IMG/VR virus record: IMGVR_UViG_3300023184_000205
Location: 1-47,612 of that record
Direction: 5' to 3' (one strand)
Source: a virus
DNA length: 47,612 nucleotides
The notes under the pieces were generated by a model. That model searched no databases and was not told the origin of the DNA. It worked only from the letters and a program-made list of their open reading frames with translations. This document shows positions 1 to 47,612 of this stretch, piece by piece (the first letter of the stretch is position 1; every line of letters starts with the position of its first letter). The translations under genes were made by a program, and so were the position numbers.

Positions 1-70
1 CAGCTCTTACATATGTGTCATATGCATTGACTACGAGGTTGCCTACACCAGAGATTTGAGTGGTTGCCAT
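1..70 (-). CDS. Major capsid protein, first 23 codons only (cut by window start)
   Basis: The reverse strand starts with ATG at 70 and reads MATTQISGVGNLVV and onward until the window ends. It is base-for-base identical to the start of the complete capsid gene at 39115..40038. It lies inside the 117-bp exact repeat, so it is probably the same gene seen again where a circular genome closes rather than a second capsid gene. Confidence 0.85.
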   Translation of the reverse strand, partial: MATTQISGVGNLVVNAYDTYVRA

Positions 71-117
71 TTACGGCACCGCCTTTCTGGGTTAGTACCC
101 AGCTTTACCAAGATCTG
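1..117. repeat. 117-bp exact direct repeat, left copy (partner 39969..40085)
   Basis: Bases 1-117 match 39969-40085 without a mismatch, and the first difference is at 118. The repeat holds the capsid start, the 21-nt gap and the last scaffold codons. Identity begins exactly at the window edge and stops abruptly. That is the usual footprint of an assembly-graph overlap at the closure point of a circular or terminally redundant phage genome. Confidence 0.9.
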
Positions 118-562
118 CAAATAACGCCTTCAATGCATCTGGCCCCTTAGTGGCGGCCTCATCCATCTGAGCCTGAATCATCTGTTCACGGTCGGCACTA
201 ATGCCACCATCAATAGTTGCTTGGGCTTTCTTGTAGGTATCTGCAAAACCATCAGGTAAACCTGAGTTTGATTGGTTGGATGGCACACCGAATACATCAC
301 CGTATTCTGCGAGCCATGACGACAACGATTCCTCCGTGAGGTCGATGTCCTGCGGAATGAAAGCCGAAATCTTCGGGTTCACTCCTCGAGCCGTGAGGAC
401 TTCTGAAATAGTCCGGTCTCTTTTATCTTTACGCAAACTTGAAAGCTCTTCCTGAATTTCTTTCAGTTGCTTTTCTTTTGCCTTATTGGCCTTGCGTAGT
501 TGACCGAGAACATCATTCGATTCCGTATCGAAATCATCCTCATCGTCTTCGTAATTGGACAT
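92..562 (-). CDS. Capsid scaffolding protein, allele 1
   Basis: This protein of about 156 residues starts MSNYEDDEDDFD. It has a very acidic N-terminus, a charged coiled-coil stretch (LRKANKAKEKQLKEIQEEL, about residues 22-45) and a Gln/Ala-rich C-terminal helix ending in KAGY. Size, composition and position immediately upstream of the capsid gene are typical of tailed-phage scaffolds, which guide procapsid assembly and then leave. The ATG at 562 is chosen over an upstream in-frame start at 601 because AGGGAG lies 8-9 nt before it and the other allele starts at the same codon. A 21-nt gap separates it from the capsid gene. Function is inferred from context and composition. Confidence 0.75.
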   Translation of the reverse strand: MSNYEDDEDDFDTESNDVLGQLRKANKAKEKQLKEIQEELSSLRKDKRDRTISEVLTARGVNPKISAFIPQDIDLTEESLSSWLAEYGDVFGVPSNQSNSGLPDGFADTYKKAQATIDGGISADREQMIQAQMDEAATKGPDALKALFADLGKAGY

Positions 563-599
563 GTGTCCTACTCCCTTTTCTATGTTAGTCGCTGGCCAC

Positions 600-660
600 A
601 ATGCAATCGGGGAAATGCATCGGCTCCAACTTCCGGTCTTATACTCATCTCAAGTTCCGG
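600..660 (-). promoter_or_regulatory. Conserved scaffold leader: direct repeats, TATA-like box, small hairpin (allele 1)
   Basis: In the reverse-strand leader of the scaffold gene, CCGGAACTTGAG (plus 649-660) is followed by CCGGAAGTTGGAG (plus 624-636), an imperfect direct repeat. Between them is GAGTATAAGA, which holds a possible -10 box. An inverted repeat ATGCA/TGCAT (601-605/616-620) comes next. Positions 601-720 align without gaps to the second allele (15 differences in 120). This may be a promoter with operator-like repeats for scaffold and capsid, but no start site can be proven from sequence. Confidence 0.4.
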
Positions 661-678
661 CGATCCAAGAGACGGAGT

Positions 679-718
679 GGGTGTTCAGGTCTTGAACCTG
701 AATGACTGCCAGTCACCC
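679..718 (-). ncRNA. Covarying three-way-junction RNA element (allele 1)
   Basis: The element lies 6 nt past the LysM-gene stop, at the head of the scaffold leader. Plus-strand helices are GGGT 679-682 with ACCC 715-718; TTCAGG 684-689 with CCTGAA 697-702; GACT 704-707 with AGTC 711-714. Against the second allele there are six stem substitutions, and all occur as three compensated pairs (685/701, 687/699, 706/712). The only other change is in a loop (693). On the transcribed strand the 7-nt loop is TTCAAGA (TTCGAGA in allele 2), resembling a tRNA T-loop. No D-arm or proper acceptor is present, so it is not called a tRNA. Function is unknown; processing site, attenuator or translation control are options. 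Confidence 0.7.
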
Positions 719-724
719 TATTTA

Positions 725-2362
725 TTAAATTAAGCCTGTGGTCTTTGTTCCCAATGCTGAACGACCAATGGCACTTGTGCCACCGAATGCTGCTGCACCG
801 ATTGCTTGGATTCTAGATCCCTTCATCTGTGCCGCTACATCGCCACCAAACTCGGCAGCAATAGCCTCTTGGGCCCCATAACTTTCGCCATAGATCTGTC
901 CTATAGCACCAGTAGTTTGTATATCCTTTTGAACCTTTGAATAGGCTTGGCGTTGTTGACCATAGGTCAAGTTACCTGCACCGTATTGCTGACCAATACC
1001 AGCTTGTTCTTTACTTAATCCTGAAATAAGAGCTGCTGCTGTATTCATATTCTTTCCAGCAATAGACTCAAGTATTGGTTGACCCTTGGTTGGATCAGCA
1101 AAGTATGCTGTCAAAGCTTCATCGCCAATACCGTATAGGTCTTTAAGTTGACCACGGATACCCGGATCTGTTGACTTAACAAAGTCGCTATAGGCTTGCA
1201 TGGTATTAGCAACATCTGTCACATTGTAATTATTCTTTAAGAATGTTTGGAAATCTGTTGTTTGGTCATAGAAACCTTTTGGAGCATTATATGCTTGCAT
1301 TGTCTTCTGGTACTCATCTTCCATACCAACAATGGTCTTCTCATCTAATGCCTTAAATCCATTGGCTAAACGATCTTCATTGACTTTACCAAAGCGATCA
1401 TAGTAAGACTTTGTATTGATAAGTGCTAAATAGAATCCTTCTGATGAGGTAGGGATTTCGTCAAATGCTTTACCAAATCTATCTTTACCTGTGCCATTAT
1501 AGATGTTAACAATTTCTTGTCCAAGCTCGGCCATACCTGCTTGGGCAAAGCGTTCTTTGGTAATTTCAAATGCTGATTTACGCTGGGCATTAAGGGCATC
1601 AGTTTTGGCTTGGTTTTGTTGATCCTGAAGTTGCTTGAGAAGAGCTGCATTGTTGTCAGCCATCATCTTATTTATTTGATCTGTAGTAAGACCGGGTTGG
1701 GATTTAGTTCCTGTAATCTCAGATGTTCCATCTGAATAAAATGTTGTAAATGTTCCATCACCATTGGCAGCAATTCTAGTTACGGTTTTACCTGTTGATG
1801 TTTTGGTTCCAGTAATTTCAGTAGTGCCATCGCTATATGTAACAGTAAAAGTTCCATCACCATTAGGAACGGTTGATACTATTGTTTTTCCAGTTCCGTA
1901 AGCTCCGTTTGGATCAGTTGGAACATATTCTCCCGTTCTGGGATCTAACTTAAACGGAGATGTTGGGTTTACTGTTTCTCCAGAAGAATTTACATATCCT
2001 TCCTTTGTTCTAGTAGAACCTGTCGGAATTGGCCCAACATACATTCCGTTGTTTGGGTTTCCTTCAGTAAGACCAGTTGGAGTTCCAGAAGCAGCGGCAA
2101 CACCGGCAGCAGTAGATGTATCTACAGTTCTTCCGGGGCCTTGATCCCCACCGACAGGAACAGCAGAAGAAGCTGCTGGAGTCTTGGAAGGAATAGCTAC
2201 AGAAGAGCCAGAGAAAATTGCTGTCTGTCCTGCTGCGGCACGAGCCGCAATAGTGGCATTGCGTGGGTCAGCAAGGATTGCATCGACTGTAGTTCCGTTT
2301 GCCTTAGCAATACCGGAAAGCGTATCTCCAGACTTTACTGGAACTTTAGCTGTTTGTGCCAT
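725..2362 (-). CDS. LysM-domain virion protein, allele 1
   Basis: This 545-residue protein has an N-terminal LysM domain (about residues 7-56, with VKSGDTLSGIAKANGTTVDAI), a fold that binds peptidoglycan or chitin-like glycans. A Gly/Ser/Thr-rich linker follows. It includes two tandem units of the type NGDGTFT-YSDGT-EITGTK (about residues 160-225). After a short Gln/Lys helix, a C-terminal domain of about 300 residues is strongly conserved with allele 2 (for example FGKAFDEIPTSSEGFYL and YQKTMQAYNAPKGFYDQTTD). It overlaps the next upstream gene by one base (ATG/TAA). The location among portal-adjacent virion genes suggests an injected or internal protein that contacts the cell wall. That role is inference; the LysM call is firm. 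Confidence 0.75.
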   Translation of the reverse strand: MAQTAKVPVKSGDTLSGIAKANGTTVDAILADPRNATIAARAAAGQTAIFSGSSVAIPSKTPAASSAVPVGGDQGPGRTVDTSTAAGVAAASGTPTGLTEGNPNNGMYVGPIPTGSTRTKEGYVNSSGETVNPTSPFKLDPRTGEYVPTDPNGAYGTGKTIVSTVPNGDGTFTVTYSDGTTEITGTKTSTGKTVTRIAANGDGTFTTFYSDGTSEITGTKSQPGLTTDQINKMMADNNAALLKQLQDQQNQAKTDALNAQRKSAFEITKERFAQAGMAELGQEIVNIYNGTGKDRFGKAFDEIPTSSEGFYLALINTKSYYDRFGKVNEDRLANGFKALDEKTIVGMEDEYQKTMQAYNAPKGFYDQTTDFQTFLKNNYNVTDVANTMQAYSDFVKSTDPGIRGQLKDLYGIGDEALTAYFADPTKGQPILESIAGKNMNTAAALISGLSKEQAGIGQQYGAGNLTYGQQRQAYSKVQKDIQTTGAIGQIYGESYGAQEAIAAEFGGDVAAQMKGSRIQAIGAAAFGGTSAIGRSALGTKTTGLI

Positions 2363-4146
2363 TACCCGATTACTCCGAATCTGCTAAATACATCTAGCGT
2401 TTTTGAATCTAAGTTTTGTCTAGCGTTAGATGTATATTGCCAACGACTATCTTTGTATAGATTTTGTTCAAACTCCCACAACGGTGTTACTGCTGTGCTT
2501 GTCTTATCTCCTACTGTTGTAGTTCTGCCCATCATTGCCTTGCGAATAGTTGGATCCTCAAGATCCAATGACCCTTCAGGAATCTCAAGGATTCTTTGAA
2601 CTGCTCCGATATAAGGACTTGCGATAGATAGAACTGACTCACCATTCATAATACGATCTTTGAATGCTGGAAATAGTTTGACTGCTTCATTGCGAAGATT
2701 CTCATCAATAGCCTCAGTAGAGGTATCTCCTAGATAAGCCATCTGACCAAGGTTTGCAGCAGACTCAGCAGTAAGGCTTAGACCGTATTGCTTATACTTT
2801 GTCTTAACCATTGTGATGTTAGAAGCAATAGCCATCTGGACATCTGGTTGTGCAAGGTATTGTGAGCTGTGCTTTATCTTCTTATCAAAATCTCCAAGGC
2901 TTGTTGCTGCTTTGAATATTGTCTGGAAGTTTTGATCTGAAATCTGGAACTGAGAATTAGATAATTTCAAAGCCTTCTTGTAGGTATCAATAAAATCTGA
3001 AGCAGCAGTTTGAAAATCTGAACCTGCTCGCATGAGCCTTGCTACATCTGGCTTAGTGGTATCTAGCTGATAATCAGAGATAGCCTTTAGGCGAAGATCA
3101 TATGAGACTTCTTCGATTGTCTTTACCTTGCCAAGGATCTGGTCACGGTATGAATCGGTAGTCGCTTGATCCAGTTTAAGACCATTGCCAATAGCTGCTG
3201 CACCAATGAGTGAGTATGTGCGTTGGTTTACATCTTTATACCAAACGGTGTCACGAAGATATGGTGCAACTACTGTATCAAAATCTGCATTCTGTTGAGC
3301 AAAGGTTATCAACTTATCGTAGATAAGAGTTTTATACTTTCCATTTTCTGCTGTCTTAAAGTAATCAAGTAGGAACTTGCTTCCATATGTTCCAAGTGAT
3401 TCTTGTTGTTTGGCTGTAAGGGTTCCGGTTTTGGCAGCTTCGGCATCAGCTTTCTTTTTAGCAGCAGCATCTGTTTTAACTTTAGCTGCTGCAATCTGTT
3501 CTGGAGTTTGTGCTACTTTCCCGGTATCCCCAACCTTGGCACCAGCATCTCCAGCAACTTTTTCTGCAACAACTTTCTTGCCTGTTGCATCCCAAGATCC
3601 AGTAGAAGAAATCCACTTTCCAGCAAGAACATTAAATGTGGCATCTAAAGGAACACCCTTAGGGGGAGTTACCGTAGAAGTCATACCCCCGGGTTGGTCA
3701 GATACATTTCCGCTTGGAGTTCCACCACCGGCAACAGGTGCTTTCTTCGGTAATAACTTTCCAGAGTTATCTACTTCATACTTTCCAGCAGATAAATCTT
3801 TTACTTCTTGATATGCAGTTGTTTGTGCAGAAAGGGTTGAATTGTAACGCTTTGAGTAATATTGAATATCACGCTCTTGTGCTGTAGTGATTCTTCCACC
3901 AGCATCAGTAATATCTTTTACTATCTGTTTGATTCTTACTAGATCATCATCTAGTGAAGTTTGTAAACCCTCAGCATATTTGGTTCGGCTTTGAGCGGTA
4001 AGTTTAATTCTTCTTTCAGCATCGTTAGATGCTCTAAGTTTGTCTGAAGCTGCTTTTGCTATATCTCTTGCAGACTTAGCAGCAGCAGCATTAGCTGCTG
4101 CATCTTTAATAAGTTGACTTACATCTATTGGTTTGTTTTCAGCCAT
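2362..4146 (-). CDS. Putative internal virion protein, allele 1
   Basis: This 594-residue protein of unrecognised family has a low-complexity Ala/Lys-rich N-terminal helix (residues 10-60) and a Pro/Gly/Thr-rich variable middle (about 115-240). Its all-helical C-terminal half ends WEFEQNLYKDSRWQY...FGVIG. The C-terminal half is well conserved with the 565-residue allele at 42263..43960, while the middle is not. It abuts both neighbours with one-base overlaps, so it is translated as part of the portal-to-capsid operon. A structural or ejected role is inferred from context; no catalytic motif was seen. Confidence 0.6.
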   Translation of the reverse strand: MAENKPIDVSQLIKDAAANAAAAKSARDIAKAASDKLRASNDAERRIKLTAQSRTKYAEGLQTSLDDDLVRIKQIVKDITDAGGRITTAQERDIQYYSKRYNSTLSAQTTAYQEVKDLSAGKYEVDNSGKLLPKKAPVAGGGTPSGNVSDQPGGMTSTVTPPKGVPLDATFNVLAGKWISSTGSWDATGKKVVAEKVAGDAGAKVGDTGKVAQTPEQIAAAKVKTDAAAKKKADAEAAKTGTLTAKQQESLGTYGSKFLLDYFKTAENGKYKTLIYDKLITFAQQNADFDTVVAPYLRDTVWYKDVNQRTYSLIGAAAIGNGLKLDQATTDSYRDQILGKVKTIEEVSYDLRLKAISDYQLDTTKPDVARLMRAGSDFQTAASDFIDTYKKALKLSNSQFQISDQNFQTIFKAATSLGDFDKKIKHSSQYLAQPDVQMAIASNITMVKTKYKQYGLSLTAESAANLGQMAYLGDTSTEAIDENLRNEAVKLFPAFKDRIMNGESVLSIASPYIGAVQRILEIPEGSLDLEDPTIRKAMMGRTTTVGDKTSTAVTPLWEFEQNLYKDSRWQYTSNARQNLDSKTLDVFSRFGVIG

Positions 4147-4955
4147 TATTGTCCAGCCGCCAATCTAGCAATGCCATCTGCATAAGAGTTAAATTTAATG
4201 TTAGTTGCCTCTGTATTAAGTGCCTCATCAGATCGAATAGCCTGTTCCACTACTTCTCCTCTACCACCCAATGTTGCACCACCGGTTGAAGATACATTAT
4301 ATGAATTAGTACCAGTCTGTGTCTGAGTTGTTATTGAAGGGTTTGACTTTTCATACTTTGTGATAGCAGCAGTTAGATAGTTCATATCTGACTCGGATGG
4401 ATCTCTGCCAAGTAAAGCTCTTGCTCCGGCTCGTGCAGCATTCCGTGCAGTTGCTGGATCAGATAGGTTTACAGAACGAGTTGTAGTTGTGGTTCCTGCT
4501 CCACCACCACCAGTAGCAATACCTTTGACAATTTCTTGCCAAGTAGCACCAGCAGCATTGGCATCTTTAAGTAAAGAAATCATTGCTTGGTTATCTGCAT
4601 CAATCCAGTTGGCTGTTTGATAGTTAGACTTTGATAAGTAATTGCCTTGCACTAGCAATGCTTTGATAGCATTTTGATCTGGAAGTGTTGCAAATTGAGG
4701 TTCTGTAGAACGGATAATTCCAATAGTCTTTAGCGTTGGATCATAAAGTGCTGTTTGAAATGCACCAGTAATCGTAGTTTTCTTACCATTAACATCAGTA
4801 AATGTCTGTCCGGGTCTCCATACATTTGTTCCTTTTGCTGTAAAGGAAGAACCAGTTGATCCTGCGGTTGGCAAAGAGGCAACGATGGCATCTTGACGAG
4901 CCTTAAGTTCGGCTGCTAGTCGAGCTTTCTTTTGTGCTTCTGTCTCTGTTGCCAT
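4146..4955 (-). CDS. Putative virion protein with LGRDP helical motif, allele 1
   Basis: This 269-residue protein has a charged N-terminal helix (TETEAQKKARLAAELKARQ), a Gly/Ser-rich section, then ARALLGRDPSESDMNYLTAAI followed by NPSITTQTQTGTNS. The same motif pair occurs in allele 2 (AKLGRDPRDAEYNQLL, NPSITTQTQTAPG). I associate this pattern with proteins lying next to large virion proteins in actinobacterial phages, but I know no function. One-base overlaps on both sides indicate translational coupling. Confidence 0.55.
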   Translation of the reverse strand: MATETEAQKKARLAAELKARQDAIVASLPTAGSTGSSFTAKGTNVWRPGQTFTDVNGKKTTITGAFQTALYDPTLKTIGIIRSTEPQFATLPDQNAIKALLVQGNYLSKSNYQTANWIDADNQAMISLLKDANAAGATWQEIVKGIATGGGGAGTTTTTRSVNLSDPATARNAARAGARALLGRDPSESDMNYLTAAITKYEKSNPSITTQTQTGTNSYNVSSTGGATLGGRGEVVEQAIRSDEALNTEATNIKFNSYADGIARLAAGQ

Positions 4956-7900
4956 TATTGGTTTCCTGTTTCTGTTGCAAATATACGCCAGTACATAACA
5001 CTAAACTCTGGATAAGCAGCAATCACTTGATATGCTGCATTATCTAGCCATTCTGCTATAGGTTTAACTGAAACACCTGTAAGGGTTTTGTATCCAGATT
5101 GTGCTGCTGCATCTGTTGCTGCCTTGCGATACTGCAAGAATTCTGCAAGACCTTTACCTGATTCAGTAGCTGCAAACTTATCGTTACTTAGAGCTGCTGT
5201 TACTTCTTTGAGCAATGTCTCACGAGGAACACCTGCTGATCGATAATCAGGTTGACCACCAAAATCACCATCTAATGTTTCCTTGCGACTTTGATACATA
5301 GCATGGGCATCTTTAGGATCTGTACCCTGCATGATTGCAGTTGCTTCATCTGATTGAAGCTTTGCTTTACGGGCTGAGTAAACATAACGGGCTGCTTCAG
5401 CCATCATGTCAGCAGGGGATAACTTGAAACGCTGTCCTGTTTGCTCTTGCCATTTAGCAAACTCTTGTGAGTATTGACCACCGGGGAAGAACAAGGAGAA
5501 TGCATTCTTATATTGAAGTGCATCATCTCTATTGTTGAGATAGAAACTCCATGCTTCGCTAGTTGGTTGAACTCCACCGCGAGATCCAGATACCAAAGCA
5601 AAGAGGGCTGAATCGCCATACTTCTCTGCCCACTTAGCAATGGATACTGCGTAGTTATCTGGGTTATTTGCACGAATCTGTAAAAAGTCATTCATCATCA
5701 ATGCCTGAACATGGAAGTCACCAGTCTTATCCTTAGCAAGGATATTCGGTGCAATAGCACCGGGTGATAAGTTGGCAAAGATTCCACGCCATAGGGCAAG
5801 AACTCGGTTGAGTTTTCCTGAGTCTTCAAGAAGTTTCTGTTGGTTAGGGCCATCAAGTGGGAACTCACCATACTTACCAGTAGTTGCAAGGTAAGTCATA
5901 ATTGGTCGAAGTGTAGAAAGGTTCTTCGCCTCGTATGAGTTAACACCTAAACCGTAAAGAAGTCTTTGGGCCCAAGCTGGGGTAAATGATTCTACTATTC
6001 CAGTCTTTGAGTCTGGGGCCCCAAATGGATAGATGATGTTACGAAGTTGATCCGCAATCCAACCATTTTGATTCTGAACAACTTTACCAACAGTAAGTTG
6101 CATACCCGGCCCAACACCCGGTAACAATTCGTTACTGAATGCAAGGTTCAAAGATGGAATTGAAAGTGATGTAGGCATACCGGGAACCTTTTCACCAGCA
6201 ACAGTTCCAAGCATTCCACCAAGAATATCTCCAACAAATGGCAAGATCATACGAGGATCTCCATATGTTGGATCCTTATAGATAAACCCTTGACCCGGAT
6301 CATTCCAGTTGTCATTAGTCCACTCGTAGATAACGCCAGTCTCTGGATGAGTTAAAAACTCAAAAGCATTAGTTGCCTTATAGGTACGGGCTTTGCCTTG
6401 AAGCTTAAAGGTATTAGTTACATCCTTAGCAACTAGCTTGCCCCATACATCCATGGTGTTAGCAAATGCTCCAATGAATGGTGCAACCATACGCAATGCA
6501 ACGGCATACTGCCTCTGTCGCATAGCATCGTAATAAAGTTTCTGAATCTTATCTGCTGCTAGATTACTTGCAACACCATGCATATCATCAACAGATAAAC
6601 CACGATCATCTAATGTCTTAATTGCTTCACGCATCTTAGATAACGCTGGATTAGTAAAGTTTGCAGGAACTCCAAAGATCTTAGTTCCGGAAAGTTCTTT
6701 CTCTGCAATAGGAAGAATCTTTTCAGCTTCTGCCTTGGACATAAGGTTCATGTGTTCACCAACTGAGTTCCAATATTGTTGGCGATACTCTGGGCCAAGT
6801 GCCATACGCTTTTCAACAGTTGCTGAGAAACGGAAAAACTTTGCTGCTGCTTTATCCCATGTGCCTTTTAATGCACCTGCTGTTTCGTATGATTCGGCAG
6901 GAAGCTTGAGCTGACCAATAGCATTATCCACATTGACAGCATCTGCAACACGATAATCTTTAAGGATACGAGATAGCCATACATCTTTAGCAGTATTGCC
7001 CTTAGGGTCAAAACCATTCTTACCCTTAAGTCTTTGTCCTTTGATGTCAACCATATGCTTTCCAGCAATGAAGTCACGGATCTCTTGGCGACCACCAGCA
7101 AGGTTATCAACACCTTTAACTATGATGTCCATATATTGAGATACTGCATCTTTAGCAACATTGAGATCTTCTGCATTAAAAATTGCATTGTGTTGTTGTG
7201 AGATGCCACCAAGTTGCTTGCGTAGCAAGTTACCTTGTTCTGTCTCAAACATAAAATCTGTAATGATTTGTTTTTCATTGTTAGCCAATGTCAAACCTTG
7301 TGCTGCTTTGTTAGCAAGGAATACTTTAGCTTCTGGGAACCAAGGCTTTAGTTTACCTGCGGCATCTCTGGATCCACCGTTAATTCCACCAGCCACTAAA
7401 CGGGCTATAGTAGATTCACGATATTGCAAGATAGCACCAGCCCATGCACGGTTAAATTGTTTCTCGTCTTTGCCAATGAATCGCATTCCAGTAGGAAGCA
7501 TTCTTTGACCTTGACCAACACCCATGCCATAGCTGCGAGACATCATAACTGCATACTTATCTGCATCAGATAAAGCTGCACCCTTAAAGCCATCAACATC
7601 TACTTGCTTGACTAGATCATCAAAGCGATTACCAAATACTGTGTTATCAAATCTACTCATACGAGTTAGATACTTAGCCATTGCATTACCCTCTGGGTTA
7701 CCCATTGACATAGCAATGAATCTCAAAGGATGATTGAATAAAGTTGTTGATCCGGCAAAGAATGAACGAACCTGCATATCCATAATGTTTCGCTCAATAT
7801 AGGATAGGCGACCTACAAGAACAGACTGCTTGAAGAATGTATCAAATAGTTCTGTGCTTACGGTTCTAAATTGTTGGGCCCCTTCGGATCTTGACAAAAT

Positions 7901-10852
7901 GTTTCTTGTCTTACCTGTGAGCTGTCGCATGGCATTGGTGTCAGGCCACTTGATATAATTTGCAAGTTGTGAGTCAAGTAGTGGATCCAACTCTGAGACC
8001 GTGATCTTCTTTCCTGCGCTAATAACCGATTGAACATCGGTTCCGTTACCAGCGACTTGAGCAAGAAATCTACGGTTTGCATCTTGTTCTTTCTTAAATA
8101 CTCTTGCTGCACTCTCAAGCATTTTGCCTTGTTCTTCTGAAAGTTTAGGCATTTGTTCTTTGACTACAGATGTAATGGTGTCAATAAAGACATTGAATCG
8201 TTCAGTAGATGTCTCTGACTTCATCATGGCTTTGACTGCACTTGTACGAAGAGCCTCTGAAGCACCAATGAACGGAAGAACATCGTGCATTTGACGGACT
8301 AACTTATCTACATCATCAAGATGGATAAGATCTTTAGTGGGTGCCATGCGTGTGAAAATTGAATCATTTACTTTAGTAAGACCCTTTTCAACAAAAGAGT
8401 TAAGAAGGAATTTTTCTTTTACTGCTCGAGCAAGTTGCAAACTGTTAGGGTTATAGAGTCCTGACTCAATCTTCAATGCACGAGACTGTGCAGATAAACC
8501 TAAACGAGTTCCGGTTCCGAGGTCTAAACCAATCTGACCTGCAAGGATCTGTAGAACTTCTTTCTCTGTTCCGGCAGCAGCTAGTTCCTTGGCAACAGCA
8601 ACAGTTACCTTGCCATTCATTGCTTTCCATAGATCATAGTATTGATCTGGTGCATAGTGAGTAGCAATCATCTTAGATACATTGCGACCTAATGGGCCAA
8701 AGAATGCATCTGATGCTTTCTGATAATCAAGTATCTGCTTGCCAGCAATAGTGGTTAGACCAAAGTGTGATTCAGTTGCTAACTGACGGCGACCCATTGC
8801 TTCTTCTAGTGCAGACTTTGCTTCTGCTTGAGTAGCTGCATGATCTTTAATAAACTTAAGATTTGACTGATAGATAGAATCATACTTATCAAATTCTTTT
8901 TGTGCTGCTGAAACAAGATTACCCTTTTCAGCAATTTGCTTATCTAGTTCAGCAATCTGTTCCATGACAGTTAGGCGACCAGCAGCAGCACCTTGTGCCA
9001 TGCCTCCGACCTGTTGGGTAATTGCACCCTCAGTAGTTCCGGCTTGCTTTCCAAAGTCAAGAATATCTGGAGAGTTAATTGCATCTGCTTTGAAGCGACC
9101 AAAGTCGCTAAGCTTTGCTGCAAATGGATCTACAGTCTGTGCAAAGTAAGCGTATCCACCACCACCAACACCACGAGTAGCACCTACCTGATCGAAACCT
9201 TGAATGCCAGACTTTTGGTAAGCTTGATAAAGTTTATCAACAATACCAAGTTTTGCTGCTGCATCAACTACTTCTCCATGCAATGCACCGGGTGTATCAA
9301 TTACATCTAAAACCTTTTGAACCTTCTCATCAGCAACGCCAGCCTTAGATGCAATATCGATAAGGTTAGATCCAAGTTCATTACCAAGGCGTGTAGCCTG
9401 TGGGGAATCTCCAGCTTTAACAAGTGCTGACCAAGTTACCAATCGTGGCTTTTGTTTTGCAGCAACACGAACAACTAACTCATCAGTTCCTTGAAGACCT
9501 TGAACTGCTGGGCGATTACCCTTCTTAAGAGCAGCCTCTTCAGTTGTATGAATAAGTCCGGGAGCAAGTTTCTCTTGTTGTGCAAGTGTTTCGGAAGTCT
9601 TTACGACTTCATCAAAACCTTTGGCATCTAAGATTCCTTGAACTTCTGCTGCTCTACCAGCAGAATTAAGTTCAAGACGATGAGCCATAAGGTCTTCACC
9701 TTTACGCTTTTTCCCAACTAATTGAGCAGATGTATCTCCCTCTTTCTTGAGGGCTGCAAAAAGTGTGTCTCTACGCTGGCTTAGTTCACCATACTGTGCA
9801 TCAATCAAATCAGCTTGAGTCTTAGCATTATGTGTTAATTCATATAGGCGATCCATCTCAGGCATGAGTTCTTCAACATCTGCTGCGTGTTTAGCTATGT
9901 CGCCTTCAAGCATTGCAATATCACCAGATGCAACTCTGGCATCAGCCATAGTTGCTTTAAGTTGACCAGCAATATCTTCACCTTCACGCAAAACATTTTT
10001 TACTGGTTGCGCTTTTGCTACTGCTGCGGCTGCTGCCGCTTTAGGGCCAAAGCGTAATGAAATTCCAGCTTTACTAAGTTTGACTAAACCAAAACCGGGA
10101 ACATAAGTCAAAGGATCTAATGCAATGTTCATTACAAAACCTGCTGTTGCTTGGAATGTACGAGCAGCCTTAGATTCAGGATCTTCAAATAATGCTTGAG
10201 TCATGCCAGAGGCATAAGTCCAAGGGCCGCCATACTTCATCTTTGGCCCACCAGCAATTTGTGCTTTCAGTAATGCTTTACCTACAGCAGAATTAGCATC
10301 TGTTCCAAGAAAGCCCGATCCAACATCTACTTTACCTGTTGTAAGCAATGATTTAATTGCTTGTCCTGATTGGGTTTCATCCCAAGTATTAAAAAGATTA
10401 GGGGCCCTACCTGCTGCTATCTGACGGATAGATCCTTCGAGTAACTCGAATGGAGTAGTAAGTGCCATAAATGCTGTACGAGTAAGAGGAGCAAGGAAGT
10501 CAACAGGGGAACCTTTTGAAACCTTATTGGCTTCTTTAAGTTTAGTTGCTGCTTGTTTAGCGGCTTCACGCTGAACATCTACAGATGATTGTGCATCAAG
10601 GGTTGCTGCGGCAGAAGAAGTTTGTTGATTAGGGCTGGCTCCAGCTTTGCTTAATGCAAGTACAGTTCCTGCACCAGCATTAGGGTATGTCTTAGCCATG
10701 GTTGCAACTTGAGATGCAAATGCCGGGGTAAGCCACTTGTTATTCTCAGTCTTACGCCATTGCTCATAAGCAGCAGTTCCTTCTTGAGGAATGCTTGCAA
10801 TGTCAGAACCTAAAGATGTACCAGCAAGAGTGCCGCCAATTTTTCCTGCCAT
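4955..10852 (-). CDS. Giant 1965-residue virion protein, allele 1
   Basis: This is the largest gene in the window. Predicted features are long helical and coiled-coil stretches (about residues 285-380 and 640-700), an Ala-rich run (about 275), and a C-terminal third very similar to allele 2 (for example GFIYKDPTYGDPRM and FFPGGQYSQEFAKWQ). No lysozyme, polymerase or protease motif was identified. Its size and position between portal and scaffold resemble the internal or ejected proteins of podoviruses, or a fused injection machine. It is the natural candidate if the phage lacks a classical tape measure. It starts with ATG overlapping the previous stop (TAATG). The role is inferred. Confidence 0.6.
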   Translation of the reverse strand: MAGKIGGTLAGTSLGSDIASIPQEGTAAYEQWRKTENNKWLTPAFASQVATMAKTYPNAGAGTVLALSKAGASPNQQTSSAAATLDAQSSVDVQREAAKQAATKLKEANKVSKGSPVDFLAPLTRTAFMALTTPFELLEGSIRQIAAGRAPNLFNTWDETQSGQAIKSLLTTGKVDVGSGFLGTDANSAVGKALLKAQIAGGPKMKYGGPWTYASGMTQALFEDPESKAARTFQATAGFVMNIALDPLTYVPGFGLVKLSKAGISLRFGPKAAAAAAVAKAQPVKNVLREGEDIAGQLKATMADARVASGDIAMLEGDIAKHAADVEELMPEMDRLYELTHNAKTQADLIDAQYGELSQRRDTLFAALKKEGDTSAQLVGKKRKGEDLMAHRLELNSAGRAAEVQGILDAKGFDEVVKTSETLAQQEKLAPGLIHTTEEAALKKGNRPAVQGLQGTDELVVRVAAKQKPRLVTWSALVKAGDSPQATRLGNELGSNLIDIASKAGVADEKVQKVLDVIDTPGALHGEVVDAAAKLGIVDKLYQAYQKSGIQGFDQVGATRGVGGGGYAYFAQTVDPFAAKLSDFGRFKADAINSPDILDFGKQAGTTEGAITQQVGGMAQGAAAGRLTVMEQIAELDKQIAEKGNLVSAAQKEFDKYDSIYQSNLKFIKDHAATQAEAKSALEEAMGRRQLATESHFGLTTIAGKQILDYQKASDAFFGPLGRNVSKMIATHYAPDQYYDLWKAMNGKVTVAVAKELAAAGTEKEVLQILAGQIGLDLGTGTRLGLSAQSRALKIESGLYNPNSLQLARAVKEKFLLNSFVEKGLTKVNDSIFTRMAPTKDLIHLDDVDKLVRQMHDVLPFIGASEALRTSAVKAMMKSETSTERFNVFIDTITSVVKEQMPKLSEEQGKMLESAARVFKKEQDANRRFLAQVAGNGTDVQSVISAGKKITVSELDPLLDSQLANYIKWPDTNAMRQLTGKTRNILSRSEGAQQFRTVSTELFDTFFKQSVLVGRLSYIERNIMDMQVRSFFAGSTTLFNHPLRFIAMSMGNPEGNAMAKYLTRMSRFDNTVFGNRFDDLVKQVDVDGFKGAALSDADKYAVMMSRSYGMGVGQGQRMLPTGMRFIGKDEKQFNRAWAGAILQYRESTIARLVAGGINGGSRDAAGKLKPWFPEAKVFLANKAAQGLTLANNEKQIITDFMFETEQGNLLRKQLGGISQQHNAIFNAEDLNVAKDAVSQYMDIIVKGVDNLAGGRQEIRDFIAGKHMVDIKGQRLKGKNGFDPKGNTAKDVWLSRILKDYRVADAVNVDNAIGQLKLPAESYETAGALKGTWDKAAAKFFRFSATVEKRMALGPEYRQQYWNSVGEHMNLMSKAEAEKILPIAEKELSGTKIFGVPANFTNPALSKMREAIKTLDDRGLSVDDMHGVASNLAADKIQKLYYDAMRQRQYAVALRMVAPFIGAFANTMDVWGKLVAKDVTNTFKLQGKARTYKATNAFEFLTHPETGVIYEWTNDNWNDPGQGFIYKDPTYGDPRMILPFVGDILGGMLGTVAGEKVPGMPTSLSIPSLNLAFSNELLPGVGPGMQLTVGKVVQNQNGWIADQLRNIIYPFGAPDSKTGIVESFTPAWAQRLLYGLGVNSYEAKNLSTLRPIMTYLATTGKYGEFPLDGPNQQKLLEDSGKLNRVLALWRGIFANLSPGAIAPNILAKDKTGDFHVQALMMNDFLQIRANNPDNYAVSIAKWAEKYGDSALFALVSGSRGGVQPTSEAWSFYLNNRDDALQYKNAFSLFFPGGQYSQEFAKWQEQTGQRFKLSPADMMAEAARYVYSARKAKLQSDEATAIMQGTDPKDAHAMYQSRKETLDGDFGGQPDYRSAGVPRETLLKEVTAALSNDKFAATESGKGLAEFLQYRKAATDAAAQSGYKTLTGVSVKPIAEWLDNAAYQVIAAYPEFSVMYWRIFATETGNQ

Positions 10853-11269
10853 TTAGCGACCTTCAGATGTAAGTCTTTGAACCACTCTGGTTAGGTCTGG
10901 GTCTGGAAACATTGCAGCCAATGCACGAAGAGTTGCAGCAGTATCATCCGGTGCAGAAGGGGCAGTAGGTAAAACCTCAGGGCCAGCACCGGGGCCAAAT
11001 GATGCACCGTGTGTGATCTCAGCATTCTGATCTGGATTAGGAGTGTTCAAATTATTTACTGGCATAGGCCTTGTTGCACCCATTGGGCCAGTACCTGCTG
11101 CTGGAGTCTCACTTGCTGCTAATGGTGCTGATGTTCCCATATTATATGTGGCTTGTCCTTCACCATAAGGCATACCCGGAACATATTGTGCAGCTTGACG
11201 ACCATTGTAACCTTGTAGATCTTGTCGCTTAGAATATTGTGCAGGGCCAGAGACCGTTACATCAGCCAT
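10853..11269 (-). CDS. Small Pro/Gly/Ala-rich virion-operon protein
   Basis: About 138 residues from MADVTVSGPAQYSKRQDLQ. The start at 11269 is chosen over one 7 codons earlier because GGAGGCTAAAG precedes it and the upstream ORF is still being read there (8-nt overlap). The protein is rich in Pro, Gly, Ala and Asn with no clear fold. A short helical C-terminus reads DDTAATLRALAAMFPDPDLTRVVQRL. Function is unknown; the position suggests a minor structural or assembly protein. Confidence 0.6.
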   Translation of the reverse strand: MADVTVSGPAQYSKRQDLQGYNGRQAAQYVPGMPYGEGQATYNMGTSAPLAASETPAAGTGPMGATRPMPVNNLNTPNPDQNAEITHGASFGPGAGPEVLPTAPSAPDDTAATLRALAAMFPDPDLTRVVQRLTSEGR

Positions 11270-11510
11270 CTTTAGCCTCCATTTTCTCAATGTCTTTAGA
11301 ATACTTCTCCCACATATATCGCTTCTTGGCTTCGTTAACCGAATGCGAGTGGATAACCTTAGTTATCAGGGAGAAAAAATCTGCGAATGAATAACTTATT
11401 TTGTACAAAAGTTCTGCTACTGCGTAGATAAAATCTATTTTCTTAGCAGGGCGAGCCATGATAAACATATCCTCTAGATCTTCTAGATCATTGAAGTTAT
11501 CTTCGTTCAT
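11262..11510 (-). CDS. Hypothetical 82-residue protein
   Basis: The protein has an acidic N-terminus (NEDNFNDLEDLEDMF), a central hydrophobic/aromatic helix (IDFIYAVAELLYKISYSFADFFSLI) and a basic C-terminal helix. The central stretch could be membrane-associated, but it contains charged residues. GGGGTGAG lies before its ATG. It overlaps the next gene by 8 nt. No family was recognised. Confidence 0.6.
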   Translation of the reverse strand: MNEDNFNDLEDLEDMFIMARPAKKIDFIYAVAELLYKISYSFADFFSLITKVIHSHSVNEAKKRYMWEKYSKDIEKMEAKDG

Positions 11511-11532
11511 AGCTCACCCCACTTAAGAATTG

Positions 11533-11679
11533 TTACTTAGCTTTCTTTCCTGCTGCTGATGCTGCTTTTCCGTTTGTGCCAAAAATAAGCATTGCATTTT
11601 TACCCTTAGCTGCCATCTTTCCCATTACTGGGCCAAGAACAGGGGCTGGGGCTACTGCACCTTTTTTAGTTCCGAACAT
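11533..11679 (-). CDS. Small basic Ala/Gly/Lys-rich protein (48 residues)
   Basis: It reads MFGTKKGAVAPAPVLGP and continues to a Lys-rich end (AAGKKAK). A good ribosome site, GGAGGT, lies 5-6 nt before the ATG. It fits snugly between portal and the 82-residue gene on the same strand. The basic composition suggests nucleic-acid or capsid binding, but this is only a guess. Confidence 0.6.
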   Translation of the reverse strand: MFGTKKGAVAPAPVLGPVMGKMAAKGKNAMLIFGTNGKAASAAGKKAK

Positions 11680-11700
11680 ATTGCACCTCCCGATGCTTTT

Positions 11701-13431
11701 TTACGCTGCCCCACCGAGGGCTGCTAGTAGTTGTGCCATCTCTGGCCTTGCTCCACCGGGTGCTTGACCCGGAGGAATAGAGGAACCGGCAGCCGGGGCC
11801 GCTCCCGGAATCCCCATGGGGGATTGCGAAGCACCGGGGGCCATCGCAGTCGCTGCCGGTTCTGCTATCGGAGCAAACGCTTTAGCAACGATTGTCTCCA
11901 ATGCTTGACCTTTTTGCCGACCTTCGATGATGTCGGCAAGTCTTTTAACAGCTTCTGTTGGATCCCCACCTTGAGTAGCAAGCATTGGTATTGCATTTGC
12001 ATACTGTGCAACGGCTGCACGGAGTGAGTCACGAAGTTCTTCGATGTCTATTCGTTGTTCTTCTTGAGTAACATTGATTGAGAATGGAAGGTTACGGCGT
12101 AGGAAATCACGAGATATAAGCTTGTCTCCACGAAGTTGCAATCCAAAGATTGCTGCACGGTTAGGATCAAGTCCAGCCATAAGTCCATATTGAACATCTA
12201 CGGTATAATCACCATTGATGTCACGAGCAGGAACATACTTAAGTTCATAAGGTGTTCCATCATCTGTACCACGGATTGTTTTTTGAGTAGATCCGAAAAC
12301 CTTCTCATCTACACAGAATGCGATACCGATAAGATTGATAAAGAAGCGAGCAAAGACAGCCTGTGCTGCTTTGATCTGTGAATCAAATCCACCCATAAGG
12401 GCTTGAACTCCACGGCCTGTAACGATAGATGCATCGATAGTTCCGGTACGACCCTCTGGATAACGAGATCCAGTACGAAGTTCACGGTCTAGATTCTGTG
12501 TCTCAGCAAAGACTCCGCTTGGAAGTTCGATTGGAACTCTACGGATTCTCTCTGGAGTATTAGAACGAAGCAAAGCATCAGGGCCAAGTGTAAATTCTTG
12601 AACATCTGGTGGAATAGCAATAGGTGCATTGACAGATTTCTTGGCTGCTTCTAGTTGCAATAGAGCAAAACGAGCCTTAGCCATCTGAACAGGTAGCACA
12701 TCATCGAACTGACCACGGGTTTGACCATCAACTGTTGGTCGTTCTGCAACATCTACAAGGACTTTACCTAGAAGATTAGGGGTAGAAGATAGAACTAAGT
12801 TATCAACCTCTGGAAGAAAGATAGTATCTTGTTCTTTATCGTGGTAGCGAACCATAGATACGGTTGCTTTGTAACCATACTTACTTTTGATTCGACCTGC
12901 ATACTCTGGATATTGAGCAGCTAAAGATTCAGAATCGGACATAATGATTTGTGCAAGGGAAACCACAGACCCAAAGCGGTCTGTTTCATAGTACAAACCA
13001 AAGGGATTAAGCATACGAATACGAGGATTACCACTATCAAGATCTAATTCAATCATTCCAGCAGCAAAGCCATAGGTGTAATACCAGTCAGCAGCTTGAT
13101 ACATCTGAAGTTGTAGGTCTGACTTGTTGACATAGTGTGTTGCAATACGAGTGCGAGTCTCAGCTTTTTTGCGAGCAGCATCAGAACTCATATTGGAAGA
13201 AGAACAGTTAATAGCAGGAAGTGGCGCAGTTACCTCGGCAAGGTCACGAGCTGCAATGTCCACCATGTTTGCAATGAGGGGTTTAGGGTATTCATCAGAG
13301 AACTGTCCATAGAAGACATCTTGCATTCTGCCCTGTCGTACAGCAAGGACATCTGCCATACGGCGGTCGCGATCCATGTTGCGTGTTTTAAGGCGTTCAA
13401 CCTTAGATGCGACTTCTTGAACTGAAAGCAT
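11701..13431 (-). CDS. Portal protein
   Basis: This 576-residue protein immediately follows the terminase and begins after AAGGAG. Features typical of portals are an N-terminal helical region with Arg-rich segments, a mixed core (YYTYGFAAGMIELDLDSGNPRIRMLNPFGLYYE), a crown/stem-like region with GRTGTIDASIVTGRGVQALMGG, and a Pro/Ala/Gly-rich disordered C-terminus (last about 60 residues). The portal forms the dodecameric DNA gate at one capsid vertex and docks the terminase. The call rests on size, terminase adjacency and these sequence features. Confidence 0.85.
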   Translation of the reverse strand: MLSVQEVASKVERLKTRNMDRDRRMADVLAVRQGRMQDVFYGQFSDEYPKPLIANMVDIAARDLAEVTAPLPAINCSSSNMSSDAARKKAETRTRIATHYVNKSDLQLQMYQAADWYYTYGFAAGMIELDLDSGNPRIRMLNPFGLYYETDRFGSVVSLAQIIMSDSESLAAQYPEYAGRIKSKYGYKATVSMVRYHDKEQDTIFLPEVDNLVLSSTPNLLGKVLVDVAERPTVDGQTRGQFDDVLPVQMAKARFALLQLEAAKKSVNAPIAIPPDVQEFTLGPDALLRSNTPERIRRVPIELPSGVFAETQNLDRELRTGSRYPEGRTGTIDASIVTGRGVQALMGGFDSQIKAAQAVFARFFINLIGIAFCVDEKVFGSTQKTIRGTDDGTPYELKYVPARDINGDYTVDVQYGLMAGLDPNRAAIFGLQLRGDKLISRDFLRRNLPFSINVTQEEQRIDIEELRDSLRAAVAQYANAIPMLATQGGDPTEAVKRLADIIEGRQKGQALETIVAKAFAPIAEPAATAMAPGASQSPMGIPGAAPAAGSSIPPGQAPGGARPEMAQLLAALGGAA

Positions 13432-13439
13432 AGTTCTCC

Positions 13440-15293
13440 TTATGCCAAACGGCGATCAGAGATCCACTCGTCAAGGTTGACGACTTGTCTCTTCTCAGCA
13501 TCGGCTCGTGTTAGGAATTCATTCTTAACAAACTGACCACCATATTCACCAAACTGGCAAATCTCTCTGGCTCTAATCTCACAGAACCACATGGCCATAA
13601 CTAAGTCTGTCTTATTCTTTGTCTCTGGAGACCAAGTTACTAGCTGGTCAATGAGAAGTCGGATACCTTCATGGCGATCCGATGGAAGATGTATGAGGTT
13701 ATCCCTGTGGTGTTTACCGTTAGGTTCCACAGATCCGAACAAGGCAGACATTGCTGCTACGCCGAATCCGACATCCCATTTGTTTCTAGATGTGGTGTGT
13801 TCACGAAGAAGCACACCACGATTTGCAAGCCAAGCCCGTAGATTCTCATCCTGTGTCAGGTAGCCCTGAAAGGCGTTCCGTTCAACCATCCATTCAGATG
13901 GTTTATATTTTTCGGTAAATGTCGTGATGAGATCACGGATTGCTTGCGGAGACGGCCTAGTTATCGTAGCGGCATCCAAGATGTATCTCTTCTTCCGTCT
14001 ACGATCTACAGCCATTACGACTGCTGCCGTATCACCAACGATTGCAGGATCAAGTCCGGCAATGATGGTGAGACCTTCTGTTGTCTCGGGGTGTCCGGGG
14101 TTGCCCGGAACGATTGGCCCGATCATTCTCATTCTGTCAATAGAACCTTTAACGCATACTGTGTTGAAGACTGAATCTTCATCCACATCAGCTTGCTGGT
14201 AAACCATCGACCAAGTTTTAGGATCTAATGCACCACGGCGCATTGAGAGATGGTGTCCATCCCAACGGGGATAGAGTCCACCATCATCGGCCTCATCATC
14301 TCCACCCTGCCATGGGCGGTCTGATTTAGGCCATAAGGTTTTCCAGTCCTTTGGATCTTCAGCAAATTCAAGAACTGCTGGCATTGCAAGGTATGTCCAA
14401 GGAGACTTGCCGGTGGGGTAGCGTTCTCCGTTACGGAGTTCTCTATACAAGTCAATGGAATCTACGCGAGTGCCTAATACTAAAAGTTTGCCCGTAGGCC
14501 CGAGACGGGTAAGGACTTCCTGTTGAATCCAACGGATGTGCTTTTCATACTCGTGGGCATTGCTCATCGTTACACAGTCGTCAAGGATAATCAGGTCAGC
14601 TCTTGCACCGTAAACCTGACCACCGATACCGATAGCCTGAATGGTTGGGTCTTTCTGGTCTGAGTCACGGAGTTCATCTCCGAGATAGACCTGTGTTGCT
14701 TGCCATGTAGCAGACTTAGACTTGAAGCCAGAGCCAGCCGCATAGGATAACTGCAACTTCTGCCACGATGGGTGAGTCAGTCTTTGTTTGATGGCATAAA
14801 TAAATTCTGTTGCCTTCTGTTGTGATTTGGATACGATCATGATTCGCACATTCGGATCCATACAGATTCGGTACACGGGGTAGTCGATTGAGGTTGTCAT
14901 CGATTTAGCGTGTTCCGGGGGCACATTCACCAGCACATATTGGGGGCGGCCTTGTTCAAATTGCATAGAGGTATGCATCCACTCAGGCTCATTACCTTCA
15001 AGAAGGTTAATGATATTCATCTGGTGTGGAAAAGTCTCAGCTTCTAGATACTCCTTGCGAAAATCGCGGAAGGACATCGTGAGAGATTCATCGGACTGGA
15101 TACGACCCTTTTTGGATCTAGCAGCACGGATCGTGTCAACTTGCTCTTTGAATTCTTTATCGGTGGAGCGGTAGTAATCCCATAGCTTTGCTGAGCGGCC
15201 TACTTGCCTCATGGCATCTTCAACAGTACAGCCTTCAGTAATCAGGCGAATAACTCTAGCCTTGATTTTAGCTGTCTCTTCTTGCTTTGACAT
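13440..15293 (-). CDS. terL: Terminase large subunit with N-terminal HTH-like region
   Basis: 617 residues from MSKQEETAK. The ATG at 15293 is preferred to one 18 codons upstream because GAAGGAAG lies 8-9 nt before it. The packaging ATPase has a Walker A-like motif PPEHAKS (about residues 125-131 from this start), Walker B LIILDDCV, and the nuclease-domain start AGLDPAIVGDTAAVV, where the first Asp is a metal ligand. The first 60 residues (ITEGCTVEDAMRQVGRSAKLWDYYR) look like a helix-turn-helix. No separate small terminase gene was found, so DNA recognition may be built in (inference). It ends 8 nt before the portal start. Confidence 0.92.
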   Translation of the reverse strand: MSKQEETAKIKARVIRLITEGCTVEDAMRQVGRSAKLWDYYRSTDKEFKEQVDTIRAARSKKGRIQSDESLTMSFRDFRKEYLEAETFPHQMNIINLLEGNEPEWMHTSMQFEQGRPQYVLVNVPPEHAKSMTTSIDYPVYRICMDPNVRIMIVSKSQQKATEFIYAIKQRLTHPSWQKLQLSYAAGSGFKSKSATWQATQVYLGDELRDSDQKDPTIQAIGIGGQVYGARADLIILDDCVTMSNAHEYEKHIRWIQQEVLTRLGPTGKLLVLGTRVDSIDLYRELRNGERYPTGKSPWTYLAMPAVLEFAEDPKDWKTLWPKSDRPWQGGDDEADDGGLYPRWDGHHLSMRRGALDPKTWSMVYQQADVDEDSVFNTVCVKGSIDRMRMIGPIVPGNPGHPETTEGLTIIAGLDPAIVGDTAAVVMAVDRRRKKRYILDAATITRPSPQAIRDLITTFTEKYKPSEWMVERNAFQGYLTQDENLRAWLANRGVLLREHTTSRNKWDVGFGVAAMSALFGSVEPNGKHHRDNLIHLPSDRHEGIRLLIDQLVTWSPETKNKTDLVMAMWFCEIRAREICQFGEYGGQFVKNEFLTRADAEKRQVVNLDEWISDRRLA

Positions 15294-15373
15294 AGGCCCT
15301 ACTTCCTTCTCGCGGCTATGCCGCGTGAGAATCAAAATCTTTCTCATTGGGTTCTAGGGGTTCTGAAAAAGAA

Positions 15374-15409
15374 CAGACTACTGGGCATTTACTAGGGGTA
15401 CTTAGTCTG
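15374..15409. repeat. Inverted repeat CAGACTA/TAGTCTG
   Basis: A seven-base perfect arm at 15374-15380 pairs with 15403-15409 across a 22-nt loop, upstream of the terminase start. It is a possible operator or leader hairpin. Confidence 0.45.
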
Positions 15410-15431
15410 CCTTCGCTCGCTAGGGCTCGCT

Positions 15432-15450
15432 CCGGCCCCCTAAGGGCCGG
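15432..15450. repeat. GC hairpin CCGGCCC/GGGCCGG
   Basis: A seven-bp perfect stem with loop CCTAA (15439-15443). No T-tract follows on either strand, so it is more likely a leader structure than a terminator. Confidence 0.5.
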
Positions 15451-15460
15451 GATAGTCGTC

Positions 15461-15480
15461 TAATTACTTAAAAGTAATTA
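15461..15480. promoter_or_regulatory. Nine-bp palindrome TAATTACTT/AAGTAATTA, operator-like
   Basis: The arms 15461-15469 and 15472-15480 are separated by AA. The site is AT-rich inside a GC-rich area and lies next to TATATACAATA (from about 15487). This is a plausible regulator-binding site at the divergent promoter region. Confidence 0.45.
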
Positions 15481-15500
15481 TCCTCCTATATACAATAAGC

Positions 15501-15530
15501 CGGGATAAGTAGTGTTTATCCCGCTTTTAG
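15501..15530 (+). terminator. Possible intrinsic terminator CGGGATAA/TTATCCCG + CTTTTAG
   Basis: An eight-bp perfect stem (15501-15508 with 15516-15523) with a 7-nt loop is followed by CTTTT on the plus strand. No gene is called immediately upstream on that strand, so it may instead be a leader or origin structure. Confidence 0.4.
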
Positions 15531-15962
15531 TACTGTGAGTTACATCACATAGAAGCCAATGTATCCATATCCGTGTATAAGTGCTGGTCAGAGTGCATAT
15601 CAGGGATCACAGCTCCTATCAAAAATATCTTTCTGGGTACATATACATGGCCCCCACGGGCATTATTAGCACCCGGGTCAATTTACCTGCCGGCATGTCG
15701 TACCGGGGCCGGGCCTAGCTTGCACCTACCCCTAACCGGTAACCGATCGAGCCGGGCAGACATCGAGGGAGGCCGGCCGGCCATGACTAGGCCATGTTTA
15801 GGGTTCGATCTATTAGCTATCGCCTAACACTTAGGGCATGGGATTCGGGGCATGATCGGGGCAGATCTTGAGAGCTTGCCGGGATCTTTCAAGCTTGAGC
15901 CGGGGATCTTTCGGGCATGGATTCGGGCCGGGAAATTATCCGGGGAAACTAGGGCAATGCTC

Positions 15963-15992
15963 TTGCAATGGTGGCCGGTCTCATGTTGTAAT
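15963..15992 (+). promoter_or_regulatory. Candidate sigma70-type promoter for the plus-strand cluster
   Basis: TTGCAA (15963-15968) and TGTAAT (15987-15992) are separated by 18 nt and lie 54 nt before the first plus-strand gene. The match is moderate (4/6 and 5/6 to the housekeeping consensus). Confidence 0.3.
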
Positions 15993-16023
15993 TCTCCCGG
16001 TGGATCTTTCCGGGTCTGCTTTC

Positions 16024-16042
16024 GCCTAGTGAATGGATCAGG
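16024..16042 (+). promoter_or_regulatory. Start-associated motif, copy 1 (degenerate)
   Basis: GCCTAGTGAATGGATCAGG lies directly before the ATG at 16046. It shares CCTAG..GA..GGATCA with the three better copies upstream of 16375, 17580 and 18544. Confidence 0.5.
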
Positions 16043-16045
16043 ATT

Positions 16046-16285
16046 ATGTCTCATGAAGTTACTATTGAAGAGCAAGATCTCGCCGCTATAGATTCGGCTC
16101 TCGATTATGCTAGCCGGGCTTTATCTTTACAGATCGCCGACATCGAGAAATTCTCCCTAGTCGATGGGGTTATGCAAGTCGGGATCGCTGCCACCATGGC
16201 CCGGGAATCAATCGCGAGCTATCGGGCCGCGATCGATACCCTCGAGGGGTTATCGGGGAGAATCTTCGCCGCTCGTCAAGCTTGA
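16046..16285 (+). CDS. Hypothetical small helical protein (79 residues)
   Basis: It starts MSHEVTIEEQDLAAIDSALDYASRALSL and is mostly amphipathic helix, acidic, without Cys. It is the first gene of the plus-strand cluster and is preceded by the start-associated motif. Codon use is dominated by ATC, GAT, GCC, CGG and CTC-GAG combinations, unlike the structural genes. No family was recognised. Confidence 0.6.
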   Translation: MSHEVTIEEQDLAAIDSALDYASRALSLQIADIEKFSLVDGVMQVGIAATMARESIASYRAAIDTLEGLSGRIFAARQA

Positions 16286-16352
16286 GCCGGTAGCCGGTAG
16301 GCCTCGAGGATCTCTCGAGGCTCTCCGGGTATTTACTCACTCGAGAAATATC

Positions 16353-16370
16353 ACCTAGCGAAAGGATCAA
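16353..16370 (+). promoter_or_regulatory. Start-associated motif, copy 2
   Basis: ACCTAGCGAAAGGATCAA ends 4 nt before the ATG at 16375. AAGGA serves as the ribosome site, but conservation extends upstream to ACCTAG, beyond what ribosome binding requires. It closes an 89-nt gap after the previous gene. Confidence 0.65.
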
Positions 16371-16374
16371 GCTC

Positions 16375-16686
16375 ATGTCAAAACTAGCTCACTATTCAAC
16401 GATTCAAGAGATCGAGGCCGATCACCGGTCGACCGGTGGCCATTTCTTCGATCGATCATCGATGAGATTCTTCCGATCCCGTATCGGGCAGATCGTAATC
16501 GGTGGCCGGTATTTCATTACATCGGAGCAATTCGATCGAGATAATTCTCCCCGGCTTTATACGATCCGGGAATGCCAGAATGGCAAGATTGAAACGGTCG
16601 GAGAATTTCAAGCTTACGCGACCGGGGCCGCTGCTCGAGCCGCTGCCGGTCGTATAGCTCGAGGATCAATCGAGGCCGCAGCATGA
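16375..16686 (+). CDS. Phage hypothetical protein, GGHFF-MRFF-R-YFITSEQFD family
   Basis: This 103-residue protein contains GGHFFDRSSMRFFRSRIG (about residues 21-38), then YFITSEQFD and RLYTIRECQNGKIETVGEFQAY, ending in an Ala-rich helix. I recognise this pattern as a small protein family widespread in phages of many hosts, usually of unknown function. Its stop overlaps the next start (ATGA), implying coupling. Confidence 0.65.
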   Translation: MSKLAHYSTIQEIEADHRSTGGHFFDRSSMRFFRSRIGQIVIGGRYFITSEQFDRDNSPRLYTIRECQNGKIETVGEFQAYATGAAARAAAGRIARGSIEAAA

Positions 16687-16919
16687 GCCGCGATACCGTA
16701 TCGATAGCCGAGGCCGTAACCTTGCCGGTCGGCTCCCGGGATTATGTCGCCGGATGGTATAACTTTCCGGCCTCGAGCGTGTCGATCGTAGCCTCTAACG
16801 GTTACGCTGGGGATCCGGATCATAAGGCCGTAACCCTCGAGCTTGATCTCCGAGCTGCTCGAGGCCTTGTCCGGTTCCTTATCGATGGGATCGCTAAGAT
16901 CGAGGAGGCTCGAGCATGA
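16683..16919 (+). CDS. Hypothetical protein, tandem paralogue A
   Basis: This 78-residue protein has a beta-rich first half and a C-terminal helix. Its ending VTLELDLRAARGLVRFLIDGIAKIEEA closely parallels that of the next gene (ITLELSAGNARMLAGNLLHHAKKIEEA). The pair therefore looks like an old tandem duplication. It is coupled at both ends by 4-nt ATGA overlaps. Confidence 0.6.
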   Translation: MSRDTVSIAEAVTLPVGSRDYVAGWYNFPASSVSIVASNGYAGDPDHKAVTLELDLRAARGLVRFLIDGIAKIEEARA

Positions 16920-17137
16920 GCGGCCAGATCATAACCGGAGAAATTTCGATTATTCCGGTCGGGCTTCACCGGTTCGCCTCCGTTTCGGTTTCGACCGATT
17001 ATCTTCCCGGGTTCATGGTGTTAGGCATGAAAGAGCAAGGGCGAGAGATTACTCTCGAGCTTTCGGCCGGTAATGCTCGCATGCTCGCCGGTAATTTATT
17101 ACATCATGCGAAGAAGATCGAAGAGGCTTGGGTATGA
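16916..17137 (+). CDS. Hypothetical protein, tandem paralogue B
   Basis: This 73-residue protein has beta-strand segments (IITGEISIIPVGLHRFASVSVS) followed by the TLEL-x-AR-helix-KIEEA ending shared with the previous gene. Both starts and stops use ATGA overlaps. Function is unknown. Confidence 0.6.
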   Translation: MSGQIITGEISIIPVGLHRFASVSVSTDYLPGFMVLGMKEQGREITLELSAGNARMLAGNLLHHAKKIEEAWV

Positions 17138-17313
17138 ATGCGGCCCGGAGGATAATTAGCTCGCCGGTATATCGCCGCCGGTGGGCCGGGGTTATTGGTG
17201 GGATCGTGTTATTCGCCGGGATCTGGTGGATCTCCGGCCGGATCTGGTGGATGGGAGATCACTATTGTTTTGGGGATCTCATTAGCTGCTATTTCCCGGA
17301 GGCTAAGCCATGA
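17134..17313 (+). CDS. Small membrane protein (59 residues)
   Basis: It starts MNAARRIISSPVYRRRWAG. The basic N-terminus is followed by a hydrophobic Trp-rich segment (VIGGIVLFAGIWWISGRIWWM), consistent with one membrane span with its N-terminus in the cytoplasm. The ATG at 17134 overlaps the previous stop (ATGA) and is preferred to an upstream TTG. Confidence 0.5.
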   Translation: MNAARRIISSPVYRRRWAGVIGGIVLFAGIWWISGRIWWMGDHYCFGDLISCYFPEAKP

Positions 17314-17486
17314 GCGAGGATCTAGGGAGCTTACGCCTAACCGTAGCGATCTATTATCCGGCCGGATCAATACCTAACGGGGATCTAGCTCGCCGCCTCG
17401 AGGGCCTCGAATGGTGGATATCTACCCGGGAAGAGCTGCCGCCGGGTAAGCTGAAAGTGTTAGATCTAACGCAACTGAAAGATTAG
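17310..17486 (+). CDS. Hypothetical protein (58 residues)
   Basis: It starts MSEDLGSLRLTVAIYYPAG with ATG overlapping the previous TGA. The second half, LARRLEGLEWWISTREELPPG, is a helix followed by a Pro turn. It is the last gene of the first coupled set, and 93 nt follow before the next gene. No family was recognised. Confidence 0.55.
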   Translation: MSEDLGSLRLTVAIYYPAGSIPNGDLARRLEGLEWWISTREELPPGKLKVLDLTQLKD

Positions 17487-17556
17487 ATCGATCGATGATC
17501 TCGAGGGCTCGAGCTTACCAGCTCGAACTTTCGGGGATACCGATCGGTATCAAATA

Positions 17557-17576
17557 ACCTAGAAGATAAGGATCAA
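17557..17576 (+). promoter_or_regulatory. Start-associated motif, copy 3
   Basis: ACCTAGAAGATAAGGATCAA lies immediately before ATTATG (start 17580). It is almost identical to copy 4 (one mismatch in 20). Confidence 0.7.
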
Positions 17577-17579
17577 ATT

Positions 17580-17978
17580 ATGTCTAATTTCACCGATCAA
17601 TTTATGAATGAGGCAGATCGCCGGGGATCCGGCGATGTTGTCCGATCCATGTTAGATAGCGGCATGCTAATGGTGATCGATGTTAGCTCCGGGGATACTC
17701 TCGGAGATCAAGCTAAGGCCATCCCGGCCGGGCCTCGATCTATCGGGGAGATAGCCCGGGATATTATGGCCTCGCCATGGTATCGATCTAACGCCTCGAT
17801 CTATGCTCGAGATTATATTCAAGCGATGAGATATCTAACCGGGATCGAGGATAGTTACGGCCTCGATTCTGCCTATAGTGTGATCAATTATGCGTTAGCT
17901 AATATGACTACTTTCCGGGGAGATCTCGCTCGATCCGTAAAACTTGAATTGAAAGCTCACTTGAAAGCGGGTAAGTAA
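17580..17978 (+). CDS. Conserved phage hypothetical protein (132 residues)
   Basis: The central and C-terminal parts (YIQAMRYLTGIEDSYGLDSAYSVINYALANMTTFRGDLARSVKLELK) match a pattern I recognise as a widely distributed small phage protein: an alpha-helical domain with D-x-Y-G-x-D-x-A, L-A-N-x-x-T-x-R-G and AR-x-x-K-x-ELK. Its biochemical role is unknown. It starts after the strong motif copy 3. Confidence 0.65.
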   Translation: MSNFTDQFMNEADRRGSGDVVRSMLDSGMLMVIDVSSGDTLGDQAKAIPAGPRSIGEIARDIMASPWYRSNASIYARDYIQAMRYLTGIEDSYGLDSAYSVINYALANMTTFRGDLARSVKLELKAHLKAGK

Positions 17979-17980
17979 TT

Positions 17981-18256
17981 ATGGGCCGTAATCTTGCCGT
18001 AGATCTGGCGGCTAACCCGGATCTAACCCTCGAGAGATCACTCTCGTATCATCTCACCGGTAATCACTATCCGCCGGTACCCCTATCGATGGTCGATCCA
18101 TGTATCGCAGCGATCAACGCAGCTAAGGCCCGAGAGTGGAGCAAGCTCATCGATCTACCGGCCGGGATAAAGTGGCGAGGCAAGGATCAAGCTCCGGTAT
18201 CTGCCCTAATCGAGGGCCATCACTTGCAATGCTTCATCGAGCCGGAGGAGGATTAG
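17981..18256 (+). CDS. Hypothetical protein (91 residues)
   Basis: It starts MGRNLAVDLAANPDLTLE 2 nt after the previous stop. It is a mixed alpha/beta protein with an acidic C-terminus (CFIEPEED). No motif was recognised. Base use is island-type, and position and strand support a real gene. Confidence 0.55.
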   Translation: MGRNLAVDLAANPDLTLERSLSYHLTGNHYPPVPLSMVDPCIAAINAAKAREWSKLIDLPAGIKWRGKDQAPVSALIEGHHLQCFIEPEED

Positions 18257-18259
18257 ATC

Positions 18260-18454
18260 ATGTCTAAGTCTAAGTCTATTCCTAAGCCTCTCTCTATTCC
18301 CGGTTACGATTTCCGTACCGCATTAGCTAAGATCTGCCCGGATTATGCGATCGATAAGGATAATTTCGGCCAGATTATTATCTACACCGACATGATGGAA
18401 GATAGCAACGATAACTATATTCCATGGGTTAGCGAAGAAGAAGAGCCGGTCTAA
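18260..18454 (+). CDS. Hypothetical acidic protein (64 residues)
   Basis: The Lys/Ser/Pro N-terminus (MSKSKSIPKPLSIPGYDF) is followed by a short domain ending NYIPWVSEEEEPV. GAGGAGG precedes the ATG. Function is unknown; it could be a small regulator or inhibitor of a host process, with no direct evidence. Confidence 0.5.
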   Translation: MSKSKSIPKPLSIPGYDFRTALAKICPDYAIDKDNFGQIIIYTDMMEDSNDNYIPWVSEEEEPV

Positions 18455-18463
18455 CCATAGTGG

Positions 18464-18488
18464 GGCCCGGGGCATTAGCTCCCGGGCC
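18464..18488 (+). terminator. Strong GC hairpin GGCCCGGG/CCCGGGCC
   Basis: An eight-bp perfect stem (18464-18471 with 18481-18488) has a 9-nt loop. Only TT follows, so termination would be weak. It may separate two transcription or translation blocks before the fourth start-associated motif. Confidence 0.4.
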
Positions 18489-18520
18489 TTGCCATGGTGA
18501 GATCGCCTCGCCTATGCAAC

Positions 18521-18540
18521 ACCTAGATGATAAGGATCAA
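18521..18540 (+). promoter_or_regulatory. Start-associated motif, copy 4
   Basis: ACCTAGATGATAAGGATCAA lies 3 nt before the ATG at 18544. This fixes the start of the GP88-like gene at this ATG rather than at an in-frame ATG 84 nt upstream. Confidence 0.7.
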
Positions 18541-18543
18541 TCT

Positions 18544-19359
18544 ATGCGTAGTCTAATCAATATAAGGGAGAGGGATCCGCTGCCGGATCCCGGTATTATT
18601 TCCGGCCTCGATGTAGCTAAGGCTCGGAGGATAGCGGCGGATAGTTTCGCTGCCTATGGCATGAATGTACCCGGTTATATTATCCGATCGGATTCTAATC
18701 GTAAGCTATCTCTCGATGTACCCGGATATAGTGGGATCGCCGGGCTAACCCTAACGCCGGCCACCTATGGCCCGGCCACTACTTGCAAATTCTTCACCCA
18801 TTGCAAGGATCTATGCGTACTTACGCATGGCCGGGGAGCTTTCGAGAGTGTGATCCGGGCTAGATCTGCCCGGGTATCGATGCTCATGGATCAACCGGAG
18901 GCCGCAGCGGTTCTATTAGCTCATGATATCGATCGATACTCTCGAGCATTCGATAAGTGGGGTTTACGCATGAATGTAGCCTCCGATCTAGCATGGGAGA
19001 TAGTTGCGCCATGGATGATAGCTCGAGCGGTTACCGGAGGGGCTTCCGTATACGATTACTCTAAGCGATGGGATCGAGATCCGGATCCGGCTCCCGGTTA
19101 CCGGCTCACTTTGTCTGCTGCTGGGCATTCGATCGAGGAGATCGGAGCTAAGGTATCAACCGGAGCTAATGTAGCGATCGTATTACCTATCGATAAGGGA
19201 TCTCCGGTACCGGATCTATGGCATGGGATTTCGGTTATCGATGGAGATCTACACGATCTCCGGGCCTTAGATCCTCGAGGGGTTATCGTAGCCTTGCGAG
19301 CTAAGGGTAAGGCCATCCATTCGGTAGGATCTAAGCTCATATATTCGGTGGCATCATGA
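18544..19359 (+). CDS. Mycobacteriophage GP88-like protein
   Basis: About 271 residues from MRSLINIRER. The core resembles the phage GP88-type family: a short beta motif (KLSLDVPGYSGIAGLTLTPAT), a Cys cluster (C81, C87, C91 in TTCKFFTHCKDLCVLTHGRG), then VIRARSARVSMLMDQPEAAAVLLAHDI. The Cys residues may bind metal or an Fe-S cluster; such proteins are common in actinophages and function is not established. A second domain (about 175-271) continues with mixed strands and helices. Its stop overlaps the start of a tiny zinc-ribbon gene. Base composition is island-type. Confidence 0.6.
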   Translation: MRSLINIRERDPLPDPGIISGLDVAKARRIAADSFAAYGMNVPGYIIRSDSNRKLSLDVPGYSGIAGLTLTPATYGPATTCKFFTHCKDLCVLTHGRGAFESVIRARSARVSMLMDQPEAAAVLLAHDIDRYSRAFDKWGLRMNVASDLAWEIVAPWMIARAVTGGASVYDYSKRWDRDPDPAPGYRLTLSAAGHSIEEIGAKVSTGANVAIVLPIDKGSPVPDLWHGISVIDGDLHDLRALDPRGVIVALRAKGKAIHSVGSKLIYSVAS

Positions 19360-19508
19360 CTTATGGATGCGGAGCCTATACATGCATTACTTGCTATCCT
19401 TACACTTACCGCTGTGAATGCGGCAAGGATTACCCTAAGCCGATACCTAATGGCGAGAAGATCCCAGAATGCTCGGAGTGCGGAGCTATCTCGGAGATGA
19501 TCGCATGA
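19356..19508 (+). CDS. Zinc-ribbon mini-protein (50 residues)
   Basis: It starts MTYGCGAYTCITCYPYTYRCECGKDYPKP. Eight Cys occur in CxxC-type pairs (ITC/CEC and CSEC), the layout of a zinc ribbon. It starts with ATG overlapping the previous TGA and ends overlapping the next start. It probably binds nucleic acid or protein; function is unknown. Confidence 0.6.
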   Translation: MTYGCGAYTCITCYPYTYRCECGKDYPKPIPNGEKIPECSECGAISEMIA

Positions 19509-19630
19509 TCGGATTTGGATTATTCTTGCTGACATTCTTTACACTACCCTTGGGAATTACTGAGGGTCAACCGTTACTAGTGCTGATCCCGGCCTTAGCT
19601 TGGATAGCCGCGATCATATTTGGAGGATAA
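19505..19630 (+). CDS. Small membrane protein (41 residues)
   Basis: It starts MIGFGLFLLTFFTLPLG with two hydrophobic stretches (2-17 and about 23-39) separated by TEGQP. It overlaps the previous gene by ATGA. Its 3' end contains GGAGGA, which serves as ribosome site for the following hydrolase. Being next to a cell-wall enzyme, it could be holin-like, but a separate holin candidate lies at 27287. Confidence 0.5.
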   Translation: MIGFGLFLLTFFTLPLGITEGQPLLVLIPALAWIAAIIFGG

Positions 19631-20035
19631 TTGTTACCTCGATTTATTCTAGGAGCCGGAGCCTTGGGGTTAGCGATCATGCTAACCCCGGGCCAACCGG
19701 TCACCGTACCCATTCAGACTATCGTCACGCCATATCACCCGGTATTTATACCGGACATTGAGATTACTGATCTTCCATTGGCTTGGCAAAAACTTGCCAC
19801 TTGTGAGTCCGGTCAAAGACACAATGCCGTCAGCGGCAAACGCGGTCAGTTCCAAGGGTATTTTCAGATTGAATACCCTCGGACATGGAAAGCGCATGGT
19901 GGTGACAGCGGCATACAACCTAAAGATGCGACCTTGAAAGATCAGTTCGATGTAGCTTTGCACATATATGTGGATCGTGGTTACAAACCTTGGCCATATT
20001 GTGGTAAGTTTCTCAAGGCATACTACGGGAAGTAA
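19631..20035 (+). CDS. Rpf/transglycosylase-like peptidoglycan hydrolase
   Basis: 134 residues with a TTG start right after the previous stop and GGAGGA 3 nt before it. The N-terminal hydrophobic segment (FILGAGALGLAIML) is probably a signal or anchor. The C-terminal domain has the Rpf signature: W-x-K-L-A-T-C58-E59-S-G, Q-G-Y-F-Q-I, T-W, and PWPYC124. E59 would be the catalytic acid, and C58/C124 the usual disulfide. These lysozyme-like enzymes cleave peptidoglycan glycan strands and are typical of Actinobacteria. It may act in DNA entry or lysis, and is distinct from the CHAP endolysin. Confidence 0.8.
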   Translation: MLPRFILGAGALGLAIMLTPGQPVTVPIQTIVTPYHPVFIPDIEITDLPLAWQKLATCESGQRHNAVSGKRGQFQGYFQIEYPRTWKAHGGDSGIQPKDATLKDQFDVALHIYVDRGYKPWPYCGKFLKAYYGK

Positions 20036-20082
20036 TGCTAAGATAAATGTAGTGGACTTGATCCTCCACTCTAGGTGCTAAG

Positions 20083-20107
20083 GCCCTCCTTCGGGAGGGC
20101 TTTAGTT
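20083..20107 (+). terminator. Intrinsic terminator of the plus-strand cluster
   Basis: GCCCTCC (20083-20089), loop TTCG, GGAGGGC (20094-20100), then TTTAGTTTT. This is a textbook stem-loop with T-tract, between the converging Rpf-like and FmdB-like genes. Confidence 0.85.
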
Positions 20108-20290
20108 TTATCCCCTTGGATTCTCTACTGAGTAGAAGCCGGTGGCTTTGAATACTGTAGGTGTAGCATTCCATACCCTGTTCATCTGCTGACCACAGTC
20201 ACACATGGGTAGTATCTCATCGGATGTTATAGATCTTTCAACGATGTAACTTACTTGGCATACTGGGCATTTGTATTCGTATGTAGCCAT
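20108..20290 (-). CDS. FmdB-like zinc-ribbon protein
   Basis: 60 residues: ATYEYKCPVCQVSYIVERSI...MCDCGQQMNRVWNATPTVFKATGFYSVE. Two Cys pairs (CPVC and CDC) and the TPTVFKATGFY ending are characteristic of the FmdB putative-regulator family. Its ATG overlaps the previous stop (TAATG). It is the last gene of the leftward replication operon. Function is unproven. Confidence 0.8.
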   Translation of the reverse strand: MATYEYKCPVCQVSYIVERSITSDEILPMCDCGQQMNRVWNATPTVFKATGFYSVENPRG

Positions 20291-20766
20291 TAGTTTATGT
20301 AACTCCCTCTGAACTTGCGTAATGCTTCCTCTGGTACACAGTAAAGCTCTGGCCTACGCCAGTCTGGTTTATCTAAGAACTCTGGTTTCTTAGCATCACC
20401 ACCCATAATCCAACCGATGAGTTCATAGTCAGGCATACCACCCTTGACCAATACAAACTTCACATCATCACCGGCTTCAGGTCTGATAAGTAACCTGCCA
20501 TTCTGGTGCTTGGTAAACTTCACATCTATGTTCGGCTTTATATCTACACCATTCTCACCAAAGTTTGCACCCCAATAAAGGCCAAGATATTTAGCTACTG
20601 CGATCTCACTACCGCATCCGTCTATATCAAAAAGTATTCGCTCCCAAGGATTCATATCCTTGAGGCCATGCATCTGTGCGTTCTTCATGGTAGATACATA
20701 TCGTTCAATCGCTGTGTTCGCTGCAAGTACCACCTCGTAGCGTTCTAGCGTTATCTTTAACCCCAA
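20290..20766 (-). CDS. PD-(D/E)XK-like hypothetical protein
   Basis: 158 residues with a TTG start overlapping the previous gene by 10 nt. The core GCGSEIAVAKYLGLYW, then D-I-K-P-N-IDVKFTKHQNGRLLIRP, suggests an E...D...DxK nuclease-like fold common in phages. Catalytic residues would be the Glu of GSE, Asp and Lys of DVK. Enzyme activity is inferred only from this pattern. Confidence 0.5.
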   Translation of the reverse strand: MGLKITLERYEVVLAANTAIERYVSTMKNAQMHGLKDMNPWERILFDIDGCGSEIAVAKYLGLYWGANFGENGVDIKPNIDVKFTKHQNGRLLIRPEAGDDVKFVLVKGGMPDYELIGWIMGGDAKKPEFLDKPDWRRPELYCVPEEALRKFRGSYIN

Positions 20767-21392
20767 GGCGTGGGCCCACCTAGATGGTCAATCATTTTGC
20801 GTAAAGCCTTTTGAATCTTTCTATCAACTGTAGAGTCTGAGTACCCCATCTCTGCTGCTATATCCGAGAGGATCATTGGAGATGCACCGTATCTATTGGT
20901 GAGTATAAGTTGCTGTTCATCGTCTAGTAATTCAAATGCAGATCGTATGTCTATGACCATGGCTAATACATTGCCACCTTCACTAGGAACCGGTGGTTTG
21001 CGAGGAGATCCATCATCGACTCGATCAATAAGGACTGCGCCTTGCGATTCAAACTGCAACGCTACCGGTAGTAGTGATGCCAAAGTTATGGTGTCGTAGA
21101 AAAACTCATCACCTGTTGAGTAGCCAAGCTTTGATGCTTTCTCTTTGCGAGAATACTTTTCTATATGTCTACGAAATCTTGCCATCAATCTGCGAGCAAC
21201 CCACTTAGTTTCTTCTTTGCTCACCGTATATGATTCATCGAGTGCTTCAACTAACTTGGGTCGCTGTACTATGTACATTCTCAGCTCTTGTTCAAGGTCG
21301 TTGCGTTCCACATAATTATGAAACCTACGATGAATAAATGCGGAGGTGATCTTTATGAGATCCTCGACATGATCGTTAGCCCGTTCGGTCAT
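20757..21392 (-). CDS. Sigma-70-like transcription factor
   Basis: 211 residues. The N-terminal part (LIKITSAFIHRRFHNYVERNDLEQELRMYI) resembles sigma region 2. The C-terminal part (DEQQLILTNRYGASPMILSDIAAEMGYSDSTVDRKIQKALRKM) is a clear region-4 helix-turn-helix. It could redirect host RNA polymerase to phage genes (inference). It starts with ATGA overlap after the small membrane peptide and overlaps the following TTG start. Confidence 0.7.
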   Translation of the reverse strand: MTERANDHVEDLIKITSAFIHRRFHNYVERNDLEQELRMYIVQRPKLVEALDESYTVSKEETKWVARRLMARFRRHIEKYSRKEKASKLGYSTGDEFFYDTITLASLLPVALQFESQGAVLIDRVDDGSPRKPPVPSEGGNVLAMVIDIRSAFELLDDEQQLILTNRYGASPMILSDIAAEMGYSDSTVDRKIQKALRKMIDHLGGPTPWG

Positions 21393-21493
21393 TCTTCTTC
21401 TAGCTCTATGAGTGCATCCATAACAAATTTAGCAACGAATACCACCAATGTAATTACAACAAGTGGTGTCAAAAAAAATATGATCTTCTTCAT
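21389..21493 (-). CDS. Single-span membrane peptide (34 residues)
   Basis: It reads MKKIIFFLTPLVVITLVVFVAKFV and then an acidic tail. It has ATGA overlaps at both ends (with the DUF1599-like gene and the sigma-like gene), strong support for translation. The hydrophobic stretch 4-23 is one membrane helix. Function is unknown. Confidence 0.65.
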   Translation of the reverse strand: MKKIIFFLTPLVVITLVVFVAKFVMDALIELEEE

Positions 21494-21945
21494 GGCTGCT
21501 TATTCTCCGGCCATGTGCCACGAGTAACCATCATGGCAATGATGCAATAGTTCGCTAGATCTTTGAAGGAATCCTCAATGGATTCATGCTCTGGATCATG
21601 CCCAGATGCCAACAGATTCTTTAGCCGCTCGAACTTATCACCCATGCGTACCATTAGGCCGTTGATGGGGCCACCGAAGGCGTTGTTGATGTTACCGGGG
21701 CCGTAGTCACGCTGCTTACTAATGAGTAAGTTGCCAAGCTCATCGATAATATCCCATGAGTCAGCAACGAACTGATTCATTGCCGGGTCTGCGGCAGTTG
21801 AACTACTATCTCGAGGGCCAAAGGTTGACTTGGGTTTGGCTTTAGGCTTAGAACTTTTAGGCCTAGCCCCTCCAACAATTCTTTCAAACTCTGCATCGTC
21901 ATTGGATCTACGGATTCCATCCTCATACTCGCTCATCGATTCCAA
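21490..21945 (-). CDS. DUF1599/Nmad1-like protein
   Basis: Up to 151 residues; a second Met at residue 4 (21936) is an equally likely start. After a basic Pro/Lys linker (about 25-45), the domain reads SKQRDYGPGNI, GLMVRMGDKFERLKNLL, ESIEDSFKDLANYCIIAMM. This matches the all-alpha MazG-like 'nucleotide modification associated domain 1' pattern. Relatives sit next to DNA-base modification genes, but no modification enzyme is evident here. A house-cleaning nucleotide hydrolase is an alternative. Confidence 0.7.
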   Translation of the reverse strand: MESMSEYEDGIRRSNDDAEFERIVGGARPKSSKPKAKPKSTFGPRDSSSTAADPAMNQFVADSWDIIDELGNLLISKQRDYGPGNINNAFGGPINGLMVRMGDKFERLKNLLASGHDPEHESIEDSFKDLANYCIIAMMVTRGTWPENKQP

Positions 21946-22573
21946 GCCTCCTTCGTAATCCTTCTAAACCCTCATCTAATACTATAGAGTTTACATCACT
22001 TCCAAGAGGAAGTGCTATCAACTCAGCGTGTTCGACTTCTTGTAATACTTTCTCTGCAAGTTCCATTCCCGGATTAGAACCGTCTTTCTTGTCGTCATTG
22101 TCTGCAAGAACAACGACTCTTCGGTAACCACCGAATAGCCTGTTAAAGTGTGGCTTCCAAGCTTTGACCCCTGCTACTCCAACTGCTGGTAACAACTGAC
22201 TTGCAATGACTGCATCCAGTTCTCCCTCACAAATTGCAACAATGTCACTAGGTCTCTGTAGATCTATAGCGTTAAATAACCTTGCAGGTTGATGCATTGG
22301 TGCCATGTATCTTGGCCCCGGAGAATCATCTACCCTGCGAAACTTAAACCCTGCTACCCCATTGACCACTCGGTATGGGATAGCAAGCCATCCAATAAAT
22401 TGGGAATGGCTGGGATCACAGTCGACTGGTACGGTTCCGAGCAGATGCTCGCTTGCCAGTTCTTGACTGAAGCCCCGGCCTTTTAGATAAGATACCGTCT
22501 CCTCGTTTATTTTTTTGTGATAGTTCAATGCCAGATCGTTTAGCAATGTCAACCGCTCTATCGAAAGCAACAC
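21923..22573 (-). CDS. DNA primase, TOPRIM part (frame 2)
   Basis: The ORF is 216 residues, but the first 19 are probably an out-of-frame shadow of the CHC2 gene. From KKINEETVSYLKGRGFS onward it is primase-like, with TOPRIM residues E116-G-E118 (ICEGELDA) and D158-N-D160 (VLADNDD). The CHC2 zinc-finger part lies in the overlapping frame 22416..22796. The two frames would join as one protein of about 290 residues if one A of the A7 run at 22510-22516 were skipped. Primase makes RNA primers for lagging-strand synthesis, with the nearby RecA-fold ATPase as probable partner. Confidence 0.75.
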   Translation of the reverse strand: MLLSIERLTLLNDLALNYHKKINEETVSYLKGRGFSQELASEHLLGTVPVDCDPSHSQFIGWLAIPYRVVNGVAGFKFRRVDDSPGPRYMAPMHQPARLFNAIDLQRPSDIVAICEGELDAVIASQLLPAVGVAGVKAWKPHFNRLFGGYRRVVVLADNDDKKDGSNPGMELAEKVLQEVEHAELIALPLGSDVNSIVLDEGLEGLRRRLGIDERV

Positions 22574-22796
22574 GAAAGTCCACCCCTTCTTTCCACATTA
22601 GTAATGAGTATGCATCTCCACCTATGCCACAGGTATGGCAGAAGTAAAGCCCTGCCTTCTCTCCATCTGTACTCATTACAGCAGATCGATGAGAATCCTG
22701 ATGAAAGCAGCATCTAACTGGCTTTGAATAGCCTTCTCTTACTTCTCCTCCGTAGTGTTCGACTACAGCTTTAAGAAGTTCAGCATCGGCAGCCAT
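22416..22796 (-). CDS. DNA primase, CHC2 zinc-finger part (frame 1)
   Basis: 126 residues. Zinc ligands are C30, H32 (RCCFHQDSH), C53 and C56 (YFCHTCGIGGD), followed by AYSLLMWKEGVDFRVAFDRAVDIAK, the classic CHC2 layout. Beyond about residue 95 the translation (RGDGILSKRPGLQSRTGKRAS) looks like out-of-frame sequence. The A7 run there marks the switch to the TOPRIM frame. It may be a sequencing indel, a genuine split, or expression by +1 frameshifting or transcriptional slippage. Confidence 0.75.
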   Translation of the reverse strand: MAADAELLKAVVEHYGGEVREGYSKPVRCCFHQDSHRSAVMSTDGEKAGLYFCHTCGIGGDAYSLLMWKEGVDFRVAFDRAVDIAKRSGIELSQKNKRGDGILSKRPGLQSRTGKRASARNRTSRL

Positions 22797-22987
22797 CAGT
22801 ATTCTTTTCTTACTGGCTTCTTCCTTGTTGTTGTTCCTAAACTTGCAAGGTAGCTATTGAATTCAGCCACCTGTCGTTCCATCTTCTTCTGTTCAATCCT
22901 TGCATCTAATGTGTAATACAGATGCTCTAAGAAATGATAGAGAGCAACACCTGCAATGACTACTAATAAACTTACTACTGTTTCCAT
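22796..22987 (-). CDS. Small membrane protein (63 residues)
   Basis: The N-terminal membrane helix (VVSLLVVIAGVALYHFLEHLYY) is followed by a charged coiled-coil segment (ARIEQKKMERQVAEFNSYL) and a basic end. Its ATG overlaps the preceding nuclease gene by 13 nt and its stop abuts the primase start. No family was recognised. Confidence 0.6.
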   Translation of the reverse strand: METVVSLLVVIAGVALYHFLEHLYYTLDARIEQKKMERQVAEFNSYLASLGTTTRKKPVRKEY

Positions 22988-23352
22988 TTTACTACCTCCA
23001 CGAATGTATCGAGTTCCATTATGACGAATGACTTACCTACTGATGATTGCCTACGCTTTGCAATAACTATTCCTACTGCTGGCGTTGACTTTCTTTTCTT
23101 TACCCAATTCTTTACTTCTTCGACTGCCTCTTGCATCCATGGCCCGGGCTTAAATGACTGCTCATTCTTTGCCTCAACAACTATGAATGTCTGAACATCT
23201 GGGGCCCATAGCCACAGATCTCCTTCATCACTAGATCCTGTAAGTCTTAATCTTTCAACCGGACTGAACTCTTTACCTCTAAAGTATTCAACGAGGTCTG
23301 TTTCCCATGTTGCACCTTTGCGTTTGTTAGCTCGAGATTGCTTGGAGTCCAA
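22975..23352 (-). CDS. PD-(D/E)XK nuclease, Holliday-junction-resolvase-like
   Basis: 125 residues. Putative active-site residues are E17 (WETDLVEYF), D45 (GSSDEGDLWLW), E60 and K62 (FIVVEAKN), giving the E-D-ExK order of Hjc/VRR-type nucleases. The basic N-terminus (SKQSRANKRKG) could bind DNA. It overlaps the ATPase gene by 26 nt. It probably resolves branched replication intermediates before packaging (inference from family and context). Confidence 0.7.
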   Translation of the reverse strand: MDSKQSRANKRKGATWETDLVEYFRGKEFSPVERLRLTGSSDEGDLWLWAPDVQTFIVVEAKNEQSFKPGPWMQEAVEEVKNWVKKRKSTPAVGIVIAKRRQSSVGKSFVIMELDTFVEVVKWKQ

Positions 23353-24178
23353 CGAAGTTCACCCCCGGTCTTACATCTGCCCTACCTTGCTGGTCTGAAT
23401 CTGCTATCTGAACCCTTGCTGGATCAATCAACAGAGTCACATACTGTGTTGCATCTGCTGAGTGTTCACCGAATCTATTCTTTACAGCAGCAACTCTGAA
23501 CTGTCCATACTCTGGATCCATTGCAATAGATAAGATCATAGAAGGAAGTTGAGATGCCTTACCAAGTATTGCTCTGCGTGGTGCTGGCAAGGTAGGACTT
23601 GCAGTTCCTGCCTCACTCATGTGAGTTAGTGCAAGGACACAAGCACCAGTCTTGCGAGCAACATGATGCAGCTCTGACATGATTGCACGAATACCCGACC
23701 ACTCTTCTCCAGTTACAGAGACACAGTTCATTAGGTTATCAATTACAATCAATGCAGGTGCCATGCCATAGACCTCGCCATAAGCGAGAATCTCTAGCTC
23801 TATTGAATCCATATCTGGTGATGGATCGAATACCCATTTGATATGGGAACCCTTCTCTGCCAGTAATGGATCGAAGTAATGCGAGTCTGTATCTAAGTAA
23901 GTCTCTACTTGTTGCTGAGATATACCAGTTAGACCTGCGACTGTTCTAAACATCTGAGTAATGGGGTCGGTATCCGCCGAGAAGTAAAGGGTTGGAACCC
24001 CTGTCCTCAAGGCGTATACCAACGCCATCAAACTCTTACCTGAGTTTGGCTGACCTGCGATAAGACACAACTGTGACTGACGGAATCGCATACCAGATCT
24101 CCGAAGAGATTCCCAAACATCAGGTAAGGGTTTAGCAGAAGAGTTTGTGCTATGCACAGCTTGAAGCAAGTTCAACAT
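23327..24178 (-). CDS. RecA-fold ATPase / DnaB-like helicase
   Basis: 283 residues. Walker A GQPNSGKS (42-49) and Walker B ALIVIDNL (D147) are clear. The ACVLALTHMSE segment and a RecA-like glutamine/histidine-sensor region follow. It lacks the DnaB N-terminal domain, so it is a short helicase-type or repair ATPase, probably working with the adjacent CHC2/TOPRIM primase. It overlaps the upstream WhiB gene by one base. Confidence 0.75.
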   Translation of the reverse strand: MLNLLQAVHSTNSSAKPLPDVWESLRRSGMRFRQSQLCLIAGQPNSGKSLMALVYALRTGVPTLYFSADTDPITQMFRTVAGLTGISQQQVETYLDTDSHYFDPLLAEKGSHIKWVFDPSPDMDSIELEILAYGEVYGMAPALIVIDNLMNCVSVTGEEWSGIRAIMSELHHVARKTGACVLALTHMSEAGTASPTLPAPRRAILGKASQLPSMILSIAMDPEYGQFRVAAVKNRFGEHSADATQYVTLLIDPARVQIADSDQQGRADVRPGVNFVGLQAISS

Positions 24179-24507
24179 TATGCAGCAACACTCCTCTTCC
24201 TAACAATCTTCAATGATCTTCGTAGTTCTTTTCGTTCTATAGCAGAAGATGCACCCCAATAGTTATGATCTTCATTATGTAATGCCCAATTAAAACAAGA
24301 TACTAATAACGGACAAGCACTACATATCTTGTTTAGTTGTGGGTAGTGGCTGAAATCTTTTTCATCTGTGCAAAACAATTCACTACCGATTGATGCACAT
24401 GGCTCGTGTCCGGTGAATGCCGGGTACTTGGGGGTACCCGGCTCCACCAGACTTACTAGGAAGCGTTGGCCCTGAAGTCGCATTGCTGGCCTTGCGGTCG
24501 TTGACAA
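24178..24507 (-). CDS. WhiB-family Fe-S transcription regulator
   Basis: Up to 109 residues; a Met at residue 9 is an alternative start. Four cluster-binding Cys fit the family: C46 (or C37), C62 and C65 (CSAC), C71 (spacing CxxC-x5-C). They are followed by the family turn NYWGASSAIERKELRR. WhiB-like proteins bind a 4Fe-4S cluster and sigma factor regions and occur in Actinobacteria and their phages, so this gene is a main argument for the host. It may modulate host transcription with the sigma-like factor downstream. Confidence 0.88.
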   Translation of the reverse strand: MSTTARPAMRLQGQRFLVSLVEPGTPKYPAFTGHEPCASIGSELFCTDEKDFSHYPQLNKICSACPLLVSCFNWALHNEDHNYWGASSAIERKELRRSLKIVRKRSVAA

Positions 24508-24857
24508 GCATAGAAGGCACGATATGCCTTGTTACTTGCCTTTGATACGCCAGCAGGAACTAACTTTGCTTGCTCACCATGTTTACAGACCGGACTGCCA
24601 GATGCAGGTGGAGCTTGGTTGCCCCATTGCTGTGGTTGAATAACAGTTGCACCCAAAGCGTTCGCCACTTCAGGTATGGACATTGGCTGTGGGCCTCCGT
24701 CAAATGCAGCAGACATACCATTGAGTAGGTTTTCTGCTCCAGATTGTCCGAGTGCTTCAGCTAATTTCTGTGTGAAGCCACCGTATGTTGCATCCGCTAT
24801 GACAAAGATGGTTCCATCACTTGTCTTTGTTGATACTTGAAAGCCGAGTTCGGCCAT
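24456..24857 (-). CDS. Hypothetical protein with C-terminal zinc-ribbon-like motif
   Basis: 133 residues with a mixed N-terminal domain (AELGFQVSTKTSDGTIFVIADATYGGFTQKLAEAL), a Pro/Gln/Gly linker, and a C-terminal PVCKHGEQAKLVPAGVSK...FYACQRPQGQQCDF with three Cys and one His able to bind zinc. It sits between a Cas4/RecB-like nuclease and WhiB. A single-strand DNA-binding or recombination-accessory role is possible but unproven. It overlaps the WhiB frame by 52 nt. Confidence 0.55.
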   Translation of the reverse strand: MAELGFQVSTKTSDGTIFVIADATYGGFTQKLAEALGQSGAENLLNGMSAAFDGGPQPMSIPEVANALGATVIQPQQWGNQAPPASGSPVCKHGEQAKLVPAGVSKASNKAYRAFYACQRPQGQQCDFRANAS

Positions 24858-24858
24858 G

Positions 24859-25815
24859 TTATATCTCCTCTATGTGTTTGATGTTGAGCCGTACTGATTC
24901 TTTTCCGGCTGCCTTTTTAGGAACAAAGCCCAACAGTTTCTCTACTTCTTTTTCATCAGTAGATTGGCGACCAGCGACAGTTGTCCAACTGATCTCCACT
25001 CCGCTAAGAGTTCTACCAAAAATGCCTTCCAAAGAAGAGCGAATACCATCACGCCTTGTTTCTAGTTCATCTATTTCTTTATTCAGTTGTAAGAACAGCA
25101 AGGCATTGCTGTCCACCTCAGTATCTACGATTGCGACTTCCGAGGTTTTCTTCAGTTCTTTTTTTAGTCCTACACAACCCAACTCCCCGGAAGGATCGTA
25201 GAACTTACAATAGAACTGACAGTAGCTGGCATCCTTTTCAGGTTCAGGTGCTGATGGTGTTTCCTTAATAACTTCAAGCCATGCTAATGCCTCTTCAGCA
25301 ATGGCTGGATCGTAGTCTTCGGTATGCACCTTGACATCTCGTTCATCCCCATCCCTTGCTATGGCACAAAGATTGACCCGAGTCACTTTGTAACCATTCT
25401 TTTCTAACAAGTAGCCGTAAGTATGAACTTGCCAACGCTGGTTCTTTGATGGGAAGTAACTTAGGTTCTTAACCTTCGTTGTCTTCCAATCCACCACATC
25501 ACCAGTTTCAGGAATGAATAGATCTATATGAGCTTTCATTCCATTGTATTCGACTTCAGTCTCTACTAGATACTTCTTATGTTCTGGATCCAATGCATCG
25601 ATTGATTTCTCAATCTCAGCGTGGATTGCCGTTCCCATAATTGCCGCTAGTTTCAACTCTCCATCGTTGGTTTCGGGTTGCTCGTTTAACCGATACCAAA
25701 CCTTGCGACTGCACCCACCTAATTCTGATGGGCCAATCTGCACCTGTGTACTGCGAGACTTGCTCGCATCCTTTGCTCTTAATACTTCAAGCAGAAGATT
25801 CTTTATATCACTCAC
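24859..25815 (-). CDS. Cas4/RecB-like Fe-S exonuclease
   Basis: 318 residues from GTG at 25815, chosen because AGGAGA precedes it and the codon overlaps the upstream stop by 8 nt. PD-(D/E)XK residues are H65 (GTAIH), D98 (HIDLF), D109 and K111 (VVDWKTTK). Four Cys (C35, C199, C203, C214) are placed like the Fe-S-cluster ligands of Cas4/AddB nucleases. It likely generates single-stranded ends for recombination or processes replication intermediates. No CRISPR array or Cas1 is present, so it is not a CRISPR locus. Confidence 0.8.
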   Translation of the reverse strand: MSDIKNLLLEVLRAKDASKSRSTQVQIGPSELGGCSRKVWYRLNEQPETNDGELKLAAIMGTAIHAEIEKSIDALDPEHKKYLVETEVEYNGMKAHIDLFIPETGDVVDWKTTKVKNLSYFPSKNQRWQVHTYGYLLEKNGYKVTRVNLCAIARDGDERDVKVHTEDYDPAIAEEALAWLEVIKETPSAPEPEKDASYCQFYCKFYDPSGELGCVGLKKELKKTSEVAIVDTEVDSNALLFLQLNKEIDELETRRDGIRSSLEGIFGRTLSGVEISWTTVAGRQSTDEKEVEKLLGFVPKKAAGKESVRLNIKHIEEI

Positions 25816-26554
25816 TAGTTTTATTCTCCTCTTCTGTTTGTGCCTTGTTGTATAGAGTCCAGAACATTGCATAATAAGATAGATCAAATGGAAATGTCTT
25901 CATGTGTGCAGCAACTGCACCAGTATGTGCGTGGATCTTAAAGCCAACTTCTTTTATCTTGCGGAAGAAGATTATATCTTCTCCTACAAAGTTTTCTTTA
26001 CCGGCATACTCTTCTGTGTATAAACAATCATCCCCAAACTTAGCCCTAAGTGCAGGAATAATTGACTTATGAAGTAATACTAACCCAAGCCCAGCAGAGT
26101 CTACCTCAATGACTTGGTTCTCTGGTAATGGCAATACGGATTTGATCTGGTACTTATGTGTGCCTTCCCAAAATAGAGCAGGGATTGGTACCGGCAAGGT
26201 ACCAACAAGATCTTTCCAAATAAAATACACACCAGAAACTACTGGCCTAGCAATCTTATCTGCTGTATCCCATAAAGTTTTTAGAAGTTCTTTAGTTAGA
26301 ACTACATCTGAATCAATGCACAGTAACCAATCGGTCTTAGCTTCATCAGCCCACTTATCGAATAGATCTTGGCGTTGTCGAACAAGCTGATTACCTTTGA
26401 CTCGCATCAAAGAGTTGATAGGAACGCCAACAGATGGTGCCATCAACTGAGTATATGCAAGTCCTTCAGCAAACTTTCCATCAACCATCCCGTTGTCACA
26501 CCATCCAATGGTGAGTGTTTCTTTATTACTGTGTGGCAACTGGTGTCCTTTCAT
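25808..26554 (-). CDS. Glycosyltransferase-like protein
   Basis: About 248 residues from MKGHQLPHSN (ATG at 26554). A GT-A fold is suggested by an N-terminal strand (LTIGWCDNGMVDG), a D81-S-D83 motif in WLLCIDSDVVL and a later VDSAGLGLVLLHKSII plus FVGEDIIFFRKIKEVGF. The last resembles the ED motif of family-2 transferases. It may decorate virion proteins, DNA or host glycans; the substrate cannot be read from sequence. It starts inside the end of the preceding small gene. Confidence 0.65.
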   Translation of the reverse strand: MKGHQLPHSNKETLTIGWCDNGMVDGKFAEGLAYTQLMAPSVGVPINSLMRVKGNQLVRQRQDLFDKWADEAKTDWLLCIDSDVVLTKELLKTLWDTADKIARPVVSGVYFIWKDLVGTLPVPIPALFWEGTHKYQIKSVLPLPENQVIEVDSAGLGLVLLHKSIIPALRAKFGDDCLYTEEYAGKENFVGEDIIFFRKIKEVGFKIHAHTGAVAAHMKTFPFDLSYYAMFWTLYNKAQTEEENKTSE

Positions 26555-26681
26555 CTTGCATAATTTTAATTGCAAACTTTAAGCCATCTGCTAATCCCAT
26601 ATTGTATTCACTTGTTGGCTGCGGTTCAATAGCTTTTATCTTTTTTGTGAATTGATCTATATAGAAATCTTTAAGTAACAT
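26526..26681 (-). CDS. Hypothetical protein (51 residues)
   Basis: It starts MLLKDFYIDQFTKKIKAIEPQ and ends ERTPVATQ. It begins within the end of the upstream gene (11-nt overlap) and overlaps the glycosyltransferase start by 29 nt, filling what would otherwise be a gap of about 100 nt on the coding strand. Composition is ordinary for this operon. No family was recognised. Confidence 0.5.
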   Translation of the reverse strand: MLLKDFYIDQFTKKIKAIEPQPTSEYNMGLADGLKFAIKIMQDERTPVATQ

Positions 26682-27030
26682 TTTGCAATCCTTCAATGTA
26701 TTGTTTTGCCATCTCCGAAATCTTTGCTTCTCCGTTGATGGGTTTCCAAGTAATCATTAAACCCGGCATGATTAGATTCTTCTCCTCCGGTAGCGGTATT
26801 AGATTAACCATTGTGTCTGCAACAAAATCACTTTCATGCATCCAGTCAACTAGATCTAGTTTAGAAAGAACATACTTTGATGACTCATACACATGATCCC
26901 ACCATACAGATACAGCTCCGTCTTGACCATAGGCGAAGCCCATTACCCATGGGTGGGGGCGAAATGAATGATCGGACAACTCAGACATTTGTGCATAAAT
27001 AGTATTAACTTCTATTAGCTTTTCGGTCAT
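26671..27030 (-). CDS. Hypothetical protein (119 residues), first gene of replication operon
   Basis: It starts MTEKLIEVNTIYAQMSELSDHS (ATG at 27030; a GTG six codons upstream is possible). It is an alpha/beta protein with many Trp (PHPWVMGF, VSVWWDHV, MITWKPING) and no recognised motif. No clear ribosome site precedes it. It is probably the first gene after the leftward promoter in 27031-27235. Confidence 0.55.
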   Translation of the reverse strand: MTEKLIEVNTIYAQMSELSDHSFRPHPWVMGFAYGQDGAVSVWWDHVYESSKYVLSKLDLVDWMHESDFVADTMVNLIPLPEEKNLIMPGLMITWKPINGEAKISEMAKQYIEGLQNVT

Positions 27031-27048
27031 GAATAAAGTGTGACACAC

Positions 27049-27235
27049 AGGACTGACATCCCCGTATCCATTTCAAAACAATCGGCGTGTCTATGCTAAT
27101 GTTCTCCTACCTCGTAAGAGGTGGGGCAGAAACTTCAAAGCGACACTACACGGTGTAGCACCTAACCACCATAAGTTTTTTATGGGGGGTAGGGGGGCAT
27201 TTCTTCTCGCTCCCCTGCCGGTGTAGTTTTTAGGC
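27049..27235. other. Intergenic region with hairpins, probable start of leftward replication operon
   Basis: It contains CCTACCTC/GAGGTGGG (27106-27113 with 27118-27125, one wobble), CTACAC/GTGTAG near 27149-27161 and CCATAA/TTATGG near 27169-27185. A longer frame running through here on the minus strand is out of frame with the holin-like gene and poor in quality. A promoter for the replication operon should lie here, but no convincing -35/-10 pair was found. Confidence 0.4.
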
Positions 27236-27266
27236 AACAAAAAAGAGGGGCCCCCGAAAGGGCCCC
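27236..27266 (-). terminator. Intrinsic terminator of the structural/lysis operon
   Basis: On the minus strand GGGGCCC (27266-27260), a six-nt loop, GGGCCCC (27253-27247), then TCTTTTTTGTT. It is 20 nt past the holin-like gene. The seven-bp GC stem plus T6 tract is a strong terminator. Confidence 0.9.
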
Positions 27267-27286
27267 ATCTAGTTTGTAACAAAATG

Positions 27287-27490
27287 TTATTCAGAATCCT
27301 CTGGATCTGTCCAAAGAGCCGATTCCGTCTTTTGGTTCTCAACCCTTTGGGAATGGAACGATAAGCCCGTAGCTGCCCCAATGAAGGCTAAAATGGCTAC
27401 CTGTGGCAGGTTCGGTACATATACAGCAACAAGTGCCATAGCTGCCTGAATTATCCCAGCCCAAGCGGCTGGTGATTTATTGAAGTTCAT
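27287..27490 (-). CDS. Holin-like membrane protein
   Basis: 67 residues with two hydrophobic segments (about 8-26 and 29-46) separated by a short Pro turn (VPNLPQ) and a charged, hydrophilic C-terminus (ENQKTESALWTDPEDSE). It directly follows the CHAP endolysin (11-nt gap) and precedes the terminator. Size, topology and position fit a class II-type holin that lets the endolysin reach the wall. Confidence 0.65.
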   Translation of the reverse strand: MNFNKSPAAWAGIIQAAMALVAVYVPNLPQVAILAFIGAATGLSFHSQRVENQKTESALWTDPEDSE

Positions 27491-27501
27491 ATCTTCTCCT
27501 T

Positions 27502-27954
27502 TTAGGGGCGAGCTACGCCCATGATTAAGGAGTAGGCCCTTTTTTTAAGGTAAACGCCATCTCCATTTGATTGACTGCCTTTGCCATCTGAAGTATTTCC
27601 CTCAATGACTGTAAGGTATTCCTTTCCATCGTTACTAACACAAATACCCACATGATCGGGTTCTGCATCAGTATCAAATTGAAAGAAAACTATATCTCCT
27701 GCTTGTGCCTTACCAACTGGCACACTCTTACCGTTCTTAACAAACCACTTTAGTCCTGCATCACAACCAGCAAAACCTTTTTTAGTAGATGCAGCAACTT
27801 TAGCAATCAATCCTGCTTCCGAATAACACCAACTAACAAACATTGCACACCATGGATTATGGTCAAGACCATACCATTTCCCATATGGGGTCTGGTTGTT
27901 CGGCCCCTCTTTGTAGCCAAGTTGAGACTTAGCTATATCAACTACATTACTCAT
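27502..27954 (-). CDS. CHAP-domain endolysin
   Basis: 150 residues forming one catalytic domain. Nucleophile C36 lies in NPWCAMFVSWCYS, the general base H101 in EPDHVGICV, and the third residue E118 or N120 in VIEGNTS. CHAP enzymes are peptidoglycan amidases or endopeptidases. No wall-binding domain is attached, and the LysM domain is on a separate virion protein. Its ATG overlaps the end of the upstream frame by 8 nt. Confidence 0.88.
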   Translation of the reverse strand: MSNVVDIAKSQLGYKEGPNNQTPYGKWYGLDHNPWCAMFVSWCYSEAGLIAKVAASTKKGFAGCDAGLKWFVKNGKSVPVGKAQAGDIVFFQFDTDAEPDHVGICVSNDGKEYLTVIEGNTSDGKGSQSNGDGVYLKKRAYSLIMGVARP

Positions 27955-28200
27955 CTTTATCCTTTGGGTTTAGAATTGGATCCGTAACAGCCTGTCGCTC
28001 TTCCGGTATTGAATTTTCTGTTGTTACCATTAGCACATCAGGTTCAATAACAGGAGGTCTTTTGAATAAGTGGCGTAGGTTCTGGGTAAAGTTTTGTCGT
28101 AGAATGTGGATCAGGAGTAGCCTTGGAAAGTTCGGTGGCAAGTTCTGGTTTTGGCTTTGGATTAGGAGCAACAAGTAATGGAGGTTCCTCAAAAGGAACA
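27947..28200 (-). pseudogene. Pro-rich coding remnant split across two frames
   Basis: One reading frame gives a Pro/Lys/Glu-rich stretch (PNPKPKPELATELSKATPDPH...PEPTPLIQK) that stops near 28044. A second frame continues naturally as RPPVIEPDVLMVTTENSIPEERQAVTDPILNPKDKDE and ends with TAA overlapping the endolysin start by 8 nt. A single-base shift near 28050-28060 would join them. A TAA just before LPVELVPFEEP leaves no good start. It is probably a frameshifted spacer or structural gene, or a strain mixture at this point. Confidence 0.4.
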
Positions 28201-28411
28201 AGTTCTACCGGTAATTAAACTTCTCGTAGAAGCCTTAGAGCAAGTGGTTAAAGTGACAGCTCAAGAGATGGAACTGGTACGAACTGAAGTACTAGAGTTA
28301 TCCATAGCTGTTGGATTAACTGAAGTTCAACAACGACCAGCATTAACTGTGGTACCAGATTTGGTACTACTAGAAGAACAAGTTGAGGTTCTTGAACCGG
28401 GATGGGTATAA
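28178..28411 (+). CDS. Possible plus-strand ORF of 77 residues, uncertain
   Basis: MEVPQKEQVLPVIKLLVEALE and onward is rich in Val, Leu, Glu and Gln and predicted helical. AGGAG lies 10 nt before the ATG. Against it: the surrounding genes all run leftward, the sequence is full of short palindromes (for example GTACCA/TGGTAC at 28352-28367), and the minus strand in this stretch has no better gene. It converges on the methyltransferase stop. Confidence 0.3.
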   Translation: MEVPQKEQVLPVIKLLVEALEQVVKVTAQEMELVRTEVLELSIAVGLTEVQQRPALTVVPDLVLLEEQVEVLEPGWV

Positions 28412-28429
28412 ATAATTGTTGTTAAGTTT

Positions 28430-29023
28430 TTATTTTTTTCTTATCCATACTTGTGAACCACACCCTAATAGTTCAAGGTGGTCTTTCATTAGTGTGACAA
28501 ATAGATCTATGGCTGGCTTAGGTTGCTGTCCAAGTGGCAGCTCACCGCCCCACTCATAATCATCAAAGGCCATGATGCCACCCGGTTTAAGGGCTTTCCA
28601 AGAAAGCATTGCATCTTTGTAAACAGCTTGAGCTGTGTGATCTCCATCAATGTATATAAAATCGTATATCTCTTTATCATCTGACTGCATTAAAAATTCA
28701 TGACTATCCATCTTGCATTTAATGGCTCGTGAATGATCCATCATCTTCCAATCGTATGTCTTTTCTACATCAGAAAAATCCATAGAGTGGTGTGCTTCTT
28801 CATCAGATCCATGCCAAGTATCAACATCCGTAAGGATGGAAGACTTGTGGGTAAGTATGTTCTTCATCAGCCATATGCTGGCATCACCAGTAAATGCACC
28901 TATCTGAAGGAAGTGCAGGTTCTCTTTATCTTTGAATTCTTGTAACAGATCAGTAAAATAATTTACTGCACATATAGCAAACCAGTTAGGGTAGCTACTT
29001 TCGTTTAGAGATAATGATGTCAT
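28430..29023 (-). CDS. Class I SAM-dependent methyltransferase
   Basis: 197 residues. Motif I LHFLQIGAFTGDAS, the acidic strand end ILTDVDTW, FIYIDGDHT and LKPGGIMAFDDYEWGG follow the order of the Methyltransf_24 type. The substrate is unknown; such genes near tail regions may modify sugars or virion proteins. It overlaps the upstream membrane-protein gene by 29 nt. Confidence 0.75.
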   Translation of the reverse strand: MTSLSLNESSYPNWFAICAVNYFTDLLQEFKDKENLHFLQIGAFTGDASIWLMKNILTHKSSILTDVDTWHGSDEEAHHSMDFSDVEKTYDWKMMDHSRAIKCKMDSHEFLMQSDDKEIYDFIYIDGDHTAQAVYKDAMLSWKALKPGGIMAFDDYEWGGELPLGQQPKPAIDLFVTLMKDHLELLGCGSQVWIRKK

Positions 29024-29195
29024 AGATTAAGTCTACCTTTACCTGAAGAGCATTGACCTGATCCTTGACACTCTGCCCCCCATTGGGGCGAAGCTCATAC
29101 AAGAAATGCTTTACAAGCCATCTAACTGATGCAGCAAAGCTGCCTACTATTGTGGCTACGGCTACGGTTAAACCGGCCCACTCAAATACTGACAT
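28995..29195 (-). CDS. Membrane protein with C-terminal coiled coil (66 residues)
   Basis: MSVFEWAGLTVAVATIVGSFAASVRWLVKHFLYEL is one membrane span, followed by RPNGGQSVKDQVNALQVKVDLIYDI. I recognise this layout in many actinophages near tail and lysis genes, where it is usually called hypothetical or holin-like. The ATG directly follows the previous stop (TAGATG). Confidence 0.65.
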   Translation of the reverse strand: MSVFEWAGLTVAVATIVGSFAASVRWLVKHFLYELRPNGGQSVKDQVNALQVKVDLIYDIIISKRK

Positions 29196-31202
29196 CTATA
29201 CAACCGTTCTCATAGTAATGGTAATGATGCCACCAAAGTTCTCATTGTTAGAAGATGGTGGTGTCATTCTGGAGAATGAAATCTCTTCGATAACTGCATC
29301 GAAGTTTTCACCAGATGTAAAGTCTTGAACAAGGACTGTAGATCCGGAAGACTCAATAGACTCAAGAGCATTGAGACGATACTTGGCTCCACCTAATGTT
29401 CCGTAACGAGCATTACGGCGGTCTGACTCAAAGTCATAACACATCAATGGAAGCTGGATAAGGCGAGAACGAGTAGGACTTGGAATAGCTTTGATTGCAT
29501 ATCCTTTTAGGATTGCACCCGTAGATAATGTGGTTGCATTTCTGTACAAAGTAAAGGCTAATTGTCCATTGACTTGAGTCGTTGGGTAGGCAGCAGATAA
29601 ATCAAAGTCTGTATTGTACGCATTTGTGTCGGTTAGAGTAGTGATCTGAGTTCGACCCTCAATGGCATCAGCATAAACTTCAATGTTTCCAGCAAGGGTT
29701 CCGGTCTCAACACGGACTCTCTTCCATGCTTTCTTTTCTAAGGTTCCCCAGTTTACTGTTGCAGTAGTAAGGGTTCCTTCAGATACTAATTGTGTAGCGT
29801 GTTGCAGCCATGTTCCACTTCCATACACAGAAAAGAATATCTGTGCAGAGGTTGGGAAGAAACCGATAGAGTCAACTGATCCGGTAGTTCCAGAACCAAT
29901 AACATCTGTAGCATACGGATAAGATCCATCATCTAGTAATGCACCAAGATAGATGCGATAGGTGCCAGAGGCACCACCAATTCCAGCCTTAACGCCAGCC
30001 CAGATATAAGAATCTCGAGCAGCAAATGATGTTACTGGATTAGTTGTACTGAAGATCAATGGGCCATAGACGATGGTTGCATCATCTGCAATGGCAGCTA
30101 TACGGACACCACGACTGGTTCCAATGGCAAGGAATGTTCCGAGGTATCCAAAAATTGTTCCTACTGTTTCACCACGAGGAATGTCTGCTACTGATACAGC
30201 AGCACCCAAGGCACCAGTTGAGTCAGGAGTAATCTTAAAGATAGATGACTTATCTCCGGCATATCCAGCAACATAAATTGCTCCACGACCTTCAGCAATA
30301 TCAGACCAGATCCAACCAGTTGGAACCGTGGTGGTATTGGCAATGGCTGTAATTGTAGACAAGTTTGTTGATGCTGACCCAGTTCCCTTGTTAGGAAATG
30401 GAAGTTCATACACAGCAGCAATAGGTGTGGTTCCAGTTACATAACTAACACCAGCCAGTACTCTGCTCTTTACAAACTTAAGTGCAACACTAGAAGCGTT
30501 AGCTGTGTTAATATCATAATGAGCATGAAGTGATGGACTTGCTGCTGCAAAGTTATAGTCATAAATTTTTGTAGCAGTAGCAATATAAAGAGATGTTCCA
30601 TCTGTTTCTGCTGCAAGGATCTCAGTAGATAGGGCAGATCCAAGGATAAGTGAAGTGGCTGTGCCACCTGCCGTTACCTTAGCAACTCGTACTGCTGTTC
30701 CACCTGCTGCTGCACAATCAATATGTAGCACATAATCTACGCCAGAAATAGTAGCTGGAAGGGCAATAACTTTGCCGGTAGAAGAAGTAGCTGCTGGATA
30801 CAACTTAGTTGTATCTTTTAGGAGACTAATTTGACCCGGAGTCCATGGGTCTATACCTGTACCGGTATAATATCTAAAGCGTAATTGATCCACATTTCCA
30901 GAAAGGGCTTCTTGGTACTGGACACCTTCACCAAGGTGAAAGGATGTCTGAGATCTAACCCATAGACCAGAGTCAAGTGTCTGCTCACCCGGTTCACGGG
31001 CTTGGTCAATACGCTCATACTTCCATCGAGCAGTAGATCTACGATAAGGAGTAGTGTCATTGACATTCATAAGGAATGGTAATCCACCAATGGCTACATC
31101 AAAGGCGTAAGTGTTTGGATCGTAGTATTGAGAGCTTCGACCGGTAAGGTCGACAATAACTGTCTCGGTAATATCTGGAGACTTAGATGCCTTTAATACC
31201 AC
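29196..31202 (-). CDS. Putative minor tail/virion protein (668 residues)
   Basis: GTG start with AAGGAG 5 nt before it. It is a beta-rich protein with repeated strand motifs of beta-propeller style (VLAGVSYVTGTTPIAAVYELPFPNKG, AIYVAGYAGDKSSIFKITPDS, YIWAGVKAGIGGASGTYRIYLGAL). The C-terminus is also strand-rich (VLVQDFTSGENFDAVIEEISFSRM). It lies between tail-fibre-type genes and the lysis genes. A tail, baseplate or host-contact role is inferred. Confidence 0.6.
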   Translation of the reverse strand: MVLKASKSPDITETVIVDLTGRSSQYYDPNTYAFDVAIGGLPFLMNVNDTTPYRRSTARWKYERIDQAREPGEQTLDSGLWVRSQTSFHLGEGVQYQEALSGNVDQLRFRYYTGTGIDPWTPGQISLLKDTTKLYPAATSSTGKVIALPATISGVDYVLHIDCAAAGGTAVRVAKVTAGGTATSLILGSALSTEILAAETDGTSLYIATATKIYDYNFAAASPSLHAHYDINTANASSVALKFVKSRVLAGVSYVTGTTPIAAVYELPFPNKGTGSASTNLSTITAIANTTTVPTGWIWSDIAEGRGAIYVAGYAGDKSSIFKITPDSTGALGAAVSVADIPRGETVGTIFGYLGTFLAIGTSRGVRIAAIADDATIVYGPLIFSTTNPVTSFAARDSYIWAGVKAGIGGASGTYRIYLGALLDDGSYPYATDVIGSGTTGSVDSIGFFPTSAQIFFSVYGSGTWLQHATQLVSEGTLTTATVNWGTLEKKAWKRVRVETGTLAGNIEVYADAIEGRTQITTLTDTNAYNTDFDLSAAYPTTQVNGQLAFTLYRNATTLSTGAILKGYAIKAIPSPTRSRLIQLPLMCYDFESDRRNARYGTLGGAKYRLNALESIESSGSTVLVQDFTSGENFDAVIEEISFSRMTPPSSNNENFGGIITITMRTVV

Positions 31203-31216
31203 TCGAACTCCTTAGA

Positions 31217-31918
31217 TTATTTATATGACTTCTTACTTCTTAAATTTCTTCCATATGAAGATAGGATTTTTGTATGAAGTTTTTCTTGAGCTATATTAGT
31301 ATCTTCAATAGATCTTTCCGAGAATGTAGCTGTCCATTCATCTCTCTTAAATGGAATTATTTGAAACATTGGTGTTCCTTTTTCTATAATTCCTTCAAAA
31401 TCTTTTTGTATAACAAAAGGTGCATTAGCGTAAGTATCAAGTTTATCTGTGTCTATAACTCCAGTTATAGTACGAATAGGCAAGTTAGGATAACCAACTG
31501 GATGGGTTACATAACACGAATAACCTGCTGGAGTTTTAGGTATCCAACCATGAAGATACTTAAATACCGGCAACCCAAATCCCTCTGGAACCTCATAAGT
31601 AGAACTTTGCCTTAAATCCCAACTATCAAAAACAGGTTCAGTTGTAGTCCATCTAGCAGACATATACCCATCTACATTCTTGATGTAGACATCAGCCCAT
31701 AGGGTCACAATATAGCCAGCAGTAATACCATCCAATAAAGGAAAACATTTCTTTGCAGTTACATTTGAATAAGGAGAAAGAGAAAACTTATTCTCGGTAG
31801 AAAATACTGGCATATCTTTCCACCAGCTTGGCATAAGTTCTGCTGCTGGCTTTGGTCTTTCTCTTACCTCAGAAACATGGCGACTGCTTGCAATAAAATT
31901 TATAGTTTGTTTGCTCAT
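31217..31918 (-). CDS. DUF6065-like cargo protein (233 residues), AT-rich
   Basis: The N-terminal pattern RPKPAAELMPSWWKDMPVF, then TAKKCFPLLDGITAGYIVTLWADV, and later FGLPVFKYLHGWIPKTPAGYSCYVTHP resembles a family carried by T4-like and cyanophage-type phages, of unknown function. Base composition is clearly more AT-rich than the flanking tail genes, suggesting import. It is followed by a related-looking gene. Confidence 0.5.
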   Translation of the reverse strand: MSKQTINFIASSRHVSEVRERPKPAAELMPSWWKDMPVFSTENKFSLSPYSNVTAKKCFPLLDGITAGYIVTLWADVYIKNVDGYMSARWTTTEPVFDSWDLRQSSTYEVPEGFGLPVFKYLHGWIPKTPAGYSCYVTHPVGYPNLPIRTITGVIDTDKLDTYANAPFVIQKDFEGIIEKGTPMFQIIPFKRDEWTATFSERSIEDTNIAQEKLHTKILSSYGRNLRSKKSYK

Positions 31919-31920
31919 GA

Positions 31921-32640
31921 TTATTCATCATCTACTAAATTATTTTGTATTTCTTTCAAAACCATTTTTTGCATATTAGAAATTTTGAATTGATCGTATC
32001 TTTTCTTCAAAGATATTTTGAAATACTTTACATCTGAATAATTAGCACAAGCATCTGCATAAGATAACAACTTGTCTGTTGGAATAAATTGCTTTAAGAT
32101 TATTTGTTTCTTTGAATGAAACTTCGCATAAAGAATAGGATCATTTTCTTTAGCCTTGAATTTATTGATACCTTCCCATAAGATATGGGTTGCTTTGATT
32201 GGCCTAAACCATTGTCCAATATCAAAAGATCCATGTGCTACAACACCATATTTAGAAGCTTCAGTCTTGTGTGCAAATGGTGGAAATATTTCTAGTTCAA
32301 GTGGTTCAGGAGAATAAAAGAACCATCCCATATCCAAGTCAGCAGTTTGCCTATTGACAAAATGGTCAACTTGATTTCTATTAAACCAATCTGATTTGTT
32401 TCCATTGATATTATTTTTGTCTTCAATTTCTATATCAATATCAAAAGGAAACTCTACATAAAATGTATTAGACATTTGATTATGCAATGCTATGCAATTT
32501 GTATATGCCCTTGTAAAACTATGTTTATTCTTTGCTAAATTTTGTAATAATTTTTTGGGAACATTTTGTAATAAATTTATTGTTGGATGTTTATATTCAC
32601 TTGCTAGATGTGACCAATAAACTATCTGCGTATCTTCCAT
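31921..32640 (-). CDS. Hypothetical cargo protein (239 residues), very AT-rich
   Basis: It has no firm family. Segments WFFYSPEPLELEIFPPFAHKTEASKYGVVAHGSFDIGQWFRPI and ILYAKFHSKKQIILKQF recall the architecture of the preceding family (a beta-rich, Trp/Pro-rich phage cargo protein). Asn/Lys/Ile-rich codon use and low GC set it apart from the rest of the contig. It is 2 nt from the 31217 gene, so the two probably moved together. Confidence 0.5.
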   Translation of the reverse strand: MEDTQIVYWSHLASEYKHPTINLLQNVPKKLLQNLAKNKHSFTRAYTNCIALHNQMSNTFYVEFPFDIDIEIEDKNNINGNKSDWFNRNQVDHFVNRQTADLDMGWFFYSPEPLELEIFPPFAHKTEASKYGVVAHGSFDIGQWFRPIKATHILWEGINKFKAKENDPILYAKFHSKKQIILKQFIPTDKLLSYADACANYSDVKYFKISLKKRYDQFKISNMQKMVLKEIQNNLVDDE

Positions 32641-32660
32641 AACCTAACACTCCTTGGGTC

Positions 32661-33035
32661 TTAAGCACTTAAAACCCATTGTAACATATTCTCATCCCAA
32701 ACATAGATGCCACCTTCGGTTGGCATTGGAGTTGGTGGTTCCCAGATACAACTCTGCTCATTTAAAGTCCATGAAGGAAATGGTTTTTGTTCATAGAAAG
32801 CATCTCTTTCAGAATCGTATATCATTCCTTTACCGGCAAAGTTTTTTCTTAATGGTGTTCCTCCAAGGGAATGAACTCCAGCTATTGTATTATAGGAAGT
32901 TTTTTTCCATACTCCTTGAAGACCACAAGTATTGACAAGAAAGTCTTGACCTTTTTCATCTGTGTCACATTCATCGTGGACAACGAGTACTTTAGTAACT
33001 ATATTATTTTCATCAATGCAAGCAAAACTAGCCAT
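32661..33035 (-). CDS. Cyanophage-type conserved protein (124 residues)
   Basis: Starts MASFACIDENNIVTKVLVVHDE. The ATG at 33035 overlaps the upstream stop (TAATG) and is preferred to a start 10 codons earlier. The order ASFA-x-ID-NN-IV, WKKTSYNTIAG, GKGMIYDSERDAFYEQKPFPSWTLNE, W-PP-PMP matches a protein I know from marine cyanophages and other aquatic phages next to tail-fibre genes. The PSWTLNE repeat is its hallmark. It is likely a structural or fibre-associated protein, with no proven function. Confidence 0.7.
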   Translation of the reverse strand: MASFACIDENNIVTKVLVVHDECDTDEKGQDFLVNTCGLQGVWKKTSYNTIAGVHSLGGTPLRKNFAGKGMIYDSERDAFYEQKPFPSWTLNEQSCIWEPPTPMPTEGGIYVWDENMLQWVLSA

Positions 33036-33925
33036 TATACTGTCGCCGTTCCGGTTGTAGTCCAACCATAGTATCTAAACCCACCAGTAACAGCACTTAC
33101 AACTGTACCTGTAGTTGAGGTTAATGCTGGAGAACTGTCTGCATATTTAATAATAACAAAACCAGAACCACCATTTGCACCAGAACCAGATGGTCCAGCA
33201 GCACCGCCACCGCCACCGGTTTTGGCTATTCCAATAGTTCCACCGCCAGCATTAGAGCCAGAACCTCCACCACCAGTACCTCCACCGCCAGCAGCACCAC
33301 CTTGTGATCCACCGCCACCGCCACCTGCAATATATCCACCACTACCAAGAGATAGTTGAGTAAGAACTGTAGATAAAGCACCCCAGTTTGTTTTTGTAGT
33401 TATACCAATACCGCCAGCAGTTCCACCACCCGGGTCGCTTCCACCAATAGCACCTGCTCCGCCGCCACCTTGACCGCCGTAAGCATATGCAACGCTTCCG
33501 TTTCTTCCGCCATTGTTACCTTGTCCAACAACACCATCATTTGTTGATGTAGCACTACCTGATGGATGTCCTCCACCGGAACCTCCGGGTTGACCTTCAT
33601 AACCATTATAGGCTCCACCGCCGCCACCACCATAGGCTTGTGTCAGAGTACCCCATTTGGAATCATTACCTGTGGCTCCTCTATTATTTAAACCACCGCT
33701 GCCAGTACCACCAGTTCCTACTGTTACTGTAATAACTCCAGTTATTGTTTGTGATCCGTAGTCAATTACACCACCAGCTCCACCGCCACCACCGTAAGGG
33801 CTACCACCTCCACCTCCACCTGCAAGGGCTAGAACAGTAACTCCAGTAATTGTGTTTCCGCCAAAGGTTCTCATACCGCCCAAACCTCTGGCTGATGCTC
33901 CTGCAAATGTACTGATAAGTGGCAT
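33035..33925 (-). CDS. Glycine-rich tail-fibre tip/adhesin-like protein
   Basis: 296 residues of which a large part is Gly. There are many GGGGGG runs separated by short strands (VTVLALAGGGGGG, ITVTVGTGGTGSGG, GYIAGGGGGG, GGSGFVIIKYADS). This is the glycine-rich domain layout of phage fibre-tip adhesins, where Gly-rich loops form a polyglycine sandwich. It may contact the receptor. AAGGAG precedes the start. Confidence 0.65.
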   Translation of the reverse strand: MPLISTFAGASARGLGGMRTFGGNTITGVTVLALAGGGGGGSPYGGGGGAGGVIDYGSQTITGVITVTVGTGGTGSGGLNNRGATGNDSKWGTLTQAYGGGGGGAYNGYEGQPGGSGGGHPSGSATSTNDGVVGQGNNGGRNGSVAYAYGGQGGGGAGAIGGSDPGGGTAGGIGITTKTNWGALSTVLTQLSLGSGGYIAGGGGGGSQGGAAGGGGTGGGGSGSNAGGGTIGIAKTGGGGGAAGPSGSGANGGSGFVIIKYADSSPALTSTTGTVVSAVTGGFRYYGWTTTGTATV

Positions 33926-33940
33926 TATTAAATCTCCTTA

Positions 33941-34588
33941 TTAGGCAAACTTAGTTTGTGTTTCAAGAACTGTAAATGTAGCTGATGCTGTTTTAACAAT
34001 AGTAAATGAATATGCATCAATAGATGAAGCGTTACCAGCCGTGATTGCTGCTGGAACTTTTGGGGTTACAGTAGTTCCATCAATTTGGATTACGCTTGGA
34101 TAGTAAGCAGTAGTTCCATTGGTATTGAGCCATACAACGGTAAGTGAATCACCTATATTCATAAAAGTATTCAATGAAACAGTAGCTGAATATCTAATGT
34201 TTAGAGTGTGGTTTGCTGTTGCATTTGTAGTGTAGTACCAAATTGAAGCAGTTCCCACATTTAAGTTAATTGTGCCAGTTGCAGCAGAAGCCACAACATT
34301 CACATTTTCGTTCAAACCTCTAACCCTGCTATCAACTAAAGTTCCAGTTGCGATATTAGATGAACTAAGACCGTTATTAACTGCGGTATTGACTGTAGGG
34401 CTTGTAAGAGTTTTATTAGTAAGAGTATCCGTTGTTGCTTTACCAACAAGAGGGTATCCACCTGCTAGTGATCCATCGTGTACTACTACTGTGTTTTTGT
34501 CGGTATCAACTGTTAGCTCAGCAAGTAACCCAGTAAAGGTAGAATGCTGGGAAGTTGTACCCCTACGGCGTTGAAATGCGAATGCCAT
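33941..34588 (-). CDS. Tail fibre/tropism-determinant-like protein
   Basis: 215 residues from MAFAFQRRRGTTSQHSTFTG. The ATG at 34588 overlaps the upstream stop (TAATG). The N-terminal segment R-R-R-G-T-T-x-Q-H-x-T-F-T-G-x-x-x-E-L-T-V-D-T-D-K-N-T-V-V-V-H-D-G is the beta-rich attachment motif seen at the start of many fibre and Mtd-type proteins. The rest is Thr/Asn/Val-rich strands. It probably docks to the longer fibre encoded just upstream. Confidence 0.65.
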   Translation of the reverse strand: MAFAFQRRRGTTSQHSTFTGLLAELTVDTDKNTVVVHDGSLAGGYPLVGKATTDTLTNKTLTSPTVNTAVNNGLSSSNIATGTLVDSRVRGLNENVNVVASAATGTINLNVGTASIWYYTTNATANHTLNIRYSATVSLNTFMNIGDSLTVVWLNTNGTTAYYPSVIQIDGTTVTPKVPAAITAGNASSIDAYSFTIVKTASATFTVLETQTKFA

Positions 34589-36390
34589 TAAATTGTTCCC
34601 CAATCTGAGAGGCTGCTCCAAGAAGTAGCCGTACCATTTGTTGTTAGAAATTTACCACTATTGCCAGTCTGCGAAGGTGTATACCCTGCTGCTGTAGTGG
34701 CACTAGCAGCAGCCGATGTAGCTGATGTGGCTGCCGAAGATGCGGATGTTGCTGCTGAAGTAGCAGAAGTTGCTGCCGATGTGGCAGATGTTGCTGCGTT
34801 CGTTGCTGAAGTTGCAGCAGCAGATGCACTTGATGCAGCAGATGTGGCACTTGTAGCCGCATTTGTAGCAGAAGTTGCAGATGCTGTTGCACTAGTAGAT
34901 GCTGAAGTTGCACTTGTAGCTGCACTAGTTGCACTAGTAGATGCATTAGTGGCTGAAGTAGCAGAACTTGTTGCACTTGTAGCTGCTGATGTAGCAGATG
35001 TGGAAGCGTTAGTTGCACTCGTTGCTGCACCGGATGCCGAAGTAGAAGCACTAGTTGCTGATGTTGCTGCACTTGTCGCTGATGTGGCGGCACTAGTTGA
35101 ACTAGTTGCAGAACTAGTAGCACTAGTGGCTGCACTTGTAGCAGAAGTTGCTGCGTTAGTAGCACTAGTAGCAGCAGCAGCAGAAATGGTTGCAATGTTT
35201 ATATAAGTAGTTGAAGTTGTATCGGCATCTGCAACAGATCCCATATCACGGACAAGACCGGATCCAGTCAAACCAGTTACCGATGAGTAACTAGAAGCCG
35301 CAGAAGTGGCTGAGGTTGCAGCACTTGTGGCTGAAGTAACTGCACTAGCTGCTGAGTTAGATGCTGAAGTTGCTGATGTTGCGGCAGAACTTGCAGATAT
35401 TACTGCACTAGATGCTGAGTCAGCAGCAGAGGTAGCTGAAGTAGCAGCAGATGTAGTAGATCCAAAGAGAGTATCTACATAAGTTTTATTGACAGCATCT
35501 GTAGATGCAGTAGGTGTTCCAAGGGATGTAATTTTATTAGTACCCATTGACAAGGCACCGGTCATAGAATCGCCAGCTTTGGCAACCTTAGTTCCAATAG
35601 ATGTGGCCACGGTAGTTGAGAATGATGCATCGTTGCCAAGGGCTGTTGCTAATTCATTTAGAGTGTCAAGTGCTGCCGGAGCAGAGGCAACAACATTGGC
35701 TACTGCTGTATCTACATAAGACTTAGTTGCTGCATCTGTATTAGCAGATGGAGTTCCAAGGCCTGTTATCTTGTATGTTCCAGCAGCAAGATCAGAACCC
35801 AAAGTTCCAGATGTAATAGTCTTAGATGTAAGAGTTGATGCAACGCCATCAAGGGTTACTGTGCCAGTTGCATTAGGAAGAGTGATTGTTCGATCTGCTG
35901 TTGGATCAACTACTGTAAGGGTGGTTTCAAAGTTATCTGTTGTAGCACCTTCAAAGTCAATACCACCAGTTGCAATAACTGCACCAGATAAAATTTTGAA
36001 TGTGAGAATCTGTGCATCAGATGTTCCAACAACATCACCAGTTATACCGTGGACACCAGATGTTGTAGGTGTGGCAACAGATCCAATGTGTGCAGAAAAC
36101 TCATTAAAGTCTTGACCAGAAACCACATGGCGAACCGTAGCTCCAGCAGAGTGAGCAACATTTGTAGTGTTGTCTTCTCCACGAGCGACAGTAAGAGTAG
36201 TTCCACCACCGGATGCAGTTACCTTTATTAGTTCTTCTTTGTTGGTATCTGGATCAATGACAAGTGTGTATGGATAATTGCTAGGAAAGCCTGTTACTAA
36301 GTCAAGGGTGATAGATGTAACAACGCTATCGATACCTGTTGATAGCGATGCTTGTTTTGCGGTAGAGGCGTAATATCTTTTCTGGGCCAT
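34588..36390 (-). CDS. Long tail fibre with ATSA-type heptad repeats
   Basis: 600 residues. The N-terminal domain (about 1-110, MAQKRYYASTAKQASLSTG...) is a likely virion attachment. A beta-rich middle follows, with LTSKTITSGTLGSDLA and DAATKSYVDTAV segments typical of phage fibres. From about 315 to 575 there is an Ala/Thr/Ser repeat with a seven-residue unit (ATSATSA and variants), interrupted near residue 370-400. The repeats probably form an extended fibre shaft. Synonymous codons are shuffled between units, so DNA repeats are imperfect. Confidence 0.75.
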   Translation of the reverse strand: MAQKRYYASTAKQASLSTGIDSVVTSITLDLVTGFPSNYPYTLVIDPDTNKEELIKVTASGGGTTLTVARGEDNTTNVAHSAGATVRHVVSGQDFNEFSAHIGSVATPTTSGVHGITGDVVGTSDAQILTFKILSGAVIATGGIDFEGATTDNFETTLTVVDPTADRTITLPNATGTVTLDGVASTLTSKTITSGTLGSDLAAGTYKITGLGTPSANTDAATKSYVDTAVANVVASAPAALDTLNELATALGNDASFSTTVATSIGTKVAKAGDSMTGALSMGTNKITSLGTPTASTDAVNKTYVDTLFGSTTSAATSATSAADSASSAVISASSAATSATSASNSAASAVTSATSAATSATSAASSYSSVTGLTGSGLVRDMGSVADADTTSTTYINIATISAAAATSATNAATSATSAATSATSSATSSTSAATSATSAATSATSASTSASGAATSATNASTSATSAATSATSSATSATNASTSATSAATSATSASTSATASATSATNAATSATSAASSASAAATSATNAATSATSAATSATSAATSASSAATSATSAAASATTAAGYTPSQTGNSGKFLTTNGTATSWSSLSDWGTI

Positions 36391-36393
36391 TGT

Positions 36394-37299
36394 TTACCTC
36401 GTGTAATGTAGTCGTGGTGGGTATTGATCGCGGAGTTGTGCTGCTTCTTGTTGTAAGCGTTGCTGGTATAGACCAAGGTAGAAACGAGCAACAGATGAAC
36501 CAGAGCCAATAGGCTTTGATTGATCCAACATATCTGCTTCTACTGATTGTGCAGGTACTCGTGCAGCATCACTTCCAACGATTAGACGAGCAATGGTTCC
36601 ATAAGTAATAAGATCAACAGTCGATGATGGGAGTCCGGTAACAGTCTCATAAATGTCAGTTCCGCTAGATAGAACTGATGGAGACATTGCATAAATAACT
36701 TGAACTGTTCTTCCCGGATCTATACCGTCAAAGATATTGATTGATTTTCCGGTGGTAAATACGGTGGCATTAGCTGTCTTGTCTGTGTCATACCTACGGA
36801 CATTGAGCCACTCCTTGGTTGAACCAAGGGTCTGCCACTTAACATTGAGAACATAGTCGGCAGCAGCCGGTAGAGAATATGTGGTCACGGCTGAGTTGAA
36901 AGCAAATGTGTGTGTGCCTACCCCAAAGAGTTCTGGATAGACTGACTGAATAGTATCATTGATGGCTTGTTTGACCATGAATCGTGGGTATGTAGGTGCA
37001 ATCACAACCTTGGTCTGGTTGGCTGCTGTAGAGGCTGTGGTGCCTCTAAATGCCCTACCCCACGGGGCTAGGTAAACCTGTTTAGTGAGGTTGTCTGTAC
37101 GATCTACATACATAAGCTCATCGCCTACCTCGATAAGACCTCTGCCCATTTGAGCAGTCTCATTGACCACAAAATCTGTGGCTGTAGTGGTGGCAATGCC
37201 ACCGGTCTGATTGACCCATGTAGCCGTTTCTTGCTGAGATCCATAGTTCTGGATCTGACCAAGGACTCGCTCTACTAAGCCATTGAATGTAGTTGTCAT
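36394..37299 (-). CDS. Head-tail adaptor or neck-type virion protein
   Basis: 301 residues starting MTTTFNGLVERVLGQIQNYG. It has helices at both ends and a strand-rich core (VQVIYAMSPSVL). The C-terminus is QQRLQQEAAQLRDQYPPRLHYTR. The fold cannot be named with certainty. Position between small head proteins and fibres, and this length, fit an adaptor or tail-nozzle component. Its start overlaps the upstream stop by 4 nt (ATGA). Confidence 0.5.
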   Translation of the reverse strand: MTTTFNGLVERVLGQIQNYGSQQETATWVNQTGGIATTTATDFVVNETAQMGRGLIEVGDELMYVDRTDNLTKQVYLAPWGRAFRGTTASTAANQTKVVIAPTYPRFMVKQAINDTIQSVYPELFGVGTHTFAFNSAVTTYSLPAAADYVLNVKWQTLGSTKEWLNVRRYDTDKTANATVFTTGKSINIFDGIDPGRTVQVIYAMSPSVLSSGTDIYETVTGLPSSTVDLITYGTIARLIVGSDAARVPAQSVEADMLDQSKPIGSGSSVARFYLGLYQQRLQQEAAQLRDQYPPRLHYTR

Positions 37300-37565
37300 G
37301 AAGTCCTCGCTCTTAGAGCTGCGGCAGCAGCCTTATCGGTGGTACCACCAAGTTGGTTACAAACACCACGAAGGTCTTTGTAGGCAGATCTAGCATTTCC
37401 AGCTTTGGAATTTAAGGCACCAACAACGCTAAGTCCTGTAGTTCCAGCCCAAGTGTTTGCAGCTAAAGCTGCACCAACATATGACTGAATAGTAGGATAG
37501 GTGCCACCATTAGCGAGGCGATTGAGTTCTGCATGAAGCGTACTTCCATCGGTGCCAGTTGCCAT
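37296..37565 (-). CDS. Hypothetical head-region protein (89 residues)
   Basis: It starts MATGTDGSTLHAELNRLANGGTYPTIQSYVG, is Ala/Gly-rich and ends AAAALRARTS. It is coupled to both neighbours (TAATG and ATGA overlaps). I recognise similar small proteins in actinophage head modules but know no function. Confidence 0.6.
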   Translation of the reverse strand: MATGTDGSTLHAELNRLANGGTYPTIQSYVGAALAANTWAGTTGLSVVGALNSKAGNARSAYKDLRGVCNQLGGTTDKAAAAALRARTS

Positions 37566-37738
37566 TACTTACCTTTCTTCTTACCCTTTTTCATTCCAGC
37601 TTCTGACATAGCGATAGCAATCGCTTGTTTCTTTGAGGTTACAGTTGGGCCCTTTTTAGAACCCGAGTGAAGGGTGCCGGTCTTAAACTCGTGCATTACC
37701 TTCTGAACTTTCTTTGAAGCTTTAGAAAGTTTCTTCAT
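37565..37738 (-). CDS. DUF6496-like basic protein (57 residues)
   Basis: It starts MKKLSKASKKVQKVMHEFK and contains GTLHSGSKKGPTV then KKQAIAIAMSEAGMKKG. The pattern EFK-x-G-L-x-SGS, K-QAIAIA-SEAG is a small Lys-rich phage family of unknown role. Its ATG and stop overlap the neighbours. It lies next to another Lys-rich segment at the end of the Ntn-hydrolase gene, suggesting a shared role in the capsid interior. Confidence 0.7.
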   Translation of the reverse strand: MKKLSKASKKVQKVMHEFKTGTLHSGSKKGPTVTSKKQAIAIAMSEAGMKKGKKKGK

Positions 37739-37890
37739 TACTTTTTCTTGCCCATTTTCTTAGGCATTGACTTTGCTTTCATGCCACCAGTCTTTGAGCC
37801 ATATTCCTTCTTACGCATTGCTGCTGATTCGCTTCCTTCGTGCTTCTTCATTGCTGCTGCTGACTTGTACTTCTCGCCTTTTACTGACAT
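37738..37890 (-). CDS. Possible internal in-frame product: Lys-rich 50-residue peptide
   Basis: Inside the Ntn-hydrolase frame, ATG at 37890 is preceded by AGGGAG at a six-nt spacing and begins MSVKGEKYKSAAAMKKHEG. The segment is basic and low in complexity, unlike the enzyme core, and resembles stand-alone Lys-rich head peptides. It may be made both as the tail of the enzyme and as a separate peptide. Confidence 0.45.
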   Translation of the reverse strand: MSVKGEKYKSAAAMKKHEGSESAAMRKKEYGSKTGGMKAKSMPKKMGKKK

Positions 37891-38469
37891 TTGATTCTCC
37901 CTTTGAGTGATTACTTTGGCTTTCCCACCTGTGTTTATATCAAACGAGATGGAAATCTCTATTGCTTTACGAGCCTCATTGGCTGCCGTTCTTGTATTCG
38001 TTGGGGATATAGATGCTCTGGCTAATGCACCAAGTGCATATGAACTACCAGATCCAACTCCATAGATCCCACGATCATCTCTTACCCAAGAGAAGTCATT
38101 ATCAATTTGATAAATCTTTCCTCGAAGGCAGATCAATGCATCAAAACCTGCACCATCTTTAGGATCATTATCAGCAGATTTTGGCGATGGATCGTATCCA
38201 TAATCTGCATAGGCTTGCTTAAGTGATGGCAGTAAATCTGTCATCATAAATTTATCTAGGTTCACACCTCTTGGAATCTTTGGTGCATTCCAACTGTGTA
38301 GGGCTATATCCCCGGCGATTGCATCGCCAGCAAAGGCAATTACATACTCGCCTTTTTCTACTACCTTGTCCATGCCAGAGGCTATGAACTTCTGTTCTCC
38401 TCCTACTATCAAAGAATCTGCTGCAATCAATCCCCAACCCTTACCTTGGATTCCGATAATGGTTGTCAT
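37738..38469 (-). CDS. Proteasome/HslV-like Ntn hydrolase with Lys-rich tail
   Basis: 243 residues. MTTIIGIQGKGWGLIAADS carries N-terminal Thr residues (T2/T3) that would be the nucleophile after Met removal. D18 and K35 stand close to the catalytic Asp17/Lys33 positions of proteasome beta/HslV, and GIYGVGSGSSYALGAL matches the HslV-type GSGGNYA segment. The core ends near residue 190. A Lys/Met-rich tail follows, itself preceded by an internal start (see 37738..37890). Between capsid and adaptor genes, it may be the capsid-maturation protease, but a regulator of host proteins is possible. Confidence 0.75.
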   Translation of the reverse strand: MTTIIGIQGKGWGLIAADSLIVGGEQKFIASGMDKVVEKGEYVIAFAGDAIAGDIALHSWNAPKIPRGVNLDKFMMTDLLPSLKQAYADYGYDPSPKSADNDPKDGAGFDALICLRGKIYQIDNDFSWVRDDRGIYGVGSGSSYALGALARASISPTNTRTAANEARKAIEISISFDINTGGKAKVITQRENQMSVKGEKYKSAAAMKKHEGSESAAMRKKEYGSKTGGMKAKSMPKKMGKKK

Positions 38470-38471
38470 GC

Positions 38472-38744
38472 TTATTCCTTAAATGAGTTAGTGGTTGAGT
38501 CGAATGCCTTACCGGCAATGTTACTTAACTCAACAGCTCCACGAATATCCTTCATGTTAGTTGTTGCTGGTTCTATGCCTTGGTCTATCGCTGACTTGTA
38601 GGCATTTAATTCTGCATCCCATTTCTTCTGAGACATCTGCTTTGAGCTACCGGCATCACCAACGGATAGTTGTAATCCTGATGCCCTGAGGCAGTCTCCC
38701 CAATTTTCATGATCTTGAGTAGGGCATCCAGTTCTGCAACTCAT
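38472..38744 (-). CDS. Small Cys-containing actinophage head-region protein (90 residues)
   Basis: The N-terminus MSCRTGCPTQDHENWGDCLRASGLQLS has three Cys and a His. It is followed by a helical domain (KKWDAELNAYKSAIDQGIEPATTNMKDIRGAVELS). I recognise the C-x-T-x-C...HxxWGxCxR start from small proteins near actinophage capsid genes; function is unknown and metal binding is possible. The start overlaps the upstream stop (TGATG). Confidence 0.6.
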   Translation of the reverse strand: MSCRTGCPTQDHENWGDCLRASGLQLSVGDAGSSKQMSQKKWDAELNAYKSAIDQGIEPATTNMKDIRGAVELSNIAGKAFDSTTNSFKE

Positions 38745-39055
38745 CAGACAACCTGTACTAAAAATCCATCATGTGCAGCATTGGATGCTGTATCTGCTTC
38801 TGCTTGTGTCTTAATGACAAAGCCTTGCCCAACAAGAATATTCTTTATTGTTTCGCTAACAATGTGATTACGACCACCAAGGAACACATAATCAGAATCT
38901 TTCATTTCATCCTCCGTTACTGCACGAGATAAGGATAAAACACCATTGTCAATAATAACTGCTACACCACGCTGAGAGACAACTCTTTTCCACCATTTGT
39001 CGGCTAATGGATAGCCTTCCATAACCTGTGGTGTATAAAAAGTATATGTAGCCAT
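38744..39055 (-). CDS. Hypothetical head-region protein (103 residues)
   Basis: It starts MATYTFYTPQVMEGYPLADKWWKRVVSQRG with mixed strands and helices and the ending HDGFLVQVV. It is the first gene after the capsid gene and AAAGGAGAA precedes its ATG. Size and site suggest a head-completion or decoration protein, unconfirmed. Confidence 0.55.
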   Translation of the reverse strand: MATYTFYTPQVMEGYPLADKWWKRVVSQRGVAVIIDNGVLSLSRAVTEDEMKDSDYVFLGGRNHIVSETIKNILVGQGFVIKTQAEADTASNAAHDGFLVQVV

Positions 39056-39072
39056 TTCTCTCCTTTAGTAGA

Positions 39073-39098
39073 GAGGGGGCAGGTTGCCCCACCCCCTC
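39073..39098 (-). terminator. GC hairpin after the capsid gene, possible attenuator
   Basis: In the 59-nt gap after the capsid stop, GAGGGGG (39073-39079) can pair with CCCCCTC (39092-39098). The inner pair GGGGCA/TGCCCC (39076-39081/39085-39090) is an alternative. No T-tract follows. It could partly stop transcription or protect the 3' end of abundant capsid mRNA. Confidence 0.45.
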
Positions 39099-39114
39099 AA
39101 CTAATTAGCTCCTA

Positions 39115-40038
39115 TTAGAGAGCTGAACCGCCTGTTTCCAAACGAACAACTGATGCATCACGGAAGATGCCCCAGCCGCCGAAGTATTTCCAGCCAAGGG
39201 CTGACTTACGGCGAAGGATGTCAATCTGAGGAGCTACGACTGTTTGCACATCGTAGACTGAAGCCTCAAGAAGAGCTTCCTTACCAACTGCGATTGCCTT
39301 GTAGACAGAAGCAGATGATGCACCTTCAATTGTTGAAGGTACACGAGATGTCTGAACAACTTGGAAGCCTTCAAGAACACCAATGGTGCCTGTCAATAGG
39401 TTTCCAACATTTTCAGTTGTGTACTTGTGGATGTCCACAAATCCGCCTGAACCAGTCTCTGCCCGTAGGTCATAAGCTTGGCGTGGGTGGATGAAGATGG
39501 TATAGAGATCTCCAACGCGAGGTTGTGAGTTAGCCTCTAGAAGTGCTGTCTGTGCCTTGCGAAGCATAGCTGTCGATAGGACATCTGTTGCTGTCAAGGT
39601 AGCAGTTGTTGTACGGCTTCCGCCGTACTTAACTACAGTTCCGCCGATTAGAGCAGAAGCGACAAGCTGATCCAATGTATCTGCTGCGTTGTAAGCAATC
39701 GCATCACCGATCATTGTGTCGATAGAAGAGAATGTGGCCATATTGACCTTCTCTGTCTGCTCAACAGCATTACCGTATTCAGTAACTGTGACTGAAACCT
39801 GTGATGGGTTTGCTAATGCAACAGGAGTTACATCAGATGTTTCTGTTAAAGCTGTGGTTGCTGCTGTTAGGTTTGCATACAATGCGAACTTAAGAGTAGT
39901 TCCCGGGTTGGTGAGAGCGACTGGTCGTAGGTCTGCGACTGAACGCATGACAGGTAGGGAGCGGAGTGCAGCTCTTACATATGTGTCATATGCATTGACT
40001 ACGAGGTTGCCTACACCAGAGATTTGAGTGGTTGCCAT
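39115..40038 (-). CDS. Major capsid protein, N4-gp56-like
   Basis: 307 residues. Features I associate with the N4-gp56-type capsid family are the start ATTQISGVGNLVVNAYDTYVRAALRSLPVMRSVAD, VSVTVTEYGNAVEQTEKVNMATFSSID, an exposed central region (PRVGDLYTIFIHPRQAYDLRAET) and the conserved C-terminal RRKSALGWKYFGGWGIFRDASVVRLETG. It would form the HK97-fold shell. The neighbouring scaffold and portal support this. The first 70 nt repeat exactly at the window start. Confidence 0.88.
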   Translation of the reverse strand: MATTQISGVGNLVVNAYDTYVRAALRSLPVMRSVADLRPVALTNPGTTLKFALYANLTAATTALTETSDVTPVALANPSQVSVTVTEYGNAVEQTEKVNMATFSSIDTMIGDAIAYNAADTLDQLVASALIGGTVVKYGGSRTTTATLTATDVLSTAMLRKAQTALLEANSQPRVGDLYTIFIHPRQAYDLRAETGSGGFVDIHKYTTENVGNLLTGTIGVLEGFQVVQTSRVPSTIEGASSASVYKAIAVGKEALLEASVYDVQTVVAPQIDILRRKSALGWKYFGGWGIFRDASVVRLETGGSAL

Positions 40039-40085
40039 TTACGGCACCGCCTTTCTGGGTTAGTACCCAGCTTTACCAAGATCTG
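39969..40085. repeat. 117-bp exact direct repeat, right copy (partner 1..117)
   Basis: Identical to 1..117. Closing the sequence on this repeat gives a unit of 39,968 bp. After 40085 the sequence follows a diverged allele of the same genes. Confidence 0.9.
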
Positions 40086-40533
40086 AAAATAACTGCTTCA
40101 ATGCTTCAGGCCCCTTTGCAGCGGCCTCATCCATCTGGGCTTGAATCATCTGTTCGCGATCAGCACTAATGCCGCCATCTACAGTTGCTTGAGCCTTTTT
40201 GTAATTATCTACGAAACCTTCTGGTATCGCTGAGTTTGATTGGTTTGGTTGTGACACACCGAATACATCTCCGTATTCAGTAAGCCATGACGACAACGAT
40301 TCCTCCGTGAGGTCGATGTCCTGTGGAATAAAAGCCGAAATCTTCGGATTCACTCCTCGAGCTGTAAGGACTTCTGAGATAGTTCTCTCTCGTTTTTCTT
40401 TACGCAAATTTGAAAGCTCTTCCTGAATTTCCTTCAGTTGCTTCTCTTTTGCCTTATTGGCCTTGCGTAGTTGTCCGAGAACATCGTTCGAATCAAGTTC
40501 GAAGTCATCCTCTTCCAGTTCGTAATTGGACAT
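40060..40533 (-). CDS. Capsid scaffolding protein, allele 2
   Basis: 157 residues, colinear with 92..562. The acidic N-terminus differs most (MSNYELEEDDFELDSND), while the coiled coil and the segment TISEVLTARGVNPKISAFIPQDIDLTEESLSSWL are nearly unchanged. The region before DNYKKAQAT varies. AGGGAG lies before the ATG. This is the copy directly upstream of the complete capsid gene in this window. Confidence 0.75.
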   Translation of the reverse strand: MSNYELEEDDFELDSNDVLGQLRKANKAKEKQLKEIQEELSNLRKEKRERTISEVLTARGVNPKISAFIPQDIDLTEESLSSWLTEYGDVFGVSQPNQSNSAIPEGFVDNYKKAQATVDGGISADREQMIQAQMDEAAAKGPEALKQLFSDLGKAGY

Positions 40534-40569
40534 TTGTCCTACTCCCTTTTCATGTTAGTCGCTGGCCAC

Positions 40570-40630
40570 AATGCAATCGGGGAAATGCATTGGCTCCAAC
40601 TTCCGGGTTTATACTCATCTCAAGTTCCGG
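40570..40630 (-). promoter_or_regulatory. Conserved scaffold leader, allele 2
   Basis: Same arrangement as 600..660: direct repeats at plus 40619-40630 and 40594-40606, TATAAA-like box between them, and inverted repeat AATGCA/TGCATT (40570-40575/40586-40591), here with one more pair than in allele 1. Confidence 0.4.
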
Positions 40631-40648
40631 CATTTCTAGAGATGGAGT

Positions 40649-40688
40649 GGGTGTCCGGGTCTCGAACCCGGATGATTGCCAATCACCC
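40649..40688 (-). ncRNA. Covarying three-way-junction RNA element (allele 2)
   Basis: Plus-strand helices are GGGT 40649-40652 with ACCC 40685-40688; TCCGGG 40654-40659 with CCCGGA 40667-40672; GATT 40674-40677 with AATC 40681-40684. It is the partner of 679..718 (constant offset 39970), and every stem difference is compensated. The transcribed-strand loop is TTCGAGA. It starts 6 nt past the LysM-gene stop. Confidence 0.7.
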
Positions 40689-40694
40689 TATTAC

Positions 40695-42263
40695 TTAAAC
40701 TGTTTTAGTTCTTAGTGCCTTAGATCCGATGCCACTTGTGCCACCGAATGCTGCTTGACCTGTTGCCTTGATTCGTGCTGCTTGTGCTTGTGCTTGGACA
40801 TCTCCACCGAACTCGGCAGCGATTGCTTCCTTGGCTCCAAAGTTTTCACCATAGATAGCAGCAAGGTTTCCAGTTGTCTGGAGTTCACGCTGAACCTGTG
40901 AATACTTCTGGCGTTGTGATCCATAACCAAGAGATCCTGCACCATAAGCCTGAGCCATATTAGCTTCTTCTGCTGTTAGACCTTCGATAAGAGCTGCTGC
41001 TGTATTCATGTTCTTGCCAGCAATCTGCTCAAGGATTCCCTGACCCTTTGCTGGATCAATCATATATGCAGTAAGGGCTTCGTCACCGATACCGTATAAA
41101 TCTTTAAGTTGTTTACGAACATTGGAATCTGTGCCTGTAGTTACAAAATCACGATATGCCTGAATAATATTTGCTACATCGACATTGGTGAGATTGTTCT
41201 TTAGGAAAGATTGGAAGTCTGTTGTCTGATCGTAGAAGCCTGTTGGCATATTGTATGAAGTCAATACCTTCTGGTATTCATCTTCCATTCCAACGATTGT
41301 CTTCTCATCTAGTGCCTTATAGCCCTGCTTCAAACGAGCTTCGTTAACACTACCGAATCGATCATAGTAAGACTTGGTGTTAATCAACTGAAGGTAGAAA
41401 CCTTCTGAAGTTGTAGGGATTTCATCAAATGCCTTGCCAAAACGATCTGTGCCTTTGCCAGCAAAGATTGCAGCAATGTCATCTCCAACCTCTTTAATAC
41501 CCATCTGGGTAAAGCGTTCCCGGATAACATCGAATGCTGACTTACGCTGGGCTGCCACTTGCTCTGCCTTAGCAGTCTCAAGTGCCTTCTGCTGTGCAGC
41601 AAGCATTTTTTGGAATTCTGCATTTTGATTAGCAATAGCAGATTGAATAAGTTTATTTACATCATCTGCTGAAAGTCCTGCTACTTGTTCTGGTGCAGGA
41701 ACTTGATCTGTAGTTCCATCATCATATTCAGTAATCTGAATACGGTTGGCACCGGATCCTGAGAAATAAGTACGAACTACTTTTTTGCCAGTAGGATTTG
41801 GGGTTCCAGTAGTTTCAGTAGTTCCGTCATCATATGTGATTGTTACTGTTCCGTCTTTATTGGTTACACGAGAAACTTCTTTTTTACCAGTTGTTCCTCC
41901 AGTATTACCACCAGTATTACCACCAGTTGAACCACCTGTGCTTCCGCCTGTAGACCCACCAGTTCCAGATGCTTTAGCAATGCCTTCAAGTGTTGTTGTA
42001 TTTACAGTTCCAGCATTAGTTATTGGATTAGATGATGTTCCAAGTCCAACACCTGCACCTGTAGTTGTTCCACCATAAGGATTAGTTGCTGTCTGTGGTG
42101 ATGTAATTGTTACTTTTGTTCCGCTAAATAGAACTGTTTGACCTGCTGCTGCTCGAGCTGCAAGCGTTGGGTTATCGGCAAGGATCTGGGCAACAGTAGT
42201 GCCATTGGCCTTTGCAATACCGGAAAGGGTATCTCCGGACTTAGCCGTTACTTTTTCTGCCAT
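40695..42263 (-). CDS. LysM-domain virion protein, allele 2
   Basis: 522 residues. The LysM domain (about 5-53, AKSGDTLSGIAKANGTTVAQI) and C-terminal domain match allele 1 closely. The linker differs. It has five to six GGSTGG/GGNTGG units (about residues 105-130) and only one clear DGTVTITYDDGTTETTGT-type unit, followed by a diverged one (IQITEYDDGTTDQ). This points to rapid repeat turnover between strains while both ends stay fixed. Confidence 0.75.
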   Translation of the reverse strand: MAEKVTAKSGDTLSGIAKANGTTVAQILADNPTLAARAAAGQTVLFSGTKVTITSPQTATNPYGGTTTGAGVGLGTSSNPITNAGTVNTTTLEGIAKASGTGGSTGGSTGGSTGGNTGGNTGGTTGKKEVSRVTNKDGTVTITYDDGTTETTGTPNPTGKKVVRTYFSGSGANRIQITEYDDGTTDQVPAPEQVAGLSADDVNKLIQSAIANQNAEFQKMLAAQQKALETAKAEQVAAQRKSAFDVIRERFTQMGIKEVGDDIAAIFAGKGTDRFGKAFDEIPTTSEGFYLQLINTKSYYDRFGSVNEARLKQGYKALDEKTIVGMEDEYQKVLTSYNMPTGFYDQTTDFQSFLKNNLTNVDVANIIQAYRDFVTTGTDSNVRKQLKDLYGIGDEALTAYMIDPAKGQGILEQIAGKNMNTAAALIEGLTAEEANMAQAYGAGSLGYGSQRQKYSQVQRELQTTGNLAAIYGENFGAKEAIAAEFGGDVQAQAQAARIKATGQAAFGGTSGIGSKALRTKTV

Positions 42264-43960
42264 TATGGAATCACTCCGAATCTCGATCCGACATCAACTA
42301 AGATGCTGTCGGCTTTAGCTCTTGCATTGGCTGTGTATTGCCAACGACTGTCTTTGTATAGGTCTTGCTCGAACTGCCACAATGGAGTGACTGTTGACGA
42401 TGTTTTGTCTCCGACAGTTGTTGTTGAACCAATCATTGCTTTACGAACTGTTGGATCCTCAAGATCCAATGAACCCTCTGGAACCTCGAGGATACGAGAG
42501 ATTGCACCGATGTAAGGGCTTGCAATAGATAATGGAGACTCTCCATTGAGGATACGATCACGGAATGCTGGGAACAACTTAACCGCTTCTTGGCGAAGGT
42601 TCTCATCAATCTGTTCGTTGGATGTATCTCCAAGAAAAACATTCTTTGCAAGGTTATCTGCTGCTGATGCAGTAAGTGCCAAGCCAAACTGACGATACTT
42701 GGTAGTAACCATAATCTTGTTGGCGTTAATCTGTTGCTGGACTTTAGGCTGAGATAGATACTGGTCAGTCCGGCGAAGCTTCTTCTCGAAATCGCTGATA
42801 TTAGATGAACTGATAAGAAGTGTCTGGAATTGCTTATCATCTATCTTAAAGGCAGATGATGCGATTTCAAGGTTCTTACGATAGATCTCGATGTAGTCAG
42901 CAGCAGCCTGAGCAAAAGTATTTCCTGCACGGATAGAGTTAGCAACATCTGGCTTAACTGTATCCAACTGGAACTGAGCAATAGTCTTTAGACCAATGTC
43001 ATACTTGATCTCATCCATGCTCTTGACTTTGGCAAGGTATTGATCTCGGTAAGTATCTTTAGTTGCCTGATCTAACTTAAGACCATTGGCAAGTTCGGCT
43101 GCACCAATAAGTGCAAAAGTTCTCTGGTTAACATCTTTAGCCCAAGCAGTTCCTGAAAGGTATGCCTCGACATTGGCAGCAGATGAATTCTCTCGTGCCA
43201 TGGTAACAAGCTTGTTATAGATGTCTGGGTAACTAGCCTTGAAGTAATCAATAAGATACTTGCTGCCGTATTCACCAAGCTTTGCTTGCTGTTCTGGTGT
43301 CAAGGCATTTGGATCTACAGCAGTTTTTGCTTTAGGTTTTGCTTGAGGAACATTTCCAATTTTGTCTTTTCCAGCATTGTTAACAACAGGATTTGCACCT
43401 GCTGCTTGTGCAGCAGTCTGAGGGTTTGCACCTGCTTTTGCCTGATCTGCTGTTGAAACTACTGCTGCTGATGTTGTTGATTTTACAACAGTAGTTGTAG
43501 CAGTTGTTGCGGTTGTTGATGCTGTAGTTGCTGTAGTCTCTGGTTTAGTTCCAATAGTTACTTGACCAGTTTTTGTATCCAACTTAGCAGTATTCTTTGT
43601 AAGACCAGTCACTTCTTTTAGAAGAGTATTCTGTTGTTCTACTGCTTGGTTGTAAAGTTTTTCTAAACGCTTAAGTTCTCTTTCATCACCCGGTGATGAA
43701 GTATTAGATGCTATGTTTCTTACTATGCGATTGATTCCAAATAGGCTATCTGCAATAGATTGCTCAAGTGATTGGATACGATCATTCTTTTGACCAACTA
43801 CAAACTTAACCGCTTGATCGTATTGGTTTGCTGCCTTTCGGGCAGCATTGGCTTTAGCAGCAGCTTCTGACTCTGCCTTAGCCTTAGCGGCTCTTGCTTT
43901 CTCGGCTTCGAGAAGTGCATTGATGTCAATAGTGCCTTTAGGCTTTACTGTCTCTGCCAT
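42263..43960 (-). CDS. Putative internal virion protein, allele 2
   Basis: 565 residues, colinear with 2362..4146. The Ala/Lys-rich N-terminal helix and a long Thr/Ala/Val low-complexity part (about residues 140-200) are variable. From LGEYGSKYLIDYFKA onward it matches allele 1, including EGSLDLEDPTVRKAMIGSTTTVGDK and FGVIP at the end. Overlaps with neighbours are retained. Confidence 0.6.
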   Translation of the reverse strand: MAETVKPKGTIDINALLEAEKARAAKAKAESEAAAKANAARKAANQYDQAVKFVVGQKNDRIQSLEQSIADSLFGINRIVRNIASNTSSPGDERELKRLEKLYNQAVEQQNTLLKEVTGLTKNTAKLDTKTGQVTIGTKPETTATTASTTATTATTTVVKSTTSAAVVSTADQAKAGANPQTAAQAAGANPVVNNAGKDKIGNVPQAKPKAKTAVDPNALTPEQQAKLGEYGSKYLIDYFKASYPDIYNKLVTMARENSSAANVEAYLSGTAWAKDVNQRTFALIGAAELANGLKLDQATKDTYRDQYLAKVKSMDEIKYDIGLKTIAQFQLDTVKPDVANSIRAGNTFAQAAADYIEIYRKNLEIASSAFKIDDKQFQTLLISSSNISDFEKKLRRTDQYLSQPKVQQQINANKIMVTTKYRQFGLALTASAADNLAKNVFLGDTSNEQIDENLRQEAVKLFPAFRDRILNGESPLSIASPYIGAISRILEVPEGSLDLEDPTVRKAMIGSTTTVGDKTSSTVTPLWQFEQDLYKDSRWQYTANARAKADSILVDVGSRFGVIP

Positions 43961-44751
43961 TATCGGACACCTGCAATCTTCGCTATAACATCGCCGTATG
44001 AATTAAGAGTCTTGTTGACTGCTTCTGTTTCTAACTCTGGGTTGGCCATAATTGCATTTTCAACTACTTGACCCTTACCAACCATCGATAGGCCTCCAGT
44101 TGTTGTAGTTGAGTATTGACCCGGTGCTGTCTGTGTCTGTGTAGTGATTGAAGGGTTAGCCTTCTCAGCAGATGTAAGAGTTTGAAGCAGTTGATTGTAT
44201 TCAGCATCACGAGGATCACGACCAAGTTTTGCACGAAGTGCATTCTGAACGATTGCTTGTGCTTCTTCTTTGGTTGAGATGCTTGAGACTCTCTGAGTTG
44301 TTGTTCTTGGTTCTCCACCACCAGATCCAATGGCTGCTAACTTCTCTTGCCATGTTCGACCACCATCAGCATTGGCTTCACCAAGAAGTTTCTTAAACGC
44401 TTCTGTGTCAGCCTTGCCCCAATATGCAGTCTGGAAATCAGACTTCGCAAGTTGTCCACCTTGAATCATAAGAGCTTTAATTTGATTCTGATCTGATAAA
44501 GCCTTTAGGTTTTCTCCAAGAATCTGCCAAACCTGTGCATCAGAAACTTGATATAGGGCAGAATAAATCTTGCCAGTTACATCTGTTTTCTTACCAGTCT
44601 TAGGATCTGTAAAGACAACACCCGGGCGGAATACACCAGTTCCCTGTGCAGGATATGAATTGGCACCACCTACTGAAGGTGCAGCATAAGGATTAGTTCC
44701 TGTTGAAACTTCCTTGGAATCATCGATTCCATTCTTGTTTAGATCAACCAT
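43960..44751 (-). CDS. Putative virion protein with LGRDP helical motif, allele 2
   Basis: 263 residues, colinear with 4146..4955. The N-terminus is replaced: it begins VDLNKNGIDDSKEVSTGTNP, which resembles a dockerin-like or EF-hand-type calcium loop (DLNKNGIDD), absent from allele 1. The motif LRAKLGRDPRDAEYN and NPSITTQTQT are conserved. Confidence 0.55.
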   Translation of the reverse strand: MVDLNKNGIDDSKEVSTGTNPYAAPSVGGANSYPAQGTGVFRPGVVFTDPKTGKKTDVTGKIYSALYQVSDAQVWQILGENLKALSDQNQIKALMIQGGQLAKSDFQTAYWGKADTEAFKKLLGEANADGGRTWQEKLAAIGSGGGEPRTTTQRVSSISTKEEAQAIVQNALRAKLGRDPRDAEYNQLLQTLTSAEKANPSITTQTQTAPGQYSTTTTGGLSMVGKGQVVENAIMANPELETEAVNKTLNSYGDVIAKIAGVR

Positions 44752-47612
44752 TAGTTATTTCCTGTCTCTGTTGCAAATACACGCCAGTACATTACAGAGA
44801 AATCTGGGTGTTCGGAGATTATCTGGTAAGCAGTTTGGTCTAACCATTGTGCTACATTTTCAACAGCTTTACCTGTAAGTGTCTTGTATCCTGCTTGTGC
44901 AACAGAATTCAATGCTGATTCACGAGCTTGTAAGAATTTAGCCAAGCCCTTGCCTGATTCAGTTTCAGCAAACTTAGGGTTGCTAAGAGCCTGAGTTACT
45001 TCCTTAACAAGTGTCTCACGAGGAACACCTGCTGCACGGAAGTCTGGCTGTCCACCGAAGTCATCATCCATTGCTGCCTTACGAGTCATGTAGACCTGAT
45101 GGGCTTGCTTTGGATCTGCACCCTGCTGGATAGCAATAGCCTCATCGCTTTGTAACTTAGCCTTACGAGCTGTGTATACATAACGAGCCGCTTCCATCTG
45201 CATTTCGGCAGGTGATAGTTTGAATCGCTGGCCACGCTGTGCTTGCCATTTAGCAAATTCTTGTGAGTATTGTCCACCGGGGAAGAAGAGGGCAAACGCA
45301 TTTGGCAAGGCATTGGCATCCTTGCGATTGTTCTGATAGAAGTTCCATGCATCTCCGGTAGGTGTAATACCACCACGAGATCCAGATACCAGAGCAAAAA
45401 GTGCTGACTCGCCATACTTGTCAGCCCACTTGGCTACAGCGATTTCATAACTGTCTGGGTTGTTTGCACGGATCTGTAAGAAATCATTAAACATAAGAGC
45501 CTGAACATGGAGTTCACCCTCTTTATCCTTAGCAAGAATCTGAGGTGCAATAGATCCGGGAGCCACATTCTGTGTGATACCACGCCATAAAGCGAGGACT
45601 CGATTGACCTTACCTGCATCTTCCAGAAGCTTTGCTTGTGCTTCTCCACCAAGTGGAAAGTCTCCATAGTTGCCGGTTGATGCAAGGTATGTCATCAATG
45701 GTCGAAGAGTAGACATACTCTTTTCCTCGAATGAGTTAACACCTAGACCATAAAGAACTCGTTGGGCCCAAGCAGGGGTAAATGACTCGACAATTCCAGT
45801 TTTACCTTCAGGGGCTCCGAATGGATATATCACATTGCGGAGTTGATCTGCTGCCCATCCTTCTTGGCTTTGAATGATCTTGCCCAATGAAAGCTGAATA
45901 GCAGGGCCTACACCCGGTAGCAATTCATTGCTGAATGCAAGGTTCAAAGATGGAATCGATAGCGATGTTGGCATTGCTGGAACTGCTTCACCAGTTGCTG
46001 TTGAAAGCATCCAGCCAAGTGCATTACCTGCTAGAGGGATAACCATACGAGGATCACCATAGGTTGGATCCTTGTAGATAAATCCTTGGCTTGGATCATT
46101 CCAGTTCTGGCCAGTCCATTCGTAAATGACACCAGTCTCTGGATGAGTCAAGAATTCAAAAGCGTTAGCAGCCTTGTAAGTACGAGCCTTACCTTGTAGG
46201 CGGAAAGTGTTGGCCACATCTGTGCCAATCAACTTACTCCATACTGCAATGGTATTACCCCATGCTGCTGCAAAAGGAGATACTAAACGAGCTGCAACTG
46301 CATACTGCTTCTGTCGCATTGCATCGTAGTAAAGCTTCTGTATTTTATTAGCAGCAAAATTATTTGCGATTGTATGCATATCGTCAGCAGTAAGTCCTCG
46401 ATCATCGAGTGTCTTGATTGCTTCACGCATACGAACCAATGATGGGTTTTCAAACCCTGCCTTAAGTCCAAAGACCTTAACGCCACGAAGTTCCTTCTCA
46501 GCGATAGCAAGGATCTTGACTGCTTCATCCTTGGTAAGAAGGTTCATATTTTCTGCAACACCGTTCCAGTATTGCTGCTTAAACTCTGGGCCAAGTGCTG
46601 CTCGCTTTTCAATCGATGCAGAGACTTGGAAGAACTTAGATGCTGCACGATCCCATTGACCCTTGAAGGATGCAACGGCACGGACATCATCTGTTGGAAG
46701 CTTGAGTTGACCAATAGCCTTTGAGATGTCTGTTGAATCAACATATCCCTTAAGGATATTGGCAAGCCATACATCCTTTGACTGAGTTCCCTTTGGATTA
46801 AATCCGGGAGTTCTCTTGCCATCCACAGCAACCATTGCTTTACCAGAGATAAAATCACGCAATTCTCGGCGGCCACCAGATAAGTTATCGACACCTTCTG
46901 TAACTACCTTGAAGTAATTCTCCATAGCTTGACGAGCAATAGCTTCGTCTGCATCAAGCATCAATGCACGATTGAGTTCATCAACTTTTGCAATCTGTGT
47001 ACGAAGCAAGATTCCCTGCTCTGTCTCAAACATAAAGTCAACAATGAACTTCTCGTAATCACGAGATAAATCCATGCCTTGTGCTTGCTTTTTGGCGATA
47101 AAAGATTCTGCTTCTTTGAACCAAGGAGTAAACTTTCCGTTTGCACCCTTGATACCACCATCGAGTCCACCTGCAACTAGACGAGCCATTGCTGACTCAC
47201 GGAACTGAAGGATTGCTCCGGCCCATGCCCGATTGAATCCTCGTTCTTCTGGTGTAATGAAACGCATACCGGTAGGCAGAATCTGTGAAAGACCACGAGA
47301 GCCTTGACCCATACCAACACCGATAGATCGAGACATCATTACGGCAAACTTATCTGCATCTGCAAGTGCTGCTGACTTAAAGCCAACTGCATCTAGCTCT
47401 TCAACTGCTTTATTAAAGTTTGTGCCAAAGACTGTGTTATCGAAGCGAGACCAGCGACTAGCATACTTAGCAATGGCATTACCCTCTGGGTTAGCCATCA
47501 TCATTGCAGCAAACTGCAATGGGTGATTGAACAAGGTTGTAGATCCACCAAGGAATGAACGAACCTGCATATCACCGACATTTCGTAGGATGTATGAAAC
47601 ACGACCTACGAG
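44751..47612 (-). CDS. Giant virion protein, allele 2 (C-terminal part, cut by window end)
   Basis: 954 residues are visible; the frame is open to the last base (LVGRVSYILRNVGDMQVRSF...). It matches the second half of 4955..10852 throughout, with identical landmarks such as GFIYKDPTYGDPRM, PSLNLAFSNELLPGVGP and FFPGGQYSQEFAKWQ. The 5' half lies outside the window, so an internal ATG at 47570 is not the true start. Confidence 0.75.
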   Translation of the reverse strand, partial: LVGRVSYILRNVGDMQVRSFLGGSTTLFNHPLQFAAMMMANPEGNAIAKYASRWSRFDNTVFGTNFNKAVEELDAVGFKSAALADADKFAVMMSRSIGVGMGQGSRGLSQILPTGMRFITPEERGFNRAWAGAILQFRESAMARLVAGGLDGGIKGANGKFTPWFKEAESFIAKKQAQGMDLSRDYEKFIVDFMFETEQGILLRTQIAKVDELNRALMLDADEAIARQAMENYFKVVTEGVDNLSGGRRELRDFISGKAMVAVDGKRTPGFNPKGTQSKDVWLANILKGYVDSTDISKAIGQLKLPTDDVRAVASFKGQWDRAASKFFQVSASIEKRAALGPEFKQQYWNGVAENMNLLTKDEAVKILAIAEKELRGVKVFGLKAGFENPSLVRMREAIKTLDDRGLTADDMHTIANNFAANKIQKLYYDAMRQKQYAVAARLVSPFAAAWGNTIAVWSKLIGTDVANTFRLQGKARTYKAANAFEFLTHPETGVIYEWTGQNWNDPSQGFIYKDPTYGDPRMVIPLAGNALGWMLSTATGEAVPAMPTSLSIPSLNLAFSNELLPGVGPAIQLSLGKIIQSQEGWAADQLRNVIYPFGAPEGKTGIVESFTPAWAQRVLYGLGVNSFEEKSMSTLRPLMTYLASTGNYGDFPLGGEAQAKLLEDAGKVNRVLALWRGITQNVAPGSIAPQILAKDKEGELHVQALMFNDFLQIRANNPDSYEIAVAKWADKYGESALFALVSGSRGGITPTGDAWNFYQNNRKDANALPNAFALFFPGGQYSQEFAKWQAQRGQRFKLSPAEMQMEAARYVYTARKAKLQSDEAIAIQQGADPKQAHQVYMTRKAAMDDDFGGQPDFRAAGVPRETLVKEVTQALSNPKFAETESGKGLAKFLQARESALNSVAQAGYKTLTGKAVENVAQWLDQTAYQIISEHPDFSVMYWRVFATETGNN

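Follow-up and report, generated by a model that had tools for sequence, protein, structure and literature searches.

The locus and its two copies

The window, a viral contig of 47,612 nt analysed at its full length (IMG/VR record IMGVR_UViG_3300023184_000205), carries the same 40-nt intergenic element twice (Table 1). On the mRNA strand, which is the minus strand, a stop codon is followed by 6 nt, the element, a CRUCUC/GAGAUG hairpin, the leader and the scaffold-like gene. The original prediction had placed a structured RNA ahead of scaffold and capsid genes, and its position was right (phrog_7813, then the capsid gene). The sequence is GGGUGACUGGCAGUCAUUCAGGUUCAAGACCUGAACACCC in copy 1 (718 to 679) and GGGUGAUUGGCAAUCAUCCGGGUUCGAGACCCGGACACCC in copy 2 (40688 to 40649). 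Comparison of the copies confirmed seven differences between them, six of which fall in three compensated stem pairs (C-G/T-A, T-A/C-G and A-T/G-C) and one in a loop.

Positions 1-1588 and 39969-41552 of the window are 80% identical. The contig as a whole (1-10852 against 39970-47570) comprises one ~40-kb phage genome and 7.6 kb in which a second strain covers the same region again, with ~80% identity in the first 1.6 kb; this duplication reflects either an assembly of mixed strains or a terminal repeat that has diverged. As the contig ends overlap in content, the two element copies represent one locus in two strains. The z values for their folds are -1.5 and -2.5. Two copies and one fold are by themselves weak evidence for a conserved RNA; the relatives lift the case far above chance.

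Table 1. Features of the element locus in the window (coordinates of the whole stretch).
Feature	Position	Strand	Remarks
Mini tRNA-like element, copy 1 (strain A), 40 nt	679..718	-	CM R1 match 675-721, 61.6 bits, E 5.7e-14
Mini tRNA-like element, copy 2 (strain B), 40 nt	40649..40688	-	CM R1 match 40645-40691, 67.9 bits, E 1.3e-15
Acceptor-like stem, 5' strand GGGUG	714..718	-	pairs with 679-683; five of five pairs covary (46 sequences)
Acceptor-like stem, 3' strand CACCC	679..683	-	
Linker, 11 nt, ACUGGCAGUCA	703..713	-	D-loop-like GG 709-710; pair 712-706; pseudoknot bases 705, 704
T-arm, 6-bp stem 697-702/684-689, T-loop UUCAAGA 690-696	684..702	-	690 pairs with 705, 691 pairs with 704
R73-C74 equivalent, A678 and C677	677..678	-	copy 2: 40648, 40647
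Upstream gene, phrog_8424	725..2362	-	copy 2: 40695-42263; stop codon 6 nt before element
Downstream gene, phrog_7813, scaffold-like	92..562	-	copy 2: 40060-40533; directly precedes major capsid gene
Major capsid protein, phrog_1357	39115..40038	-	
Conserved leader, element to scaffold start codon, 115 nt	563..677	-	copy 2: 114 nt
Downstream hairpin CGUCUC...GAGAUG	646..674	-	both copies and orthologues
Downstream hairpin, copy 2, CAUCUC...GAGAUG	40616-40644		

Structure of the element

Members of the family share a 5-6-bp acceptor stem, a 10-11-nt linker and a 6-bp T-arm with a UUCRA loop, followed by R73-C74. In the 46-sequence alignment, covariation was found in 11 of 14 pairs; the acceptor (5 bp) and T-stem (6 bp) together gave 9/11 covarying pairs in 46 gapless sequences, and the T-stem alone 4/6. 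The prediction of a structured mRNA-strand element with true covariation was thus borne out, as was the likeness of its larger loop to a tRNA T-loop. The linker GG is invariant (46/46, alignment A2), and its pairing with the T-loop is not provable from invariant bases. It lies where G18-G19 of a D-loop would be, which the earlier statement that no D-arm exists had overlooked. The three-way junction with a 4-bp hairpin was rejected, the A-U pair of that hairpin being broken in 35/46 copies and the U-A pair in 25/46; a single real pair of it remains (C-G/T-A, in 45/46 copies), and its other bases belong to a pseudoknot with the T-loop.

The structural descriptor used to collect the 46 sequences required both stems; hence, the unbiased evidence consists of anchored windows, unselected contacts and pattern counts in IMG/VR. 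Among 350 non-redundant windows chosen solely by GGCA and TTCRA at a fixed spacing, 276 had both stems perfect (6/6 and 5/5), and the distribution was bimodal. Two contacts that had never been selected for were almost always Watson-Crick: that between linker positions 2 and 8 in 285/287 cases and that between linker position 9 and the final T-loop base in 283/287, each with four pair types. Exact-pattern counts for the pseudoknot pair in IMG/VR gave at least 120 A-U, 38 U-A, no A.A and three U.U; as the A-U pattern allowed only G at one loop position where the others allowed A or G, the A-U count is conservative. Linker 10 and T-loop position 6 form C-G in type 1 copies. The contacts of linker 9 and 10 indicate that a 2-bp pseudoknot joins the linker to the T-loop. 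Type 2 copies have an TGGUCGNAG linker, a UUCGACU loop and usually a 12-bp stack, and their pseudoknot bases would read A-U and G-C.

The acceptor and T-stem stack measures 11 bp in 216 of 272 cores and 12 bp in 6+6 layouts, and G1-C72 is present in 209/216 elements. In the anchored windows, R73 and C74 were each found in 285/287 and C75 in only 6/287. Position -1 is dominated by A, with U-1 rare (10/287), and avoidance of -1/73 pairing was not found in these windows (14/287 against 13.5 expected from the marginals). Sequence patterns were used to gather part of the loci, which biases base frequencies for the whole family towards type 1.

As judged by these sequences, the element is a reduced tRNA, with an acceptor-like stem, a D-loop-like GG, a T-arm and R73-C74 and without the anticodon arm. 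With canonical tRNA (RF00005) it has in common the UUCRA loop of the T-arm, which was itself used to anchor the search, the coaxial acceptor and T stack, the D-loop-like GG, R73 and C74. It differs in having a 10-11-nt linker in place of the anticodon arm, a 5-6-bp acceptor and the additional pseudoknot. The window element does not reach the RF00005 threshold, and ARAGORN calls no tRNA there. A real tRNA or an attachment-site remnant was rejected on the lack of an anticodon arm and of a tRNA call.

Distribution of the family

With the window region as blastn query against cultured phages, the element alone was matched, at intergenic sites of Mycobacterium phages Konstantine and Damien. Shorter queries found matches in many Streptomyces and Mycobacterium phages, and a consensus query gave 931 places in 157 records, the weakest of which are partial matches to true tRNA genes. 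Konstantine carries divergent copies that have the T-arm and the linker GG in common. With the structural descriptor, 5-11 copies were found per ~5-8-kb early region of cultured phages, as compared with one in 905 kb of shuffled sequence. A covariance model built on 46 copies detects between 6 and 15 elements in a cultured phage genome, a single one in each genome of the group to which the window phage belongs, and none in phiC31. Thus, the element is not private to the window phage and recurs as an intergenic cassette in cultured actinophages. The early terminators of phiC31 were considered as the same thing and rejected, since phiC31 has no copy.

Many copies occur in cultured Mycobacterium, Streptomyces and Gordonia phages, and single copies in a Streptococcus pneumoniae prophage and in Bacteroidota and Gemmatimonadota contigs. 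In cellular genomes the element is rare and clustered, a pattern expected of prophages; a host housekeeping RNA was rejected on finding it in only 4/117 other Actinomycetes genomes and 0/118 in the class of Hymenobacter. Plasmid matches were 20-30-nt chance matches. The densest array, 10-11 elements in ~3 kb, lies on an Actinocatenispora rupis contig (L229 7207-7956; G021:C29:7207-9818). At L222 6880-6973, ARAGORN makes a false tRNA-Ala call, the 3' half of which is one element; such calls may mask the family in annotations. Type-2-like elements with an acceptor of 7-8 bp were seen on AT-rich contigs (L285, L288, L298, L299 and L305) and are possibly a further subtype or terminator hybrids.

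Rfam 15 gave no match to the window element at its gathering thresholds, in agreement with the original view that no RNA family of this form had been described. A description of the family was not found in the papers searched in open-licence PMC; as the literature coverage was confined to that collection, an earlier description elsewhere is possible.

Placement relative to genes

In eight annotated phages, all but one of 56 elements lie in gaps between annotated genes and none is antisense; the medians are 9.5 nt past the upstream stop codon and 44.5 nt ahead of the next start. Gordonia phage Aleemily has gene blocks on both strands, and the strand of each element matches that of its genes. 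On the 3' side, two or three free bases are followed by a private hairpin, a ribosome-binding site and the start codon. These downstream hairpins have a mean z of -2.7 in cultured phages, and 84% are in the best 10% of shuffles.

The tRNA clusters of related phages

In its major capsid protein, the window phage shares 35% identity with Streptomyces podoviruses of the Beephvirinae type, and the gene order is common to both (phrog_13037, 6654, 8424, gap, 7813, capsid). In FlowerPower, Abafar and Manuel, the same gap between the same two genes carries 14-21 annotated, full tRNA genes, as compared with one putative 40-nt mimic in the window. The clusters, located at L413 5293-7364, L414 6115-7360 and L415 5494-7359 between phrog_8424 and a scaffold-like gene, are placed as if they separated two late transcripts. 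From the end of the last tRNA of the cluster to the scaffold gene there are 114-115 nt, as there are from the end of the window element. No sequence homology was found between the 115-nt leader of the window and the Beephvirinae leaders; since the leaders do not align, the equal spacing could be a coincidence.

A closer relative (L073, IMGVR_UViG_3300047548_000307) has an 83-nt tRNA-shaped RNA at 4289-4371 that replaces the mini element in the same syntenic place. This RNA scores 22.4 bits against the Rfam tRNA model (threshold 29), is not called by ARAGORN and has a 7-bp acceptor that includes G3-U70.

RNase P determinants and the 3' end

Bacterial RNase P recognises the stacked elbow of its tRNA substrate and gauges ~12 bp of T and acceptor stem; it also stacks on the G1-C72 pair and base-pairs with R73-C74-C75 (PMC11143913). 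The elements retain the T-loop of a putative elbow, a stack of 11-12 bp, G1-C72 and R73-C74, and do not retain C75; as C75 is avoided, the RCC contact with RNase P RNA is incomplete. In sampled host tRNA genes without an encoded CCA from three actinobacterial genomes (L416-L445), C74 occurs in 32/32 and C75 in 7/32, and the 3' end of the element, R73-C74 and then a non-C base, resembles the ends of such genes. RNase Z is blocked by CC(A), and by avoiding C75 the element could remain accessible to this enzyme.

Discussion

The elements have a conserved fold with a tertiary contact, a strict position and strand, and a host-like R73-C74 end. Since they carry all of these RNase P features but C75 and have no anticodon arm, we infer cutting by RNase P. 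The reading that we prefer, with a probability of roughly 0.6, is that the element is a minimal tRNA mimic that would be cut by host RNase P, perhaps together with RNase Z, and would punctuate polycistronic phage mRNA. The RNA would fold as a tRNA elbow in cis, between the genes of the message, and host RNase P would cut at its 5' side, before G1; RNase Z might cut at the 3' side, and sequence alone does not separate the two enzymes. The cuts would split the transcript into single-gene messages, and the downstream message would start with a folded 5' structure (the mini-tRNA and/or the following hairpin) that would give protection. In the window, the cut would separate the mRNA for tail and internal proteins from the scaffold-capsid mRNA, and processing of the whole tRNA cluster would do the same separating job in the cultured relatives. 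The 11-bp rather than 12-bp stack of the common type, the rarity of the preferred U-1 and the avoidance of C75 count against RNase P.

The fixed location, past the stop codon and ahead of the ribosome-binding site, and the hairpin that follows would also suit an uncut insulator or stability element, the fold and hairpin of which would block ribosomes or exonucleases (for example in 3'-5' decay, or RNase J acting from the 5' end) and allow independent translation of each gene. We consider this unlikely: a plain hairpin would be enough for the purpose, leaving the invariant GG, the UUCRA loop, the pseudoknot and C74 unexplained, as well as the tRNA cluster that relatives have in this gap. Less probable still is a docking site for another tRNA-binding protein (TruB, TrmA, EF-Tu or a phage protein) or an antitermination RNA for RNA polymerase, acting on transcription or translation. 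TruB-type enzymes read the UUCRA of the T-loop, and early operons carry multiple copies; yet antitermination needs no copy before almost every small gene at a fixed spacing from stop and start, and the conservation of R73-C74 suggests enzymes that recognise the acceptor end.

Relatives with tRNA clusters in the gap, and the tRNA-shaped remnant in L073, bring to mind a degenerate tRNA gene left over from such a cluster. Such a remnant would not retain 11/14 covarying pairs and the pseudoknot across unrelated siphoviruses in 6-15 copies, which makes this very improbable and contradicts it as a full account; the window copy may still have originated in that way. Inverted repeats in intergenic DNA could finally represent a DNA-level site (operator or attachment site) or a transcription terminator, and Rho-independent terminators without U-tails are known in actinophages. 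This reading, already disfavoured, is hardly credible: the elements are strictly co-directional with genes on both strands, the covariation includes non-helical tertiary contacts, and there is no U-run. Moreover, little room for a promoter is left between the element and the start codon, so that termination would silence the next gene.

Parallels to the proposed RNase P cutting of a minimal tRNA mimic exist in other systems. phi80 M3 RNA, P1/P7 C4 antisense RNA and T4 gene 32 mRNA are phage RNAs cut by host RNase P (PMC11143913). They differ in being single RNAs. To our knowledge, no intergenic repeated cassette is among the phage substrates of RNase P. mascRNA/menRNA (RF01684) are likewise tRNA-like RNAs inside a longer transcript and are cut by RNase P and RNase Z, but they are ~56 nt long and lie at the 3' ends of mammalian lncRNAs, at a single locus. 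The Rfam 15 scan gave no RF01684 match in the window; this family was the best sub-threshold shape for one type 2 copy (18.6 bits, E 1, threshold 42.5). In the tRNA punctuation of mitochondrial mRNA and in plant mitochondrial t-elements, tRNA or tRNA-like units between genes release mRNAs; these are organellar and mostly full tRNAs, whereas the phage elements would be reduced mimics.

More tentatively, and at somewhat less than even odds, unrelated phages of Actinomycetota, and apparently of Bacteroidota, Gemmatimonadota and Bacillota, may have mini-tRNA punctuation in common, in which RNase P/Z would excise the 40 nt and convert an operon into separate mRNAs; the freed mini-tRNAs may accumulate and occupy the host tRNA machinery. 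The element would represent a widespread RNA family in well-studied phages such as Joe, phiHau3, Konstantine and Send513, and phage operons would be cut into mRNAs by an easily tested mechanism that depends on essential, hard-to-lose host enzymes. It would also define a minimal natural tRNA mimic of ~40 nt with a new T-loop pseudoknot, and would provide a small processing part for actinobacterial genetics.
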